NCBI GenBank assembly: GCA_027923965.1
Contig: AP026969.1
Coordinates: 5,022,001 to 5,086,000, forward strand
Length of the DNA stretch: 64,000 bases
Reading direction: 5' to 3'
From: Comamonadaceae bacterium OS-1
Lineage (GTDB): Bacteria > Pseudomonadota > Gammaproteobacteria > Burkholderiales > Burkholderiaceae_C
The first letter of the stretch is position 1. The number at the start of each line of letters is the position of its first letter. Shown piece by piece: positions 1-64,000 of the stretch. The notes beneath the pieces were generated by a model that had not been told where the DNA came from, searched no databases, and saw only the letters and a list, made by a program, of their open reading frames with translations. Position numbers and translations under genes: made by a program.

Positions 1-640
1 TGGCACTTTTGCCGTTGCCCAGGATGGGGTACTTCGCGGCGCGGTCTTGCGAGGTGGATGTGAAGTTGCGGGCCTGCTCCATGCGCACGGTGTGGGGGCG
101 CAGGGCCAGCATCATCGAGGTTTCTGTGTCGCCTGCGTGGATGCCGAAACGGTGCTCCTCGGGGCTGAACAATGCGTTCGCATCAATCAGCGGCAGGTTG
201 AACCAGCTGGCGCTGTAGACCAGCAAATCGTGCTCGGCGCGCAGGGTGCGGGCCACGATGTCCATCAGGCTGACCTGGCCGCCGTGGGCATTGAAGATCA
301 ACAGCTTTTTGACCCCACTGCGGGCCACGCAGGCTCCCAGCTCGGTCCAGACGCGGATCAGGGTTTCGCTGGAGAGCGTGAGCGTGCCCGGAAAGCGCAC
401 ATGCTCGGGGCTGAAACCCACTTGCTGGGTGGGCAGCACCAGCACCGAGGCATCGGCGGGCAGCAGCGGCAGCGCGGCAGCGATCACGCCATCGACCAGG
501 GTGGTGTCCACGCTCAGCGGCAGGTGCGGGCCGTGCTGCTCGGTGGCGGCCACGGGCAGCACGGCCACGGTGCGGGCCGGGTCGAGCTGCGCGAAGTCGC
601 GGGTGGTGAGGTCGGCCCAGAAGCGAGGTGGAGTGTGCAT
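1..640 (-). CDS. Creatininase-family amidohydrolase, 3' end outside window
   Basis: The minus strand reads in frame from an ATG at 640 to the left edge, so about 213 N-terminal residues are visible and the C-terminus is missing. It shows the hallmarks of the creatininase/creatinine amidohydrolase family: ATEQHGPHLPLSVD near residue 32, NAHGG near residue 117 and HAGDTETS near residue 168. These supply the metal-binding Glu, His and Asp residues of this di-metal amidohydrolase fold. The start lies 10 bp after the stop of the upstream membrane-protein gene, so it is probably the third gene of a hemN transcript. The family includes creatininase, MftE-type peptidases and enzymes of riboflavin and F420 metabolism, so the substrate cannot be named. 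Confidence 0.85.
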   Translation of the reverse strand, partial: MHTPPRFWADLTTRDFAQLDPARTVAVLPVAATEQHGPHLPLSVDTTLVDGVIAAALPLLPADASVLVLPTQQVGFSPEHVRFPGTLTLSSETLIRVWTELGACVARSGVKKLLIFNAHGGQVSLMDIVARTLRAEHDLLVYSASWFNLPLIDANALFSPEEHRFGIHAGDTETSMMLALRPHTVRMEQARNFTSTSQDRAAKYPILGNGKSA

Positions 641-650
641 GGGGCGGATT

Positions 651-1340
651 TCACCACAGGCTTCGGCAGAACTCCATGACGCGCGGATCCATGTCGCGCA
701 GCAAGGCCCACACGGCCACGGCAGCGAGCGATGCGCCTGCGGCCCGCATGCCCCATTCCTTGCGCTGGGGGCTGCGCCAGGCTTGCAGGCGCACCCACAG
801 CCAGGGCCCGGCCACCAGGGTGACGCTGCTGCCCAGGGCAAACAGGGCCATGCACAGGGCCCCGTCCAGTGGGCTGCCGCTGAGCGAGGCGACCAGCAGG
901 GCCGAATACAGCAGGCCACAGGGCATCAGCGCCCACGCGGCCCCGGCCAAAAATACCCAGGACCGGCCCGCCAGGCGGGGGCGCAGGTTGGCCCACAGGT
1001 TGCGGCCCAGGCCATCCACCCACATCGGTTGCCGCGCCAGTACCAGCAGCGTGCCGCCCCAGACCAGCACGGCCACGTGGAACAGCGTCCACACCGGGCG
1101 CAGCGCGGCGGCAGGTGCGGTCAGCCAGGCGAGCGTGTTGACGGTGGCGGCGGCCAATGCACCCGCCAGCGTGTAGCCCAGCAAGCGCCCGGCCTGCAGT
1201 TGCAGCATGCCCTGGCGGGCCCCGGTATCTTTTTTTCCCAGGCGCACCACGCCCGCGCAGGCCGCGCCGCACATGCCTGCGCAGTGCGGGCCACCGGCCA
1301 GGCCCATGAGCAGGGCGGTCCAGGCCAGGGTGGAGAACAT
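651..1340 (-). CDS. SafE/DsbD_2-type multi-pass membrane protein
   Basis: A 229-residue integral membrane protein that starts with an amphipathic hydrophobic segment containing GGPHCAGMCGA near residues 17-27. This is the signature of the sulfite exporter TauE/SafE, cytochrome-c-biogenesis (DsbD_2) transmembrane family. Such proteins commonly accompany cbb3 oxidase genes and are thought to act in metal or redox supply for oxidase assembly; that role is inference here. The ATG at 1340 overlaps the hemN stop (TGATG), which suggests translational coupling. A TTG one codon upstream is a less likely start. The substrate is unknown. Confidence 0.8.
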   Translation of the reverse strand: MFSTLAWTALLMGLAGGPHCAGMCGAACAGVVRLGKKDTGARQGMLQLQAGRLLGYTLAGALAAATVNTLAWLTAPAAALRPVWTLFHVAVLVWGGTLLVLARQPMWVDGLGRNLWANLRPRLAGRSWVFLAGAAWALMPCGLLYSALLVASLSGSPLDGALCMALFALGSSVTLVAGPWLWVRLQAWRSPQRKEWGMRAAGASLAAVAVWALLRDMDPRVMEFCRSLW

Positions 1341-2728
1341 CAAATGATCCGGGAGAAACGGGCGCGGTTCTGGTCGGCTTGCAGGTAGCGGTCAAACACC
1401 ATGGCCACGGCGCGCACAAAGAACCAGCCGGTGGCGGTGACCTGGATGCCGGTGGCATCTACCGTGACCATGCCGGCCTCCACCAGAGGCTGCAGGGCCT
1501 GCAGTTCGGCGGCAAACGTGGCTTGGAAGTCCACAAGGTATCCCAGCTCGATGGATTCAAACTGCACCGCACCCTGGCACATGAGGGCCATGATGACGGC
1601 GCGGCGCACCAGGTCGTCACGGCCCAGGGCCAGGCCGCGCACTACCGGCAGTTGGCCCTGGTCGATCATGTCGCAATAGGCCTCCAGGGTCTTGGCGTTC
1701 TGGCTGTAGGTGGGGCCGATGCGGCCAATGGCCGACACGCCCAGGCCGATCAGGTCGCAGTCGGGCTGGGTGCTGTAGCCCTGGAAGTTGCGGTGCAGCC
1801 GCCCCTGGCGCTTGGCCACGGCCAGTGCGTCATTGGGCAGGGCGAAATGGTCCATGCCCACGTAGACGTAGCCAGCCCCCATGAGGGCATCCAGCGCCTG
1901 CGACAGCATGGCCAGCTTGGCCGCGCCGCTGGGGAGGTCGGCGTTGAGGATGCGGCGTTGCGGCTTGAAGCGCTCGGGCAAATGGGCGTAGGCGTACAGG
2001 GCGATGCGGTCGGGGCGCAGCTCTACCACCTGCTCCAGGGTGCGGGCAAACGAGGTGGGCGTTTGGCGCGGCAGGCCGTAGATCAGGTCGGTGTTGATGG
2101 AGTCGAAGCCCAGGCGGCGGGCTTCGGCCACCAGGTCGAACACCTGCTGTGCCGGCTGTATGCGGTGCACGGCCTTTTGCACGTCGGCATCGAAATCCTG
2201 CACGCCAAAACTCAGGCGGTTGAAACCCAGCGCTGCCAGGGCCGCCAACCGCTCGGCATCCACGGTGCGGGGATCGACCTCGATGGCGTATTCGCCGCCC
2301 GGTGCCAGGTTGAAATGGCGGCGCAGCAGCACCATCAGCTGGGCCAGCTCGCCATCGCTCAAAAACGTGGGACTGCCGCCGCCCAGGTGCAGCTGGCTGA
2401 CCGCCCGGCCCGCGCCCAGCTGGGCGGAGTGCAAGGCCATTTCGCGCTCCAGGTACTGCAGGTAAGCCGCACCACGCTCGTGGCGTTTGGTGATGATCTT
2501 GTTGCAGGCGCAGTAGTAGCACAGCGACTCGCAAAACGGGATGTGCACGTACAGCGACAGCGGCAGGGCGGTGGCGGTGGCCCGGCGCAGGCGCAGGGCG
2601 CGGGCGTAATCCTCGCCCGTGAAAGCTTCCACGAAGCGGTCGGCGGTGGGGTAGGAGGTGTAGCGCGGCCCCGGCACGTCGTAACGCTGCAGAAGTTCGG
2701 TGGCAACACGGGGTAAAACACGGGTCAT
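1340..2728 (-). CDS. hemN: Oxygen-independent coproporphyrinogen III oxidase
   Basis: This 462-residue radical-SAM enzyme converts coproporphyrinogen III to protoporphyrinogen IX without oxygen, feeding haem synthesis under low oxygen. The [4Fe-4S]/SAM cluster motif is visible as HIPFCESLCYYCAC near residues 62-75 (CX3CX2C with the extra CXC-type cysteine of HemN), followed by the GGGSPTF motif. The RYTSYPTADRF start is typical of the family. I place the start at the ATG at 2728, because the 25 residues upstream in the longer frame do not resemble HemN. The gene diverges from fnr across a single FNR box (2783-2796), so FNR control of haem synthesis is likely. Confidence 0.95.
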   Translation of the reverse strand: MTRVLPRVATELLQRYDVPGPRYTSYPTADRFVEAFTGEDYARALRLRRATATALPLSLYVHIPFCESLCYYCACNKIITKRHERGAAYLQYLEREMALHSAQLGAGRAVSQLHLGGGSPTFLSDGELAQLMVLLRRHFNLAPGGEYAIEVDPRTVDAERLAALAALGFNRLSFGVQDFDADVQKAVHRIQPAQQVFDLVAEARRLGFDSINTDLIYGLPRQTPTSFARTLEQVVELRPDRIALYAYAHLPERFKPQRRILNADLPSGAAKLAMLSQALDALMGAGYVYVGMDHFALPNDALAVAKRQGRLHRNFQGYSTQPDCDLIGLGVSAIGRIGPTYSQNAKTLEAYCDMIDQGQLPVVRGLALGRDDLVRRAVIMALMCQGAVQFESIELGYLVDFQATFAAELQALQPLVEAGMVTVDATGIQVTATGWFFVRAVAMVFDRYLQADQNRARFSRII

Positions 2729-2782
2729 GGCGAGCGCTTTTGTTGCATCCCTGCAATGTGCCGCGAACGGTCCAGGCCTCCA

Positions 2783-2796
2783 TTGACGTGGATCAA
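2783..2796. promoter_or_regulatory. FNR box shared by hemN and fnr
   Basis: TTGAC-GTGG-ATCAA matches the FNR/Anr consensus TTGAT-N4-ATCAA at nine of ten positions. It lies 55 bp upstream of the hemN ATG and 53 bp upstream of the chosen fnr ATG. It could activate hemN and autoregulate fnr. Confidence 0.8.
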
Positions 2797-2849
2797 ACGG
2801 CATGCAGATGTGTGTGCCAGAAAATAGTGCCTTAAAAAAAGTTCATACT

Positions 2850-3575
2850 ATGCGCATGACTCCAATCGCCATCAAAGCCGCCTGTTCGAACTGCAATCTG
2901 CGCGAACTGTGCATGCCGCTCGGTTTGAACCAGGACGAGCTGGACCGCATCGACGGCTTGGTGGCCGTGCGCCGCAAGGTCAAACGTGGTGCCACGCTGT
3001 TTCGCAATGGCGAGACGTTCACCTCGCTGTATGCCATCCGTACCGGGTTTTTCAAGACTTCGGTCACCACCGAGGATGGGCGCGACCAGGTCACCGGCTT
3101 CCAGATGGCGGGCGAGATCATCGGGCTGGATGGCATTGTGAACGAACAGCACACCTGCGACGCGGTGGCTCTGGAAGATGCCGAGGTCTGCGAAATGCCG
3201 TTTGAGCGCATCGAAGAGCTGTCGCGCGAGGTCAACGCCCTGCAGCGCCATGTGCACAAGATCATGAGCCGCGAGATCGTGCGCGAGCACGGCGTGATGC
3301 TGTTGCTGGGTAGCATGCGGGCCGAGGAGCGGCTGGCGGCCTTTTTGCTGAACCTGGTGCAGCGCCTGCACGCACGTGGCTTTTCGCCGCTGGAGTTGGT
3401 GTTGCGCATGACACGCGAAGAAATCGGCAGCTACCTGGGCCTGAAGCTGGAGACGGTGAGCCGCACCTTCTCCAAGTTTGCCGAGGACGGCGTGGTCGAA
3501 GTCAAGCAGCGCCATATCCGCATCCTGGACACCGAAGCGCTCAAGCGCATCGTCAATCTTCAACCTTGTCTATAG
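2850..3575 (+). CDS. fnr: FNR-type oxygen-sensing transcription regulator
   Basis: A 241-residue Crp/Fnr regulator that senses oxygen through a [4Fe-4S] cluster and activates anaerobic or microaerobic genes. The N-terminal cluster ligands are visible as C12-X2-C15-X5-C21. The fourth ligand is C114 in VCEMPF, equivalent to E. coli Cys122. A cNMP-type beta-roll spans roughly residues 30-130. The C-terminal helix-turn-helix carries ETVSRTFSK, with the E-x-x-S-R pattern that reads TTGAT half sites. The start at 2850 is chosen because it places the Cys cluster at the usual distance from the N-terminus; an in-frame ATG at 2802 adds 16 residues with no homology. The 3' end overlaps the convergent small membrane gene by 23 bp. 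Confidence 0.95.
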   Translation: MRMTPIAIKAACSNCNLRELCMPLGLNQDELDRIDGLVAVRRKVKRGATLFRNGETFTSLYAIRTGFFKTSVTTEDGRDQVTGFQMAGEIIGLDGIVNEQHTCDAVALEDAEVCEMPFERIEELSREVNALQRHVHKIMSREIVREHGVMLLLGSMRAEERLAAFLLNLVQRLHARGFSPLELVLRMTREEIGSYLGLKLETVSRTFSKFAEDGVVEVKQRHIRILDTEALKRIVNLQPCL

Positions 3576-3804
3576 CCGCTGCGCCCACCGGCTGGCCCAC
3601 CAGCAGGGTCAGGCTGCTGATCATCGCGGCCACCGCCCAGAAGGCAAAAAAGGCCATGCTGTAGACCCCCTGGCGTGACAGCTCCAGCGGCTGTCCCAGC
3701 CAGTGCAGGCTGGTCGGATCGACCACCGCAAATACCAGGCCTTCCAGCAGACACGCCCCCAAAAAGCCCGACCACAGCACGCTGATGGTGCGTTGCACTG
3801 CCAT
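3553..3804 (-). CDS. Small membrane protein at the end of the cco cluster
   Basis: An 83-residue protein with two hydrophobic segments (about residues 6-28 and 45-70). It starts 9 bp after the fixH stop with a strong AGGAG ribosome site, so it is very likely translated from the cbb3 operon. I do not recognise a named family. Its position suggests a part in oxidase assembly or regulation, but this is inference. Its last codons overlap the end of the convergent fnr gene. Confidence 0.65.
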   Translation of the reverse strand: MAVQRTISVLWSGFLGACLLEGLVFAVVDPTSLHWLGQPLELSRQGVYSMAFFAFWAVAAMISSLTLLVGQPVGAAAIDKVED

Positions 3805-3813
3805 GCCGCGCTC

Positions 3814-4071
3814 CTACTTGGGCCGCACTGCGCCCGGGGGCGTGGCGGCGTGGTTGCGGCCCAGTTCGGCCGGGGCCAACGAACCCTGCAGGGCCAGGGT
3901 TTTGTTGATTTCCAGGCCCTGGCGGTAATAGTCTTGCGCCAGCACCGGGTCTTGCCGGGTGAAGGCCAGCCAGGCGGTGACCAGTGCGGCCACCACCACG
4001 ATCAGCGGGCCAGAGATGACCAGCCACACGTGGCCGTATTTCCACCAGGGTTGGGGGGTGTTTTCAGACAT
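3814..4071 (-). CDS. fixH: FixH/CcoH-like cbb3 assembly protein (short form)
   Basis: An 85-residue protein with a single N-terminal transmembrane anchor (about residues 14-36) followed by a short periplasmic part with DPVLAQDYYRQGLEINKTLA. That segment is typical of the FixH/CcoH family, which interacts with CcoN and CcoP during cbb3 assembly. Most FixH proteins are about 150 residues, so this is a short version lacking most of the C-terminal periplasmic domain. GAGGAG precedes the start. It lies between ccoG and the small membrane gene on the same strand, 23 bp after ccoG. Confidence 0.8.
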   Translation of the reverse strand: MSENTPQPWWKYGHVWLVISGPLIVVVAALVTAWLAFTRQDPVLAQDYYRQGLEINKTLALQGSLAPAELGRNHAATPPGAVRPK

Positions 4072-4094
4072 GGTTGGTCTCCTCAAGGTGGGCG

Positions 4095-5513
<1,419 letters not shown>

Positions 5514-5516
5514 GGC

Positions 5517-6425
5517 CTAAGGCGTCGGCTTGTTCGATAAACCCCACACGTAGCTGGTCAGTACATGGATCTGTGCCTCGGTCAGCTTTTCTTTCTGGGC
5601 GGGCATCTGGTTGGTCTTGCCGTTGTTGACCATGGCGATGATGGCGGCTTCGCCCCAGCCATGCAGCCAGATGTCGTCGGACAGATTGGGGGCACCCAGG
5701 GCCGGATTGCCTTTGCCACCCACGCCGTGGCAGGCTGCGCAGGCCGAGAACTTGGCCTTGCCCAGCGCGGCCCGCAGCGAGTCGTTGGGGCTGCCCGACA
5801 GGCTGAGCACGTAGTTGGCCACGTTCTTCACGTCGTCGGGCGTGCCCACAGCGGCGGCCATGGGTGGCATCATGCCGATGCGGCCATGGGTGATGGTTTT
5901 CAGGATCACGTCGGGCGTGCCGCCGTGCAGCCAGTCGCCGTCGGTCAGGTTGGGAAAGCCCTTGCTACCGCGGGCGTCCGAGCCGTGGCACTGGGCGCAG
6001 TTGTTCATGAACAGGCGTTCACCCACGGCCATGGCCTTGGCATCACCGGCCAGTTTTTCGGGGGGCATGGCAGTGAACTGGGCGTACAGCGGCTCCAGTT
6101 CGCGGTTGGCCTTGGAGACTTCGGCATCGTATTCGCCCACCTGGGTCCAACCGAGCGTGCCCTTGAAGCTGCCCAGACCGGGGTAGGCCACCAGATAGCC
6201 GATGGAGAACAGCACCGTCAGGATGAACAGACCCACCCACCACAGGGGCAGCGGGTTGTTCATTTCGCGCAGATCGTCGTCCCACACATGGCCGGTGGTG
6301 TTGTCGGCCTGGAAGGGCACTTTCTTGCGGGCGGTGATCCACAGCAGGAGCAGGCAGGCGGCGATGCTGACCACCGAGACCGCGCTGACGAAAATCGACC
6401 AGAAGTCGCTATTGAAATCGCTCAT
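5517..6425 (-). CDS. ccoP: Cytochrome cbb3 oxidase subunit III (dihaem)
   Basis: This 302-residue membrane-anchored dihaem cytochrome c passes electrons from soluble cytochromes to CcoO/CcoN. Two CXXCH haem sites are seen: CAQCH at 143-147 and CAACH at 229-233, with downstream Met-containing ligand regions (MMPPMA and NQMPA). The N-terminus has two hydrophobic helices (about 10-31 and 60-80), as in the longer betaproteobacterial CcoP form. It lies between ccoQ and ccoG in the operon. Confidence 0.97.
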   Translation of the reverse strand: MSDFNSDFWSIFVSAVSVVSIAACLLLLWITARKKVPFQADNTTGHVWDDDLREMNNPLPLWWVGLFILTVLFSIGYLVAYPGLGSFKGTLGWTQVGEYDAEVSKANRELEPLYAQFTAMPPEKLAGDAKAMAVGERLFMNNCAQCHGSDARGSKGFPNLTDGDWLHGGTPDVILKTITHGRIGMMPPMAAAVGTPDDVKNVANYVLSLSGSPNDSLRAALGKAKFSACAACHGVGGKGNPALGAPNLSDDIWLHGWGEAAIIAMVNNGKTNQMPAQKEKLTEAQIHVLTSYVWGLSNKPTP

Positions 6426-6440
6426 AAAAATCCTTCGGGG

Positions 6441-6578
6441 TCAGTCCTGTAAAAAGGGAAGCTGCGCCGCATCGTCAAACTGCGCTTTGTTGCGGCGCGA
6501 AAACGCCCACACGATGATCCCGATGAAGGTGATGAAGCTGCAGACCGTGGCGGCAATGCGTAAGGTGGTGACGTCCAT
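6441..6578 (-). CDS. ccoQ: Cytochrome cbb3 oxidase subunit CcoQ (FixQ)
   Basis: A 45-residue single-pass membrane protein read from an ATG at 6578 to a TGA at 6441. A hydrophobic helix spans residues 8-25 (VCSFITFIGIIVWAFSRR) and is followed by a short polar tail. Size, topology and location between ccoO and ccoP identify it as CcoQ, which stabilises the complex, especially CcoP, in other bacteria. It sits 15 bp after ccoO and 15 bp before ccoP. Confidence 0.9.
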   Translation of the reverse strand: MDVTTLRIAATVCSFITFIGIIVWAFSRRNKAQFDDAAQLPFLQD

Positions 6579-6593
6579 AAGTGGCTTTCAGGT

Positions 6594-7283
6594 TCAGGGA
6601 GCCGGTGCAGGGGGGGCGGGGGGAACCGTCTCGGCGGCCTTGGCCGCCAGCTGGTCGGTCAGGGCGCGGCCCATGACCTGCAGGTAGGCGATCAGCGCGT
6701 CTTGTTCTGTCTTGTCCTTCACCGCGGCTGCACCACCGGCGATCTCGGCATCGGTGTAAGGCACGCCCACGGTGCGCAGGGCCTTCATGCGGGGGGCGAC
6801 CACGGTGGGATCGACCAGGGCGGTTTCCAGCCAGGGGTAGTTGGGCATGTTGGACTCGGGCACCACGTCACGCGGGTTGTGCAGGTGGATACGGTGCCAC
6901 TCATCGCTGTACTTGCCGCCCACGCGCTGCAGGTCGGGACCGGTGCGTTTGCTGCCCCACTGGAACGGGTGGTCGTAGACGAACTCGCCCGCCACCGAGT
7001 AGTGGCCGTAACGCAGCGTCTCGGCGCGGAACGGGCGGATCATCTGCGAATGGCAGTTGTAGCAGCCTTCTCGCAGATAGATGTCGCGGCCTATCAGCTG
7101 CAGCGGGGTGTAGGGCTTGAGGCCGGTTACAGGCTCGGTGGTGGACTTCTGGAAGAACAGCGGAACGATTTCCACCAGGCCGCCCACGGCGACCACCAGC
7201 AGAATCAGCACGATCATCAGAAAGTTGTTCGTCTCGATCTTTTCGTGCGAGAAGAATGGAATGGGTTTGTTGTTGTCAGCCAT
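6594..7283 (-). CDS. ccoO: Cytochrome cbb3 oxidase subunit II (monohaem)
   Basis: This 229-residue membrane-anchored monohaem cytochrome c is part of the cbb3 core. The N-terminal anchor spans about residues 20-42. The haem c site is CYNCH at 74-78 within [14 protein letters not shown], which is characteristic of CcoO, and the distal Met region is in NMPNYPWL. It is 9 bp downstream of ccoN in the same operon. Confidence 0.97.
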
Positions 7284-7292
7284 GGGGTTCTT

Positions 7293-8750
7293 TCAAGCGT
7301 GGGCCAGTGAAGAAGAAGGCACGGGCACCAGCACCGAGCGGCCACGGGTGGCCGTCATCCACACGTTCCAGGCCATCACCAGCATGCCGCTGAGGTACAG
7401 CAGGCCGCCCACCACACGCACCACGTAGAACGGGTAGGTGGCCTTGACGCTTTCCACAAAGGTGTAGGTCAGGGTGCCGTCGGTGTTGACCGCGCCCCAC
7501 ATCAGGCCCTGCATCACACCGGCAATCCACATGGCGGCGATGTAGAGCACGATGCCCACGGTGGCCAGCCAGAAGTGCAGTTCGATGGCGGGCACGCTGT
7601 GCATCTTCTTGCCGCCAAACATGCGCGGAATCAGGTGGTAGAGCGAACCCATGGACACCAGACCCACCCAGCCCAGGGCACCGGAGTGCACGTGGCCCAC
7701 GGTCCAGTCGGTGTAGTGGCTCAGCGCGTTGACGGTCTTGATGGCCATCATCGGGCCTTCAAAAGTGCTCATGCCGTAGAAGGACAGCGAGACGATCAGG
7801 AAACGCAGGATCGGGTCGTCGCGCAGTTTGTGCCAGGCACCCGAGAGCGTCATCACGCCGTTGATCATGCCGCCCCAGCTGGGGGCCAGCAGAATCAGCG
7901 AGAACACCATGCCCAGGGACTGCGTCCAGTCGGGCAGGGCGGTGTAGTGCAGGTGGTGGGGACCGGCCCACATGTAGGTGAAGATCAGCGCCCAGAAGTG
8001 CACGATGGACAGGCGGTACGAGTACACCGGCCGCTCGGCCTGCTTGGGGATGAAGTAGTACATCATGCCCAGGAAGCCAGCAGTCAGGAAGAAGCCCACC
8101 GCATTGTGGCCATACCACCACTGCACCATGGCATCTTGCACCCCGGCGTAGGCCGAGTACGACTTCATCCAGCCCGCAGGCACTTCGGCGCTATTGACCA
8201 CGTGCAGCAAGGCCACGGCGATGATGAAGGCCCCGAAGAACCAGTTCGCCACGTAGATGTGCTTGACACGGCGGCGGCCCACGGTACCGAAGAACACGAT
8301 GGCATAGGACACCCACACCAGCGTGATCAGGATGTCGATGGGCCATTCGAGTTCAGCGTATTCCTTGCCGGTGGTGTAGCCCATGGGCAGGGAGATGGCC
8401 GCGGCCACGATCACCGCCTGCCAGCCCCAGAAGACGAAGGACGCCAGTGGCGGGCAGAACAGCCGGACCTGGCAGGTGCGTTGCACCACAAAGAAGCTGG
8501 TGGCCATCAGCGCGCAGCCGCCGAACGCAAAAATCACCGCGTTGGTGTGCAGGGGCCGCAGGCGACCGTAGCTGAGCCAGGAAATGCCGAAGTTCAACTC
8601 CGGCCAGGCCAGTTGGGAGGCAATGATCACCCCCACCAGCATCCCCACCACCCCCCAGACCACGGCCATCAGGGAAAATTGTCGTACGACTGTGTCGCTA
8701 TAGACCTCGTTGATCCCGGGTGGGTCGGTCTGTGTATTCGTATAAGCCAT
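7293..8750 (-). CDS. ccoN: Cytochrome cbb3 oxidase catalytic subunit I
   Basis: This 485-residue haem-copper oxidase subunit reduces oxygen to water at haem b3-CuB and pumps protons at very low oxygen. It shows about twelve hydrophobic helices and the CcoN motifs [11 protein letters not shown] and AGPHHLHYT, which hold the CuB histidines and the cross-linked Tyr. The start at 8750 is supported by AAAGAGG seven bases upstream; the frame's more distal start (8810) lacks such support and adds a non-homologous leader. An FNR-type box (8802-8815) lies about 58 bp upstream, overlapping the end of ccoS. Confidence 0.97.
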
Positions 8751-8801
8751 GGGCACCTCTTTGTGTTCATGGCAGTGTCGAAGCGATGGCCGCACCGCAC
8801 C

Positions 8802-8815
8802 TTGATGCAAGTCAA
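8802..8815. promoter_or_regulatory. FNR box upstream of ccoN
   Basis: TTGAT-GCAA-GTCAA differs from TTGAT-N4-ATCAA at one position. It lies 52 to 65 bp upstream of the ccoN start and overlaps the ccoS stop codon, so the ccoNOQP operon can be activated separately from ccoIS. Confidence 0.7.
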
Positions 8816-8949
8816 TCGTTGTGCAGAATGCGCTCGCCTTCTTGCTCGACCGACTCGAACTGGCCTTGAAAAATGGCCCACCACAGCCCGCCCAGGATCA
8901 GCAGCACCAGCACAACGGACAGGGGGATGAGGAGGTACAGGATGTCCAT
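8812..8949 (-). CDS. ccoS: Cytochrome cbb3 maturation protein CcoS
   Basis: A 45-residue single-pass membrane protein from an ATG at 8949 to a TGA at 8812. The N-terminal helix covers about residues 4-26 and contains [14 protein letters not shown], with an acidic tail typical of CcoS. In other bacteria CcoS is needed to insert haem and copper cofactors into the oxidase. It lies between ccoI and ccoN, the usual pairing. Confidence 0.88.
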
Positions 8950-8974
8950 CAACAGGCCTTCTGGTAAATGCTAC

Positions 8975-9020
8975 ATATTTTGTAGCTCGTCACGCTGAGG
9001 GAATAAGCACGGGAGGCTGT
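8975..9020 (+). repeat. Dispersed intergenic palindromic repeat, copy 1
   Basis: This stretch between ccoI and ccoS reads TGTAGCTCGTCACGCTGAGG then GAATAAGCACGGGAGGC. It matches the family pattern TAGCTGCTTGCGCTTAT / ATAAGCGC / GGAGGC seen eight more times in this window. The stem is degenerate in this copy. Confidence 0.6.
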
Positions 9021-9033
9021 TTTCATATAAATC

Positions 9034-11280
9034 CTAGTTGCGGGACAGTCGGGCGGCATTCAACACCACCAGCAGCGAACTCAGGGCCATGCCCAGTCCG
9101 GCCAGCCAGGCGGGCAGCCAACCGGCCAAGGCCAGTGGTACGCACACCGCGTTGTAGCCTGCGGCCCAGGCCAGATTTTGCCGTACCACCCGCAGTGTGC
9201 GCCGGGCCATCAACAATGTCTGCGGCACCCGTCCCAGGGTGTCTCCCGTGACCACCAGATCCGCCTGCCGCTGCGCCAGCGGAACGGCCTGGCCGAAGGC
9301 GAAGGACACATGGGCGGCGGCCAGCACCGGGCCGTCGTTCAGGCCATCGCCGACCATCGCCACGTGGCGGCCCTGGCGCTGCAACGTCTGCAGGTGCAGC
9401 AGCTTGGCGGTCGGCGTGCAGCCGCCGCGCGCCACGGTGATACCGACTTGCTCGGCCACCCGCTGGGCGGCAGCAGCCAGGTCGCCCGACAGCAGCTCCA
9501 CCCGCACCCCGGCGGCTTGCAGCGCCTGAATGGCCTGCAGCGCGTCGGGCCGCACGTCCTCGGACAAATCAAAAGTGGCCAGCCAACCCAGCCCGTCGCC
9601 CAAATAAACCTGCCGCAGCGTCTCGTTGACCTCGAAGCCGGCGGGTACGCTGCACCACGCGGCGGACCCGAAGGTAACCCGCCCCAACGCGTCCATGCCG
9701 CGCATGCCTTGCCCCGCCACTTCTTCCACCTGGCGCAGTTGCTCCGGCACCACCCCCTGGGCCTGCGCGGCGGCTACCACCGCGCGCGATGCCGGGTGCA
9801 GCGACTGCCCGGCCAGTCCGGCGGCCAGCCCCAAGGCCACGGCGGGCGGCATGCTGCCCCGGGTGCGGATGGCCACCACGGCCATGCCGCCCTGGGTCAG
9901 GGTGCCGGTCTTGTCGAACACCACCGTGTCCACCTGCGCCAGGTTTTCCAGTGCCTGCAGGCGGCGTACCAGCACGCCCGATTGGGCCAGCCGCCCCGCC
10001 GCCGCCAGCAGCGCCGCCGGGGTGGCCAGCGACAGCGCACACGGGCAGGTCACCACCAGCACGGCCACCACCACCATCAGCGCGTGGCCGGGGCCGGATG
10101 GCCACCACAGCACGCCCGCCAGTGCCGCCGCCAGCAGAACGCCCACCAAAAAGGGCCGCGCCACCCGGTCCGCCAGCTGCGCCAGCCGGGGCTTCTGGCT
10201 GGCGGCCTGGGCCATCAGCGCCACGATCTGGGCGAAGCGGGTGCTTTCGCCCAGGCGGTCCACGTGCAGTTCCACCGGGGCGCTGAGGTTGTAGCTGCCG
10301 GCCAGCACCGGTTCGCCCACCGCGCGGCCCAGCGGGGTGGATTCGCCGGTCAGCAGCGCCTCGTCCACCTGGGTGCGGCCTTGCAGCAGGGTGCCGTCGG
10401 CGGGGAACGCCTCGCCCGGCAGTACGCGCAGGTGGTCGCCGACCTGCAAGCGCCGCACGGCCACGCGCACGAAAGCCTTGCCGTCCCAGCGCTCCACGCT
10501 GTCGGGCAGGCGGCTGATCAGAGCTTCCAGCGCCCCGGCAGTGCGGTCGCGCAGGCGCAGCTCCAGCCAGCGGCCGGTGAGCAGAAAGAACACAAACATG
10601 GTCAGCGAGTCGAAGTACACCTCGTGCCCCAGCACGCCCTGCGGGTCGAAGGTGGCCGCGCTGCTCACGGCAAAGGTCACCGCCATCCCCAGCGCGGCGG
10701 GCAGGTCCATGCTGACGCGGTGTTGGCGTACATCGCGCCAGGCATTGGCAAAAAACGGCCCGCAGGAAAACACCAGCACTGGCAGTGTGAGCACCCACGA
10801 GGCCCAGCGCATCAGCTGCGCCATGTCGTCCGTCATTTCGCCCGGCCCGGCCACGTAGGCGGGCATGGCGTACATCATCACCTGCAGCATGCAAAAGCCC
10901 GCCACCAGCCAGCGCCACAGGGCCCGGCGCTGCTCCAGTTTGCGGCGCGTCCGCTCGGGGCCATCCAGCGCGGGTATGGCGTGGTAACCGGCGCGTTCCA
11001 CCGCCGCCAGCCAAGCCGAGGGCTGGGTGTGCGCCGCCGACCAGACCACCCGCGCACGGCGCGAAGCCGCCCCCACCTCGGCCAGCTGCACACCGGGCAC
11101 GGCACGCAAGGCTTGCTCGACCGACAGCGCACAGGCCGCGCAGTGCATGCCGTCGATCAGCAGGTGCGACTCCTGGCAGTCGGGCCATTGGGGCGAGGGC
11201 TGGGTGAAGGTGGCCCATTCCGTGGGATCGTCCAGCCACACCGGGGCGGACGGAAGGGGAAACGAGAGGTTGGCAGACAT
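9034..11280 (-). CDS. ccoI: P1B-type copper-translocating ATPase of cbb3 assembly
   Basis: This 748-residue copper-exporting P-type ATPase delivers copper for CuB of cbb3 oxidase. Domains in order: a Cys-rich N-terminus with the heavy-metal motif GMHCAAC (44-50); transmembrane helices; the actuator domain with TGES (311-314); the metal-channel CPC (412-414); the phosphorylation site DKTGT (from 456); and the hinge motif GDGLND near residue 650. Length and motif order fit CcoI/FixI. An FNR box lies 35-48 bp upstream, in the region shared with the universal stress gene. Confidence 0.95.
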   Translation of the reverse strand: MSANLSFPLPSAPVWLDDPTEWATFTQPSPQWPDCQESHLLIDGMHCAACALSVEQALRAVPGVQLAEVGAASRRARVVWSAAHTQPSAWLAAVERAGYHAIPALDGPERTRRKLEQRRALWRWLVAGFCMLQVMMYAMPAYVAGPGEMTDDMAQLMRWASWVLTLPVLVFSCGPFFANAWRDVRQHRVSMDLPAALGMAVTFAVSSAATFDPQGVLGHEVYFDSLTMFVFFLLTGRWLELRLRDRTAGALEALISRLPDSVERWDGKAFVRVAVRRLQVGDHLRVLPGEAFPADGTLLQGRTQVDEALLTGESTPLGRAVGEPVLAGSYNLSAPVELHVDRLGESTRFAQIVALMAQAASQKPRLAQLADRVARPFLVGVLLAAALAGVLWWPSGPGHALMVVVAVLVVTCPCALSLATPAALLAAAGRLAQSGVLVRRLQALENLAQVDTVVFDKTGTLTQGGMAVVAIRTRGSMPPAVALGLAAGLAGQSLHPASRAVVAAAQAQGVVPEQLRQVEEVAGQGMRGMDALGRVTFGSAAWCSVPAGFEVNETLRQVYLGDGLGWLATFDLSEDVRPDALQAIQALQAAGVRVELLSGDLAAAAQRVAEQVGITVARGGCTPTAKLLHLQTLQRQGRHVAMVGDGLNDGPVLAAAHVSFAFGQAVPLAQRQADLVVTGDTLGRVPQTLLMARRTLRVVRQNLAWAAGYNAVCVPLALAGWLPAWLAGLGMALSSLLVVLNAARLSRN

Positions 11281-11314
11281 GCGCCAAGCCTATCGGTGTA
11301 GGACAGCGCCCCGT

Positions 11315-11328
11315 TTGACAAAGATCAA
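11315..11328. promoter_or_regulatory. FNR box between ccoI and uspA
   Basis: TTGAC-AAAG-ATCAA matches the FNR consensus at nine of ten positions. For the plus-strand gene a TAATCT candidate -10 at 11351-11356 would place the start of transcription near 11363, putting this site at about -41.5, the classical activating position. Confidence 0.8.
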
Positions 11329-11382
11329 CGCCAAAGCCAATAAACAGGACTAATCTGGGGGCATCAACTCCTGGAGATCAGT

Positions 11383-11826
11383 ATGTACACCAGCATTCTT
11401 GTGGCCACCAACGGGGACGAACTGTCCCACAAAGCCGTGGTCAGTGGTATCGACCTGGCCGCTCTCACAGGGGCGGCCTTGTTCATCGTCAAGGTGGTGC
11501 CCCACTATGCCCGCACTTACTACGAGGGCTCCATTCCGGTCAGCATGGACGACTCGGCCCGCATCGAGCAGCAATGGATAGACGACGGTCAGCGCGTGGT
11601 CGATGCCTACAAGGGCGAGGCGCAGGCCAAGGGCGTGAACGTCCAGACCGTGGTGGTGCAGTCGGACCAGGTGGCCGAAGGCATCATCAACGCCGCCACC
11701 AAGTACCACGCCGACCTGATTGTGATGGCCTCGCATGGCCGTAAAGCCATCAAGCGCCTGCTGCTGGGCAGCGAAACCCAGCACGTGCTGACGCACTCGC
11801 ACACGCCAGTGCTGATTTTGCGCTGA
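11383..11826 (+). CDS. Universal stress protein (UspA family)
   Basis: A 147-residue single-domain Usp protein. It has the N-terminal ILVATNGDELS strand-loop, DLIVMASHGRKAIKRLLLGS and a C-terminal HTPVLILR strand, i.e. the nucleotide-binding core with a G-X9-10-GS pattern. The second glycine of the usual G-2X-G motif is replaced by Ala (HGRKA), so ATP binding is not assured. CTGGAG precedes the start. It diverges from ccoI over an FNR box, which fits an FNR-activated stress protein for oxygen limitation. Confidence 0.9.
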   Translation: MYTSILVATNGDELSHKAVVSGIDLAALTGAALFIVKVVPHYARTYYEGSIPVSMDDSARIEQQWIDDGQRVVDAYKGEAQAKGVNVQTVVVQSDQVAEGIINAATKYHADLIVMASHGRKAIKRLLLGSETQHVLTHSHTPVLILR

Positions 11827-11849
11827 GCTTTGTAGGTTGCAAGCGCGAT

Positions 11850-11898
11850 AGCCCGCCCGCGCTTATCCCATAAGCGTGGGCAGTTATTTTTTTGATAG
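11850..11898 (-). repeat. Dispersed intergenic palindromic repeat, copy 2, doubling as uspA terminator
   Basis: CCCGCGCTTAT - CCC - ATAAGCGTGGG (11856-11880) forms an 11-bp stem with one G-T pair, followed by a T-rich run. The element is in reverse orientation relative to copy 1 and could end uspA transcription. Confidence 0.7.
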
Positions 11899-11997
11899 CG
11901 AAAAAGCAAGGGGCTATGGTCATACGTCACACAAAATGACGCTCCAACCCGCCATAATTTCAACCGGCATGTCGCCACGTGGTAGCGGGAGAAAACG

Positions 11998-12390
11998 ATG
12001 GATTGGTTTGTCGAAGCCCTGAAGAAATACGCTGTCTTTTCGGGACGTGCGCAACGCAGCGAGTACTGGTATTTCTTTCTGTTCTACGTGCTGATTTCGG
12101 TGGTGCTGGGCATCGCCGATGGGCTGGCGGGCTCGTACAACCGGCATGCGGGCATGGGCATGCTGGGGGGCATTTTCAGCATCGGCATGCTGCTGCCGTC
12201 GCTGGGGGTGTCGGTTCGGCGACTGCATGACATCGACCGCAGCGGCTGGTGGCTGCTGATCGCGTTCATTCCGGTCGTCGGCGCCATCGTACTGCTGGTG
12301 TTTTGCGTGCGCGATAGCCAGCCCGGCAGCAACCGCTTTGGACCCAACCCCAAGGATGCCCTGCCGGGAGATCGGTTTTCGCTGACCTGA
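11998..12390 (+). CDS. DUF805 membrane protein
   Basis: A 130-residue integral membrane protein with about four hydrophobic segments. It has the DUF805 signatures FSGRAQRSEYWYFFLF near the N-terminus, SVRRLHDIDRSGWW in the middle, and a C-terminal GSNRFGPNP. The biochemical function of the family is unknown. It stands alone between uspA and the NRDE gene, with only 16 bp to the latter, so the two may be co-transcribed. Confidence 0.85.
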   Translation: MDWFVEALKKYAVFSGRAQRSEYWYFFLFYVLISVVLGIADGLAGSYNRHAGMGMLGGIFSIGMLLPSLGVSVRRLHDIDRSGWWLLIAFIPVVGAIVLLVFCVRDSQPGSNRFGPNPKDALPGDRFSLT

Positions 12391-12406
12391 AGCGCACAGC
12401 CCTCCC

Positions 12407-13198
12407 ATGTGTCTTCTCGCCTTCCAATGGCAACCCGATGCCCCCGCGCCGTTGACCATTGCCGCCAACCGCGATGAGTTTTATGCCCGGCCCACCACCG
12501 CGCTGCATGCCTGGGCCGACGGCCACACGGTCGCAGGCCAGGATTTGCAAGAGGGCGGCACCTGGATGGGGGTGCACCGCCCCAGCGGTCGGCTGGCGGC
12601 GCTGACCAATGTGCGCGACCCGGCGGCCATGCGGGCAGATGCGCCCTCGCGTGGCGGCATCGTCACCGCGTTTTTGCACAGTGGCCTGGGTGCCGCAGAC
12701 TTTGCGCAGCAGTTGGCCGCAAGCTCGGATGCCTACAACGGCTTCAACCTGCTGCTGTTCGACGGCCAGCAGCTGGTGGCGTTCGAGAGCCGCCAAAAAC
12801 GGCATTTCCAGCCCGCACCCGGCGTGTGGGCGGTGTCGAATGCCGACTTCAACACCCCCTGGCCCAAGCTGGTGCGGCTGCGCATCGGCCTGGCCCGCGC
12901 GCTGGAAACACACCACGCCGCGCAGTCACCCACCATCGCCCCGGCGCTGGAGGCCGCGCTGTGGCCGCTGCTGGCCGACACCCGTAGGGCCCTTGACACC
13001 GAGCTGCCCGCCACCGGGGTCGGCCTGGAGCTGGAACGCACCTTGTCTGCCGCCTTCATCTGCACGCCGCACTACGGCACCCGGGCCAGCACGCTGGTCC
13101 ACCATGGACGCAACCAGGTGCACATCATCGAACGCAGCTTTGGCGCGGGCGGGGTGCTGGAGCCTACGGGCACCGTGCGTTTGACGGTGGATATTTAG
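12407..13198 (+). CDS. NRDE-family (TANGO2-like) protein
   Basis: A 263-residue cytosolic protein with the family signature: an N-terminal MCLL (Cys2 conserved), AANRDEFYARPT near residue 20, a GGTWMG motif, and LTNVRDP. NRDE proteins resemble eukaryotic TANGO2; their enzymatic role is not settled. Length is normal and the gene looks intact. It is followed by a copy of the dispersed repeat and a convergent MBL-fold gene. Confidence 0.88.
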   Translation: MCLLAFQWQPDAPAPLTIAANRDEFYARPTTALHAWADGHTVAGQDLQEGGTWMGVHRPSGRLAALTNVRDPAAMRADAPSRGGIVTAFLHSGLGAADFAQQLAASSDAYNGFNLLLFDGQQLVAFESRQKRHFQPAPGVWAVSNADFNTPWPKLVRLRIGLARALETHHAAQSPTIAPALEAALWPLLADTRRALDTELPATGVGLELERTLSAAFICTPHYGTRASTLVHHGRNQVHIIERSFGAGGVLEPTGTVRLTVDI

Positions 13199-13203
13199 GT
13201 ATA

Positions 13204-13257
13204 AAAATAGCCGCCTGTGCTTATGGAATAAGCGCAAGCAGCTATTTATTTTGTAGT
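13204..13257 (-). repeat. Dispersed intergenic palindromic repeat, copy 3
   Basis: GCTTAT-GGA-ATAAGC (13219-13233) forms the core hairpin, flanked by AATAGCCGCC and GCAAGCAGCTATTTA. It occupies the 85-bp gap between the convergent NRDE and MBL genes, in reverse orientation. Confidence 0.75.
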
Positions 13258-13283
13258 AAACGGCTGGATTCAACCGCGTAGCA

Positions 13284-14162
13284 TCACCACTTCATTTCAC
13301 CCTTGGCCACCTTGGCGCTGAGCTCCAGCGAGCTGACTTCGCCCGCGGTGGGGAATTCCTTTTTCATGGCTTCGATCAGTTCGGCCGAGTTCTTGGCGGT
13401 GGCGGTGTGCTTGTCGAAGGCCTTGATGTAGTCGGCGGTGTACCGGGCGGCGTTCAGCGGTTTCGACGGGCCTTCCAGGTAGTGGCCGGGCACCACGACC
13501 TGGGGCTTGAGCTTCTGGATCTGGGTCAGCGTGGCCAGCCAGCCGGTGTGGGAGGCGGGGGTCTGGGTGTCGGCCATCCACACGTGCAGGTTGTTGGCCA
13601 GCGGAATGCCACCCACCACCGCCTTCAGCGACGGAATCCACACAAAGCTGCGGTCCGGTTGCGCATCGCCCTTGATCTCCAGTTTTTGGCCTTCCAGTGT
13701 CAGCGTGTGGCCGGCCAGCACCTCGGGCAGCAGGGTGGCGCTGGGCGCGTCGGTCTTGAGGATGGGGCCCCAGTAGGCCAGCTTGCCTGCGGCGCTTTCC
13801 TTGATGTGCTGCACGGTGTGCGATGTCGCGACGATCTTGGCGGCGGGGAAGGCTTTGCTAATGGTTTCCAGGCCGAAGTAGAAGTCCGGGTCGCCATGGC
13901 TGATGTAGATGGTGGTGAGGTTCTTGCCGCTGGCGCGGATTTTCTCCACCACCTGGGCGGCCTGCGAAGCGCCGAACTGTGCGTCGATCAGAACCGCGTC
14001 TTTTTCGCCGGTGACCAACACCGACGAGACGGGGAAGACGGCCTCATGGCCGGGGTTGTAGACATCCAGCTTGAGCGGGCCTGCGGCCAGGGCGGGGGCG
14101 GCCAGGGTGGCTGCGGCAAGGGCGGTGAGGGCCCAGCGGGTGGCAGTAGAGCGTGTGGTCAT
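13284..14162 (-). CDS. Secreted MBL-fold hydrolase with altered metal motif
   Basis: A 292-residue metallo-beta-lactamase-fold protein with a signal peptide (hydrophobic residues 10-27, cleavage near ALAAGP). The canonical HXHXDH motif is replaced by SHGDPDFYFG at residues 88-97: the second His is Asp and the last His is Phe. A later PGHYLEG is kept. The protein may therefore bind one metal or a different one, and its substrate is unknown. The start is placed at the ATG at 14162 because the longer frame needs a TTG. It diverges from a LysR gene over 109 bp, so it is probably the target of that regulator. Confidence 0.8.
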   Translation of the reverse strand: MTTRSTATRWALTALAAATLAAPALAAGPLKLDVYNPGHEAVFPVSSVLVTGEKDAVLIDAQFGASQAAQVVEKIRASGKNLTTIYISHGDPDFYFGLETISKAFPAAKIVATSHTVQHIKESAAGKLAYWGPILKTDAPSATLLPEVLAGHTLTLEGQKLEIKGDAQPDRSFVWIPSLKAVVGGIPLANNLHVWMADTQTPASHTGWLATLTQIQKLKPQVVVPGHYLEGPSKPLNAARYTADYIKAFDKHTATAKNSAELIEAMKKEFPTAGEVSSLELSAKVAKGEMKW

Positions 14163-14271
14163 GTGTTTTTCCAAACAGGTGTGTGTTGCGATGGCGGAAT
14201 TTTAGTTGTGTATATTGAATGGAAAAACCCTAGAATTCGCCCTAGTTTGTTTCTAAAACTGGTCAAATCGT

Positions 14272-15177
14272 ATGGATACCTTGAAGGCGATGCAGGTCTT
14301 TGTGGCCGTGGTGGACGCGGGCAGCCAGACGGCGGCGGCCGATGTGCTGGGTCTGTCGCGCCCGGTGGTGTCGCGGTTCATTGCCGAGCTGGAGGGCTGG
14401 ACCGGCGCGCGCCTGCTGCACCGCACCACCCGCAAGCTCAGCGTCACCCCGGCGGGCAGCGAAACCCTGCAGCGCTGCCGCGCGGTGTTGGCGCTCACCA
14501 CCGACATGCAGCAGGCGGTGGCGGTGCCCGAGACCACGCCGCAGGGGCTGCTGCGCATCACGGTCAGCACCTCGTTCGGCCAGACGCACCTGGCGTGGGC
14601 GGTGGCCGATTTTGTGAAGCGCTACCCGGCCGTGTCGGTCGATCTGGTGCTGCTGGACCGGGCGGTGAACCTGGTGGAGGAGCGCATCGACCTGGCGGTG
14701 CGCATCAGCCAGGAGCTCGACCCCAACCTGATTGCCCGGCGGCTCACGGTGTGCCGCTCCATGGTGTGCGCCTCGCCCGACTACCTGCGCGCGCACCCGC
14801 CCATCCGCCGCATGGAAGACCTGGGTGCGCACAACTGCCTCACGCACTCGTACTACGGCAAGACGCTGTGGAATTTTGAGCTCGACGGCCAGCCGTCGTC
14901 GGTGGCGGTGGGCGGCAACCTGAGTGCCAACGAGTCCACCTCGCTGCTACAGGCCGCCGTGGCCGGGGTGGGCGTGGTTTTGCTGCCGACCTTCATGGCC
15001 GCGCCACTGCTGCAAACGGGGCAACTGGTGGCGCTGTTGCCTGCGGTGCAGCAGCGCGAGCTGGGCATTTACGCCGTCTACACCTCGCGCAAGAACATGT
15101 CGGCGGCGCTGCGGGCCATGCTGGACTTTCTGGCCGAGCGCTTTCCGCCCGAGCCGCCGTGGGATGCGGCGGCCTGA
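14272..15177 (+). CDS. LysR-family transcription regulator
   Basis: A 301-residue LysR-type regulator. The N-terminal winged helix-turn-helix (residues 1-60) contains GSQTAAADVLGLSRPVVSR, and the effector-binding domain spans about 90-290. The divergent MBL-fold gene is its likely target. The effector cannot be deduced. The 3' end faces the YkvA gene across a repeat copy. Confidence 0.9.
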   Translation: MDTLKAMQVFVAVVDAGSQTAAADVLGLSRPVVSRFIAELEGWTGARLLHRTTRKLSVTPAGSETLQRCRAVLALTTDMQQAVAVPETTPQGLLRITVSTSFGQTHLAWAVADFVKRYPAVSVDLVLLDRAVNLVEERIDLAVRISQELDPNLIARRLTVCRSMVCASPDYLRAHPPIRRMEDLGAHNCLTHSYYGKTLWNFELDGQPSSVAVGGNLSANESTSLLQAAVAGVGVVLLPTFMAAPLLQTGQLVALLPAVQQRELGIYAVYTSRKNMSAALRAMLDFLAERFPPEPPWDAAA

Positions 15178-15179
15178 GT

Positions 15180-15237
15180 GCTATGGAATAAGTAGCTGCT
15201 TGTGCCCATACAGCAAGCACGGGCGGCCTAAAAAGCC
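15180..15237 (+). repeat. Dispersed intergenic palindromic repeat, copy 4
   Basis: The spacer between lysR and the convergent ykvA-like gene carries AAGTAGCTGCTTGTGCCCAT followed by CAAGCACGGGCGGCC. This is a forward-oriented family copy with a degenerate stem. Confidence 0.7.
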
Positions 15238-15241
15238 AGTA

Positions 15242-15556
15242 TCAACGCGGCTTGCCCACCACGTCGGTCGCCGCCATGTCGCCGCCACGGGCGCGGCGGG
15301 TGATGTCGTCCCAAATGTGGGCGGGCAGCTTTTTCAGCAGCCAGGCCATGGCCAGCGGAACCAGTACCAGGTCGTCCAGCAGCCCGGCCACCGGGATGAA
15401 GTCGGGGATCAGGTCAATCGGCGACAGCAGGTACAGCACGATGCCTGCCGAGCCCCACTTCAGCCACGGCGGCGACTGCGGGTGCTGCAGGGCGAACCAC
15501 AGCAAGCGGGCATCGCCCTTGACGGCAGACCAGACCAACGAGACACGTTTCCACAT
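15242..15556 (-). CDS. YkvA (DUF1232) family membrane protein
   Basis: A 104-residue protein with the DUF1232/YkvA motif YLLSPIDLIPDFIPVAGLLDD (about residues 42-62) in a hydrophobic hairpin, preceded by an amphipathic N-terminus. The start at 15556 is supported by AAGGA upstream. The function of the family is unknown. It is a single-gene unit, convergent with lysR. Confidence 0.88.
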   Translation of the reverse strand: MWKRVSLVWSAVKGDARLLWFALQHPQSPPWLKWGSAGIVLYLLSPIDLIPDFIPVAGLLDDLVLVPLAMAWLLKKLPAHIWDDITRRARGGDMAATDVVGKPR

Positions 15557-15672
15557 GGCGGTTTCCTTCCAGTAACCCAATGACATCCGACGAATGCGCC
15601 GGGTGGGACCATAACGCCGAGTGGGGCGGGGGGATGACAATATTTTGAAAGCAAATGTCCTAAGGCATGCGC

Positions 15673-16605
15673 TTAAAGCAACACGCTGCCGCTGATGCAG
15701 GTAACCGACGCGCCACCCACCCACACCTGGCCCTGGGCATCGCGTTCGATATGCACCCGGCCCGCACGGTCCAGGCAGGTGCCCTGGCTCACCAGGTACT
15801 GCTCGGGCGCATAGCCGTCTGCTATCAGCCACTGGGCCAGGCTGGCGTTCAGGCTGCCGGTCACGGGGTCTTCCAGCACGTCCACGGCGGCAGCAAAGGC
15901 GCGCACTTCCATCTGGGGCTCAGGCGCATCATCCACCGGCGCGCTGCGGCCAAAGGCGCGGGCTTCGCGGCTGGAGCGGGCGATGAGCTGGGGGGCATCG
16001 TCTTGCGGGTACAGCCCGGCCACGCCGACCACCAGGCCGGTGTTTTTCAGCGCCAAGTGGTCGGGTGCCAGTTGCAGCACGGTCTGCGGGCTGTCGAGCA
16101 GGATACCCAGCCAGGGCAGGCCGTTGTCCAGCATCTGCGCGGCCACCACGTCGCGCGGCTTCAGGCCCAGCGCGGCGGCCACCTGGGCCAGCACCATGGC
16201 GCTGGGGGCGCTGCGTTTGAGCGGAGGGGCAGCGAACAGCAGGCGATCATTTTCTCTACGTATCGGCACCAGCCCCACCGCGCATTCCTGCACCACCATC
16301 TTGGCCGCACGTGGCTGCCCGCCCGCCTGCAACCAGGCGTGGCAACTGCCCAGCGTGGGGTGGCCGGCAAAGCGCAGCTCGCTTTTCGGGTCGAAGATGC
16401 GCACCCGGTAATCCGCCCCCGCCGCCCGGCCCGCGTCGGTGGGTGGCAGCAGAAAAGTGGTTTCCGACAGGTGCGTCCAGTTGGCAAAGCGCTGCATCTG
16501 CGCGTCGCTCAAGGCCGTGCCGTCCAGCACCACCGCCAGCGGGTTGCCCTGGTAAGGGGTGGGGGTGAAAACGTCGACTTGCTGGAAGGGGCGGGTGGTC
16601 TGCAT
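15673..16605 (-). CDS. PhzF-family isomerase/epimerase-like protein
   Basis: A 310-residue protein of the PhzF / diaminopimelate-epimerase fold. It shows GNPLAVVLDG near residue 20, the catalytic-Glu region SETTFLL near 47 and FAGHPTLGS near 78. PhzF family members isomerise or hydrolyse varied metabolites, so the reaction is not assignable. No other phenazine genes are present. The ATG overlaps the stop of the upstream aminotransferase (TAATG), so the two are coupled and may act on the same amino-acid-derived compound. Confidence 0.88.
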   Translation of the reverse strand: MQTTRPFQQVDVFTPTPYQGNPLAVVLDGTALSDAQMQRFANWTHLSETTFLLPPTDAGRAAGADYRVRIFDPKSELRFAGHPTLGSCHAWLQAGGQPRAAKMVVQECAVGLVPIRRENDRLLFAAPPLKRSAPSAMVLAQVAAALGLKPRDVVAAQMLDNGLPWLGILLDSPQTVLQLAPDHLALKNTGLVVGVAGLYPQDDAPQLIARSSREARAFGRSAPVDDAPEPQMEVRAFAAAVDVLEDPVTGSLNASLAQWLIADGYAPEQYLVSQGTCLDRAGRVHIERDAQGQVWVGGASVTCISGSVLL

Positions 16606-17768
16606 TACAGCGTCTTGATCGCGTCAGCCAGGGCCTTGATGCCGATGTTGATCTGCTCCACGCTGGCGGTGACGAACGACAGGCGGATGGTGTGCGGGTC
16701 GGCGTTGTCGGCATAAAAAGCCGTGCCGGGCACGAAGGCCACGCCCTTGTCCACCGCCTTGGGCAGCAGGTCCACGGCGTGCACGCCTTCGGGCAGGCGG
16801 GCCCACAGGAACATGCCGCCGTCAGGCACGTTCCAGTGTGTGCCAGCCGGCATTTCGCGGGTCAGCGCGGCCAGCATGGCATCGCGCTGGGCCTTGTACA
16901 GCGTGCGGATGGTGGGCACGTGGCGGGCCAGGAAGTTGTCTTGCATCACGGCCACCACCATGCGCTGGTTGAAGCTGGGGCTGTGCAGGTCGGCGGCCTG
17001 CTTGGCCTGCAGCAGCTTGGGCATCATGGCCTTGGGGGCGATCACGTAGCCCAGGCGCAGGCCGGGGGCCAGCACCTTGGAGAACGAGCCCATGTAGATG
17101 CAGCCTTCGGGGTTGCGGCCCGTCAGCGGGGCGGGCGGGGGCGCGTCAAACCACAGGTCGCCGTAGGGGTTGTCTTCCACCAGCGGCAGGCCCAGGCGCT
17201 CGGCACGCTCGATCAGCGCGGCGCGGCGGGCTTCGGGCATGGTGCGGCCGGTGGGGTTCTGGAAGTTGGGCAGCACGTACAGGAAGCGACCGCCGGGGGC
17301 TTTGGCGGTCAGGTCGTCCAGGTCCACGCCTTCTTCGTCGCAGGCCACGCTGACCACTTGGGGCTCCATGGGCGCAAAGGCCTGCAGCGCGCCCAGGTAG
17401 GTGGGCGTTTCCACCAGCACTTTGCTGTCCTTGTCGATCAGCACTTTGCCGATCAGGTCCAGCGCCTGCTGCGAGCCGGTGGTGATCAGCACCTGGGCGG
17501 GTTCCACGTTCCAGGGCAACTGGGCCGCCACGATCTCGCGCAGCGGGCCGTAGCCTTCGCTGGCGGCGTACTGCAGCGCGCCCTTGCCGTCTTCGCGCAG
17601 CACCTTTTCGCAGGCCGCCGCAAATTCGGCCACCGGAAAAGTCTTGGGCGAGGGCAGGCCACCTGCAAAGCTGATGATGCCGGGGCGCTCGGTGACCTTG
17701 AGGATCTCGCGGATGGCCGACGAGTTCATTTTTTCGGTGCGGGCGGCGAGGGTCCAGGGGTTGCTCAT
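16605..17768 (-). CDS. PLP-dependent aminotransferase (class I/II, MocR/LysN-like)
   Basis: A 387-residue fold-type-I aminotransferase. Visible features are the substrate-binding FAGGLPSP (34-41), PNFQNPTG with cofactor-binding Asn171, and the Schiff-base lysine K231 in SFSKVLAPGLRLG. The family includes 2-aminoadipate and aromatic or branched-chain aminotransferases. The neighbours (LysE and EamA exporters, PhzF, a MocR regulator) suggest an amino-acid or amine pathway. It starts 41 bp after the LysE gene on the same strand. Confidence 0.9.
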   Translation of the reverse strand: MSNPWTLAARTEKMNSSAIREILKVTERPGIISFAGGLPSPKTFPVAEFAAACEKVLREDGKGALQYAASEGYGPLREIVAAQLPWNVEPAQVLITTGSQQALDLIGKVLIDKDSKVLVETPTYLGALQAFAPMEPQVVSVACDEEGVDLDDLTAKAPGGRFLYVLPNFQNPTGRTMPEARRAALIERAERLGLPLVEDNPYGDLWFDAPPPAPLTGRNPEGCIYMGSFSKVLAPGLRLGYVIAPKAMMPKLLQAKQAADLHSPSFNQRMVVAVMQDNFLARHVPTIRTLYKAQRDAMLAALTREMPAGTHWNVPDGGMFLWARLPEGVHAVDLLPKAVDKGVAFVPGTAFYADNADPHTIRLSFVTASVEQINIGIKALADAIKTL

Positions 17769-17809
17769 AGTGGTCTTTGTGCAAAAAGGATAGATAAGTA
17801 GATTGTCGT

Positions 17810-18400
17810 TTAGGTCAGCATGGGCGCGAGCGAGGCGACCAGTAAAACCGCCATCACGCCATTAAAAATACGGCGGTAGCGCGGGATGCGCAGCCAGTGG
17901 CGCAGGCGGCTGCCACACAGCGCCCACAGGCCGATGGCGGGCAGGTTCACCGCGGCGAACAAGGTCGCCGCGCCCAGTACCAGGGCACTACCGCTGTGGG
18001 CAGGTACATAGCTGCTGAAGGCACCCACGGCCATGACCCAGGCCTTGGGGTTGACCCACTGGAAACCCGCTGCGCCCCAGAAGCCGATGGGTCGGCTGGC
18101 GGTGGCATCTTCGGGGGCCCCGGCGGTGGCCACGCCCCAGGCCAGGTACAGCAAATAGGCCGCTCCCAGCCATTTCAACACCAGGTAGAGCTGCGGCACC
18201 TGCGCAAACAGCAGACCCAGCCCCAGGCCTACCGCCAGCAGCAAAACAAAGAAGCCGACCGAAATCCCCACCATGTGCGGCACAGTGGCGCGAAAGCCGT
18301 GGTTCACACCCGAGGCCAGCAGCATCAGGTTGTTCGGGCCGGGGGTGATGGAGCTGACCAGGGCAAACAGCGTCAGCGCGGCGAAAAGTGGGGTATCCAT
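17810..18400 (-). CDS. LysE/RhtB-family amino-acid exporter
   Basis: A 196-residue inner-membrane protein with about six hydrophobic segments and the family motif SITPGPNNLMLLASG near residues 17-31. LysE/RhtB proteins export amino acids such as lysine, homoserine, threonine or leucine; specificity is not readable from sequence. It is 15 bp after the EamA gene and 41 bp before the aminotransferase, so it is part of a four-gene unit. Confidence 0.9.
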   Translation of the reverse strand: MDTPLFAALTLFALVSSITPGPNNLMLLASGVNHGFRATVPHMVGISVGFFVLLLAVGLGLGLLFAQVPQLYLVLKWLGAAYLLYLAWGVATAGAPEDATASRPIGFWGAAGFQWVNPKAWVMAVGAFSSYVPAHSGSALVLGAATLFAAVNLPAIGLWALCGSRLRHWLRIPRYRRIFNGVMAVLLVASLAPMLT

Positions 18401-18415
18401 ACAGGTTCCTGACCA

Positions 18416-19336
18416 TCAACGAACGGGCATGCGCTTGCTGGCAAACACGGTGGCAATCACGGCCAGGCCAAAGCCCAGCGTCACCGCGTCCAGCGTCTCG
18501 CCCAGCAGGGGCACGGCAAACAACATGCTCAAAAACGGCTGCACCAGCTGCACCTGGCTGACGCGCACCGTGCCGCCCAGCGCCAGCCCCCGGTACCAGG
18601 CAAAAAAGCCCAGCCATTGCGAAAACACCGCCAAGTAGGCAAAGCCGGCCCAGGCGTGGGCCGACACTGCCTGCTCGGGCTGCGTCCACAGTGCCACGGG
18701 CAGGGTGATGGGCAGTGCCAGCACCAGCACCCAGCAAATCACCTGCTCGCCGGGCATGCGCTGCGCCAGGCGCCCGCCAAAACCGTAGCCCACGGCACCC
18801 AGCAGCATGGCCAGCAGCAGCAGGCTGTCGGCGGGCTGGAGGTGCAAACCGGCTTGTCCCGAATGCAGCATGGCAAACGCCACCACCATCCCGCTGCCCA
18901 GCAGGGCACACAGCCAGAAACCCACAGACGGGCGCTGGCGGACCATCAGCGCTGCCACCACCGCCGTGGCCAGCGGCAGCACGCCAATGATCACGCTGGC
19001 GTGCACGGCTTCCACATGGCGCATGGCAATCGACGTGAGCAGCGGAAAGCCAAACACCACGCCCGAGGTGGTGCACAGCAACTGCACCCAGTCCTGCCGC
19101 TGCGGCCAGGGCGCGCGGGTGAGCCACAGGAACAGGGCCGACAAACCGCCCGCCAGGGCGGCACGGCCCATGGCCACAAACACCCCGGACATCTGCGGGT
19201 CGGCGGGCGTGCCCACCGCCAGCCGCGTCATCGGCAGGGTCAGCGCAAAAATCACCACGCCCAGCAGGCCCAGCCACAGGCCCCGGCGCTCAGCGTTGTG
19301 CATCGGTACAGAAAGGGTGGCGGTGTGGGTGGTCAT
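18416..19336 (-). CDS. EamA/DMT-family transporter
   Basis: A 306-residue drug/metabolite transporter with about ten hydrophobic helices in two EamA repeats. The start is set at 19336 (MTTHTATLSV), since the 11 residues upstream contain Cys and Tyr and do not resemble the family. It is the first gene of the EamA-LysE-aminotransferase-PhzF unit and diverges from a MocR-type regulator, an arrangement often seen for amino-acid or vitamin-B6-linked export. Confidence 0.9.
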   Translation of the reverse strand: MTTHTATLSVPMHNAERRGLWLGLLGVVIFALTLPMTRLAVGTPADPQMSGVFVAMGRAALAGGLSALFLWLTRAPWPQRQDWVQLLCTTSGVVFGFPLLTSIAMRHVEAVHASVIIGVLPLATAVVAALMVRQRPSVGFWLCALLGSGMVVAFAMLHSGQAGLHLQPADSLLLLAMLLGAVGYGFGGRLAQRMPGEQVICWVLVLALPITLPVALWTQPEQAVSAHAWAGFAYLAVFSQWLGFFAWYRGLALGGTVRVSQVQLVQPFLSMLFAVPLLGETLDAVTLGFGLAVIATVFASKRMPVR

Positions 19337-19354
19337 AGTGCATTCAATGTAGTC

Positions 19355-19410
19355 GCAATACCAGCACACTAGCAGTACACTTTAGCCATTCAGTTTTCAG
19401 ACTGTATTGC
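19355..19410. promoter_or_regulatory. Candidate MocR operator between eamA and mocR genes
   Basis: GCAATACCAG at 19355-19364 and CTGTATTGC at 19402-19410 form an imperfect inverted pair in the 104-bp divergent promoter region. Paired sites are usual for MocR-type regulators. No binding data are available, so this is a suggestion only. Confidence 0.3.
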
Positions 19411-19440
19411 CTGTAAGGCCAGCACACAGGAGCCACCGCC

Positions 19441-20838
19441 ATGTTGATGAAGACCGCCGACCAGTCGCTCACCGAGCAGCTCGCCAGCCATTTCGCCGAG
19501 CGCATCCGCAGCCGCTTGCTGGCCACGGGCGCTCGCCTGCCCTCGGTGCGCCAGTGCGCCCAGCAGCACCAGGTGAGTGCCTCCACCGTGGTGGCGGCCT
19601 ACGACCGGCTGCTGGCGCTGGGCTTGGTCGAGGCCCGCAAGAACCGGGGGTTTTATGTGCGAGAAATGGCCTCTGCGCCCGATCTGTATGCGCGAGAAGC
19701 TACACAAAATATAGCAAATCCGCCCCGCCGTCCCATCGATGCCACCGCCCTGATGCGCGGCATGTTCCAGGGCGACAGCGACACCCCCCAGCCCGGCATG
19801 GGCGTGCTGCCACCCGACTGGCTGGCCAACAGCTTCATGCCTGCCGCCGTGCGCCGGGTGGCGGCCGGCACCGCCGACTTTTCGCGCCGCTACGGCGACC
19901 CGGCCGGCGACCTGGGCCTGCGCCAAAGCCTGTCGAAAAAGCTGCTTGGCCTGCACGTACCGGCTGGGCCCGAGCAAATCATCACCACCGTGGGTGCCAC
20001 CCACGCGCTGGACATCGCCAGCCGCACCCTGCTGCGCCCGGGCGACTGCGTGATGGTGGAAGAACCCGGCTGGGCGGTGGAATTCGCCCGGCTGGAAGCC
20101 ATGGGCATGCGCATCCTACCCGTGCCGCGCAATTCCGACGGGCCGGACCTGGAGGTGATGGCCCGCTACTGCGAAGCGCACAGCCCAAAGCTGTTTGTGA
20201 GCGTGAGCGTGCTGCACAACCCCACCGGCTTCTGCCTCACCCCCGGCAGCGCGCACCGCGTGCTGACCCTGGCCAACGCCCATGATTTCTACATCGTGGA
20301 AGACGACACCTACAGCCACCTGGCCCCCGAACACGCCACCCGGCTGTGCGTGCTGGACGGCCTGCAGCGCACCCTGTACGCCAGCGGTTTCTCGAAAATC
20401 CTGGCCCCTGGCTGGCGCGTGGGCTTTCTGGCCGCCCCCACGGCCCTGGTGGACCGCCTCACCAACACCAAGCTGCTGGCCACGCTGACCACCCCGTCCC
20501 TGCTGGAAAAAGCCCTGGCCTGGTGCATCGACCAGGGCCAGCTGCGCCGCCACTCCGAAGGCGTGCGCGCCCGCCTCGACCAGGCCCGCACCCGCAGCAC
20601 CAAGCTGGCCCTGGCCGCAGGCTGCACTTTTGCGTCCGAGCCCGCAGGTTTGTTTGGTTGGGTCGACACCGGCGTAGACACCGATGCCTTGGCCCAGCGC
20701 ATGCTCGACGAAGGCTACATGCTGGCCCCCGGTGCCCTGTTCCACGCTAATCGCCAACCCAGCAGCCTGATGCGCATCAACTTTGCGAATACGCAGGACG
20801 CGGCGTTCTGGAAGGTGTTTGCGCGGGTGCGGGGGTGA
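19441..20838 (+). CDS. MocR/PdxR-type regulator (GntR HTH + aminotransferase domain)
   Basis: A 465-residue regulator with an N-terminal GntR winged helix (about residues 8-76, RLPSVRQCAQQHQVSASTVV). A long linker leads to a fold-type-I aminotransferase domain with HNPTG (Asn260) and the PLP lysine K319 in SGFSKILAPGWRVGF. Such proteins use PLP and an amino acid as effectors. CAGGAG precedes the start. Its last 95 bp recur at 23187-23281 beyond an AT-rich insert, so the present C-terminus (ending VRG) may come from the insert; the distal copy would end VRDGR. Confidence 0.93.
   Translation: MLMKTADQSLTEQLASHFAERIRSRLLATGARLPSVRQCAQQHQVSASTVVAAYDRLLALGLVEARKNRGFYVREMASAPDLYAREATQNIANPPRRPIDATALMRGMFQGDSDTPQPGMGVLPPDWLANSFMPAAVRRVAAGTADFSRRYGDPAGDLGLRQSLSKKLLGLHVPAGPEQIITTVGATHALDIASRTLLRPGDCVMVEEPGWAVEFARLEAMGMRILPVPRNSDGPDLEVMARYCEAHSPKLFVSVSVLHNPTGFCLTPGSAHRVLTLANAHDFYIVEDDTYSHLAPEHATRLCVLDGLQRTLYASGFSKILAPGWRVGFLAAPTALVDRLTNTKLLATLTTPSLLEKALAWCIDQGQLRRHSEGVRARLDQARTRSTKLALAAGCTFASEPAGLFGWVDTGVDTDALAQRMLDEGYMLAPGALFHANRQPSSLMRINFANTQDAAFWKVFARVRG
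20739..20833 (+). repeat. Left 95-bp direct repeat flanking AT-rich insert
   Basis: These bases are the last part of mocR and match 23187-23281 at 91 of 95 positions at a fixed distance of 2,448 bp. The four differences (20748, 20751 and two further on) are all T/C changes in third codon positions and leave the protein unchanged. This resembles an integration or recombination boundary in a gene 3' end. Confidence 0.85.
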
Positions 20839-20876
20839 GGGGTTGGTTGGCAGTGGTTGCGTCCTTTTTGGCAGCT

Positions 20877-20894
20877 ATCCCCTAAATGGGGGAT
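20877..20894. terminator. Hairpin after mocR
   Basis: ATCCCC-TAAATG-GGGGAT forms a 6-bp GC-rich stem about 40 bp after the mocR stop. No T run follows, so its action as a terminator is uncertain. Confidence 0.3.
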
Positions 20895-20979
20895 GCCCAA
20901 GCCGTAACGGTAGGTTGAGAATATCTCTGATGGCCTAACTCGGTAGGCATCAAGGTCCCTATTTTGATAGGAGAGGGCC

Positions 20980-21405
20980 ATGTTGAGTAATCTTATCGTC
21001 GGCGTACTCGCGGGCTGGCTGAATACTTTCATTGTTGGAGTCATTTGTTCTCCGATAGTTTTTGCATTTTCCCTCGGAATCAAGCGGGAATATTCGTTGA
21101 ATTTTTGGCTGCGCTCTATCGTTTTGGGACAAATACTATTCTGGGGTGGATTGATTTTGGATGCGAGCGCAAGTCCGTACGGATACATTAAAGGTGCTGA
21201 AGATATTATTCGCGTTGTTTTTAATTTTTTAATTTCTGTACCCGCCACAGCGCTAATGATTCGCACCGCTATGCGATTTAAGAAATCAAAGAATGCACGT
21301 CCGTCGGAAACGGTGGATCCAAAAGACAAGCTTGATGATGTGTTTAATGCGTTCAAAAATACCAAGAGCGTCGCTGGCAAGATCGGAAAAATTTCCCGAA
21401 AATAA
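20980..21405 (+). CDS. Hypothetical membrane protein of the insert
   Basis: A 141-residue protein with three or four hydrophobic stretches in the first 105 residues (about 5-30, 42-60, 75-97), then a Lys-rich cytoplasmic tail (KKSKNARPSETVDPKDKLDD). GGAGAG lies just upstream of the ATG. I do not recognise the family. Codon use is AT-rich, unlike the host genes, and it is the first ORF inside the repeat-flanked insert. Confidence 0.7.
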   Translation: MLSNLIVGVLAGWLNTFIVGVICSPIVFAFSLGIKREYSLNFWLRSIVLGQILFWGGLILDASASPYGYIKGAEDIIRVVFNFLISVPATALMIRTAMRFKKSKNARPSETVDPKDKLDDVFNAFKNTKSVAGKIGKISRK

Positions 21406-21503
21406 AAATGTTTGTCTATCCAGAAATTCGCATGATGTGAAACGCGGTTTAATGTGTTGCTGAGTTTGTCGATACTTTTAATCTCACAAATAAAGGTGCG
21501 AAT

Positions 21504-22145
21504 ATGTCCGTGCATGTCAATCTCGATCAAATCGCGCAACTTGCTCCGAGTGCTCGTTCTAGCTATCGGGATGCGTTTGCGTCTGGTCAAGCAGTTCTTG
21601 ATGCCTTCACAATATCCGATTCACCTTTACGCATTGCACACTTCATGGCGCAGATGCTGCATGAGTCCGGAGCATTTACGATTCAGTTCGAAAACCTCAA
21701 CTACAGCGCAGAACGTTTGCCTAAAGTTTGGCCTAAGCGCTTTCAGCCAATTGGGCAACTCGATCCTGCTGTTTTCGCGCATAACCCAGAGAAACTGGCA
21801 AATGAAGTTTATGGCGGGCGCATGGGCAATGTCGCGCCGGGCGATGGTTTCAAGTTTCGCGGACGCGGTCTTTTGCAACTGACTGGTAAGGATAGCTACC
21901 TTGAGGCCACAACCATTTTGAGAAAAAACTTTGCGGATGCACCGGAATTCAAGAACGAGCCGGACGAGGTTATCAGCGCAAAATGGTGTCTCAAAGTAGC
22001 GGCAGCGGAGTGGTTTTCAAAGGGTTGCAATAAAATCGCAGATCAAGATGCCATCCATAAAGTCACTCAAACCATTAATGGTGGACAAGTCGGCATCGCG
22101 GAGCGTATTGAATGGTTGAAACGCACTAAAGTTATTTGGCGGTAA
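21504..22145 (+). CDS. GH19 chitinase-like endolysin
   Basis: A 213-residue glycoside hydrolase family 19 protein without a signal peptide, resembling phage endolysins. HFMAQMLHESGAFT (about residues 46-59) holds the catalytic Glu region, followed by ENLNYSAERLPKVWPKRF and FKFRGRGLLQLTGKDSY, both typical of GH19 lysozyme/chitinase-like enzymes. It should cleave peptidoglycan (or chitin-like) beta-1,4 linkages. AAAGGTG precedes the start. Lacking an export signal, it would need a holin or another route to reach the wall; the adjacent small membrane ORFs are candidates. Confidence 0.85.
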   Translation: MSVHVNLDQIAQLAPSARSSYRDAFASGQAVLDAFTISDSPLRIAHFMAQMLHESGAFTIQFENLNYSAERLPKVWPKRFQPIGQLDPAVFAHNPEKLANEVYGGRMGNVAPGDGFKFRGRGLLQLTGKDSYLEATTILRKNFADAPEFKNEPDEVISAKWCLKVAAAEWFSKGCNKIADQDAIHKVTQTINGGQVGIAERIEWLKRTKVIWR

Positions 22146-22195
22146 TGTGGTCGATTTTTTGAAATATTTTTAGAAAACTACGTAGTAATTAATTT

Positions 22196-22504
22196 TTGAT
22201 AAATTTTAGAGAAATTTTTTTTTACAAAATACGCCATGCAGAGCCAAATCATCCTATCCATAGGATAGCGTTTGTCTGTGCGACGCTCGGATATATGATT
22301 GATGGCTCGGCAAGCCCTGTGGTGAGTGTTGCTGTATCGGCGATATTTGGATTGATTGTTGCTGCGATCGGACTGATGCAGGCGACTCAGCCAAACAAAG
22401 AGTTCTTTAAATTATTGAAGACATACAGTGAAGCGGTGAATTCCTTTTCGAGGGGTCGCGTAACGTATAACAGTGGGTCAAAAATTATTTCGATAGAAAA
22501 ATAA
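22196..22504 (+). CDS. Small hydrophobic protein, possible holin-like
   Basis: An ORF of up to 102 residues if it starts at a TTG (22196). No good ribosome site is visible, and an internal ATG at 22295 would give 69 residues. The central part has one or two hydrophobic helices (VVSVAVSAIFGLIVAAIGLM) and a polar C-terminus. Its position directly after the GH19 gene and its size would suit a holin or spanin-like role, but no family is recognised. Confidence 0.4.
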   Translation: MINFREIFFYKIRHAEPNHPIHRIAFVCATLGYMIDGSASPVVSVAVSAIFGLIVAAIGLMQATQPNKEFFKLLKTYSEAVNSFSRGRVTYNSGSKIISIEK

Positions 22505-22516
22505 TTGAATTTTTAA

Positions 22517-22545
22517 ATTAATGAATCTGGTATTATTTTTATAAT
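22517..22545 (+). promoter_or_regulatory. Candidate promoter before last insert gene
   Basis: A perfect TATAAT at 22540-22545 lies 26 bp before the ATG at 22572 in an AT-rich spacer, but the matching -35 (ATTAAT at 22517) is weak. Confidence 0.3.
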
Positions 22546-22571
22546 ATAAATTAGCTTCTTAGGAGCGATTA

Positions 22572-23090
22572 ATGACCAAAATAAATTCAGAACAACCAGA
22601 ACTTGGATTACCTCTTTCGGGTTCACTTCATGTCCAGGAATTATTTGTCCCTAAGTCGATAAGACAGGTTCTGTACGGTATGTTCATTTGGTGTCTACTT
22701 GGTATTGCGCTCGCATACGGTATGCGCTTTTGGAGTGACTCCCCAGTCCATCCTAGTTTTATTCCATTTGTCGGAATAGCTTTTTCGGCCATTCTTGCTT
22801 TTACTGTGGTCATGGCCTTTCGGGCAGTTTCTGGTGAGGTAGACTTCGAGTTTGGACAAATGAAATTAAAAGGCGCGTCTGGTCCGGTATTATTCTGGTG
22901 TATTTGCTTCCTCGCAGTTGCATACGGAACGTATTTGCTCGGAATAATTGAGGTCGTGAAATTACCTTTGCCCGTTGAGTACAAGTCGTGCTCGGCACTT
23001 GAGGTCGCGACGAATAAATGTTGGTTGCAAGAACGAGACAAGGCTGAGGCCCGCCGAATTCAAGCTTTACAACAGCAACCAACAAAGTAA
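22572..23090 (+). CDS. Hypothetical membrane protein of the insert
   Basis: A 172-residue protein with a polar N-terminus and three hydrophobic helices (about residues 32-51, 63-82, 104-128). A soluble tail carries two cysteines (SCSALEVATNKCWL) and ends in a charged, Gln-rich stretch. AGGAG precedes the ATG. The AT-rich codon use matches the other insert genes. No family is recognised. Confidence 0.7.
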   Translation: MTKINSEQPELGLPLSGSLHVQELFVPKSIRQVLYGMFIWCLLGIALAYGMRFWSDSPVHPSFIPFVGIAFSAILAFTVVMAFRAVSGEVDFEFGQMKLKGASGPVLFWCICFLAVAYGTYLLGIIEVVKLPLPVEYKSCSALEVATNKCWLQERDKAEARRIQALQQQPTK

Positions 23091-23186
23091 TGAACTGGCG
23101 TAGCGGCCAGAGGGGTTCTTTCTGCGACCCAGTTGGCTCAAACGTCAGTATCTCAAGTTCCGCCACGCTACGGACTTCGTCGTTGA

Positions 23187-23281
23187 GTTCCACGCCAACC
23201 GCCAACCCAGCAGCCTGATGCGCATCAATTTTGCGAATACGCAGGATGCGGCGTTCTGGAAGGTGTTTGCGCGGGTGCGGG
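23187..23281 (+). repeat. Right 95-bp direct repeat flanking AT-rich insert
   Basis: This duplicates the final 30 or so codons of mocR and, read in the same frame, would continue to VRDGR and a stop at 23290-23292. The sequence before 23187 is unrelated to mocR, so this is a detached 3' remnant. It probably marks the original end of the gene before the insert arrived. Confidence 0.85.
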
Positions 23282-23319
23282 ACGGCCGTTGACCGGGTAG
23301 TCAAGGTCAAAATAGGGCG

Positions 23320-25524
23320 ATGAAGATTCTCGCCCGTTGCCTCCTTCCCGCACTCGGTGCCTGTCTGGCCGTGGCCGCCTTGGGTAGCGCCCAGGCCCAG
23401 ACCGAGCCCACCACGCCCCGCCTGCGCATCGGCCTGGTGTTGGGAGGCGGCGGGGCGCGCGGCGCGGCCCATGTGGGGGTGCTGGAGGTGCTCCACGACT
23501 TGCATGTGCCGGTGGACTGTGTGGCGGGCACCAGCATGGGGGCGCTGGTGGCGGGGGCGTTTGCGGCGGGGCTGGCCCCGGACGCGATGCGCCAGGCGCT
23601 GGCCAGCGCCGACTGGGCGGATTTGTTCCAGGATGCCTCGGCCTTCAGCGAAACCGGCTACCGCACCAAACGGCTGGCGCAGCGCTACCTGCCGGGTTCC
23701 GAGCTGGGCATCGGGCCCGACGGCGTGGTGGCCCCGCCGGGCGTGCTGACCGGGCAGAAGATCAAGCTGTTTTTCAACCAGCTGGTGCGGGCCGACCTGG
23801 CCGAACGCGAGATCCAGACCATGGCATTGCCGTTGGCCATCATCGCCACCGACATCGGCACCGGGGCCCGCGTGGTGCTGCGCGAGGGCAGCCTGACGCT
23901 GGCCATGCGGGCCAGCATGTCGGTGCCCGGCCTGATGGCCCCGGTGGACTACGACGGCCACAAGCTGGTGGACGGCGGGCTGGTGGACAACCTGCCGGTG
24001 GGCGAGGTGCGGGCGCTGTGCCAGCCGGATGTGGTGATTGCCGTCAACGTCGGTTCGCCGTTGCTGGCCCCGGACCAGGTGGGCTCCTTGCTGAGCGTGT
24101 CTGCACAGATGATCAACATCCTGACCGAGCAAAACGTCAGCCAGTCGATGGCCCGCATCCGCTCCACCGACATCTACATCCGCCCCGCGCTGGAGGGCAT
24201 CACCTCGGGCGACTTTGACAAGAATGCCCTTGCCGCCGAGCGCGGTCGCCAGGCCGCGCTGGCCATGGCCCCGCAGCTGCGGGCGCTGGCCGCCGACCCG
24301 ACGGTGTATGCCGCCTGGGCGCAGCAACTGGCTGGAGCGCAGCGCCCGGCCCCGGTGGTTGACGCGGTGGAGGTGGTGGGTTTGAAACGCAGCAGTGCCA
24401 CCGTCGTCACACAGCACATCACCCAGATCCCCGGCCAGACGCTGGACAGCCCGGCCCTGTACCGCGACCTGCAACGCACCTTTGGGGATGGCCATTACCA
24501 GAGCGTGGACTACACCCTGGTGCGCCAGCGCGAGCGCAACATCCTGCGCGTCACCCCGCTGGAAAAACCCTGGGGCCCCGACTACCTGCGCTTTGCCGTG
24601 AACCTGGAAAACGACTTCAAGCACAGCGCCACCTACAGCATCCGTGGGGCCTACCAGCGCACCGCGCTGAACCGCCTGGGGGGCGAGCTGCTGGTCAGCG
24701 GCCAGATCGGCAGCGAGATGGCCCTGGGGGCCGAGCTGTACCAGCCGCTGGAGCCCTCGCAGCACTGGTTTGTGGAGCCCAGCGTGCGTTACACCTCGCA
24801 AGCCGCGCCGGTCTACCAGGACAACCGCAAGATGTCCGAGTACGACGTGCGCGCGGTGCGGATGGAGCTGGCCACCGGGGCCAATCTGGGTTGGCTGGGG
24901 CAGGCCCGGCTGGGTGCGTCCAGTACCCAGGGACGGGCCACCCTGGCCACCGGCGTGGCGCTGTTGCCCAACCAGTCGCAGCAGGTGAACGGCTGGTTTG
25001 CCAGCATCGACCTGGACCAGCTCAACCGCCTGTACGTGCCGACCGGAGGCTGGGCGCTGCGCGGGCGGTATTTCTCTGCCGCGGGGCAAAACTACAGCAA
25101 GCTGGATGCCTCGGCCCAGGTGGTGTATCCGCTGGGCCGCTATGTGCTGACCGGGCAGGCGGCCTACATCGGTTCGCCTAAGGGCACATTGCCGATTTTC
25201 GATGCGGCTACGCTGGGCGGCTTTTTGAAGCTGTCGGGTTACGCGCCGGGCCAGTTGGTAGGCGACAACATGCGCTACGGCCGGGTGGGGGTGGAGCGGA
25301 TTGTCGGCAGCCTGCCGCTGGGCCTGCGCGGCGACATGCGCGTGGGGCTGGCGCTGGAGGCGGCACGCTTTGGCACCCGCTATTCCGAAACCCAGCGCCG
25401 CGGGATGCTGGATTCTGCAGCCGTCTACCTGGGCGGGGAAACCCCGTTGGGCCCGGTGTACCTGGGCGTGGGCATGGCCGGTGGTGGCAGCTCCCGCGTG
25501 TATCTGTTTTTAGGGGTGCCTTGA
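23320..25524 (+). CDS. PlpD-like patatin phospholipase with outer-membrane barrel
   Basis: A 734-residue protein with four parts: a signal peptide (residues 1-27, AQA-Q); a patatin domain (about 35-240); a POTRA-like segment (about 345-410); and a C-terminal Omp85/surface-antigen beta-barrel (about 420-734). The lipase dyad is visible: the oxyanion-hole LGGGGARG (41-48), nucleophile S72 in GTSMG and D218 in DGG. The layout matches type Vd autotransporters such as PlpD, which expose a phospholipase at or beyond the outer membrane. It begins just after the repeat-flanked insert but has host-like GC content. Confidence 0.92.
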   Translation: MKILARCLLPALGACLAVAALGSAQAQTEPTTPRLRIGLVLGGGGARGAAHVGVLEVLHDLHVPVDCVAGTSMGALVAGAFAAGLAPDAMRQALASADWADLFQDASAFSETGYRTKRLAQRYLPGSELGIGPDGVVAPPGVLTGQKIKLFFNQLVRADLAEREIQTMALPLAIIATDIGTGARVVLREGSLTLAMRASMSVPGLMAPVDYDGHKLVDGGLVDNLPVGEVRALCQPDVVIAVNVGSPLLAPDQVGSLLSVSAQMINILTEQNVSQSMARIRSTDIYIRPALEGITSGDFDKNALAAERGRQAALAMAPQLRALAADPTVYAAWAQQLAGAQRPAPVVDAVEVVGLKRSSATVVTQHITQIPGQTLDSPALYRDLQRTFGDGHYQSVDYTLVRQRERNILRVTPLEKPWGPDYLRFAVNLENDFKHSATYSIRGAYQRTALNRLGGELLVSGQIGSEMALGAELYQPLEPSQHWFVEPSVRYTSQAAPVYQDNRKMSEYDVRAVRMELATGANLGWLGQARLGASSTQGRATLATGVALLPNQSQQVNGWFASIDLDQLNRLYVPTGGWALRGRYFSAAGQNYSKLDASAQVVYPLGRYVLTGQAAYIGSPKGTLPIFDAATLGGFLKLSGYAPGQLVGDNMRYGRVGVERIVGSLPLGLRGDMRVGLALEAARFGTRYSETQRRGMLDSAAVYLGGETPLGPVYLGVGMAGGGSSRVYLFLGVP

Positions 25525-25623
25525 AACTTGCCAGGTTAAGCGCTATCTTTAAGGGAGCTAACCAGGCAATCCAGATCAGCACAAACACCGGTTTTTGCCG
25601 TGGATGCCTGCACAGGAGGCTGT

Positions 25624-26196
25624 ATGACGCTTGTCGATCTGTTGTCCGTGGTCAGCAGCGTGGCCGCTTCGGCCGCTGCGGTGATGGCCTACCTGGGCAA
25701 AGAGGCCGTGGGGGTGCTGCAGCGGCAGCACGACTCGGCGCTGCGCCAGATGGAGGAGTCGCACAAGGCCGAGCTGGCCAAGCAGCTGGAAGACTTCAAG
25801 AAGTCGCTGGCGTTCTTTGGTGCGGTGGACACCGAACTGCGCAGCATGCGCATCCAATCCTACAGTGCGCTGTGGCAGCAGACCAAGGTGTTGCCCAAGT
25901 GGCCCAAGGACCCATCGGTGGGTTACCCATCGCTGACCGAACTCTCGGCAGGGCTGCGCGGCTGGTACTTTGGGGCCCAGGGTGCCGTGCCCGGCGGCAT
26001 GCTGCTGACGGAGGATGCCATGCACGCGTACAAGGCGCTCCAGACCCAGATTGCCGAGGTGGTGTCGGCACGCGGGTCTGATCCGGCGCTGGCCCCCGGC
26101 GACTATGAATCGGTGCGCGCCTGCGCCAGCGCACTGCGCACCGAGCTCACCAAGGATCTGCTGTCGCGCCGGGAGACACCGGGCAGTGCCGCCTGA
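25624..26196 (+). CDS. Hypothetical membrane-anchored coiled-coil protein
   Basis: A 190-residue protein with an N-terminal hydrophobic helix (about residues 5-27), then a charged coiled-coil-like segment (LQRQHDSALRQMEESHKAEL) and a soluble domain with a conserved-looking GLRGWYFG. The start at 25624 has a perfect AGGAGG. I do not recognise the family. It is monocistronic, 99 bp after the patatin gene, and convergent with the HDOD gene. Confidence 0.7.
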   Translation: MTLVDLLSVVSSVAASAAAVMAYLGKEAVGVLQRQHDSALRQMEESHKAELAKQLEDFKKSLAFFGAVDTELRSMRIQSYSALWQQTKVLPKWPKDPSVGYPSLTELSAGLRGWYFGAQGAVPGGMLLTEDAMHAYKALQTQIAEVVSARGSDPALAPGDYESVRACASALRTELTKDLLSRRETPGSAA

Positions 26197-26266
26197 GCGG
26201 ATGCGCTCACAGCCTCCGTCCGAATGCGGACCCCGTTTTTTTGCATTTGCAGAAAAACGAATTTGC

Positions 26267-26322
26267 TCTATTTTATGTAGCTGCTTACGCCCATCCCATC
26301 AGCGTAAAGTGCCGATTTTCCA
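26267..26322 (+). repeat. Dispersed intergenic palindromic repeat, copy 5
   Basis: ATGTAGCTGCTTACGCCCAT then CAGCGTAAAGTGCC; the TTACGC/GCGTAA arms form the stem. It sits in the 131-bp gap between two convergent genes. Confidence 0.7.
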
Positions 26323-26327
26323 TGTAA

Positions 26328-27536
26328 CTAAACCAGGCTGCGCAGCAGCGCCCGGTTGATGTCTTCCAGGTCCATTCCATGCTCGTGGCTCAGGGTGCGG
26401 ATGGCGGCACCGTTATCGGATTCCAGGGCGCTGGCGATGTGCAGCAGGGGGGCGTAGGGGCCGGTGTTGCGCACGGTGGCGTTGTAGATGCGGCTGCTCA
26501 GGGGCACGCGGTGCAGGGCACTGCCCAGGGGTTCGCCCATCAGCACGTCGATTTGCGAGAACAGGCCGCAGAGGTAGATCTCCCGGGCCAGTTGGTGTTC
26601 GGCCCCGGAGTCCATCAGGTTCTCCATCAGCCGGGCGCGCAGCACCATGGCGGCTTTCACTGGGCGCAGATTCGGGTCGCGCGAGGCCTGGGGTAGCTGG
26701 TCGACCAGCCAGCGTTTGAGATGGCTGGTGCCCAGCAACATGAGGCCGTGGCGCAGCGATTCGACATCGTTGCGCAGGCCCACAGCGGCTGAATTGGCGT
26801 AGGCCAAAAACCGGAAGGTCAGGATGGGTTCCATGCCCAGCAGGGCTTCAATTTTTTCCACCGGCAGGTCGTCGTCTACGGCCTGCACCAGTTGCACCAT
26901 GGCACGCTGGTCGGGGGCGGTGGCCTGGCGTTGCAGGGCGTGCAGGATGTCTTCATCGGGCCACCCCAGCAGGGCGGTGGCGTGCTGCTGGTCCAGGCAG
27001 TGTTCCATCAGCAGGCGGCTGGCGATGCCTTCGTACAGCATGCCGGGCAGCACCGGACTGACCCCGGTGGGCGTGCCAGCGCGGGCGCGGGCAGCGGCCT
27101 GCAGGGCGGCCAGCGCCGCCTGGGGCGACAGGCGCAGCAATTGGGTAAAAAAGCAGGGGGCCAGATCGGGGCCGGGGGGCTGGTCGGATTCGGCCCGCCA
27201 GACCAGGCGCAGGCCGCGCTGGTGGGCGCGCTGCACCCGCTGCGGCATGGCATGGCTGCCCATCCATTCGCCGCGAACTTCAATCCAATACCGGGCTGCC
27301 GTGCGGGCCGGGGCGTGGTCGAGCAGGTCGCGCAGCAAGGCGGGAGATTTGACCGACAGCAGCAGCGGCGCTGCGCCGGGTTTGCCCTGGTCTAGCAAGC
27401 TGCCGACCAGGCGCTCCGAATCGATGCTGGCATCGGCCCGGCCCTCGATGAACAGCTGCACCGCGGCCATGCTGCGCGCAGCATTCCACAGCGGGCGGTA
27501 GCCCAGGGTGATGCTGCCCAGGACGGAAGTGGCCAT
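26328..27536 (-). CDS. HDOD-domain signalling protein
   Basis: A 402-residue protein with a divergent N-terminal half of the EAL/YuxH type (about residues 10-185, no intact EAL motif) and a C-terminal HDOD domain (about 195-395). The latter includes LLGMEPILTFRFLAYANSA and LRHGLMLLGTSHLKRWL. HDOD proteins act in signalling and motility or cell-cycle control and lack the HD metal residues. The gene starts 22 bp after flgL and is likely read with the flg operon, which suggests a motility-related task. Confidence 0.85.
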   Translation of the reverse strand: MATSVLGSITLGYRPLWNAARSMAAVQLFIEGRADASIDSERLVGSLLDQGKPGAAPLLLSVKSPALLRDLLDHAPARTAARYWIEVRGEWMGSHAMPQRVQRAHQRGLRLVWRAESDQPPGPDLAPCFFTQLLRLSPQAALAALQAAARARAGTPTGVSPVLPGMLYEGIASRLLMEHCLDQQHATALLGWPDEDILHALQRQATAPDQRAMVQLVQAVDDDLPVEKIEALLGMEPILTFRFLAYANSAAVGLRNDVESLRHGLMLLGTSHLKRWLVDQLPQASRDPNLRPVKAAMVLRARLMENLMDSGAEHQLAREIYLCGLFSQIDVLMGEPLGSALHRVPLSSRIYNATVRNTGPYAPLLHIASALESDNGAAIRTLSHEHGMDLEDINRALLRSLV

Positions 27537-27558
27537 GTCGGACGCGGAAATGCCGCGT

Positions 27559-28830
27559 TTAACTGATGAAGTTAAACAATGATAGCTTCTGGATCGAGGC
27601 GTAGGACTTCAATGCGGCCTGGTAGGCGGTTTGCTGGTTGCTCTGGTCGGCTGCGGCGGCAATCATGTCGATGTCTTCGGCGTTGGATTTGTCGGTCTTG
27701 GCCTGGATGGTGTTGTCGGTCTGGGTGCTGGTAATGCGGTCGGCACGGGTCAGCAGGTCGCCTGCCTTGCCCCGGCTGGCGCTGAGTTTTTCCAGGCTGG
27801 TGTCGATCTGGGCCAGCGAAATCGCCTGCTCCTGGTTGAAGTTGGCGTCGTTGCTGTTGGCACCTTTGGTGGTGGAGCCCACGGCGTACATGCTGGTGAT
27901 GGCGCGGTCCATCACGTCAAAGATACTGGGCCGGTTGGCGGTGAGGTTGGGGTTGATGTCCAGCGTGTCGCCATTGGACGGTGTGCCGCGCACCACCATC
28001 GAGATGCCGCCCATCACGATGGACTGGCCTTCGGTGTAGGTCTGCGCGGCCGAGGTGGTGGCGGTGCTGTTGTTGGTGATGGTGTAGGTGGTGGCTCCGG
28101 TGGCCGGTGGCACGGGGGCGGTGAAGTTCACCGTGAAGTCGGTGCCCTGGACGGCCATCAGCGACGCATCGACGACCACGCCAATGTCGGTGAACGCCCG
28201 CCCGGTATTGGCCGCGCCCAGGCTGACGTTGAACACCCCGTTGCTCTGGGGCACGTCCATCCAGGCGGCACGGCCATCCAGCGTGAAGGGGATGGCCACG
28301 GTGCTGGCGGCGGTTTGGCCGGGCAGGCCGTTGTAGCTGTAGTCGGGGTCGGGCGGCGCGCCGTTGGCACTGGTTTCAAACGGAGCTGAGGTACTGCCCA
28401 GGCCGTTGAACAGGGGCATGCCGTTGCTGTCTTTTTTGTTCGCCAGGGTGATCAGCTCGTCGCGGATGCTGACCAGCTGTTTGGCAATGGTTTCGCGCTC
28501 TACCGGGCTGTTGGCACCGTCACCGGCCTGCACCACCAGAGTGCGGAACTGCGTCAGCAGGTCGTTGGCGTTGCCCAGGGTGGATTCGGCCTGGGTGATG
28601 GCGCTGACCTGGGTGTCCAGCGCGCGCTGCTCGGTCTTGATGCGGTCAATGCGGGTGTTGGCCCGCTCGGCCTGGGCGGCACCTGTGGGGTCGTCGCTGG
28701 AGCGCAGGATTTTCTTGCCGGAGGTCAGATTTTCTTGCAGCGCGGACATGGTGGCGTACCGGGTGGTCAGATTGCGTAAGGCGTTGTCGTAGCCGGTGGA
28801 ACTGGCCAGGCGGGTGAAACTGTTACTCAT
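27559..28830 (-). CDS. flgL: Flagellar hook-associated protein 3
   Basis: A 423-residue hook-filament junction protein. Its N-terminal helices (LTTRYATMSALQENLTSGKK, SSDDPTGAAQAERAN) and C-terminal LKSYASIQKLSLFNFIS resemble flagellin ends and build the junction to the filament. GGAGCAG lies upstream. It follows flgK by 14 bp as the last structural gene of the flgB-L run. Confidence 0.95.
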   Translation of the reverse strand: MSNSFTRLASSTGYDNALRNLTTRYATMSALQENLTSGKKILRSSDDPTGAAQAERANTRIDRIKTEQRALDTQVSAITQAESTLGNANDLLTQFRTLVVQAGDGANSPVERETIAKQLVSIRDELITLANKKDSNGMPLFNGLGSTSAPFETSANGAPPDPDYSYNGLPGQTAASTVAIPFTLDGRAAWMDVPQSNGVFNVSLGAANTGRAFTDIGVVVDASLMAVQGTDFTVNFTAPVPPATGATTYTITNNSTATTSAAQTYTEGQSIVMGGISMVVRGTPSNGDTLDINPNLTANRPSIFDVMDRAITSMYAVGSTTKGANSNDANFNQEQAISLAQIDTSLEKLSASRGKAGDLLTRADRITSTQTDNTIQAKTDKSNAEDIDMIAAAADQSNQQTAYQAALKSYASIQKLSLFNFIS

Positions 28831-28844
28831 GGTGATCTGCTCCG

Positions 28845-30746
28845 CTAGCGGCCCACACTGGCCATCAGGCTGTCAAAAATGGTTTGGGCGATCTGGACCA
28901 TCTTGGCCGACGCCTGGTAGGCCTGCTGGTACTGCAGCAGCTTGGCGGCTTCTTCGTCCAGGTTCACGCCCGATACCCCGGTGCGCGAAGTTTCCAGGTT
29001 GTCGGCAATCGACTTGGAGACTTCGGCGGTGTATTGCACGCTTTGTACCTTCACGCCCACTTGCGACATCAGTGCCGCATAGCCGTCGGCCAGGCTGGAG
29101 CCGTCGAACAGGGCCACATCCCGCAGGTCCAGCAGCGCGGCGGCATTGCCGGCGTTGAGCTTGGCGTAGGCGAGGTTGGTCGGGCCCAGGGTGAGGGTGT
29201 CGCCGTTCTGGGCGGCACCCGAGAGGGTCAGCGACCAGCCGGAGGCCAGGTTGGCCGGGTCGAACGCGATCGGCGTGCCGGGGCTGTAGGTGTAGACCGT
29301 AGCCCCGGTGTCGCTGCGGGTGTAGGTGTTGGTGCCGGTGAAATTCAGCGTGATGTTGGCCGGGATCGGCACCGATTTGGCTGACAGATTGGCCACTGCC
29401 AGGCTGCCGGTGTTGGTGGTGCCCATGGCCGCCTGCACCGGGCTGGACACGGCCAGCTGGCGTGGCGAGCCGAAGGCGGTGGTGATCTTGTTGGCCACGG
29501 CGCGGAAGGGCTGGAGCAAAAAGCTGTCGCCTGCGGCGGGCGTGCCACCCACGGCAATCGCCAGCCCGTCATAGCTGCCGGTGGTGGGGTCGGGGTTGAC
29601 CACTGTGTTGTCCGACAGGCGCTGCACGGTGAAGGTGGCCGCCGAGGTAAAGGTGATCTGGTAGTCCGAGGCCTGCAATTTGGCCACGGTGGGCGCGTCC
29701 ACGCTGATACCCACCGTGCCGCTGCCGGTGTTGGACGTGGCCGCCGCTCCGTTGGGCATGCTCACCGGGCTGAACAGATTGCCCCCGGGGTTACCGTCCA
29801 GGTCCAACCCCAGTTGGTGCTGGGCGTTGACCACGGTGGTGATGCTGGCGGCGATGCGGCCCAGCAGGTTGAACCCTTGGGCCAGGTCGTCATTTTGGAA
29901 CTTCAGCATCCCGGCAATCGAGCCGCCGCCCATCATGCTTTCCGACAGCACCACGGTCTGGCTGCCCAGCACCATGGCGATCTGGCTTTGCGATGCGTCC
30001 TGGGGGTTGGGCTGTACCTGCAGGGCGGTGGCCTTGGTGCCCAGCACCAGCGGCTGGCTGCTGGCGGCAAACACCGTGACCGTGCCGTCGTCGGCATCGA
30101 TCTGGGTGGTCTGGATGTACTGGTTGAGCTGGCTGATCAGGTTGTCGCGCTTGTCCAGCAAGTCGTTGGGGGTATGGCCGTTGCCTCGGGCCATCTGGAT
30201 CTGACCGTTGACGGCGGCCAGATTGGTGGTGATGGTGTTGACCGCCGCCGCAGCATTGTTCAGTTCGGTGGTCAGGCCGGTCTGCAGATTGCTCAATTGG
30301 GTGGCCGCATCGTTGAAACGGGCTGCGGCCTCGTCGGCACGGGTCAGCACCACGGTGCGGGCGGTCAGGTCGGTGGGGGCGCTGGCCACGTCGGAGAACG
30401 CGTTCATCATGTCGGTGACCGCCGCGCCCAGACCGTTGGTGCCGCCCTTGAAGATGTCTTCCAGCTGCAGCAGCTTGTTGGCGCGGCTCACGTCAGAGGC
30501 CGCGACCGACTTGGACAGTGCGGCCTGGCGGGTCAGGTACTCGTCGTGGTTGCGCAAAATGGTTTGCACATCCACGCCCTTGCCAATGTAGCCGCCGCCG
30601 GTGAACTGGCCTTCCACCGTTTGCAGCACCACGGTCTGGCGCGAATAGCCCACCGTGCTGGAGTTGGCAATGTTGTTGCCAATGGTCTGCAAGGCCACTT
30701 CATTGGCCAGAAGAGCCCGCGCGCCGACGTTGAGAAGGTTGCTCAT
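28845..30746 (-). CDS. flgK: Flagellar hook-associated protein 1
   Basis: A 633-residue hook-filament junction protein. The N-terminal signature is MSNLLNVGARALLANEVALQ with NNIANSSTVGYSRQ, and the C-terminal coiled part is VNLDEEAAKLLQYQQAYQAS. The middle is variable and exposed, and its length is normal for betaproteobacteria. It lies between flgJ and flgL with 9-14 bp gaps. Confidence 0.96.
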   Translation of the reverse strand: MSNLLNVGARALLANEVALQTIGNNIANSSTVGYSRQTVVLQTVEGQFTGGGYIGKGVDVQTILRNHDEYLTRQAALSKSVAASDVSRANKLLQLEDIFKGGTNGLGAAVTDMMNAFSDVASAPTDLTARTVVLTRADEAAARFNDAATQLSNLQTGLTTELNNAAAAVNTITTNLAAVNGQIQMARGNGHTPNDLLDKRDNLISQLNQYIQTTQIDADDGTVTVFAASSQPLVLGTKATALQVQPNPQDASQSQIAMVLGSQTVVLSESMMGGGSIAGMLKFQNDDLAQGFNLLGRIAASITTVVNAQHQLGLDLDGNPGGNLFSPVSMPNGAAATSNTGSGTVGISVDAPTVAKLQASDYQITFTSAATFTVQRLSDNTVVNPDPTTGSYDGLAIAVGGTPAAGDSFLLQPFRAVANKITTAFGSPRQLAVSSPVQAAMGTTNTGSLAVANLSAKSVPIPANITLNFTGTNTYTRSDTGATVYTYSPGTPIAFDPANLASGWSLTLSGAAQNGDTLTLGPTNLAYAKLNAGNAAALLDLRDVALFDGSSLADGYAALMSQVGVKVQSVQYTAEVSKSIADNLETSRTGVSGVNLDEEAAKLLQYQQAYQASAKMVQIAQTIFDSLMASVGR

Positions 30747-30755
30747 GGCGAATTT

Positions 30756-31619
30756 TTAGGCGTAGGCCCGGCGCAGCTGCTGGGTCACCGTGATGGCCCG
30801 GTTCAGCTTGGCGGCGTAGTCGGGGTCGGTGGCGTAGCCCGCGCGTTTGAGCTCGGTGGCATAGGCCTGGGAGGACCCGGCTTGGCCGGTCTGCTGGCGC
30901 GCCTGGGCGTAGCGCGGGCTGTTGTTGATCAGGTTGGCGTAGTCGTTGAACGAGTCCTGGTAGGAATCGTAGGCGCGAAACTTGGCGCTGACCTTGCGGG
31001 TTTCGCCGTTGACCACTTCGTGCGTGGTCACGGTGGTGGTCTTGCCAGTCCAGCCACTCCCCGCCTTGATGCCGAACAGGTTGAACGAGGTGCTGCCGTC
31101 AGGGTTCTTGATTTCCTTGCGGCCCCAGCCGGTTTCGTGCCCGGCCTGGCCCAGCATGTAACTGGCGGGGATGCCGGTGGCGCGCTCCACGGCGGTGGCG
31201 GCGGCGTTGTGCTGCTCGACAAAACCGGTCTGGCTGACACTGGCGGGCTTGATGGGGGCGATCGGGGCGGCGGCGGGAGCCGCCATTTTGGGGGCTGCGC
31301 CATCGGCGGGCACGGTCTGGCGCGTCAACTGGCGCACGATGGCATCTGACAAACCACCGGGCTGGCCCGACATGGTGACCGACAACTGCTGGTCCAGCAG
31401 GTCGTTGCCCAGATCGCCCTGGGGGCTGTCGAACAGGCCGGATTTGGTGGTGGCCTCGCGCATGCTTTTGATCAGCTCGCGCATGAACAGCGACTCCAAC
31501 TGCTTGGCCGTCTCTTTGATGGCGGCGGGGCTGTCCTGCCCGGCCTGCATTTTCAATGCGTTCAGCGACTTGGAATCGGCTGCCAGTACGTTGGCATTGG
31601 AGACTTGGGTCAGTGCCAT
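30756..31619 (-). CDS. flgJ: Flagellar rod assembly protein/muramidase
   Basis: A 287-residue two-domain protein. The N-terminal rod-capping domain (about residues 20-110) contains QLESLFMRELIKSMREATTK, and the C-terminal GH73 glucosaminidase domain (about 140-287) contains SYMLGQAGHETGWGRKEI with the catalytic Glu. It opens the peptidoglycan for the rod. The ATG overlaps the flgI stop (TGATG), indicating translational coupling. Confidence 0.95.
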   Translation of the reverse strand: MALTQVSNANVLAADSKSLNALKMQAGQDSPAAIKETAKQLESLFMRELIKSMREATTKSGLFDSPQGDLGNDLLDQQLSVTMSGQPGGLSDAIVRQLTRQTVPADGAAPKMAAPAAAPIAPIKPASVSQTGFVEQHNAAATAVERATGIPASYMLGQAGHETGWGRKEIKNPDGSTSFNLFGIKAGSGWTGKTTTVTTHEVVNGETRKVSAKFRAYDSYQDSFNDYANLINNSPRYAQARQQTGQAGSSQAYATELKRAGYATDPDYAAKLNRAITVTQQLRRAYA

Positions 31620-32755
31620 CAGATCACCTCCAGTTCAGCGTTCAACGCGCCTGCGGCTTTGATCGCTTGCAAAATCGCCAGCAGGTCCTGTGGTGTGGCA
31701 CCCAGCGCGTTGAGGGCGCGCACCACGTCGGCCAACTGGGGTGCGGCGGGCACCTGGATCAGGATGCCGGGCTCCTGCTTGATCTGGATATTGCTTTTCT
31801 CGGTGACCACCGTCTGCCCTTGCGACAAGGGGTTGGGCTGGCTCACCGAGGGTGTGGTGCTGATGCTGATGGACAGATTTCCGTGCGCAATCGCGCAGGG
31901 GCCCAGCGTGACCGACTGGTTCAGCACGATGGAGCCGGTGCGCGAGTTGATCACCACCTTGGCCGCCGGGGCCGAGGACTCCATGGTCAGCTCTTCCAGG
32001 TCGGCCAGGAAGTTGACGCGGGCGTTCGGGTCGTTGGGCGCGCGCACCCGCACCGTGCGACCGTCCATGGCATTGGCCAGGCCGATGCCCATCTTGTTAT
32101 TGACGGCAGCGGCCACCCGGCGGGCGGTCTGGAAGTCGCTGGAGTTCAGGTCGAGGGTGATGAAGTCGCCCTCTTGCAGTGGTGTGGGCACGCTGCGTTC
32201 CACCTGCGCACCGCCGGGAATGCGGCCTGCGCTGAGGTGGTTGATCTGCACCTTGCTACCACCCGCAGCGGCACCGGCACCGGCCACCACCATATTGCCC
32301 TGGGCCATGGCGTAGATTTCGCCGTCGGCGCCGCGCAGCGGGGTGGCGATCAGCAGGCCGCCCTTGAGCGACTTGGAGTTGCCCATGCTGGCGACATTGA
32401 TGTCAATCGCCTGGCCCGGCTGGGCAAACGCGGGCAACTGCGCGGTAACAATCACCGCTGCCACGTTTTTCAACTGCAATGAGGATGCCAGGTTGGCGGG
32501 CAGCGTGATGCCCATCTGCTGCAAATAGCTGGAGAGGCTCTGCGAGGTGTAGGGCATCTGGGTGGTCTGGTCGCCCGTGCCGTCCAGCCCCACCACCAGC
32601 CCGTAGCCGGTCAATTGGTTGCTGCGCACGCCTTGCACGGCGGCGACTTCCTTGATGCGCAAGGCCTGCGCGGGCAGTGCCCCGAGCAGTGCCACGCACA
32701 GCCCCATGCCCCATGTCGCGGCACGGCGCATTGGCAGGAAGCGGAAAAATGGCAT
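31619..32755 (-). CDS. flgI: Flagellar P-ring protein
   Basis: A 378-residue periplasmic P-ring subunit with a signal peptide (residues about 8-32, cleavage after AQA). Core motifs include VQGVRSNQLTGYGLVVGLDGTGD and MPYTSQSLSSYLQQMGI. The start is taken at the ATG at 32755 rather than a TTG three codons upstream. It is separated from flgH by a 321-bp spacer, unusually wide for this operon, filled with repeats. Confidence 0.95.
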   Translation of the reverse strand: MPFFRFLPMRRAATWGMGLCVALLGALPAQALRIKEVAAVQGVRSNQLTGYGLVVGLDGTGDQTTQMPYTSQSLSSYLQQMGITLPANLASSLQLKNVAAVIVTAQLPAFAQPGQAIDINVASMGNSKSLKGGLLIATPLRGADGEIYAMAQGNMVVAGAGAAAGGSKVQINHLSAGRIPGGAQVERSVPTPLQEGDFITLDLNSSDFQTARRVAAAVNNKMGIGLANAMDGRTVRVRAPNDPNARVNFLADLEELTMESSAPAAKVVINSRTGSIVLNQSVTLGPCAIAHGNLSISISTTPSVSQPNPLSQGQTVVTEKSNIQIKQEPGILIQVPAAPQLADVVRALNALGATPQDLLAILQAIKAAGALNAELEVI

Positions 32756-33076
32756 GGCGAACAACCTGTTCTACATCTGGTTCGGCCGGAATGGCGGAAC
32801 CTTTAGCATTATTTTGCGATGCGTCTGCGTGTTGGAACGGCGGAAAAGGCCGGGGTTTCCGGTCAATTGATTTTGCTATTTTTTAAATAGCTGCTCACGC
32901 CCATGGAACGGGCGCTAAGGCCATAAAAGACCAAAATGACAACCCCTGCCTTTCCCAAGGCAAGCGCAGCGAAGCCCGCCCGCGAACTGCGCGGAACTGG
33001 CTCAGCCAGGCCGCTGCAGTTGCCCCCTGCAAGGGGGTTGGCGAAAGATGCGCAGCACTGCAGCCTGGGGGTGAGC
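32756..33076. other. Repeat-filled spacer between flgH and flgI
   Basis: This 321-bp gap contains no credible gene. Its left half holds copy 6 of the dispersed palindromic repeat. Its right half (about 32935-33070) is GC-rich with inverted segments such as CCCCC-TGCAA-GGGGG and paired CTGCAG sites; it looks like a second, different intergenic repeat. The flg operon continues through it on the minus strand. Confidence 0.6.
32873..32930 (+). repeat. Dispersed intergenic palindromic repeat, copy 6
   Basis: AAATAGCTGCTCACGCCCAT then GGAACGGGCGCTAAGGCC; GCCC/GGGC forms the short stem. It lies inside the flg operon between flgH and flgI. Confidence 0.7.
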
Positions 33077-33763
33077 CTAAAACGGCATCACGTTCATGAA
33101 GAAGCGCCCCAGCCAGCCCATGGCCTGCGCTTCGCCCTGCTGACCGCGGCCTTTGGACTCGATGCGCGCATTCGCCACCTGGGTGGAGGAGACGATGCTG
33201 CCGGGCTGCACTGCACGCGGGTCGACCGTGCCCGAGAAGCGCAGCACGTCGACGTTCTGGTTCACGCCGATCTGTTTCTCACCGGCCACCACCAGGTGGC
33301 CATTGGGTAACACCTCAATCACGGTGACGGTGATGGCCCCCGAGAAGGTGTTGGCGCTTTCGGTGCCGCCCTTGCCCGAGAAGTCGTTGCTGGAGTTGGC
33401 ACCGATGTTGAATTTGTCCAGCAACGGGGCCTTCAGGAAGGGCAGGCCGGTAATGCCTGCGGTGGTATCGGCTGTGCGGCCCACGGTGCTGGTGGACTTT
33501 TGGCTGGCACTGATGTTCTCCACGATCTGGATGGTCAGGTTGTCGCCCACCAGGCGCGGGCGGCGGTCTTCAAACACCGGGCGGTAGGCGGCCGATGCAA
33601 ACAGGCTGCCGGTGGGCCGGGCGTTGGCGGCCACGGGGGCTGCGGGCATGGGCCGGGGCGCGGTGGACTGGGCAAAGTCCACCTTGGGGGAGGGCGCCAG
33701 GGTTTCGCAGCCGCTCAGGAGGCAAAGCCCTGCGAAGGCAGCAGCAGTGAGGGCGGTGCGCAT
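33077..33763 (-). CDS. flgH: Flagellar L-ring lipoprotein
   Basis: A 228-residue outer-membrane ring protein with a lipoprotein signal peptide (LCLLSGC, lipidated Cys19). Core motifs are VGDNLTIQIVENISASQKS, GHLVVAGEKQIGVNQ and the FSGTVDP region. It starts 10 bp after flgG. The long spacer downstream to flgI may reduce or alter coupling between L- and P-ring synthesis. Confidence 0.95.
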   Translation of the reverse strand: MRTALTAAAFAGLCLLSGCETLAPSPKVDFAQSTAPRPMPAAPVAANARPTGSLFASAAYRPVFEDRRPRLVGDNLTIQIVENISASQKSTSTVGRTADTTAGITGLPFLKAPLLDKFNIGANSSNDFSGKGGTESANTFSGAITVTVIEVLPNGHLVVAGEKQIGVNQNVDVLRFSGTVDPRAVQPGSIVSSTQVANARIESKGRGQQGEAQAMGWLGRFFMNVMPF

Positions 33764-33773
33764 GGTGGGTCTC

Positions 33774-34556
33774 CTACAACTGGGCCAGCTTTTGCAGCAT
33801 CTGGTCCGAGGTTTGCACGGCCTTGGAATTCATCTCGTAGGCGCGCTGGGTCTGGATCATGGTCACCAGCTCCTGCACCACGTTGACGTTGCTGGTTTCC
33901 ACAAAGCCCTGGCGCACCACGCCCATGCCGCTCACGCCCGGCGTGCCGGTGGTGGGCTGGCCGGAGGCGGCGGTTTCGGCGTACAGGTTACCGCCCTTGG
34001 GCTCCAGGCCGGCCGGGTTGATGAAGTTGGCCATGGCGATATTGCCCGCCGGTTGCGGCGTGGGGTTGCCCGGCAGCACCACGGTGACGCTGCCGTCGGT
34101 GCTGATGGTGACGCTTTGGGAGTTGACCGGAATGGTCACGCCGCTGGCCACCGTCAGCCCGGCGGATGTGACCAGGCGGCCCTGCGAATCCACCTGGAAC
34201 GAGCCGTCGCGGGTGTAGCCAATGGTGCCGTCGGGCTGGTTGATCTGGAAGAAGCCGTTGCCGTTGATAGCCACGTCCAGCGTGTTGCCCGACTGCTGCA
34301 GGCTGCCCTGGGCAAACGAGCGGGTGGTGGACACGGTGCGTACGCCCAGGCCCAGGTGCAGGCCGGTGGGGAGCTGGTTCTGCTCGGTGCTGTTGGCCCC
34401 CACCTGGCGCAGGTTTTGGTAGATCAGGTCTTCAAACACCGCGTTGGCGCGTTTGTAGCCGGTGGTGGAGACGTTGGCCAGGTTGTGCGAGATCACGTCC
34501 AGCTGGGTTTGCTGGGCTTCCATGCCGGTTTTGGCGATCCATAGCGAATTAATCAT
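33774..34556 (-). CDS. flgG: Flagellar distal rod protein
   Basis: A 260-residue rod protein with the N-terminal SLWIAKTGMEAQQTQLDVIS and HNLANVSTTGYKR, and the C-terminal NVVQELVTMIQTQRAYEMNSK. These terminal helices are typical of axial proteins. Length equals that of E. coli FlgG. It follows flgF by 14 bp. Confidence 0.97.
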   Translation of the reverse strand: MINSLWIAKTGMEAQQTQLDVISHNLANVSTTGYKRANAVFEDLIYQNLRQVGANSTEQNQLPTGLHLGLGVRTVSTTRSFAQGSLQQSGNTLDVAINGNGFFQINQPDGTIGYTRDGSFQVDSQGRLVTSAGLTVASGVTIPVNSQSVTISTDGSVTVVLPGNPTPQPAGNIAMANFINPAGLEPKGGNLYAETAASGQPTTGTPGVSGMGVVRQGFVETSNVNVVQELVTMIQTQRAYEMNSKAVQTSDQMLQKLAQL

Positions 34557-34570
34557 GGCGGTCTTTCGGT

Positions 34571-35311
34571 TTAACCCTGCACGTTCAGCAACTGGCTGGC
34601 GCTTTTGTCGTTGGTTTCGGCGGTTTGCAAGAGGCGCATTTGCGTCTCGAACTGGCGGGCGGTCTGGATCATGCCGACCATGGTGGCCACGGCGTTCACA
34701 TTGCTGCCCTCGATGGCTCCGCCCAGCAGCTTGGCGGTGGCATCCTGCGGCAGCGGGTCGCCGGTGGCACCGCGGAACAGGCCGTCGTCGCCGCGCTTGA
34801 TGGGGTTGTCGGCATCGGGGGTGACCATCTTCAGCCGACCCAGGCTGGTGGAGGCTTGCCCCGCCACCTTGGCGCTGATAGTGCCGTCGGTACCCAGGGT
34901 GATGTCGGCACCCTGGGGCACGTCGATGGGCGCGCCGCCGTCGGACAGCACTGGCAGGCCGGTGGGTGTGACCAGGGTGTTGGTGGGCGATATTTCAAAA
35001 ATGCCGCTGCGGGTATAGGCCTCGGTGCCGTCCAGCCCCTGCACGGTGAACCAGGCATTGCCCTGGGCCATGGCATCCAGGTTGCGGCCCGTGCGCTGCA
35101 CCGGGCCGGGCAGGTTGGAATGGCCGGTGGTGGTTTCCAGCGCAAACACGCGGGTGCTGGAGCCGGGGCCGTTCAGCGGCACCGAGCGGTAGGTGGCCAG
35201 TTCTTCGCGAAACCCGTTGGTGGAGACGTTGGCCAGGTTGTTGGCCAGCACCGCCTGCCGGTTGGCGGCCGTGTTGGCCCCCGTCATCGCGGTGTAAATG
35301 ATGTGGTCCAT
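34571..35311 (-). CDS. flgF: Flagellar proximal rod protein FlgF
   Basis: A 246-residue axial rod protein with MDHIIYTAMTGANTAANRQ and NNLANVSTNGFREE at the N-terminus and NVNAVATMVGMIQTARQFE at the C-terminus. Order and size fit flgF between flgE and flgG. It starts 29 bp after flgE. Confidence 0.95.
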   Translation of the reverse strand: MDHIIYTAMTGANTAANRQAVLANNLANVSTNGFREELATYRSVPLNGPGSSTRVFALETTTGHSNLPGPVQRTGRNLDAMAQGNAWFTVQGLDGTEAYTRSGIFEISPTNTLVTPTGLPVLSDGGAPIDVPQGADITLGTDGTISAKVAGQASTSLGRLKMVTPDADNPIKRGDDGLFRGATGDPLPQDATAKLLGGAIEGSNVNAVATMVGMIQTARQFETQMRLLQTAETNDKSASQLLNVQG

Positions 35312-35340
35312 GGCGGGCTACGCTAGGGTGGCGTGGTGAA

Positions 35341-36564
35341 TTAGCGCAGATTGACCAGGGTGGACATCACCTGGTCTTGCGTCTTGATGGTCTGGGCGTT
35401 GGCCTGGTAGGCGCGCTGGGCGGTCATCATGTTGACCAGTTCCTTGGTCAGATCGACGTTGGAGTCTTCCAGCGAGCCCGAGCGCAGTCCGCCCAGGTTG
35501 CCGGTGCCGGGCACGCCTTTGGCCGAGGGGTCACCGCTGGACGGGGTGGACAGCCAGTAGTTGCCGCCGATGGGGGCCAGGCCCTGCACGTTGGTGAAGG
35601 TGGCCAGCTGGATCTGCCCTGCCGCCAGCGATTTGCCGTTGGAATACGTGCCCTGGATGATGCCGGTTTCGTCGATGCTGATGGCCGTCAGGGTGCCGGG
35701 GGCCTGGCCGTCTTGGGTGGCCTTGGCGATGGAGAACTTGGCTCCGTACTGGGTGGCGTCCTTGACATTCAAGTTCACGCTGAAGGTGGTGGCCGGGTTG
35801 GTGGGCGAGGGCAGGGTCAGGGAGCCGATGGTGGCATTGGGCGTGCTGCCCGTGCCGGTGAAGGTCAGTCCGGTGGTGGTCAGCGCGGGAGCGGCCCCGT
35901 TGACGCTGGAATACACGTCCCAGGTGTTGACCGCCGTTTTGGTGAAGTAAATGCTCACCGGCACCCCCACGCCCTGGCCGTCGTAGGCGGTGATGGACGT
36001 GCCATAGGTGGCCAGTGGCGGCACCAGGCCTGCGGGGGCGACCCCGGTGGCCACCACGGCCTCGGCATCCAGGTTGAAGCTCAGGTCCATCTTGGTGGTC
36101 TGGATGGCGGCAATCTCACCGCCTGTGGGCAGGGTCAGCGGGCCGACCGCGCCACCGGTGGGGATGGAGCCATCGGCCGCGGCGGTGATGCCCATGAGGT
36201 GGGCGCCGGTATTGGTGATGATTTCGCCTTCCTTGTTCAGCTTGAAGGCGCCGTCGCGGCTGTAGGCCAGGTTGCCATTGGGCAGCTCGACCTGGAAGAA
36301 GCCGTTGCCGTTGATGGCCACGTCCAGCGCGTTGCCGGTGATGCTGATATTGCCCTGGGTGAACTGCTGCGACACCGTCTGCACTTCCACCCCGATGCCC
36401 TGGCTGATGCCGCCCGAGCTGCCCAGCGACGAGGCGTAGAGCTCGGCAAACTCGGCCCGCGAGGCCTTCATGCCGGTGGTGTTGGCGTTGGCAATGTTGT
36501 GGCCGATCACGTCCAGGTTTTGGCTGGAGGCGTTCAGACCGGAAAGACCTTGTTGAAAGCTCAT
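35341..36564 (-). CDS. flgE: Flagellar hook protein
   Basis: A 407-residue hook subunit. The N-terminus reads MSFQQGLSGLNASSQNLDVI with GHNIANANTTGMK, and the C-terminus NVDLTKELVNMMTAQRAYQA. The central D1/D2 domains are Thr/Gly-rich, as usual. AGGAG precedes the ATG. It lies 40 bp after flgD. Confidence 0.97.
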   Translation of the reverse strand: MSFQQGLSGLNASSQNLDVIGHNIANANTTGMKASRAEFAELYASSLGSSGGISQGIGVEVQTVSQQFTQGNISITGNALDVAINGNGFFQVELPNGNLAYSRDGAFKLNKEGEIITNTGAHLMGITAAADGSIPTGGAVGPLTLPTGGEIAAIQTTKMDLSFNLDAEAVVATGVAPAGLVPPLATYGTSITAYDGQGVGVPVSIYFTKTAVNTWDVYSSVNGAAPALTTTGLTFTGTGSTPNATIGSLTLPSPTNPATTFSVNLNVKDATQYGAKFSIAKATQDGQAPGTLTAISIDETGIIQGTYSNGKSLAAGQIQLATFTNVQGLAPIGGNYWLSTPSSGDPSAKGVPGTGNLGGLRSGSLEDSNVDLTKELVNMMTAQRAYQANAQTIKTQDQVMSTLVNLR

Positions 36565-36604
36565 GGAGGGCTCCTAAAAATACGGATGGCGGGTGCGTGG
36601 GGGC

Positions 36605-37258
36605 TTACAAAATGGCTTTGACGGTGCTGTAGGCCACCGAAGCACCGTTTTGCAGCTGCAAATTGAGGACGTTGTTGTCGTTGCTGACCGACACCACCTT
36701 GTTGCGCTCCAGCGCGGTGGTGGTCACGGCGGTGGTGCCCTTGGTGGCGATCACCTTGAAGCTCAGGTCGCCCGAGTTGGTGTACTTGGAGGCATCCCAG
36801 GTGATGGCCTGGCGACCGGCTTCCAGCGCGCCCAGGTCTTGCGTGCCCAGCAGGGTGCCACCGGCGGTGCGGATCTCGACCTTCACTGCATCGGCAGAGC
36901 TGCTCAGGTCAAACGCGCCCTTGCCCACGCCGTCGGTGATGCTCAGGGTGTTGCCCTCGGTCAGCACCTCGTGGCCAATGGTGGCGCTGCCTTGCAGGGA
37001 TTGCAGGGCGGCGATTTGCGTGGCCATGCTTTTCATGGTGTCGTTCAGCGTCTGGATGCCCGAGACGGTGTTGATTTGCGCGAGCTGGCTGGTCATCTGC
37101 GCGTTGTCCATCGGGTTCATCGGGTCCTGGTTGTTCAGCTGGGCGACCAGCAGCTTCAGGAAACGGTCTTGCGAGGCTTCGGCGCTTGTGCTGTTGGTGC
37201 TGGTGGTGCCCGCCAGCGAGCTGCTGGCGGCGTTCAGTGCGGTGACATCCATGGCCAT
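36605..37258 (-). CDS. flgD: Flagellar hook assembly scaffold FlgD
   Basis: A 217-residue hook cap protein. The N-terminal export and scaffold region contains DRFLKLLVAQLNNQDPMNPM and AQMTSQLAQINTVSGIQ. It is followed by FlgD Ig/Tudor-like folds with TWDASKYTNSGDLSFKV. Position between flgC and flgE is canonical. Confidence 0.96.
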   Translation of the reverse strand: MAMDVTALNAASSSLAGTTSTNSTSAEASQDRFLKLLVAQLNNQDPMNPMDNAQMTSQLAQINTVSGIQTLNDTMKSMATQIAALQSLQGSATIGHEVLTEGNTLSITDGVGKGAFDLSSSADAVKVEIRTAGGTLLGTQDLGALEAGRQAITWDASKYTNSGDLSFKVIATKGTTAVTTTALERNKVVSVSNDNNVLNLQLQNGASVAYSTVKAIL

Positions 37259-37301
37259 GGTGTGCTTTCAGGTGGTGGGGACGTTTTAATGTCCTGTGGA
37301 T

Positions 37302-37706
37302 TCATTGGCCCATTTGCAGCGTTTTCAGCAGCAAGGTCTTGGCGGTGTTCATCACTTCTACGTTGTTCTGGTAGGAGCGGGAGGCGGAGATCATGTTCAC
37401 CATTTCGTCCACCGCGTTGACGTTGGAATGGGTCACATAGCCGTCGGCATCGGCCGACGGGCTGGTGGGGTCGAGCACTTTGCGGCCCGGTTGCTGGCTT
37501 TCGGTGATTTCTTTGACCCGCACCCCGGCGGCGCTCTCGGCCCCCAGCAGCGTGGTCTGGAACACCACCTGGCGCGCCTTGTAGGCCTGGCCATCGGGCC
37601 CGGCCACGGCATCCACGTTGGCCAGGTTGCTGGCCACCACGTTCAGGCGCTGCGACTGGGCGCTGATGGCGCTGCCGGAGACCCCGAAAATCGAAAACAT
37701 GGACAT
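37302..37706 (-). CDS. flgC: Flagellar proximal rod protein FlgC
   Basis: A 134-residue rod protein, the same length as E. coli FlgC, starting at an ATG at 37706. It shows SAISAQSQRLNVVASNLANV at the N-terminus and NVNAVDEMVNMISASRSYQN at the C-terminus. The reading frame is open far upstream through flgB, but that extension is out of frame with flgB and is not part of the gene. It follows flgB by 11 bp. Confidence 0.95.
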   Translation of the reverse strand: MSMFSIFGVSGSAISAQSQRLNVVASNLANVDAVAGPDGQAYKARQVVFQTTLLGAESAAGVRVKEITESQQPGRKVLDPTSPSADADGYVTHSNVNAVDEMVNMISASRSYQNNVEVMNTAKTLLLKTLQMGQ

Positions 37707-37717
37707 GGTGGGCTTCC

Positions 37718-38131
37718 TTATTGACCAGTGATGGCGCTGAGCATGGTCTTGGCCGTGCCGTTGATGAAGCGCAGGGTGGCCTCGTAGCGCACCGCGTTGT
37801 CCACAAAGTTGGCCCGCTCGCGGTCCAGGTCTACCGTGTTGTTGTCCAGGTTGGGCTGGCTTTGCGCGCTGTAGCCACGCTTTTGGGCATTGCCCAGGCT
37901 GCTGCTGTCCAGATCGGGCAGGTCCATGTGCCGGTTGTCGGTTTTGTGGCCGACGATCAGGCCCTGGCTGGCGGTGGCGGCGCTCATGGCTTCCTTGAAG
38001 TTGAAGTCGCGTGCCACGTAGCCGGGGGTATCCACGTTGGCGATATTGCTGGCGATGGTGCGCTGGCGTTCGGCGCGCAGCACCAGGGCCTTGCTCTGAA
38101 AGTCCACAGCGCCGACCATTTTGTCCAACAT
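37718..38131 (-). CDS. flgB: Flagellar proximal rod protein FlgB
   Basis: A 137-residue rod protein with ERQRTIASNIANVDTPGYVA at the N-terminus and a C-terminal helix ending TLRFINGTAKTMLSAITGQ. It is the first gene of the flgBCDEFGHIJKL operon and diverges from flgA. GGGGTG lies upstream of the start. Confidence 0.95.
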   Translation of the reverse strand: MLDKMVGAVDFQSKALVLRAERQRTIASNIANVDTPGYVARDFNFKEAMSAATASQGLIVGHKTDNRHMDLPDLDSSSLGNAQKRGYSAQSQPNLDNNTVDLDRERANFVDNAVRYEATLRFINGTAKTMLSAITGQ

Positions 38132-38186
38132 GCAACACCCCGCTTGGTAATCAATTGCGAAACCTCCGGTGCCATCCCGGATCTCG

Positions 38187-38213
38187 CTTTGGCAAATTAT
38201 GGAAAAACTTGAG
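38187..38213 (-). promoter_or_regulatory. Weak sigma-28-like promoter candidate before flgB
   Basis: On the minus strand TCAAGTTT, an 11-bp spacer and GCCAAAGC resemble TAAAGTTT-N11-GCCGATAA. The -10 matches at only four of eight positions. In related bacteria this operon is usually driven through FlhDC, so this is tentative. Confidence 0.22.
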
Positions 38214-38312
38214 TCTTTTGAGCCCCGGAAGAAGCGGGTGATTGCGGCGCAGTTCGCGGCTTTGCCTGGGGTGGTCTGGCTTTAGTCTTCCAGGTAGGAA
38301 ATTGGAGGTCTT

Positions 38313-39020
38313 ATGCCGCTCTTGCTACGAACCATGGTTTGCGCCGCCGTTGTGCTGTGCGCAACAGGTGTGCGTGCCCAGGCCGAGGCCGATATGGTCG
38401 GCACCAGCCAGCGCTGGCTGGAGTCAGCCATGGTGCAGGTGCCGCCGGTGAATGGCCAGGCGCTGCGCATGGAGGTGGCGGTGGGCGCGCTGGACCCGCG
38501 TTTGCAGCTGGCCCCCTGCGCCAAGGTGGAGCCTTATATGCCGCCGGGCACCCGTTTGTGGGGCAAAAGCCGCCTGGGCCTGCGCTGCCTGGCCGGTGCC
38601 ACTCGCTGGAACGTATCCATGCCGGTGACCGTCAAGGCCATGGGCCGGGCCTGGGTGGCCAAAACCAATGTGGCGGCGGGTAGCGTGCTGACGGCGAATG
38701 ACGCCATGGAGGCCGAAGTCGATTGGGCCGAAGATGCGTCGCCCGTGGTCGCCAATGCCGAGCAATGGATAGGCCAGGTGGCGGCCCGCTCCTGGGTGGC
38801 AGGGCAAACCGTGCGCCAGGCGATGGTGAAACCGGCCCAAGTGTTCCAGGCAGGCAGCCAGATCCGGGTGCTGGCCCAGGGCGTGGGCTTCCAGGTCATG
38901 TCCGACGGCCAGGCCGTTACCGCCGGGGTGGTGGGCCAGGCCGCCAAGGTGCGGCTGGACAGCGGCCGGGTGATGTCGGGCGTGGTGCAAGACGCCCGCA
39001 CCATCGTGGTCGAGATGTAA
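38313..39020 (+). CDS. flgA: Flagellar P-ring assembly chaperone FlgA
   Basis: A 235-residue periplasmic protein with a signal peptide (residues 1-22, VRA-Q). A C-terminal SAF/ChapFlgA domain (about residues 105-235) contains VAAGSVLTANDAMEAEVDW and GFQVMSDGQAVTAG. It chaperones FlgI into the P-ring. TGGAGG precedes the start. It is divergent from flgB and is followed by flgM. Confidence 0.94.
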   Translation: MPLLLRTMVCAAVVLCATGVRAQAEADMVGTSQRWLESAMVQVPPVNGQALRMEVAVGALDPRLQLAPCAKVEPYMPPGTRLWGKSRLGLRCLAGATRWNVSMPVTVKAMGRAWVAKTNVAAGSVLTANDAMEAEVDWAEDASPVVANAEQWIGQVAARSWVAGQTVRQAMVKPAQVFQAGSQIRVLAQGVGFQVMSDGQAVTAGVVGQAAKVRLDSGRVMSGVVQDARTIVVEM

Positions 39021-39046
39021 CAGCTGGTTTTTTAGCCACATAACAT

Positions 39047-39073
39047 TTAAGAAAATGCCAAAGCTGCCGAAAC
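39047..39073 (+). promoter_or_regulatory. Candidate sigma-28 promoter for flgM
   Basis: TTAA, 15 bp, GCCGAAAC agrees with the core TAAA-N15-GCCGATAA at most positions and lies 43 bp before the flgM ATG. A FliA-dependent flgM promoter would give the usual feedback on FliA activity. Confidence 0.5.
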
Positions 39074-39115
39074 CATTGCTACGATGCCTTAACGTCAAGG
39101 CTGCTGGAGAGCGTG

Positions 39116-39439
39116 ATGAAAATTGGACAAGGGATAGATGTAACGGCCGCAGTGAATGCCGCCGTGCTCAAGAAAGCCGATCAGGACAAGGAAGCTGCGC
39201 CCGCGAGCATGGCCCAGAAGGGTGCGCGCGCCATTCCCGCCGCCGGTGCGCAAGTGTCGGTGTCCACACTGGCCCGCACGCTGGAGCAGAACGACCGGGC
39301 CGTGGGCTCCGACTTCGACAGCAAGAAAGTCGCCGACATCAAGGCCGCCATCAAGAACGGCACCTTCAAGATCAACCCCGAAGCGATTGCCGACAAGATG
39401 CTCGACAACGCACGCGAAATGCTCAGCGTCGCCCGCTAA
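39116..39439 (+). CDS. flgM: Anti-sigma-28 factor FlgM
   Basis: A 107-residue protein. The disordered N-terminal half leads into the C-terminal sigma-28-binding helices (DSKKVADIKAAIKNGTFKIN and ADKMLDNAREML). It holds FliA inactive until the hook is complete and FlgM is exported. The start at 39116 has GGAGAG upstream; an adjacent GTG at 39113 is less likely. Confidence 0.93.
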   Translation: MKIGQGIDVTAAVNAAVLKKADQDKEAAPASMAQKGARAIPAAGAQVSVSTLARTLEQNDRAVGSDFDSKKVADIKAAIKNGTFKINPEAIADKMLDNAREMLSVAR

Positions 39440-39488
39440 CCGGCCTTTTTTTTACCTCCGCCATCGTTTCCACCCAGGAGCAGCCCGC

Positions 39489-39881
39489 ATGACGGCCCGT
39501 CCTGCCACCCACAGCCTGGAGTCCAGCCTGCAGCGCGTGGAGCAATTGCTCGAAGAAGTCTCTGCCGCCCTGATCGCGGGCGAACCCCTGGTTTTAGAGG
39601 CCGCCAGCACCGCGCTGCGCCAGGCCATGGCCGACATGGCGGTGTGGGGCCGCACCCCTGGCGGCATGCAGTCGCTGAACAAGGACATGCGCCGTCGGCT
39701 GGAAAAAGTCTCCCTCACCTTGTCCCAACAACGCGCCAACCTGGCCCGCCGTGCGGTGGTGGTCGACCGCGCCCTGGCCACGGTACTGCCCCAGGCGCAA
39801 CAGCCAGGCACCTACTCGGGTGGCAAGGCCGCCACCTACCGCGGCGGTGCCGCACGTATCTACGCCTCGGTCGCCAGCTGA
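39489..39881 (+). CDS. flgN: FlgN-like flagellar export chaperone
   Basis: A 130-residue, mostly helical protein directly after flgM, where flgN normally lies. It has long amphipathic helices (LESSLQRVEQLLEEVSAALI, MRRRLEKVSLTLSQQRANLA) and a Gly/Ala-rich C-terminus. FlgN chaperones FlgK and FlgL for export. Sequence conservation is low in this family, so the assignment relies on position and helical character. AGGAGCAG precedes the ATG. Confidence 0.8.
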   Translation: MTARPATHSLESSLQRVEQLLEEVSAALIAGEPLVLEAASTALRQAMADMAVWGRTPGGMQSLNKDMRRRLEKVSLTLSQQRANLARRAVVVDRALATVLPQAQQPGTYSGGKAATYRGGAARIYASVAS

Positions 39882-39910
39882 AAATCTGGGTTTTTGGCCT
39901 TTTTTAAGGC

Positions 39911-39978
39911 ACAAAATCACCTGCCTGTGCTTACTGCATAAGCGTAAGAAGCTATCAAAATTGTATTTAAATAATGTA
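39911..39978 (-). repeat. Dispersed intergenic palindromic repeat, copy 7
   Basis: GCTTA-CTGCA-TAAGC (39929-39943) is the core stem; on the minus strand it reads GATAGCTTCTTACGCTTATG. It fills the gap between convergent flgN and fliA. Confidence 0.75.
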
Positions 39979-39986
39979 GCAGGCCG

Positions 39987-40703
39987 CTAATGGCTGCGCA
40001 TTTTGGCCCGCAAGCGGGCGATGGACTGGCTGTGCAGCTGGCAGACCCGTGACTCGGTGATCTCCAGTACCGCTGCAATCTCTTTGAGATTCATATCGTT
40101 TTCGTAGTACATGCTCATGATGTACTGCTCGCGGTCGGGCAGGGTCTTGATGGCCTCGACCAGCGAGGCGCGCAGCCGGTGGTCGCGCAGCAGGTTGACC
40201 GGGTCGGCGGCATCGTCGGCCACATGCCGGTCCAGAAAGCCCGCGCCTTCTTCCGAGTTCCCGTTCATGTCCTCCAGGTACACCAGTTGCGTGCCGCGCA
40301 CCTTGCCCAGCAGTTCCTGGTAGTCGGGCAGGGTCATCTCCAGCTCGGTGGCGATTTCGGACTCCAGCGGGCTGCGGCCCAGCTTTTGCTCCAGGCGCTG
40401 CACCGCGCGCTCGATCTCTTTCTGGCTCTTGCGCGAGCCACGCGACATCCAGTCGCCCTCGCGCAGCTCGTCGATCATGGCGCCGCGGATGCGCTGGGTG
40501 GCAAAGGTCTCGAACTGCACGCCCTGGGCCACCTCGTAGCGGGTGAGGGCTTCGGACAGGCCGATCATGCCGACCTGGATCAGATCGTCCAGCTCGATGT
40601 TGGGCGGCAGCTTGGCGATCATGTGGTGCGCCAGGCGACGCACCAGCGGCACATACTGGCGCAGCATGTGCTCGCGGTCCATATGGCCTTTGGCGGTGTA
40701 CAT
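39987..40703 (-). CDS. fliA: Flagellar sigma factor 28
   Basis: A 238-residue sigma-70-family factor directing late flagellar genes. Visible are region 2 (LPPNIELDDLIQVGMIGLSE, FETFATQRIRGAMIDELRE), region 3 and region 4 (LPDREQYIMSMYYENDMNLK, ITESRVCQLHSQSIARLR). Its ATG overlaps the stop of the preceding flhG-position gene (TGATG), tying its translation to the flhBAFG operon. Confidence 0.96.
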   Translation of the reverse strand: MYTAKGHMDREHMLRQYVPLVRRLAHHMIAKLPPNIELDDLIQVGMIGLSEALTRYEVAQGVQFETFATQRIRGAMIDELREGDWMSRGSRKSQKEIERAVQRLEQKLGRSPLESEIATELEMTLPDYQELLGKVRGTQLVYLEDMNGNSEEGAGFLDRHVADDAADPVNLLRDHRLRASLVEAIKTLPDREQYIMSMYYENDMNLKEIAAVLEITESRVCQLHSQSIARLRAKMRSH

Positions 40704-41476
40704 CAGCGGCGCCCCATCCCATGCGCCATGGGGATGGCACTGGCCATCAGGCGCAGGGCGATCGGATGCGCGTCGTCCCAGCGGGCGGTTTTTTGCGGGA
40801 ACGAGCGCACCGTCATGAAGTCGGTCTGGCAGTCCAGGTGCAGGTGGGCGCAGTTTTGCAGCGCCCGGCCGGTGGATTTGGCCAGCAGCTCGGCGTTTTT
40901 GAACGGCGCGGTGACCACCGAGGCAATCAGCGGCACCAGCCGGGCCTGCAACAGCAGCTTTTTGAAATTCTGGTAGCCCCCGAGGATGGACGCGCGCAGC
41001 GGCGTGACAGCCAGCAAGGGACGCACCTGGCTACCCGGCATCAAGGTGGCCAGCAACTGGGCATCGGCATACACCACCACCAGGTCGCAGCTGCGGAACA
41101 GGTGGCTGAGGGCTTGGAGGGGTGGGGGGGACATGGGGGAATCCTGGCGGGTCTGCAGTGCCAGACGGCTCAGCCCCACACGGGCAGGCACGATGTGCCA
41201 GGGAGGCGCTTCATGGTCTGCATTGGGAGCGGCATCTTCTTGCCAGTGTGCGTGGTCCAACAGATTCTGCAAGCCTGGATTGTCTTCCGATTCTGCCGAG
41301 CTTGCGTCCAATACGGTAATACGCAGGCTAAAACTTTGCAAGGCCGCGCAGATCTGCCAGAGCAGCGGCAACTCGGTGGCGGTGTCGCCCCGGGTCACCA
41401 TGGCGATCACGCTCCAGGCGGCTTGCGGCGCGATGCGCCGCAGGCTCTCCCCCTGGTCGATACTGGTGTCAAGCAT
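40703..41476 (-). CDS. FlhG-position protein lacking Walker A motif
   Basis: A 257-residue protein between flhF and fliA, the usual place of the MinD-like ATPase FlhG/FleN. The N-terminus resembles the first strand of ParA/MinD proteins (WSVIAMVTRGDTATELPLLW), but the deviant P-loop GKGGVGKT is absent. Later strands (LRITVLDASSAES, CDLVVVYADAQLL) look like the remaining fold. It probably binds FlhF or other partners without ATP hydrolysis; that is inference. It overlaps flhF by 8 bp and fliA by 1 bp. It could also be a different, unrelated motility protein. Confidence 0.7.
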   Translation of the reverse strand: MLDTSIDQGESLRRIAPQAAWSVIAMVTRGDTATELPLLWQICAALQSFSLRITVLDASSAESEDNPGLQNLLDHAHWQEDAAPNADHEAPPWHIVPARVGLSRLALQTRQDSPMSPPPLQALSHLFRSCDLVVVYADAQLLATLMPGSQVRPLLAVTPLRASILGGYQNFKKLLLQARLVPLIASVVTAPFKNAELLAKSTGRALQNCAHLHLDCQTDFMTVRSFPQKTARWDDAHPIALRLMASAIPMAHGMGRR

Positions 41477-42881
41477 GCGCCCGTTCCTGGCGGCTGGATT
41501 CCATCGGTGCCGGGGTGAAGAAGAAGTTCAGATCGGCGGCCTTGGGGTCGAATGCCGACTTGGTGGTCGAACGCATCGAGGCGCGCACCAGCTTCTTGGC
41601 ATCGGCGGGCTCCCAGTCTTCGGGCACGCGCTGGCCGTTGCACACGCCGCGCAGCACCAGTTGGTGGCGGATGATGGCATCCAGCGCCGGGCCCAGCTTG
41701 GCGGCTTCGTCGATCTTGGACAGGATGGCCTGTTGCACACCCCGGGTCTTGAACGAGGTGAGCACTTCGTCCATGGTGTCGCCGTGGCTGCCCGCGTTGA
41801 GCACCAGCAGGCGGTTCACGCCGGGCAGGTCCAGTACGTCCATCATGTCGCGTTTGCGCGGGTCTTTGGGGGCGATGCCGGTGGTGTCGATCAGCACCAT
41901 GCGTTTGTTGCCCAGCAGGCCCAGCAGGTCTTGCAGGGCGGCGCGGTCATGGGCCAGGTGGGCCACCACGCCCAGCATGCGGCCAAAGGCGCGCAGTTGC
42001 TCGTGGGCGGCCACGCGGTAGGTGTCCAGCGTGATCAGGCCCACGCTGTTGGGGCCATGCACCCGGGCGCAGTGCGCAGCCAGCTTGGCCGCGGTGGTGG
42101 TTTTGCCTACGCCGGTGGCCCCCACCAGCGCGAACACGCCGCCTTGCTCAAAGATCGGCTTGCTACCGGCATCGGTGCGCAGGTTTTGCTCCAGCACGCC
42201 CATCAGCCAGCGGATGGCCTCGGCGGGCGTGGCATCTTCGGGCAGGCGCTCCATGACGGCGCGGGCCAGGTCGGGCGAATACCCGGCGCGGATCAGCTTG
42301 AGCATCAGGTTGGACTGGATCGGGTCCTGCTTGGTCTTGCCCAGCCAGGCCATGGTGTTGAAGCGCTCTTCAATCATGTCCTTCATGGCCTGCAGTTCGT
42401 CCACGATGCCCTTGGAGTTGATGGTCGCGGCTGCCGGGGCCGGCTTGGCGCGGGCGACGGGTGGCGCGAACGGCACGGCGTGCACGGCGGGCTTGGCGCG
42501 CTGTGGGGCCATGGGCGCAGGCGTGGCTTGTACCGAAGTTTTGGCAGGGAAGATTTCGTCGCGCAGGTCGGGGCTGCTTTCGTGGCGGCGGCGCAGCATG
42601 CGTTCGCGCACGTAATCCTGGAACGACAGGGTGCTCATGGCCAGCTGTTCGGTGTCTTCTTCCACCGGGGTCTGCGCCATGGCCAGGGTGGCCGCCGACG
42701 CGGGGGCCGGAGCCACGCTGGGCCGGTCGAGTGCCGACAGGGAGTCTTCTGCCGTGGCCACCACTTCCACGCCATTGGGCGTGGGGCGGTTGGACAGAAT
42801 CAGCGTCCCTTCACCAAAGACCGCACGGGCCTTGGCCAAAGCTTCGCGGGACGTGGCAGCGTGAAAGCGTTGGATGTTCAT
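41469..42881 (-). CDS. flhF: Flagellar SRP-like GTPase FlhF
   Basis: A 470-residue GTPase that directs flagellar placement and assembly. The N-terminal B domain is variable and Ala/Pro-rich (residues about 60-170), followed by the SRP-type NG domain with P-loop FALVGATGVGKTTTAAKLA (about 225-245), LITLDTYRVAAHEQL and DTTGIAPKD. Its start overlaps flhA by 4 bp. Confidence 0.95.
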   Translation of the reverse strand: MNIQRFHAATSREALAKARAVFGEGTLILSNRPTPNGVEVVATAEDSLSALDRPSVAPAPASAATLAMAQTPVEEDTEQLAMSTLSFQDYVRERMLRRRHESSPDLRDEIFPAKTSVQATPAPMAPQRAKPAVHAVPFAPPVARAKPAPAAATINSKGIVDELQAMKDMIEERFNTMAWLGKTKQDPIQSNLMLKLIRAGYSPDLARAVMERLPEDATPAEAIRWLMGVLEQNLRTDAGSKPIFEQGGVFALVGATGVGKTTTAAKLAAHCARVHGPNSVGLITLDTYRVAAHEQLRAFGRMLGVVAHLAHDRAALQDLLGLLGNKRMVLIDTTGIAPKDPRKRDMMDVLDLPGVNRLLVLNAGSHGDTMDEVLTSFKTRGVQQAILSKIDEAAKLGPALDAIIRHQLVLRGVCNGQRVPEDWEPADAKKLVRASMRSTTKSAFDPKAADLNFFFTPAPMESSRQERAHA

Positions 42882-44959
42882 GTCAGTGCACCTTTGAGGA
42901 TGGGGCCAATGCGGATGGTGTGGGTTTCAGGTATTTCGCTGTGCGCCAGTACCTGCAGCCGGGGGGCTACGCGGCGCACCAGCCGGGAAATGGCGTTGCG
43001 GATCTGGTCGGGCACCAGCAGGCAGGCGGGCACGCCCAGCTCTTCCTGCTGCAGGGCCACGTCGGCCACGTTGCGGGTCAGCAGGTCGGCCACGCCGGGG
43101 TCGAGTGCCGGGCCTGCGGCATTGCCCAGGGCTTGCACCAGCATGCGCTCCAGGCTGGGCTCGATGGCAATCACGTTGAGTTCGCGGGTTGGGCCGTAGA
43201 TTTGCTGCACGATGGCCGGGGCCAGGGCGATGCGTACGCGGCGGGCCAGGTCGGCGGGGTCGGTGGTGGCCACGGCGTGCTCGGCCAGGCATTCGACGAT
43301 GGTGCGGATGTCGCGGATGTGCACAGACTCTTCCAGCAAGAGCTGCAAGACTTTCTGGAACGTGGCGATAGACACCATTTTGGGAACCACTTCTTCGATC
43401 AGTTTGGGGGCCAGTTTGCTGACATGCTCCACCAGTTGCTGTGTCTCGGTGCGGCTCAGTAAACGGGCCGCCTGCACTTGCATCAAGTGTGACAAATGTG
43501 TGGCCATCACGGTTTCCGAATCAACCACGGTAAAACCCGCCATTTGTGCCGCTTCCTTCTGGCGCTCGTCGATCCAGTGGGCGGGCAGGCCAAAGGCCGG
43601 GTCGGTGGTGGCGGTGCCGATCAGCGGGGTGGTGATACCGCCGGGGTTGATGGCCAGGTACATGCCGGGGAAGGCCTCGCCTTCGCCCACCACCACGCCG
43701 CGCAGGGTGATACGGTAGCCGCTGGGCTTGAGTTCCAGGTTGTCGCGCACATGCACCGGCGGGGGCAAAAAGCCCACTTCCTGGGCGAATTTGCGGCGCA
43801 CGCCCTTGATGCGGGTCAACAGGTCGCCGGGGCGGGATTTGTCTACCAGGGTGATGAGGCGGTAGCCCAGCTCCAGCCCCAGCAGGTCCACCGGCTGCAG
43901 ATCGTCCCATGTGGCTTCACCGTCGGTCGGGGGTGGGCCGACGACCAGGCTGGCGTCTTGCGGCACAGGCCGCTGCGAGATGGCCCAGGCACCGTAAGCC
44001 AGCACGGCCGCCATCGACAGAAACACCACGTGCGGCATGTTGGGGATGATGCCCATCACCGCCATGATGCCCGCCGTGATACCCAGCACCTTGGGCGAGT
44101 CGAACAGCTGGCCAATGATCTGCTTGCCAATGTCGTCGTCCTTGCCCACCCGCGACACCACCATGGCGGCGGCAATCGAGATCAGCAGGCCGGGAATTTG
44201 CGCCACCAGCGCATCGCCGACTGCCAACAGGATGTAGGTGTCGGCCGCCTTGGAAGCAGTCAGGTCGTGCTGCAGCACACCGATGGTGAAGCCGCCCACG
44301 ATATTGATCAGCAAGATCAAAATGCCGGCGATCGCGTCGCCGCGCACAAACTTGGAGGCACCGTCCATGGAGCCGAAAAAGTCGGCCTCTTCGCCCACTT
44401 CGGCACGGCGGCGTTTGGCTTCTTTTTCGTTGATCAGGCCGGCGTTCAGGTCGGCATCCACCGCCATCTGCTTGCCAGGCATGGCATCCAGGGTGAAGCG
44501 GGCCGACACCTCGGCAATCCGCTCCGAGCCCTTGGTCACCACCACGAAGTTGATGACCACCAGAATCGCAAACACGATCAAACCTACCGCGAAGTTGCCA
44601 CCGATCAGGAAGTGGCCGAAGGCCTCGATCACCGCACCCGCGGCACCTGCACCGGTGTGGCCCTCCAGCAGCACCACGCGGGTGGAGGCCACGTTGAGCG
44701 ACAGGCGCATCAGCGTGGTGAGCAGCAGCACCGACGGAAACGCGGCAAAGTCCAGGGGCCGTACCATGTAAGCCGCCACCATCATCACCATCAGTGCCAC
44801 GGCAATATTGATGGTGAAAAACGTGTCCAGCAGCCACGCGGGCATGGGCAGGACCATCATGGCCAGAATGATCACCACCATCACGGGGGCGGAGACACCT
44901 TGCAGCAGCTTGCGGTTGGTGTTGAACCACTGCTGTGCGGATTGAAGCTGGGCGTTCAT
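42878..44959 (-). CDS. flhA: Flagellar export gate protein FlhA
   Basis: A 693-residue type III export component. The N-terminal part has about eight transmembrane helices (to residue about 330), including the FHIPEP region (RFTLDAMPGKQMAVDADLNA, GLINEKEAKRRR). The cytoplasmic C-terminus docks substrates and chaperones. It overlaps flhB and flhF by 4 bp each. Confidence 0.97.
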   Translation of the reverse strand: MNAQLQSAQQWFNTNRKLLQGVSAPVMVVIILAMMVLPMPAWLLDTFFTINIAVALMVMMVAAYMVRPLDFAAFPSVLLLTTLMRLSLNVASTRVVLLEGHTGAGAAGAVIEAFGHFLIGGNFAVGLIVFAILVVINFVVVTKGSERIAEVSARFTLDAMPGKQMAVDADLNAGLINEKEAKRRRAEVGEEADFFGSMDGASKFVRGDAIAGILILLINIVGGFTIGVLQHDLTASKAADTYILLAVGDALVAQIPGLLISIAAAMVVSRVGKDDDIGKQIIGQLFDSPKVLGITAGIMAVMGIIPNMPHVVFLSMAAVLAYGAWAISQRPVPQDASLVVGPPPTDGEATWDDLQPVDLLGLELGYRLITLVDKSRPGDLLTRIKGVRRKFAQEVGFLPPPVHVRDNLELKPSGYRITLRGVVVGEGEAFPGMYLAINPGGITTPLIGTATTDPAFGLPAHWIDERQKEAAQMAGFTVVDSETVMATHLSHLMQVQAARLLSRTETQQLVEHVSKLAPKLIEEVVPKMVSIATFQKVLQLLLEESVHIRDIRTIVECLAEHAVATTDPADLARRVRIALAPAIVQQIYGPTRELNVIAIEPSLERMLVQALGNAAGPALDPGVADLLTRNVADVALQQEELGVPACLLVPDQIRNAISRLVRRVAPRLQVLAHSEIPETHTIRIGPILKGALT

Positions 44960-46113
44960 GGGGTGGCCTCAGCCAGGATGGTGTTGCCCAGTGGGTCCAG
45001 CTCGGGCGGCACATCGGGCTGCGGGAAGCTGTCGGGCATCGGGCCCTCGCCGCGCATGGCGGCCTTCACGCGGTACACATAGGCCAGCACCTGGGCCACG
45101 GCGGTGTACAGGGCGGACGGAATCTCGCCATTGATCTCGGCATGCGCGTACAGGGCGCGGGCCAGCATGGGCGACTGGAATACGGGGATGGCGTGGCTCT
45201 TGGCCACGTCGCGGATCTTCATGGCCACCAGGTCGGCTCCCTTGGCGATGACCTGCGGGGCGCGCATGGTTTTTTCGTCGTACTTGAGGGCCACGGCAAA
45301 GTGGGTAGGGTTCATCAGCACAAAGTCGGCCTTGGGCACGGCATTGACGCTGGTGCGCTGGGCAATCTCGCGGGCCCGGGCGCGCATCTGGCCCTTCATT
45401 TGCGGGTTGCCGTCGGACTCTTTGTGCTCCTGCTTCACTTCCTGGTGCGACATTTTCAGGCGCGACTTCATCAGAAAGGTTTGCAGCGGCACGTCGATGG
45501 CCGCCACGGCAAACACCACCAGCAGCAGCAGGCTCATGCCCGAGGTGATCCAGTTCGCCACGTGCTGAATAGAGGCTTCCGAGGGCTGCAGCACCAACTG
45601 CGCGACCGACTGCAGGCTGTTGGACAAATAGGTCCAGGCCACCGAGACCAGCACGGTGGTGATGACCAGCAGTTTGAGGATGTCGGTGGCCTGCTCTTTG
45701 GAAAACAGGCGGCCAAAACCCGAAATCGGGTTGATGCGGCTGAAGTCCGGCATGATGGGTTTCAGGCTGGCTACCCAGCCGCCCGAGGCCACCGCACTGC
45801 CGATGGCCGCCGCCAACACAATCGCCGCAAACACGCTGCTGGCCACCATGCCGACCAACACTACGTCTTGCAGCCGGTCCAGCATGCTGCCGTTCTGCGC
45901 CAGCGTGGCCGCATCAAACGATAGCTGCTGGCCGAGCACCCGCTTGAAGTGGTCTAAAAATGAGGGGGCCAGCACCAGCACCGCCACCGAACCCGTACCC
46001 AACACCGCCAGATGGGACAAGTCCTTGGAGCGTGAGGCCTGCCCATCCTTGCGCGCTTGGTCGAGCTTGCGCTGGGTGGCGGGGAGGTCTTTGTCTTGGC
46101 TGGATGATTCCAT
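44956..46113 (-). CDS. flhB: Flagellar export switch protein FlhB
   Basis: A 385-residue protein with four transmembrane helices and a cytoplasmic autocleavage domain. The cleavage motif NPTH is visible in VLMNPTHFAVALKYDE. The N-terminus SSSQDKDLPATQRKLDQARK is typical. It switches export from rod/hook to filament substrates. It is the first gene of the flhBAFG-fliA run, so a promoter probably lies in the 81 bp before it. Confidence 0.96.
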   Translation of the reverse strand: MESSSQDKDLPATQRKLDQARKDGQASRSKDLSHLAVLGTGSVAVLVLAPSFLDHFKRVLGQQLSFDAATLAQNGSMLDRLQDVVLVGMVASSVFAAIVLAAAIGSAVASGGWVASLKPIMPDFSRINPISGFGRLFSKEQATDILKLLVITTVLVSVAWTYLSNSLQSVAQLVLQPSEASIQHVANWITSGMSLLLLVVFAVAAIDVPLQTFLMKSRLKMSHQEVKQEHKESDGNPQMKGQMRARAREIAQRTSVNAVPKADFVLMNPTHFAVALKYDEKTMRAPQVIAKGADLVAMKIRDVAKSHAIPVFQSPMLARALYAHAEINGEIPSALYTAVAQVLAYVYRVKAAMRGEGPMPDSFPQPDVPPELDPLGNTILAEATP

Positions 46114-46158
46114 GGCAATGGGGTTTTAGGAATCCCCATTGTCGGCACCGCGCCGTTG

Positions 46159-46187
46159 CGCTAAAGCCTGATAAACAGGCTTTAGCG
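46159..46187. terminator. 12-bp perfect hairpin between cheZ and flhB
   Basis: CGCTAAAGCCTG-ATAAA-CAGGCTTTAGCG lies 7 bp after the cheZ stop. There is no T run on the cheZ strand, so it may act as an RNA-stabilising or processing hairpin, or as an imperfect terminator. Confidence 0.5.
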
Positions 46188-46194
46188 TGGCTTA

Positions 46195-46815
46195 TTAAAA
46201 GCCTAGGCTGGCGAGCAAATCGTCCACTTGGGACTGGTCGGTCACGATGTCGGTGCGCGAGGTGGGATCGACCACCGGACCGGCCAGGCCTTCGGGGGCT
46301 TTGGGCTGGATCGGTGACGGGCTGGGTGCGGTCTGGATCAGCAGCTCAATCAGCTGCTTTTCAATCGTCGAGGTCAGGTTGACCACCCGCGCAATCACCT
46401 GGCCCGTGAGGTCGTGGAAATCCTGCGCCATCATGATTTCGGTCAGATGCATGTCGATTTCTTTGCTGGCGCGCTCCACATCGGCCACAAAGTTGTAGAC
46501 CGCACCCGTGGCCACGGCCGCCACGGGGTCTTTGACGATGAAAGCGGCCAGCTTGCTGGTTTCGGCGGCAATAAAGTCGTGCTGGATCTTGGCCAGATCG
46601 ACCCGGCTCAGCACCTTTTCAGCAGCTTCGCCGGTCAGGCGGGCGATGTAGGTCAGGCGGCTTTGTGCGTCGGGCAGCTCTTCGGCACTGCCTTTGAGCT
46701 TGTCGGTGTAGCCCAGTTCGTTGAGCGAGTCGTGTAGTTGACGGGTCAGCATGCCCAGTTTTTGGTGCACCGCTGGCTGGATGTCTCCGTCGGCGGGAAG
46801 GGCAGCGGCGGTCAT
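46195..46815 (-). CDS. cheZ: CheY-P phosphatase CheZ
   Basis: A 206-residue protein. The catalytic helix motif QDFHDLTGQ is at 131-139, with D135 and Q139 matching E. coli D143 and Q147. The C-terminal CheY-binding peptide [10 protein letters not shown] is present. It dephosphorylates CheY to end the tumble signal. It overlaps cheY by 4 bp. Confidence 0.95.
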
Positions 46816-47210
46816 GCTGGGATCAGCCCGTTCTTCTTGAGAATGTGCGTCAGCTTTTCTTCCAGCGTGGCTTTGGTAAACGGCTTGACGATATAGCCTG
46901 CAGCGCCCCCTTGGGCGGCGGCCACGATGTCTTCCTTGCGGGCTTCGGCGGTCACCATCAGCACCGGCAGGTGCTTGAGCTTCTCATCGCCCTTGATTTC
47001 GGCCAGCAACTGAAACCCGTTCATGTTGGGCATGTTGATGTCGCTCACCACGAAATCGAAATGCACACCACTGCGCAGCTTTTGCAAGGCCGCGAGACCG
47101 TCTTCGGCTTCATCCGCATCGGGGTAACCGCTTTCTTTGAGCAGGTTACGCACAATGCGGCGCATGGTGGAGAAGTCATCCACAATTAAAAAACGCAGGT
47201 CATTTGCCAC
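46812..47210 (-). CDS. cheY: Chemotaxis response regulator CheY
   Basis: A 132-residue receiver domain. The acid pocket D11/D12, phosphoacceptor D57 ([12 protein letters not shown]) and the conserved Thr and Lys ([15 protein letters not shown]) are present. It binds the flagellar motor switch when phosphorylated. It forms a two-gene unit with cheZ; the histidine kinase and receptors are outside this window. Confidence 0.96.
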
Positions 47211-47270
47211 GGGTGACCCTTTCGATGAAGGTTGCAGGAATAGAGCGCATTTTGATGGTTCTCGGCGATT

Positions 47271-48236
47271 TCATGGTTTTTGTACACCCCGTGCGGGCGT
47301 TGGAACGGCAGTCTGCTCGGGTTCCGGCGCTGTTTCATTTGTTACAGAAGCTGCTATTGTGGCATTGCCCATGAGCCGCGCCTCCGCTTCTCGGGTCATG
47401 ATCGTAATGCTGATCCGCCGATTGACCGGCGCCACCGGGGTTTTGGGGTCCAGCAGGCTGCTGGCGGCCAGGCCCACCACGCGGGCCATTTTTTCATCGG
47501 GCATGCCGGCTGCCACCAGTTCGCGGCGCGAGGCATTGGCCCGGTCCGCTGACAGTTCCCAGTTGCTGTAGCCTCGTTCGCCATTGCCATACGGCGTGCT
47601 GTCGGTGTGCCCGGCCAGGCTGATGCGGTTTTCGACCCCGTTCAGGGCGCTGCCAATTTCCCGCAGGATGTCGCGCATATAGGGCTTGACCAGGGCGCTG
47701 CCGCTATCGAACATGGGCCGGTTTTGCTCGTCCACGATCTGGATCTGCAATCCGTCGGGCGTGGTTTCCATGCGGATCTGCGAGCGGAATTCGGCCAGCT
47801 TGGGGTTGTTGGTGATCAGGGCATCGATCTTGTCGCGCAGATTCTTGATGCGCGAAGCATCCTGCTTGGCAATTTCGGCCTTGGTGGCGGCAGCTTCTTC
47901 CATCTTCTTTTTGACCGGGTCATCGCCGGTGCCACGCGTGCCTTGCCCGGCGGTCTTGGTCAGGTCCGAGCCGCCGCCCGACAAGATGCTGTTGCTGGCC
48001 CCGGCCCCGCTGCCGCCTTGCATGGCGACCTTGAGCGGAGTGTTGAAGAAGTCGGAAAGGCCTTTTTTGTCGCCTTCGGAGGTGGAACCCAGCAGCCACA
48101 TCAGCAAAAAGAAGGCCATCATGGCGGTCACAAAGTCGGCATAGGCGATCTTCCAGGCACCGCCATGCACGGCGTGGCCGCCTTTTTTGATCTTCTTGAC
48201 GATGATCGGTTGGAGCTTTTTGCCTTCCGTCGCCAT
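47271..48236 (-). CDS. motB: Flagellar motor stator protein MotB
   Basis: A 321-residue stator subunit. One N-terminal transmembrane helix carries the proton-binding Asp in KIAYADFVTAMMAFFLLMWL. A linker with plug-like sequence follows, then a C-terminal OmpA/MotB peptidoglycan-binding domain (ISLAGHTDSTPYGNGERGYS, LSADRANASRREL). It lies 86 bp after motA, with a large palindrome in the spacer. Confidence 0.96.
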   Translation of the reverse strand: MATEGKKLQPIIVKKIKKGGHAVHGGAWKIAYADFVTAMMAFFLLMWLLGSTSEGDKKGLSDFFNTPLKVAMQGGSGAGASNSILSGGGSDLTKTAGQGTRGTGDDPVKKKMEEAAATKAEIAKQDASRIKNLRDKIDALITNNPKLAEFRSQIRMETTPDGLQIQIVDEQNRPMFDSGSALVKPYMRDILREIGSALNGVENRISLAGHTDSTPYGNGERGYSNWELSADRANASRRELVAAGMPDEKMARVVGLAASSLLDPKTPVAPVNRRISITIMTREAEARLMGNATIAASVTNETAPEPEQTAVPTPARGVQKP

Positions 48237-48257
48237 ATCAGCCTGCTAAAGAGTTAT

Positions 48258-48319
48258 AGGACTTACGCCGCGCCCCTGTGTCGCCCTTCGGGCTTACAGG
48301 GGGAACTTGCGGAAGTCCT
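48258..48319. repeat. 62-bp nested palindrome between motA and motB
   Basis: The outer arms AGGACTTACGC (48258-48268) and GCGGAAGTCCT (48309-48319) enclose an inner hairpin. In the inner hairpin CCCTGT pairs with ACAGGG and GCCC with GGGC around a TTC loop. It ends just before the motA stop and resembles a REP-type element or a processing site. Confidence 0.7.
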
Positions 48320-48322
48320 GGG

Positions 48323-49183
48323 TTACTTTTTGCCACGCACATGGCCTTCCAGCTCCGCGAAGCTGGGCCGGTCGCCCGAGAACAGCACCTTGCGGCCAAA
48401 TTCGATGGCCGTGGCCGGGTTATAGCCCTGCATGCTGGCCAGCAGAGTGGTTTTCATGCACTGCAGTTCCTTGGCGCTGTCTTCGGTTTTCTGTTCCAGC
48501 AAACCGCCCAGCGGCTCCACCACGCCATAGGCCAGCAAAATCCCCAGGAAGGTGCCCACCAGCGCCGAGGCGATCATGCCGCCCAGCACGGATGGCGGTT
48601 GGCCCACCGAGCCCATGGTGTTCACCACCCCCAGCACCGCCGCCACAATCCCGAAGGCGGGCAGGGCCCCAGCGAGTCGGGCAATGGCGGCAATGGGGGC
48701 GTGGGCTTCGGCGTGGTGGGTGTCGATCTCGCTGTCCATCAGCGACTCGATCTCGTGGGCGTTCAGGTTGCCCGACACCATCATGCGCAGGTAGTCGGTC
48801 ATGAACTCCACCACATGGTGGTCGCTGCCCACCGTGGCGTACTTTTTGAAGATCTCGGAGTTTTCGGGCGACTCCACATCGCCTTCGATCGCCATCAACC
48901 CTTCCTTGCGGGCTTTTTGCAAAATGTCGTACATCAGCGACAGCAGCTCCATGTAGCGCGTCTTGGTGTACTTGGAGCCTTTAAGGGCCTGCGGCAGCAG
49001 CGCCATGGTGGCTTTGAGCACTTTGGGCTGGTTGTTCACTGCAAATGCGCCCAGCGCACCGCCGAAGATGGTGATCAGCTCGAATGGCAGGGCATGCAGG
49101 ATCACCGAAATGTTGCCACCATGGAAGATGTAAACACCAAAGATGCAACCCATGGAGACGGCGTAGCCGATGAGAACAATCAT
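48323..49183 (-). CDS. motA: Flagellar motor stator protein MotA
   Basis: A 286-residue proton-channel subunit with four transmembrane helices (two near the N-terminus, two at about 170-230). It has the MotA features IFGGALGAFAV, ARLAGALPAFGIVAAVLGVV and a cytoplasmic loop with charged residues (TKTRYMELLSLMYDILQKAR). It torques the FliG ring. It is divergent from the giant glycosyltransferase gene. Confidence 0.96.
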   Translation of the reverse strand: MIVLIGYAVSMGCIFGVYIFHGGNISVILHALPFELITIFGGALGAFAVNNQPKVLKATMALLPQALKGSKYTKTRYMELLSLMYDILQKARKEGLMAIEGDVESPENSEIFKKYATVGSDHHVVEFMTDYLRMMVSGNLNAHEIESLMDSEIDTHHAEAHAPIAAIARLAGALPAFGIVAAVLGVVNTMGSVGQPPSVLGGMIASALVGTFLGILLAYGVVEPLGGLLEQKTEDSAKELQCMKTTLLASMQGYNPATAIEFGRKVLFSGDRPSFAELEGHVRGKK

Positions 49184-49385
49184 GTTTGGATGGTGGCAGT
49201 CGTTAACGGGATGTTATGGCGGTGGGCGCGGCTTGGCGCTGGTACCCTGTGTGTAAATGTATCGGATTTATGGGGGGATGCACCAGAAGAAGAGGCCCAA
49301 AACAATCGCTAATCGGGCTTTGCAATCGCCAAGTCGTCGCTATCCTTGTTCACCAGACACTCCCTGCACCCCAGGCAGCAAGACC

Positions 49386-52300
49386 ATGATCGACGCAAGT
49401 ACCGAGACATCCAGCCCCCAGCCCACGGACACCAGCGCAGTCGATAGCTTGCTGGCGCAGGCCATCGATGCCCACCAGGCGCTGGACTTTGTGGGTGCGG
49501 AAGCGGCCTACCGTACCGTGCTGGAGCATGAGCCTGAACATGCCGATGCGAGTCACAACCTGGGGGTGTTGCTGGCGGTGCAGTTGCTGCGGCCCCAGGA
49601 GGCCTTGCCTTATTTTGAGGCGGCGCTGAATGCCGATGCCGAGCGGCCCCAGTTTTGGTTCAGTTATATCGACTGCCTGGTGCGCTGCGAGCATTTTGAT
49701 CTGGCCCGCCAGGTCTTGCCGTTGGCCCAGGGCTTGTCCGTGGGCATGGTCAATGCATTGACCGAGCGGATGCCCCGGGTGGCCGATACATCCACGCACA
49801 TTGCAATCCCCGAACCGGAGCAAGAACCTAACCAGACGGAAAAGCAGGCCCTGGTGAGCCTCTTTCAGCAAAAAAAATACGAGCAAGGCGAAGCGCACGC
49901 CCGCAAGCTGGTGCAGCGCTACCCCGAAAGCGGTTTCGCCTGGAAAGCTCTGGGCACCATGCTACAGCCGCAAGGAAAGAAAGAGGAGGCCCTGGAAGCC
50001 AAGAAACGGGCGGTGCAATTGCTGCCTGACGATGCCGAGGGCCTGTGCAACCTGGGGCGCTCGTATTTTGAGTTGGGCCTGACGCTGCAGGCCATTGAGG
50101 CCCTGCGGATCTGCGTGGCCACCAAGCCAGACTATGCCGAGGCCTTGAATAATTTAGGGTTGGCATTGAATGCCAATGGCCAGGTGGATGAAGCGCGCCA
50201 ATGTTTTGAGCGTGCGATAAAGATCCAGCCCCAATTTGCGGAAGCACTCAACAACCTCAGCGGTTTGTTTACGTTGAATGGGCAGATTGACGAGGCGATT
50301 GCCGTCTTGCGAAAAGCCGTTGCAGCCAAGAGCGACTACAAAATTGCTTTTGATAATTTGCTATTCGTGGTGAATTACCACCCCGAATACAGTGCCGAGG
50401 AGATATTCAAGAGCTACTGTGAATACGAACGGCGCTTTGGTGCGCCAGCACGTGCAGACTGGGCCCCTCACCACAACCTGCGCAGCACCCAACGGCGCTT
50501 GAAGGTGGGCTACGTGTCCCCCGACTTCAGGGGCCATGCTTGCACCTATTTCATGGAGCCCTTATTGGCCCGGCACGACCGGCAGGTGGTAGAGCTCTAC
50601 GCCTATGCAGAGTTGACGCATGAAGATGCCGTCACCCAGCGGTACAAGCAGTATGTTGAGCACTGGGTGCCTACCCGGGGCATGAGCGACGTGGCCCTGG
50701 CGCAGCGTATCCGAGCCGATGGCATCGACATCCTGGTCGATCTGGCGGGGCACACTGCGGGCAACCGCCTGGGCGCATTTGCCCGCAAACCCGCGCCTGT
50801 GTCGGTGAGCTGGATGGGGTTTGGCTACACCACCGGTCTGCGGGCCATCGACTACTACCTGACCGATGCCATCTGCACCCCGGCGGGCAGCGAACACCTG
50901 TTCTCGGAAGAGCCTTGGCGCCTGGACGGCACCTGCTTTACGGCGTACCGCCCCGGTCCCGGCATGGGCGAGGTCAACGCCTTGCCTGCTGTGGAGCGCG
51001 GTTACATCACGCTGGGCACTTTGACCCGGGGCGTGCGCATCAACCACCACAGCCTGCGTGTGTGGGCCACTATCTTGCAGCGGCTACCCACAGCCCACCT
51101 GGTAATTGACAGCCGATCGTTCCAAGACACCACGGTGCAGGCCGACGCGGTGCAGAAGTTTGCCGCCCACGGCATCGCTGCCGAGCGCCTGCACATCGGC
51201 TTCAACAGCCCGCCGTGGGACGTGCTGCGTGGCATCGACATAGGGCTGGACTGCTTTCCGCACAACAGCGGCACCACCTTGTTTGAAACCCTGTACATGG
51301 GTATCCCGTATGTCACCTTGGCGGGCCGCCCCAGCGTGGGCCGCATTGGCAGCAGCATCCTGCACAGCCTGGGCCACCCGGAGTGGATCGCCCACAGCGA
51401 AGGCGAATACATTGAGAAAGTCGTCGCCCTGGCCAGCGATTTGCCCGCCCTGGCGCAGCACCGCGCCAGCCTGCGCGCCGAAATGCACGCCAGTGTGCTG
51501 ATGGACGAGCGCGGCTTTACCCGCAAGGTCGAGCAGGCCTATGCCCAGATGTTTGCCCGCTGGGCCAGTACGGCCCCGAAACTGGTACAAAAAACGGCCT
51601 CCATGACGCGTCGCAGCGAGCCCAGTGCCGATGAGATGAAGCTGGTGGCTTCGTTTTTTCAATCCCGTGATTTTGCGGCGGGTGAAGTGGCTGCCCGCGA
51701 GCTGGTGCGCCTGTACCCGGAGCACGGCTTTGGCTGGAAGGCTTTGGGCACCATGCTGCACCCTTTGGGTCGTGCCGAGGAAGCCTTGCATGCCAAAAAA
51801 CAAGCCGCGCAACTCATGCCGCAAGATGCCGAGGCGGCGTGTAACTTGGGCCAGTCCTTGCAAGATATCGGCCAGTACGCATTGGCTGAAACAGTTTTAA
51901 AGCGGGCACTGGCACTCAAGCCCGACTATGCCGAAGCCTACAACAACCTGGCCATCACCTACCAAAAAATGGGCCGTGTCCCAGAATCAGAGGCCAACTT
52001 CCAAGCGGCTTTGGCCCTCAACCCCAATAGCATCTGGATTTTTGACAACCTGCTGTTCACACTGAACTACCACCCCGACCACAGTGCCGAGCAGATATTC
52101 AAGAGCTACTGCGAATACGAGCGCCGATTTGGCGACCCCTACCGGAGCGACTGGAAGCCGCACGCCAACGAGCGTACGCCGGGGCGGCGTTTGAAAGTGG
52201 GTTACGTGTCGCCAGACTTTCGCAGCCACGCGTGCAGCTACTTTCTGGAGCCCTTGCTGGCCGGGCATGACCCGGCGCTGGTTGAGGTCACCGCCTATGC

Positions 52301-55300
52301 CGACCTGAGCATAGAGGATGCGGCGAGCCAGCGCTACAAGGGCTACGTGTCCCATTGGGTGCCCACCCGGGCCATGAGCGACGCGGCTCTTGCGCAGCGC
52401 ATCCGCGCCGATGGCATCGACATTCTGGTTGATCTCGCAGGCCACAGCACGGGCAACCGCCTGGGCGCATTTGCCCGCAAACCCGCGCCGGTGTCGATGA
52501 GCTGGATGGGTTATGGCTACACCACCGGCCTGCGGGCCATCGACTACTACCTGACCGATGCCATCTGCACCCCGGCGGGCAGCGAACACCTGTTCTCGGA
52601 AGAGCCTTGGCGCCTGGACGGCACCTGCTTTACGGCGTACCGCCCCGGTCCCGGCATGGGCGAGGTCAACGCCTTGCCTGCTGTGGAGCGCGGTTACATC
52701 ACGCTGGGCACTTTGACCCGGGGCGTGCGCATCAACCACCACAGCCTGCGTGTGTGGGCCACTATCTTGCAGCGGCTACCCACAGCCCACCTGGTAATTG
52801 ACAGCCGATCGTTCCAAGACACCACGGTGCAGGCCGACGCGGTGCAGAAGTTTGCCGCCCACGGCATCGCTGCCGAGCGCCTGCACATCGGCTTCAACAG
52901 CCCGCCGTGGGACGTGCTGCGTGGCATCGACATAGGGCTGGACTGCTTTCCGCACAACAGCGGCACCACCTTGTTTGAAACCCTGTACATGGGTATCCCG
53001 TATGTCACCTTGGCGGGCCGCCCCAGCGTGGGCCGCATTGGCAGCAGCATCCTGCACAGCCTGGGCCACCCGGAGTGGATCGCCCACAGCGAAGGCGAAT
53101 ACATTGAGAAAGTCGTCGCCCTGGCCAGCGATTTGCCCGCCCTGGCGCAGCACCGCGCCAGCCTGCGCGCCGAAATGCACGCCAGTGTGCTGATGGACGA
53201 GCGCGGCTTTACCCGCAAGGTCGAGCAGGCCTATGCCCAGATGTTTGCCCGCTGGGCCCGCCAGACCGCTGTCGATGCGGTAGAAGCTGCGCCTGCTGTG
53301 GGCGAGATGAATGCCTTGGTACGTTTGTTCCAGGACCAGGCGTTTGCCCAGGGCGAGGCGGCGGCGCAGGCCCTGGTGGCGCGCTACCCCCGCCATGGCT
53401 ACAGCTGGAAGCTGCTGGGTTCGTTTTTGCAAAAGCAGGGCCATGTGGAGGCCGCTTTGCAGGCCAAGCAACGTGCCGTGCAATTGCTGCCCGACGACAC
53501 CGAGGCCTTGTTCAACCTGGCGCTGGCCTATGAGCAGCAGGGCCTGATGGCCCAGGCCGAGCCCTGTTACCGCGCCGTTATTGCCCAGCACCCGGACGAT
53601 GCCGACGCCCACCACAATCTGGGCAACACCCTGGTCGGGCAGGGAAAGCAAGTGCAGGCTATTCCCTGCTACCGCGAAGCCCTGCGCTTGCAGCCGCAGC
53701 TGGAGAGTGGCTACGACAGCCTCGGCGGTCTCTTGCAGGACGCGGGCTTCCTGGTGGAGGCCGAGTCGGTGTGGCGCAGGTTTTTGCAGGTCAAGCCCGG
53801 CCACATGCCGGCCGTCATCCAGCTGGGGCGAAATTTGCAACGGCAAGGCCGCCGTGCCGAGGCGGAAGCCTGCATGCGCAGTGCGGTGGACGTGAAGGAA
53901 GACGACCTTGCGGACTACTTCACCCGCGCCAACCTGCTGGGCGAGCTGGGCCTGTACGCCGATGCCGAGGCCGATTTCCGCCGGGCGCTGGAAATCAACC
54001 CCAAAGCCCCCGAAATTTGGTGCAATTTGGCCGCCAATCTCAAAGAACAAGGGCGGCTGACCGAGGCCGAAGCCTGCGCGCTACGGGCCTTGGACATCCA
54101 ACCTGAATTGGTGGTTGCCGTGACCAACCACGCAGTGATCTTGATGACCCAGGGGCGGTTGGTGGAGGCGGAGGCTGGTTTCCGGCAGGCTTTGGAGCTG
54201 ATGCCGGACAACCAGGGCATTTTCTCCAACATGCTGTTTGCGCTGAACTACGACGCAGACAAAAGCGCCGAAGAGATCTTCGAGGCGTACCGCGAATTTG
54301 ACCGCCGGTTTTGCAGCATCCACCGTGACACCTGGGCCCCCCATACCAACGCCCCTGCGGCCGGGCGGCGGCTCAAGGTGGGCTATGTGTCACCAGACTT
54401 CAAAAACCACTCCTGCATCTTCTTTATGGAGCCCCTGCTGTCGCAGCACGATGCGCAAGTGGTCGAGCTGTACGCTTATGCCGACCTCACCCAGGAAGAC
54501 CACGCCACCAAGCGCTACAAGGAATATTTTGAGCACTGGGTGCCCATCCGTGGCGTGTCCGACGCGGCCTTGGCGCAGCGCATCCGGGCCGACGGTATTG
54601 ATATTTTGGTGGACATGGCGGGCCACACCTCGGGCAACCGCTTGTGCCTGTTTGCCCGCAAACCTGCCCCGGTGTCCATGAGCTGGATGGGTTATGGCTA
54701 CACCACCGGCCTGCAAGCCATCGACTACTACCTGACAGATGCCATCAGCGCGCCAAAGGGCAGCGAACACCTGTTTGCGGAAACCCCCTGGCCCCTGCCC
54801 GATACCTGTTTTACCGCGTACCGTCCCGGCACGTCGATGGGCGAGGTGAACGCCTTACCCGCACTCCAGCGGGGCTATGTGACGCTGGGCACGCTCACGC
54901 GGGGCGTGCGCATCAACTACCGCACCATCCGCGTGTGGGTGCAAATTTTGCGGCGCTTGCCCACGGCGCGCATCGTGATCGACAGCAGTTCCTTCAAAGA
55001 CCACGACGTGGCGCAGGCCCTGCTGCAGCAATTTACGGCCCAAGGCATTGCGCAGGACCGGGTGTACGTAGGCTACAACAGCCCACCGTGGGACGTACTA
55101 CGCGGCATCGACATCGGGCTGGACTGCTTTCCACACAACTCAGGCACCACGCTGGTGGAGACCTTGTATATGGGCATTCCCTATGCCACCTTGGCGGGCC
55201 GCCCCAGCGTGGGCCGCATCGGAAGCTCCATCTTGCACGGCGTAGGCCACCCGGAGTGGATTGCCCAGACCGAAGATGAATACGTCGAGATCGTGGTCGC

Positions 55301-55454
55301 CCTGGCCAATGACCTGCCCGCCCTGGCCGCGCACCGCGCCCATCTGCGGGGCGAAATGCAAGCCAGCACGCTGATGGACGAGCCCGGCTTTGCCCGCAAG
55401 GTCGAGGCCGCCTACGCACAGATGTTCCAACGCTGGGAGGAGTCGCAAAAATGA
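49386..55454 (+). CDS. Three-headed TPR/GT41 (SPINDLY-type) glycosyltransferase
   Basis: A protein of about 2,022 residues with three successive modules, each made of TPRs followed by a GT41 (O-GlcNAc-transferase-like) catalytic region. An N-terminal TPR cap (1-150) comes first. TPR blocks begin near residues 156, 753 and 1311. Each catalytic region opens with [12 protein letters not shown] (370, 934, 1661) and later has DILVD-AGH, SWMG-GYTTGL and [17 protein letters not shown]. Known GT41 enzymes O-glycosylate Ser/Thr of proteins, including bacterial flagellins. Modules 1 and 2 share 729 bp of identical DNA. The start at 49386 is chosen because upstream residues are Arg/Pro-rich and non-TPR; ATGs at 49257 and 49278 remain possible. 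It overlaps rfbF by 4 bp. A role in flagellin glycosylation is inferred from the neighbourhood. Confidence 0.85.
50838..51566 (+). repeat. 729-bp identical direct repeat, copy A
   Basis: This stretch of catalytic domain 1 is base-for-base identical to 52530-53258, 1,692 bp downstream and in frame. It starts just after CACCGGT and ends at CGCTGGGCC. The surrounding modules are only similar, so identity here points to recent gene conversion or duplication. Confidence 0.95.
52530..53258 (+). repeat. 729-bp identical direct repeat, copy B
   Basis: Second copy, inside catalytic domain 2; see 50838-51566. It could support recombination that removes or adds one 564-residue module. Confidence 0.95.
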
Positions 55455-56221
55455 AAGCCGTGATTTTGGCCGGGGGTCTGGGCACCCGCATTTCCGAGGA
55501 AACCCACCTCAAACCCAAACCGATGATCGAGATCGGTGGCAAGCCCATCCTGTGGCACATCCTCAAGATGTATTCTGCCCACGGCGTGAACGACTTTGTG
55601 ATCTGCTGCGGCTACAAGGGCTACATCATCAAGGAATACTTCGCCAACTACTTCCTGCACATGTCCGACGTCACCTTCGACATGGCCAACAACCGCATGG
55701 AAGTGCACCACAAGCATGCCGAGCCCTGGAAGGTGACGCTGGTGGACACCGGCGACGACTCCATGACCGGTGGCCGCCTCAAGCGTGTGGCCGACTACCT
55801 GCGGGGCGAAGAAGCCTTCTGCTTCACCTACGGGGATGGCGTGTCGGATGTGGATATCAGCGCGTCCATCGCCTTCCACCGCCAGCACGGCAAGCTGGCC
55901 ACCGTCACCGCGGTACAGCCCCCGGGCCGCTATGGCGCGCTGAACATGCGGGGCGATGTGGTGCAAGGCTTTACCGAAAAGCCGCGGGGCGATGGTGGCC
56001 TGATCAACGGCGGTTTTTTCGTGCTTTCGCCCCAGGTACTGGGCCGCATTGCGAACGACGCCACCAGCTGGGAGCAAGAGCCTCTGACAGGCCTGGCCGC
56101 CGAGGGTCAGCTCATGGCTTTTGAACACACCGGCTTCTGGCAACCGATGGACACGCTGCGTGAGAAAAACCTGCTCGAAGAGCTGTGGCTGTCGGGCAAA
56201 GCCCCCTGGAAAACCTGGTGA
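55451..56221 (+). CDS. rfbF: Glucose-1-phosphate cytidylyltransferase
   Basis: A 256-residue nucleotidyltransferase making CDP-glucose from glucose-1-phosphate and CTP. It shows the N-terminal [20 protein letters not shown], with the basic and Glu residues of RfbF, and [20 protein letters not shown] as in CDP-glucose synthases. [12 protein letters not shown] marks the metal site. Length equals that of Salmonella RfbF. ATGA overlap with the GT41 gene and TGATG overlap with rfbG indicate one operon. Confidence 0.93.
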
Positions 56222-57270
56222 TGTGGTCTGACACCCCGGTTTTCCTCACCGGCCACACCGGCTTCAAAGGCGGCTGGCTGGCCCTGTGGCTGCACGCGCT
56301 GGGGGCCAAGGTCCACGGCTACGCGCTGGACCCGAACACCACGCCCAGCCTGTTCGACGTGGCCCGCGTAGCCGAGGTGTTGGCCAGTGACACCCGTGCT
56401 GACCTGGCCGACCGCGCCGCCCTGCAAGCCGCTCTGGCTGCCGCCCAGCCCACCGTTGTCTTCCATCTGGCCGCCCAGCCCTTGGTGCGCGCCAGCTATG
56501 CCGACCCGCTGGGCACCTTTGCTACCAACGTCATGGGTACCGCCCACCTGCTGGAAGCCGTGCGCGCGGTCCCCAGCGTGCGCGCCGTGGTGGTGGTGAC
56601 GACAGACAAGGTCTACGACAACCGCGAATGGGTCTACCCCTACCGCGAAAGCGATGCGCTCGGCGGGCACGACCCCTACAGCGCCAGCAAGGGTGCGGCA
56701 GAAATCGTGGCCGCCAGCTACCGCGCCAGTTTCTTCCACACCCCAGGCGCGGCGCAGATCGCCACCGCCCGGGCGGGCAATGTCATCGGCGGCGGCGACT
56801 GGGCTGCCGACCGCCTGGTGCCGGATTGCCTGAAAGCCTTTGCCGAGCAGCAGCCCGTGCAGCTGCGCTTTCCCGGTGCGGTACGGCCCTGGCAGCATGT
56901 GCTGGAGCCGCTGTCGGGCTATGTGCGACTGGCCCAGGCCCTGCTGGACGGCCCTGCGGCCGCCAGTGCCTGGAACTTCGGCCCCGATGCCCGCGGCGAC
57001 GCTACCGTGGGCCAGGTCGCCCAGCGGCTGGCTGCGCTGTGGGGGCAGGGCGCACGCGTTGAAATCCCCGAGGGTGGCAGCCACCCGCACGAGGCCGGCC
57101 AGTTGCGCCTGGACATCACCCGCGCCCGCGCCGAACTGGGCTGGCAACCGCGCTGGAGCCTGGAGGAAGCCCTGGCCCACACCGTGGCCTGGCATCGCGC
57201 CTGGCGGGCCGGGGACGACATGGCGGTGGCCTGCCGAGACCAGATATCTGCATTTGGGGATAATTTGTGA
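56221..57270 (+). CDS. rfbG: CDP-glucose 4,6-dehydratase
   Basis: A 349-residue short-chain dehydrogenase giving CDP-4-keto-6-deoxyglucose. The NAD-binding GHTGFKGGW lies near residues 11-19, the catalytic YSASK near 155 and TTDKVYDN before it. Motifs such as HLAAQPLVRASYADP and RAGNVIGGGDWA are characteristic of RfbG. The ATG at 56221 shares a base with the rfbF stop; a longer frame start at 56185 would run into rfbF. Confidence 0.93.
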   Translation: MWSDTPVFLTGHTGFKGGWLALWLHALGAKVHGYALDPNTTPSLFDVARVAEVLASDTRADLADRAALQAALAAAQPTVVFHLAAQPLVRASYADPLGTFATNVMGTAHLLEAVRAVPSVRAVVVVTTDKVYDNREWVYPYRESDALGGHDPYSASKGAAEIVAASYRASFFHTPGAAQIATARAGNVIGGGDWAADRLVPDCLKAFAEQQPVQLRFPGAVRPWQHVLEPLSGYVRLAQALLDGPAAASAWNFGPDARGDATVGQVAQRLAALWGQGARVEIPEGGSHPHEAGQLRLDITRARAELGWQPRWSLEEALAHTVAWHRAWRAGDDMAVACRDQISAFGDNL

Positions 57271-57271
57271 T

Positions 57272-57325
57272 TGCTATATTATTAGTAGCTGCTCGTGCTA
57301 TTGCCATAAGCGCTGGAGGCCATTT
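57272..57325 (+). repeat. Dispersed intergenic palindromic repeat, copy 8, carrying a ribosome site
   Basis: TAGTAGCTGCTCGTGCTATT then GCCATAAGCGCTGGAGGCC. The GGAGG at 57315-57319 is the family's terminal GGAGGC and sits 8 bases before the ATG of the epimerase gene. The repeat thus supplies the Shine-Dalgarno sequence inside the operon. Confidence 0.75.
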
Positions 57326-57327
57326 TG

Positions 57328-57909
57328 ATGCTTGAAATTGCCACGCCGCGTTTTCGTTTTCAGCCCACACCCCTGGCCGGGTTGTGGCTGTCGCAGCGCC
57401 AGCCCATCCGCGACGCGCGGGGCTTCTTTGCCCGCTTCTACTGCGCGCAAGAGTTTTCCGCCATCGGCGTGGTGCAGCCCTTGGCGCAGATCAACCAGTC
57501 GTTCTCCCAGCAGCCCGGCACGCTGCGCGGCCTGCATTTTCAGCATCCTCCGCACGCCGAAACCAAGGTGGTCAGCTGCCTGAGTGGCCGCATTTTTGAT
57601 GTGGCGGTGGACGTGCGCAGCGGTTCCCCCACCTTTTTGCAGTGGTTTGGCGTGGAGCTGTCGGCCCAGGCGCAAAACAGCCTGGTGATCCCCCCCGGTT
57701 TCGCCCACGGCTTCCAGACGCTGGAGCCTGACAGCGAAATCCTCTACCTCGTCACCACCGCCTACAGCGCGCAATACGAGGACGGCCTGCACCCGCTCGA
57801 CCCGGCGCTGGCCATCGACTGGCCCCTGCCGGTGGCCGAAATCTCGGCCCGCGATGCCCAGCGCCCGTTGCTGGATGTTGCCACCTACGCGGGTATCCCC
57901 CATGTCTGA
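57328..57909 (+). CDS. RfbC-like nucleotide-sugar 3,5-epimerase
   Basis: A 193-residue cupin-fold protein of the dTDP-4-dehydrorhamnose 3,5-epimerase family. It shows RDARGFFARFY, INQSFSQQPGTLRGLHFQ (catalytic His region), LSGRIFDVAVDVRSGSPTF and VIPPGFAHGFQTL. In this operon it more likely acts on the CDP-4-keto-6-deoxy sugar made by RfbFG, since no rmlA, rmlB or rmlD gene is present; that is inference. GGAGG lies 8 bp before the ATG at 57328. The 3' end overlaps the next gene by 8 bp. Confidence 0.85.
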   Translation: MLEIATPRFRFQPTPLAGLWLSQRQPIRDARGFFARFYCAQEFSAIGVVQPLAQINQSFSQQPGTLRGLHFQHPPHAETKVVSCLSGRIFDVAVDVRSGSPTFLQWFGVELSAQAQNSLVIPPGFAHGFQTLEPDSEILYLVTTAYSAQYEDGLHPLDPALAIDWPLPVAEISARDAQRPLLDVATYAGIPHV

Positions 57910-58741
57910 TGCCACCCCCATCACCGTGCTGGGCGCGGGTGGCTTTATTGGCCAGCACCTGGTGGCGCACCTGCAGCGCGCGGGTCACGCCTGCTATGCC
58001 CCGGTGCGCGGGGACCCGGCGGTGTTCACCCGGCCGTTGGGGCACGTGGTCTACGCTATCGGCCTGACGGCGGACTTTCGCAGCCGCCCGCTGGACACGG
58101 TGGAGGCGCATGTGTGCTTTTTGCGGCAGCTCATACAACAGGCCAGCTTCACGTCGCTCACCTACCTGTCGAGCACCCGCGTCTACGCCGGGGCCACCGA
58201 TACCCGTGAATCGGCCCGGCTGCAGGTCAATCCCAACGACGCCAGCGACCTGTACAACCTGTCCAAGCTGATGGGCGAGTCGCTGTGCCTGCACGGCGGC
58301 CATGCGGGCATGAAGGTGGCCCGCCTGTCCAACATCGTCGGGCTGCGGCCCGACCCCGACATCTTTATCGACCAGCTGCTGGCCGAGGGCTGCCGCACCG
58401 GCCATGTGCACCTGCACACCGCGTTGGCATCCTGCAAAGACTACCTGTCCATTGGCGACGCGGTGGAGCTGTTGACCCGCATCGCCCTCAGCCCCGACAC
58501 CGGCATCTTCAACGTAGCCAGCGGCGAGGGCGTGGCCAACCAGCAGGTGGTTGACGCCCTTCAACGCCACATGGGTTTTGCCGTGACGGTGGCCCCGGAT
58601 GCCCCGGTATGGGACTTTCAGCCCATCGACACCCGCAAAACCCAGGCCCGTTTTGGCCTGGCCCCCCAGCTATTTGCCGATCATTTTCCCCATTTCCTCC
58701 AGCAATACCGACAACACAGGAGTCTGCATGCCCTACCTTGA
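57902..58741 (+). CDS. NAD-dependent epimerase/dehydratase (SDR)
   Basis: A 279-residue extended short-chain dehydrogenase. The cofactor motif GAGGFIGQHL is near residue 10, the Ser/Thr region TYLSSTRVYAG near 98 and the catalytic Tyr-Lys YNLSK near 120. The family contains 4-ketoreductases and epimerases of nucleotide sugars. Following an epimerase, a role as the 4-reductase that finishes a CDP-6-deoxyhexose is plausible but not proven. It overlaps both neighbours (8 and 14 bp). Confidence 0.85.
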   Translation: MSDATPITVLGAGGFIGQHLVAHLQRAGHACYAPVRGDPAVFTRPLGHVVYAIGLTADFRSRPLDTVEAHVCFLRQLIQQASFTSLTYLSSTRVYAGATDTRESARLQVNPNDASDLYNLSKLMGESLCLHGGHAGMKVARLSNIVGLRPDPDIFIDQLLAEGCRTGHVHLHTALASCKDYLSIGDAVELLTRIALSPDTGIFNVASGEGVANQQVVDALQRHMGFAVTVAPDAPVWDFQPIDTRKTQARFGLAPQLFADHFPHFLQQYRQHRSLHALP

Positions 58742-59483
58742 AACCACCCCTTCGGCCCACCCTGATTACCAGCTGGAAAAGCAGCAGCGCATTGCCGCCT
58801 TTGCCGACGATGCCGAGTTTCGGGCGCTGTCCAACCAGTGGCGCGCCATGGCCCTGGAGCGCAAGTACATGAACAACTTCTCCTGGCTGGGTCGCCCGCT
58901 GATCCAGCTGCCGATGGACGCGATGGCGCTGCAAGAGATCATCTGGGCCGTGAAGCCCGACCTCATCATTGAAACCGGCGTGGCCCACGGTGGGTCGGTG
59001 GTGCTGTCGGCCTCGATGCTGGAATTGCTGGGCCACGGCGAGGTGGTGGGTATCGACATCGACATCCGCCCGCACAACCGCCAGGCCATTGCCGCCCACC
59101 CCATGGCCCACCGCATTTCGCTGATCGAAGGCTCCAGCGTCGCCCCCGAGGTGGTGGCCCAGGTCAAGGCGCTGGCGGCGGGCAAAAAGAAGGTGCTGGT
59201 GTGCCTGGACTCCAACCACACCCACGAGCACGTGCTGGCCGAGCTGAATGCCTATGCCGATCTGGTCAGCGTGGGCAGCTACTGCATCGTGTTCGATACG
59301 TTTGTGGAAGACATGCCCGACGACTACGTGTGGACCGACCGCCCCTGGGGCAAAGGCAACAACCCCAAGACGGCCGTGTGGGAGTGGATAAAGCAAAACC
59401 CCGGCTTTGTGATCGACAAGTCGGTGGAAGACCGTTTGCTGGTCACCTCGGCGCCCGACGGGTTTTTGCAACGCATCGCATAA
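58728..59483 (+). CDS. CmcI-type (cephalosporin hydroxylase family) methyltransferase-like protein
   Basis: A 251-residue protein of the CmcI/RMNT family. It has a Rossmann-type core with LIIETGVAHGGSVVLSASML (SAM motif I, about residues 81-100), VVGIDIDIRPHN and YCIVFDTFVEDMPDD. Family members are found in sugar and antibiotic modification loci and are usually SAM-dependent methyltransferases despite the hydroxylase name. It probably methylates the locus sugar. The start at 58728 is supported by AGGAG. Confidence 0.82.
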   Translation: MPYLETTPSAHPDYQLEKQQRIAAFADDAEFRALSNQWRAMALERKYMNNFSWLGRPLIQLPMDAMALQEIIWAVKPDLIIETGVAHGGSVVLSASMLELLGHGEVVGIDIDIRPHNRQAIAAHPMAHRISLIEGSSVAPEVVAQVKALAAGKKKVLVCLDSNHTHEHVLAELNAYADLVSVGSYCIVFDTFVEDMPDDYVWTDRPWGKGNNPKTAVWEWIKQNPGFVIDKSVEDRLLVTSAPDGFLQRIA

Positions 59484-59492
59484 GGCAGCGCC

Positions 59493-60239
59493 ATGAACTT
59501 TCTCTCCAGCGTGTTTTTTGGCATCCAGGCCGAGGGTTTTGTGCAGGGCGTGCAAAAGACCATCGACAGCATCCCGCACAAAGACGGCATCTTTACCGGC
59601 GACAACCTCATCACCTTTGGCCGCAACCTGGGTTTCTTCCAGGACGAAAAGTTCATGGCGGCGTGGCGCGGCAATGTGGAGACCCCGGTCGAAGAGGCCA
59701 TCGTCTGGCGCCTGGCCGTGCTGGCCTGGGCCGCCAAAAGCGTGATCGCCCGCAAGATACCGGGCGACTTTGTGGAATGCGCCTGCTACAAGGGCATTAC
59801 CGCCCGCATCTTGTGCGAGTACACCGACTTTGCCCAGCGGCCCGACCGCAGCTACTACCTCTACGACCTGTTCGAGCACGATGCCAGCATGCTGCACCAC
59901 TCCATGGCCGAGCACAGCACCACCCTGTTTGACAAGGTCACGGCGCGCTTTGCCGACCACCCCAATGTGCAGGTGGTGCAGGGCAGCATCCCCGAGGTGC
60001 TGCACCAGGTCAGCCCGCAAAAAGTGGCCTTCCTGCACATCGACCTGAACAACGCCCCGGCGGAAATCGGCGCGCTGGAGGTTTTGTTCGACCGCCTATC
60101 GCCTGGGGGCATTTTGGTGCTGGACGACTACGGCTGGCTGGCCTACCGGGCCCAAAAGCTGGCCGAAGACCCCTGGCTGGCCGAGCGCGGCTACCAGGTG
60201 CTGGAGCTGCCCACCGGGCAGGGGCTGGTGTTCAAGTGA
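59493..60239 (+). CDS. TylF/MycF-like O-methyltransferase
   Basis: A 248-residue SAM-dependent methyltransferase related to macrocin O-methyltransferases (TylF/MycF), which methylate sugar hydroxyls. It shows IPGDFVECACYKGITARILC (motif I), YLYDLFEHDAS, FLHIDLNNAPAEIGALEVLF and GILVLDDYGW, with the paired acidic residues for Mg2+. It lies 9 bp after the CmcI-like gene, and its stop overlaps the GTG start of the acyltransferase. Confidence 0.85.
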   Translation: MNFLSSVFFGIQAEGFVQGVQKTIDSIPHKDGIFTGDNLITFGRNLGFFQDEKFMAAWRGNVETPVEEAIVWRLAVLAWAAKSVIARKIPGDFVECACYKGITARILCEYTDFAQRPDRSYYLYDLFEHDASMLHHSMAEHSTTLFDKVTARFADHPNVQVVQGSIPEVLHQVSPQKVAFLHIDLNNAPAEIGALEVLFDRLSPGGILVLDDYGWLAYRAQKLAEDPWLAERGYQVLELPTGQGLVFK

Positions 60240-60724
60240 TCACCATCCACCCCCAGGCCCAGGTATCGCACCTGGCCGACATCGAAGACTCGGTGCGCGG
60301 CACCCGCATCGACATCGGTGCCCACACCGTGGTGGACAGCTTCGTCAAATTCAAGCCTGCAGGCGGCAGTGGCGACGTGGTGGTGGGTGAGTGGTGCGTC
60401 ATCAACAGCGGTTGCGTGCTCTACACCGGCAATGGCATCCACATTGGCAACCAGGTGGCGATTGCCGCCAACTGCACCTTTGCCCCGGTCAACCACGCCT
60501 ACCAGGACCGCCACCGCCCCATCCGCGAACAAGGCTTCATGCCCAGCAAAGGCGGCATCGTGGTGGAAGACGATGTCTGGATCGGTGCCAACGTCGTGCT
60601 GCTGGACGGCTGCATCCTGCGCCGCGGCTGCGTAGTGGCGGCGGGCTCCATCGTGCGCGGCGAGGTGGCGGCCTACTCCGTGGTGGCCGGACAGCCGCTG
60701 CGGGTGGTGGGCATGCGGCAGTAG
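60236..60724 (+). CDS. Hexapeptide-repeat acyltransferase
   Basis: A 162-residue left-handed beta-helix acyltransferase with successive [LIV]-G-X4 repeats (IDIGAHTVV, IHIGNQVAIAANCTF, VWIGANVVLLDGCIL). It has APVNHAYQD, with the catalytic-type His, and the SIVRGEVAAYSVVAGQPLRV end typical of this family. It likely transfers an acetyl group to the sugar. The start is a GTG overlapping the previous stop (GTGA); no ATG lies nearby. It is the last gene of the locus. Confidence 0.88.
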   Translation: MITIHPQAQVSHLADIEDSVRGTRIDIGAHTVVDSFVKFKPAGGSGDVVVGEWCVINSGCVLYTGNGIHIGNQVAIAANCTFAPVNHAYQDRHRPIREQGFMPSKGGIVVEDDVWIGANVVLLDGCILRRGCVVAAGSIVRGEVAAYSVVAGQPLRVVGMRQ

Positions 60725-60746
60725 GCCGATCGCTTGAAGTGGCTGG

Positions 60747-60815
60747 TTTGCTATGTAATTTGATGTCAAATTACATAGCTTGTTACGCTTATTAAATAAG
60801 CGCAGACGCCCTATT
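60747..60815 (+). repeat. Dispersed intergenic palindromic repeat, copy 9, with extra hairpin
   Basis: CGCTTATTAAATAAGCG (60786-60802) is a perfect core hairpin. Directly before it, 60750-60779 form a second perfect hairpin with 14-bp arms (GCTATGTAATTTGA / TCAAATTACATAGC) around a TG loop. Confidence 0.8.
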
Positions 60816-60823
60816 TAATGCAT

Positions 60824-60851
60824 AAAAAAAGGCCTCGAAAGGCCTTTTTTT
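60824..60851. terminator. Bidirectional rho-independent terminator
   Basis: AAAAAAAGGCCT-CGAA-AGGCCTTTTTTT has 12-bp arms and A/T tracts on both sides. It can end both the glycosylation operon (plus) and the first flagellin gene (minus). Confidence 0.93.
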
Positions 60852-60864
60852 ATGTGGGGGTGCC

Positions 60865-62094
60865 TTACTGCTGCAGTAGCGACAACACGCCCTGTGGCAG
60901 CTTGTTGGCCTGGGCCACCATGGCCGTACCGGCCTGCTGCAGAATTTGCGTGCGTGACAGGTTGGCCGTTTCTTGCGCAAAGTCGGCATCCACAATCCGG
61001 CCCTTGGCGGCGGCCAGGTTTTCTATCTGGATGCTGATGTTGCTCACAGCGCTTTCAAAGCGGCTTTGCAGCGCACCCAGGTTGGCGCGGGCCGAATTCA
61101 CCTGGTCGATGGCCGCGTCGATCTTCTTCAGGGCCACCCAGGCGTTGCGCTGGGTGTCCACCGTCAGGGTGTCGATGCCCAGGGCATCGGACGTGGTGTT
61201 GACCGCATTGATCGTGGAGCCCATTGCCGCAATCGAGCCCAAGCCGGTCGTTGCGGTGGAAAAGCCCGTGAGCGCGACCACGGCGGCGTCGCCGTTGGAG
61301 TCCAGCTTGGCCGACATCAGGTCGATGCGGTACGTTTGGTCCAGATTTTGTGACAAGAAGGCGGTCACGCCGGTGTCGGTGGATTTGCGGTTAAGCGCCT
61401 CTACCACCTGGCCCATGCGTTCAGAGCCCGAGCTGGCCGCCGCCAGAGGGCCCAGGTCGAAGGAAAACGTGCCGGCCCCGGTGACAGATATCGACAAAGT
61501 CCCCGCGCTCAACGCGGTCAGTGAATTCACCGACGAGGCCGCCACCTGGCTGGCCGACTGGTCATAGCCGTAGGCAATGTCGGCCAAGCCGATGGCGGTG
61601 GAGTTGGTCAGTGCACCCAGCGATGCCACGTCGCCCGAGTTAGCCCCTACCTGGAACACCGCCCCGGCAAACGAGCCGTCCAGTATCTTTCTGCCGTTGA
61701 ACGAGGTCTGCTTGGCGACCCGGTCGATTTCATCGGTCAGCTGGCCTACCTCGGCCTGCAAGGCCTTGCGGTCAGCGGCGCTGTTGGTGGCGTTGCTGGC
61801 CTGTACGGCCAGTTCCCGCATGCGCTGCAACATGTCACCCACCTTGCCCAACGCGCCTTCAGCCGTTTGCGCCAGCGAAATGCCGTCGTTGGCATTGCGG
61901 GCCCCTACCGAGAGGCCGCGCAGCTGGGTCGTCATGCGTTCCGCGATGGCCAGGCCAGCCGCGTCGTCCTTGGCGCTGTTGACGCGTAAACCAGAGGACA
62001 GGCGTTGCATGGAAGTGGCCAGCCCCATCGCACTGGTTGCCAGATTGCGCTGGGCGTTAAGAGAATTGACGTTGGTATTGATCGTGGCAGCCAT
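60865..62094 (-). CDS. fliC: Flagellin 1
   Basis: A 409-residue filament subunit. The conserved N-terminal D0/D1 (INTNVNSLNAQRNL, SSGLRVNSAKDDAAGLAIAE) and C-terminal D1/D0 (VDADFAQETANLSRTQILQQ, ending VLSLLQQ) flank a Ser/Thr/Ala-rich centre (about residues 180-290), the likely surface and glycan-bearing part. AAGGAGC precedes the start. It diverges from a second flagellin that is almost the same at both ends but differs in the middle. Confidence 0.96.
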   Translation of the reverse strand: MAATINTNVNSLNAQRNLATSAMGLATSMQRLSSGLRVNSAKDDAAGLAIAERMTTQLRGLSVGARNANDGISLAQTAEGALGKVGDMLQRMRELAVQASNATNSAADRKALQAEVGQLTDEIDRVAKQTSFNGRKILDGSFAGAVFQVGANSGDVASLGALTNSTAIGLADIAYGYDQSASQVAASSVNSLTALSAGTLSISVTGAGTFSFDLGPLAAASSGSERMGQVVEALNRKSTDTGVTAFLSQNLDQTYRIDLMSAKLDSNGDAAVVALTGFSTATTGLGSIAAMGSTINAVNTTSDALGIDTLTVDTQRNAWVALKKIDAAIDQVNSARANLGALQSRFESAVSNISIQIENLAAAKGRIVDADFAQETANLSRTQILQQAGTAMVAQANKLPQGVLSLLQQ

Positions 62095-62201
62095 TGCGAA
62101 GCTCCTTTAAGGAAAGATGTGGGCCAAAGCCGGTTGAGGTCAGCTCTGCTGGCCAACGACCATGAGCGGTAAGTAAATTGTGGTCATTTGGGTTTTTTGC
62201 G

Positions 62202-62220
62202 TTGCCGCGATAAGCGGCAA
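62202..62220. repeat. Palindrome in the divergent flagellin promoter region
   Basis: TTGCCGC-GATAA-GCGGCAA is a perfect 7-bp inverted repeat in the 241-bp spacer. Its minus strand contains GCCGCTTA, the -10-like part of a possible fliC1 promoter, so it may be an operator or a coincidence of two -10-like elements. Confidence 0.45.
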
Positions 62221-62238
62221 GAAAACCCCGGTTATTTA
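62211..62238 (-). promoter_or_regulatory. Possible sigma-28 promoter for flagellin 1
   Basis: On the minus strand TAAA (62238-62235), 16 bp, GCCGCTTA resembles TAAA-N15-GCCGATAA, with one extra spacer base. It would give a leader of about 110 bases. Confidence 0.35.
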
Positions 62239-62249
62239 CGCGTTAGCCC

Positions 62250-62276
62250 TAAAGTTTTGGCGCGGACACCCGAAAA
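62250..62276 (+). promoter_or_regulatory. Sigma-28 promoter for flagellin 2
   Basis: TAAAGTTT, 11 bp, CCCGAAAA: the -35 is a perfect match to the FliA consensus and the -10 matches six of eight positions of GCCGATAA. It lies 60 bp before the flagellin ATG. Confidence 0.75.
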
Positions 62277-62335
62277 CCTATCCAACGGGCCTTTTCACTG
62301 GTTCGTCATTGGACCCACACCTTAGGAGCTTTGAA

Positions 62336-63562
62336 ATGACCACCACTATCAATACCAACGTCAATTCGCTGAATGCGCAGCGCAACCTCATGGCTTCGGG
62401 CGGCTCGCTCGCCACCTCCATGCAACGCCTGTCTTCCGGCCTGCGCGTCAACAGCGCCAAGGACGACGCGGCTGGCCTGGCCATTGCCGAGCGCTTCCAG
62501 AGCCAGATCAAGGGCTTGAGCGTCGGTTCGCGCAACGCCAACGACGGCATTTCGCTGGCGCAAACGGCTGAAGGTGCGTTGGGCAAGGTGGGCGACATGC
62601 TGCAACGTATGCGTGAACTGGCCGTGCAGTCCAGCAACGCCACCAACAGCGCTGCCGACCGCAAGGCCTTGCAGTCGGAAGTGAGCCAGCTCACCGACGA
62701 AGTGGACCGTATCGCCAAGCAAACCTCGTTCAACGGCAAAAAAGTGCTGGACGGCTCGTTTGCCGGTGCAGTGTTCCAAGTGGGTGCGAATTCTGGCGAA
62801 AACATTACCGTGGGCGGCCTGACCAACTCCACAGCCACTGGGCTGTCCAAGAGTGCCTACTCCTACGACCAATCGAACAGCTCGATCACGGCCTCTTCGG
62901 TCAACTCGCTGACCGCCCTTTCCGCCGGTAGCCTGACGATTGCTGTAACCGGTGCCGGGCAAGTCACCATCAAACTGGACGCGATTGCAGCAGCCTCGTC
63001 TGGCTCTGAGCGTATGGGCCAAGTGGTGGAGGCGATCAACCGTAAAACTGCTGATACGGGTGTAACGGCCTTCTTGTCGCAAAACGCGGACCAGAGCTAC
63101 CGCATCGACATCATGAATGAGAACCTGGATACGAATGGCGATTCTGCCGTGGTCAGTTTTACGGGCTTCACCGCGACCACTACCGGTCTGGTCTTGGCGG
63201 GCGATCTGGCTTCGAAGATCGATGCCGCCAACACCACCAGTGATGCACTGGGTATTGACACGCTGAACATTGACACCCAACGCAATGCCTGGGTGGCGAT
63301 CAAGAAGCTGGACTCGGCCATCAACCAGGTCAACTCGGCCCGTGCGCAACTGGGTGCTCTGCAAAGCCGGTTTGAAAGTGCCACTGGCAATATCGCCATC
63401 AACGTGGAAAATCTGTCCGCCTCCCGTGGCCGGATTGTGGATGCCGACTTTGCGCAAGAAACTGCCAATCTGTCGCGTACACAGATCCTGCAACAGGCCG
63501 GTACCGCCATGGTGGCCCAGGCCAACAAGCTGCCACAAAGCGTGCTGTCGCTGCTGCAATAA
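62336..63562 (+). CDS. fliC: Flagellin 2
   Basis: A 408-residue flagellin starting at MTTTINTNVNSLNAQRN with AGGAG upstream. It has the same D0/D1 ends as flagellin 1, with a Ser/Thr-rich variable centre (KSAYSYDQSNSSITASSVNS), and ends VLSLLQ, one Gln shorter. It is read divergently from flagellin 1, from its own sigma-28-type promoter, and is followed by a strong terminator and fliD. The open frame extends upstream to 62180, but that part is the promoter region. Confidence 0.96.
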   Translation: MTTTINTNVNSLNAQRNLMASGGSLATSMQRLSSGLRVNSAKDDAAGLAIAERFQSQIKGLSVGSRNANDGISLAQTAEGALGKVGDMLQRMRELAVQSSNATNSAADRKALQSEVSQLTDEVDRIAKQTSFNGKKVLDGSFAGAVFQVGANSGENITVGGLTNSTATGLSKSAYSYDQSNSSITASSVNSLTALSAGSLTIAVTGAGQVTIKLDAIAAASSGSERMGQVVEAINRKTADTGVTAFLSQNADQSYRIDIMNENLDTNGDSAVVSFTGFTATTTGLVLAGDLASKIDAANTTSDALGIDTLNIDTQRNAWVAIKKLDSAINQVNSARAQLGALQSRFESATGNIAINVENLSASRGRIVDADFAQETANLSRTQILQQAGTAMVAQANKLPQSVLSLLQ

Positions 63563-63632
63563 GACGCAGAAGCACCGCTCCTTGCGCGCCGACTAAGGTT
63601 TGCAAGGGCGTCAATAGGTGCTAAAACGCAAA

Positions 63633-63673
63633 GGCGGATAAAGGAACCCCCTTTATCCGCCGTTTTGCCTTTT
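63633..63673 (+). terminator. Terminator of flagellin 2
   Basis: GGCGGATAAAG-GAACCCC-CTTTATCCGCC (63633-63661) is a perfect 11-bp stem followed by GTTTTGCCTTTT. It lies 70 bp after the flagellin stop. Confidence 0.88.
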
Positions 63674-63752
63674 GGAATGCGGATACAAATACAGCTATTC
63701 GCAGCCACAGTCCTGGTGGTAGGGGTGGCAGGTCATTGTTCTGGAGAACATC

Positions 63753-64000
63753 ATGGGTATTTCATCGACGGGTATCGGCAGTGGTTTGAATGTCGAAAGC
63801 ATCATCACGAAGCTGGTCGCTCTGGAAACCCAGCCCCTGACCTCGCTCCAGCTCAAAGCGACGGTCATCCAGACCAAGATTTCCGATTACTCGCAGATCA
63901 AATCGCTGGTTTCCACCCTCACAGACACCGCGTCCAAGCTGTCGCTCGACAGCGGCTGGAACACCGTGGCGGTCTCCTCTTCCAACAGCGCGGCGGTGAC
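63753..64000 (+). CDS. fliD: Flagellar filament cap protein, 3' part outside window
   Basis: An ATG at 63753 with TGGAGAAC upstream opens a frame that runs to the right edge, so 82 residues are visible. The sequence GISSTGIGSGLNVESIITKL and LKATVIQTKISDYSQIKSLV is the conserved N-terminal D0 region of FliD (HAP2), which caps the filament and assists flagellin insertion. Its place after a flagellin gene is usual. Confidence 0.92.
   Translation, partial: MGISSTGIGSGLNVESIITKLVALETQPLTSLQLKATVIQTKISDYSQIKSLVSTLTDTASKLSLDSGWNTVAVSSSNSAAV

Follow-up and report, generated by a model that had tools for sequence, protein, structure and literature searches.

A three-headed TPR-GT41 glycosyltransferase gene, linked to CDP-sugar and flagellin genes, encodes a putative flagellin O-glycosyltransferase in Comamonadaceae bacterium OS-1

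Family GT41 glycosyltransferases are otherwise known for using UDP and GDP sugars, and OGT-type enzymes, whose donor is UDP-GlcNAc, are usually pictured as having one head that chooses many sites. HMW1C/NGT enzymes of the same fold attach N-linked glucose and have no TPR array. The Caulobacter flagellin glycosyltransferase FlmG reportedly joins a flagellin-binding TPR part to a glycosyltransferase part, and it is said to have one catalytic part and to use a sugar of the nonulosonic-acid type. The Arabidopsis protein O-fucosyltransferase SPINDLY (PDB entries 7y4i and 8dtf) uses GDP-fucose as the donor, according to the title of PDB entry 8dti.

The gene described here lies in a window of 64,000 bp, the whole stretch of DNA analyzed, from a 5.12-Mb genome, probably of the genus Rhodoferax, assembled as a single contig. 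It is read from one uninterrupted frame (49257-55454, + strand) and encodes 2,022 amino acids. The start at 49386 given in a preliminary description of this DNA is the likeliest and probably correct, because the equivalent frame of the closest relative (genome G202; protein 94% identical) is open for only 12 codons before the corresponding ATG. The parts of the gene are as follows.

49386..55454 (+): three-headed TPR-GT41 glycosyltransferase, 2,022 aa (Pfam, head profile, G202 start)
49386..50390 (+): N-terminal TPR block, residues 1-335, clear TPRs at 183-318 (TPR scan)
50391..51569 (+): GT41 head 1, residues 336-728, with His384 and Arg551 (head profile)
51570..52082 (+): second TPR block, residues 729-899, clear TPRs at 781-882 (TPR scan)
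52083..53261 (+): GT41 head 2, residues 900-1292, with His948 and Arg1115 (head profile)
53262..54263 (+): third TPR block, residues 1293-1626, clear TPRs at 1338-1439 and 1508-1609 (TPR scan, model)
54264..55442 (+): GT41 head 3, residues 1627-2019, with His1675 and Arg1842 (head profile, model)

Pfam family Glyco_transf_41 (PF13844) matches the protein with 441.9 bits (cut-off, 25) in six stretches, two in each head and all above the cut-off. TPR families score up to 206 bits, and a TPR scan gave scores of 33 to 68 in 13 places, versus a maximum of 25 in 20 shuffles. Three full GT41 heads are recovered with a profile derived from the head sequences; their 10-residue core motif begins at residues 372, 936, and 1663, each within two residues of the cores previously placed at 370, 934, and 1661. 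The domain search and the head profile therefore bear out the earlier claim of three TPR-plus-GT41 modules in one protein. All six PF13844 matches in the genome at an E value of ≤0.001 fall inside this gene, and the search, which covered the GT41 family only, found no second GT41 gene at that threshold.

Downstream lie genes for a CDP-sugar pathway and for sugar tailoring, followed by two divergently oriented flagellin genes.

55451..56221 (+): rfbF, glucose-1-phosphate cytidylyltransferase (NCBIfam TIGR02623, 479 bits; cut-off, 300.25)
56185..57270 (+): rfbG, CDP-glucose 4,6-dehydratase (NCBIfam TIGR02622, 484.5 bits; cut-off, 278.45)
57325..57909 (+): RmlC-like sugar 3,5-epimerase (PF00908, 205.7 bits; rmlC, 154.3 bits, just below the cut-off of 155.75)
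57854..58741 (+): frame of the NAD-dependent epimerase/reductase family (PF01370); the start may be downstream of 57909
58599..59483 (+): frame for a sugar O-methyltransferase of the RMNT_CmcI family (PF04989, 312.8 bits); the start may be downstream
59493..60239 (+): TylF-type O-methyltransferase (PF05711)
60236..60724 (+): hexapeptide-repeat acetyltransferase (PF00132)
60865..62094 (-): flagellin 1, 409 aa, proposed substrate (Flagellin_N match at 61669-62082, -)
62336..63562 (+): flagellin 2, about 408 aa, proposed substrate (start presumed; frame open from 62180; Flagellin_N, Flagellin_C)

RfbF and RfbG pass equivalog cut-offs. The RMNT_CmcI-family frame scores 88.6 bits against rhamnosyl O-methyltransferase (cut-off, 400), and the acetyltransferase passes no NCBIfam cut-off among the 25 shown. 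The start of rfbF and the GT41 stop share 4 nt (ATGA), an arrangement found in 11 of 13 loci inspected, the window included. Promoter-like matches were not above chance for the sigma-70 type (3 found versus 2.9 expected), the sigma-28 type (2 versus 1.1), or the sigma-54 type (17 versus 22.3); one sigma-28-like site with two mismatches, from a count likewise not above chance, lies upstream of flagellin 2 (62250-62276, +). Just after flagellin 2, a strong stem-loop of 12 to 13 pairs with T-rich tails on both strands (63633-63661) is likely a two-way terminator.

The explanation that we favor over the others, and to which we give about an even chance, is a cytoplasmic multi-headed flagellin O-glycosyltransferase with three working GT41 heads on TPR scaffolds and a CDP-activated 6-deoxyhexose donor, both donor and substrate being read from genomic context. 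The TPR blocks would hold newly made, unfolded flagellin in the cytoplasm before export, the products of rfbF, rfbG, and the rmlC-like gene would make the CDP-activated 6-deoxyhexose, and each head would move this sugar from its CDP carrier onto flagellin Ser/Thr. The genes that follow would methylate or acetylate the sugar, with methylation occurring before or after transfer. The heads would address different flagellin sites; the common donor side of heads 1 and 2, combined with their unlike acceptor sides, fits one sugar and several sites. Head number (one to four) would determine the number of sites covered each time the substrate is bound. The main rivals are sequential building of a glycan chain and plain redundancy.

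Every head retains the His at the position of SPINDLY (SPY) His495 (His384, His948, and His1675), which we take to be an active-site residue of the N-lobe. The Lys at the position of SPY Lys665 and TtOGT Lys341, presumably catalytic and part of the donor site, is replaced by Arg in all three (Arg551, Arg1115, and Arg1842), and the protein is therefore classed as a GT41 member and not filed as a canonical OGT/SPINDLY enzyme. Loss of the Lys could weaken catalysis, which counts against the favored explanation. The six unbroken Rhodoferax proteins have 20 heads between them, and each of these combines the His with Arg in place of Lys; one Arg-type head elsewhere (locus L152) is without the His. 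All three heads are under constraint, with dN/dS values per head of 0.06 to 0.10 between the source genome (G000) and G202; values for the four heads of G162 versus G201 were 0.16 to 0.25. The suggestion in the preliminary description that active and inactive heads might be combined is not borne out, as the same positions are conserved in all three heads and dN/dS is similar, and one active head accompanied by inactive ones is rejected for the three-headed protein. In two other loci, L130 (genome G405, frame 8160-12635, -) and L158 (G822), the second head has neither Lys/Arg nor His at the alignment columns; judged by these residues, the second head of L130 looks degenerate, and both loci are candidate pairings of an active with an inactive head.

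An exact 729-bp repeat, absent from the preliminary description, is common to heads 1 and 2; it covers residues 485-727 of head 1 and 1049-1291 of head 2 and ends in the head's last codon.

50838..51566 (+): 729-bp tract, donor-side part of head 1, identical to 52530-53258
52530..53258 (+): 729-bp tract, donor-side part of head 2, identical to 50838-51566

We take the tract to be the donor side, by analogy with the lobes that serve donor and acceptor in other GT41 enzymes. Between heads 1 and 2, identity is 99.7% in the C-lobe and 77.3% in the N-lobe in the source genome, and 98.5% and 79.6%, respectively, in G202. Comparison of the two genomes over the tract region gave 62 sites that differ in at least one head, of which 51 changed identically in both heads, versus 2 of 55 differing sites in the N-lobe, indicating that gene conversion was active after G000 and G202 parted. 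Donor-lobe homogenization is rejected as a general rule, being absent in G203, G204, G162, and G201. An independent case is a Lys-type two-headed GT41 in L083 (G008, frame 5691-9344, -), with 99.3% identity between its two heads in the C-lobe versus 55.2% in the N-lobe; its head 1 has Arg at the His position.

These comparisons bear on the possibility that the heads work in sequence, one starting and another extending a short glycan chain at each flagellin site, which we consider unlikely. The difference of head 3 from heads 1 and 2 (72 to 74% identity), the separate lineage formed by each head position in the four-headed proteins of G162 and G201, and the presence of several sugar-tailoring genes 3' of the GT41 gene would all fit chain building. 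However, a single nucleotide-sugar pathway is recognized in the block, the donor side is identical in heads 1 and 2, and the tree of heads places all heads of the three-headed proteins in a single group (98/98), together with those read from G039 and G200 and with two single-head relatives, a grouping that does not suggest different chemistries.

Head number varies within one genomic slot. Between motA and rfbF, the GT41 gene has three heads, unbroken, in four Rhodoferax genomes (G000, G202, G203, and G204, the G203 frame likewise encoding 2,022 aa) and four heads, unbroken, in two (G162, 2,565-aa frame; G201, 2,687-aa frame), and in two other genera it has four heads (G1009, 2,608-aa frame) and two heads (G1017, 1,624-aa frame). 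G1143 and G1079 have at least two heads before the contig end. Broken genes (G039, G200, G009, G014, and G1073) are left out of these counts, those of G039 and G200 because the gene is cut at contig ends. The pieces in G1073 (L202, 1-4956) suggest several heads, and the frame breaks, with in-frame stops near two N bases and the contig end, are probably an assembly fault. Relatives of the three-headed gene are present in all eight Rhodoferax genomes; close relatives are uncommon, with 13 of 399 genomes of the family matching at an E value of ≤1e-125, six of them Rhodoferax. Single-headed Arg-type genes adjoin rfbF in four genomes of other families (G340, G442, G438, and G409), and the relatives in plasmid records (43 records) were all <60% identical. 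A divergent head type with a GRTERLN motif occurs as the second head in G1017 (L205, frame 5615-10489) and as a single head in L014 (G082).

The possibility of an assembly artifact, raised in the preliminary description, is judged unlikely, as the source genome is a single contig, G202, likewise a single contig, has the same layout despite sequence divergence, and draft genomes also contain unbroken genes with three and four heads. In the tree, G1009 head 4 clusters with the fourth heads of G162 and G201 (99/95), and G1009 head 1 clusters with their first heads (88/88), so that the four-headed layout either predates the genus split or was passed between genera. Two-headed GT41 frames of other kinds (L081, L083, L130, L134, L135, L146, and L147, among others) suggest that multi-headedness may have arisen more than once. 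The heads could instead be redundant copies produced by repeated in-frame duplication, with no division of labor and only a higher local amount of enzyme. Such redundancy would be in keeping with the variation from one to four heads and with gene conversion and expansion, which show a recombination-prone array, but it has a low probability in our estimation, given that all heads are constrained and that heads 1 and 4 retain their positional identity across G162/G201 and the genus of G1009.

The CDP-sugar genes 3' of the GT41 gene and the Lys-to-Arg change, both absent from the preliminary description, together alter the donor to be expected, and the gene context suggests a CDP-sugar donor. Among 78 GT41 frames in fetched loci (window excluded, three duplicate loci dropped, and mixed Lys/Arg frames scored as Lys-containing), 12 of 18 Arg-type frames have rfbF within 1 kb, versus 2 of 60 Lys-containing frames. 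One genus contributes six of these 12 Arg-type frames, so that the counts are not independent, and the loci were selected by score and frame length; for both reasons, the comparison is given without a probability. Among loci fetched later, five of the six with a visible 3' end have rfbF 3' of the GT41 gene (L200 and L202 to L205, but not L206). Strict pairing of Arg with CDP-sugar genes is rejected, as exceptions occur in both directions. Lys-containing frames are found near rfbF (L135 and L147 within 1 kb; L080, L094, L130, and L136 within 6 kb), and rfbF is missing within 1 kb for six of the 18 Arg-type frames (L077, L078, L098, L139, L151, where rfbF is 7.8 kb away, and L154, where the contig ends inside the gene). 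L068 and L206, Arg-type loci outside the 18-frame count, have none of the operon genes nearby. L077 (8685-11102, -) and L078 (9686-11923, +) are single-head Arg-type genes in two Rhodoferax genomes, and their fetched DNA contained no rfbF or motility gene of the window. An Arg head in L130 (890-aa frame, without the signature) and the two-headed Lys/Arg protein of L135 are both beside rfbF, which hints that the Lys-to-Arg change may have arisen more than once.

An ordinary OGT-type enzyme using UDP-GlcNAc, with the CDP-sugar genes serving another transferase, is a doubtful alternative. It draws on the GT41 fold, on the closest solved relatives being OGT (UDP-GlcNAc) and SPINDLY (GDP-fucose), and on the chance that Arg might chemically stand in for Lys. 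Against such an enzyme, 78 of 90 sampled GT41 heads have Lys (11 have Arg and one has Ala), the Arg type tends to adjoin rfbF, and the genome has no other gene of the GT41 family at the threshold given above.

Flagellin was named as the likely substrate in the preliminary description, from the position of the gene between motility genes and flagellins, and this assignment is supported by recurrence of the gene order across species and genera. The block, which runs from motA through GT41, rfbF, rfbG, the rmlC-like gene, and methyltransferases to the divergent flagellins, is found again in further Rhodoferax species and in a second genus (G1009). In G202, G162, G203, G009, and G1009, the GT41 gene is followed by rfbF genes and by two divergent flagellin genes, so that the flagellin-adjacent position is conserved across species, and flagellin-family genes are present in all eight Rhodoferax genomes. 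A flagellin occurs in the same fetched locus as 8 of 18 Arg-type frames versus 8 of 60 Lys-containing frames; the locus with the G203 pair (L074) had been dropped as a duplicate, and several loci stop short of the position where flagellin would be expected. A substrate other than flagellin, either another protein or a surface glycan, to which the single-head Arg-type loci L077, L078, and L068 without window-type flagellin or motility genes in the fetched DNA might point, is the least probable of the alternatives, since flagellins share the block across several species and genera.

More tentatively, and with somewhat less than an even chance, a branch of GT41 may have switched its donor to CDP-6-deoxyhexoses through the Lys-to-Arg change and may multiply its heads, from one to four, to tune the number of flagellin sites covered; in certain lineages, recombination would preserve the similarity of the donor lobes as the acceptor lobes and the TPRs diverge. 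The occurrence of two to four heads in one slot, alongside single-headed relatives that adjoin the same sugar genes, provides a natural series for asking whether additional heads bring more sites, an order of action, or higher speed. The Arg-type branch, with its link to CDP-sugar genes, also represents a testable donor change in GT41, and this branch could supply a new way to place methylated deoxy-sugars on proteins.

In the model of module 3 (third TPR block plus head 3; mean pLDDT, 89.4), the only module modeled well, a predicted TPR superhelix precedes a two-lobed GT-B catalytic part, and the best fold matches are SPINDLY and TtOGT, with XcOGT among the top matches. A two-head model (971 residues; pLDDT, 72.3; pTM, 0.41) is too poor for the arrangement of heads to be read. 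SPINDLY, the best match in both sequence and fold, shares the TPR superhelix, the GT41 head, and the conserved His495 position, but it is a plant protein with one head and has Lys665 where all three heads have Arg. The bacterial OGT homologues TtOGT (5djs) and XcOGT (2jlb) likewise have one head versus three, and the Met of the TtOGT K341M mutant (5djs) aligns with the Arg of the three-headed protein. HMW1C/NGT N-glucosyltransferases (3q3e and 8p0o) have the GT41 fold in common, match the C-lobe weakly, and are 13 to 15% identical to the three-headed protein in fold alignments. FlmG, as it is reported, has in common a TPR part and a glycosyltransferase part. The two-headed frames listed above, from other genera of the same order, carry two GT41 heads per frame, and three of them (L130, L135, and L147) have rfbF within 3 kb, as in the three-headed locus, L130 also with flagellins; unlike the three-headed protein, they are mostly of the Lys type and were never seen with more than two heads.
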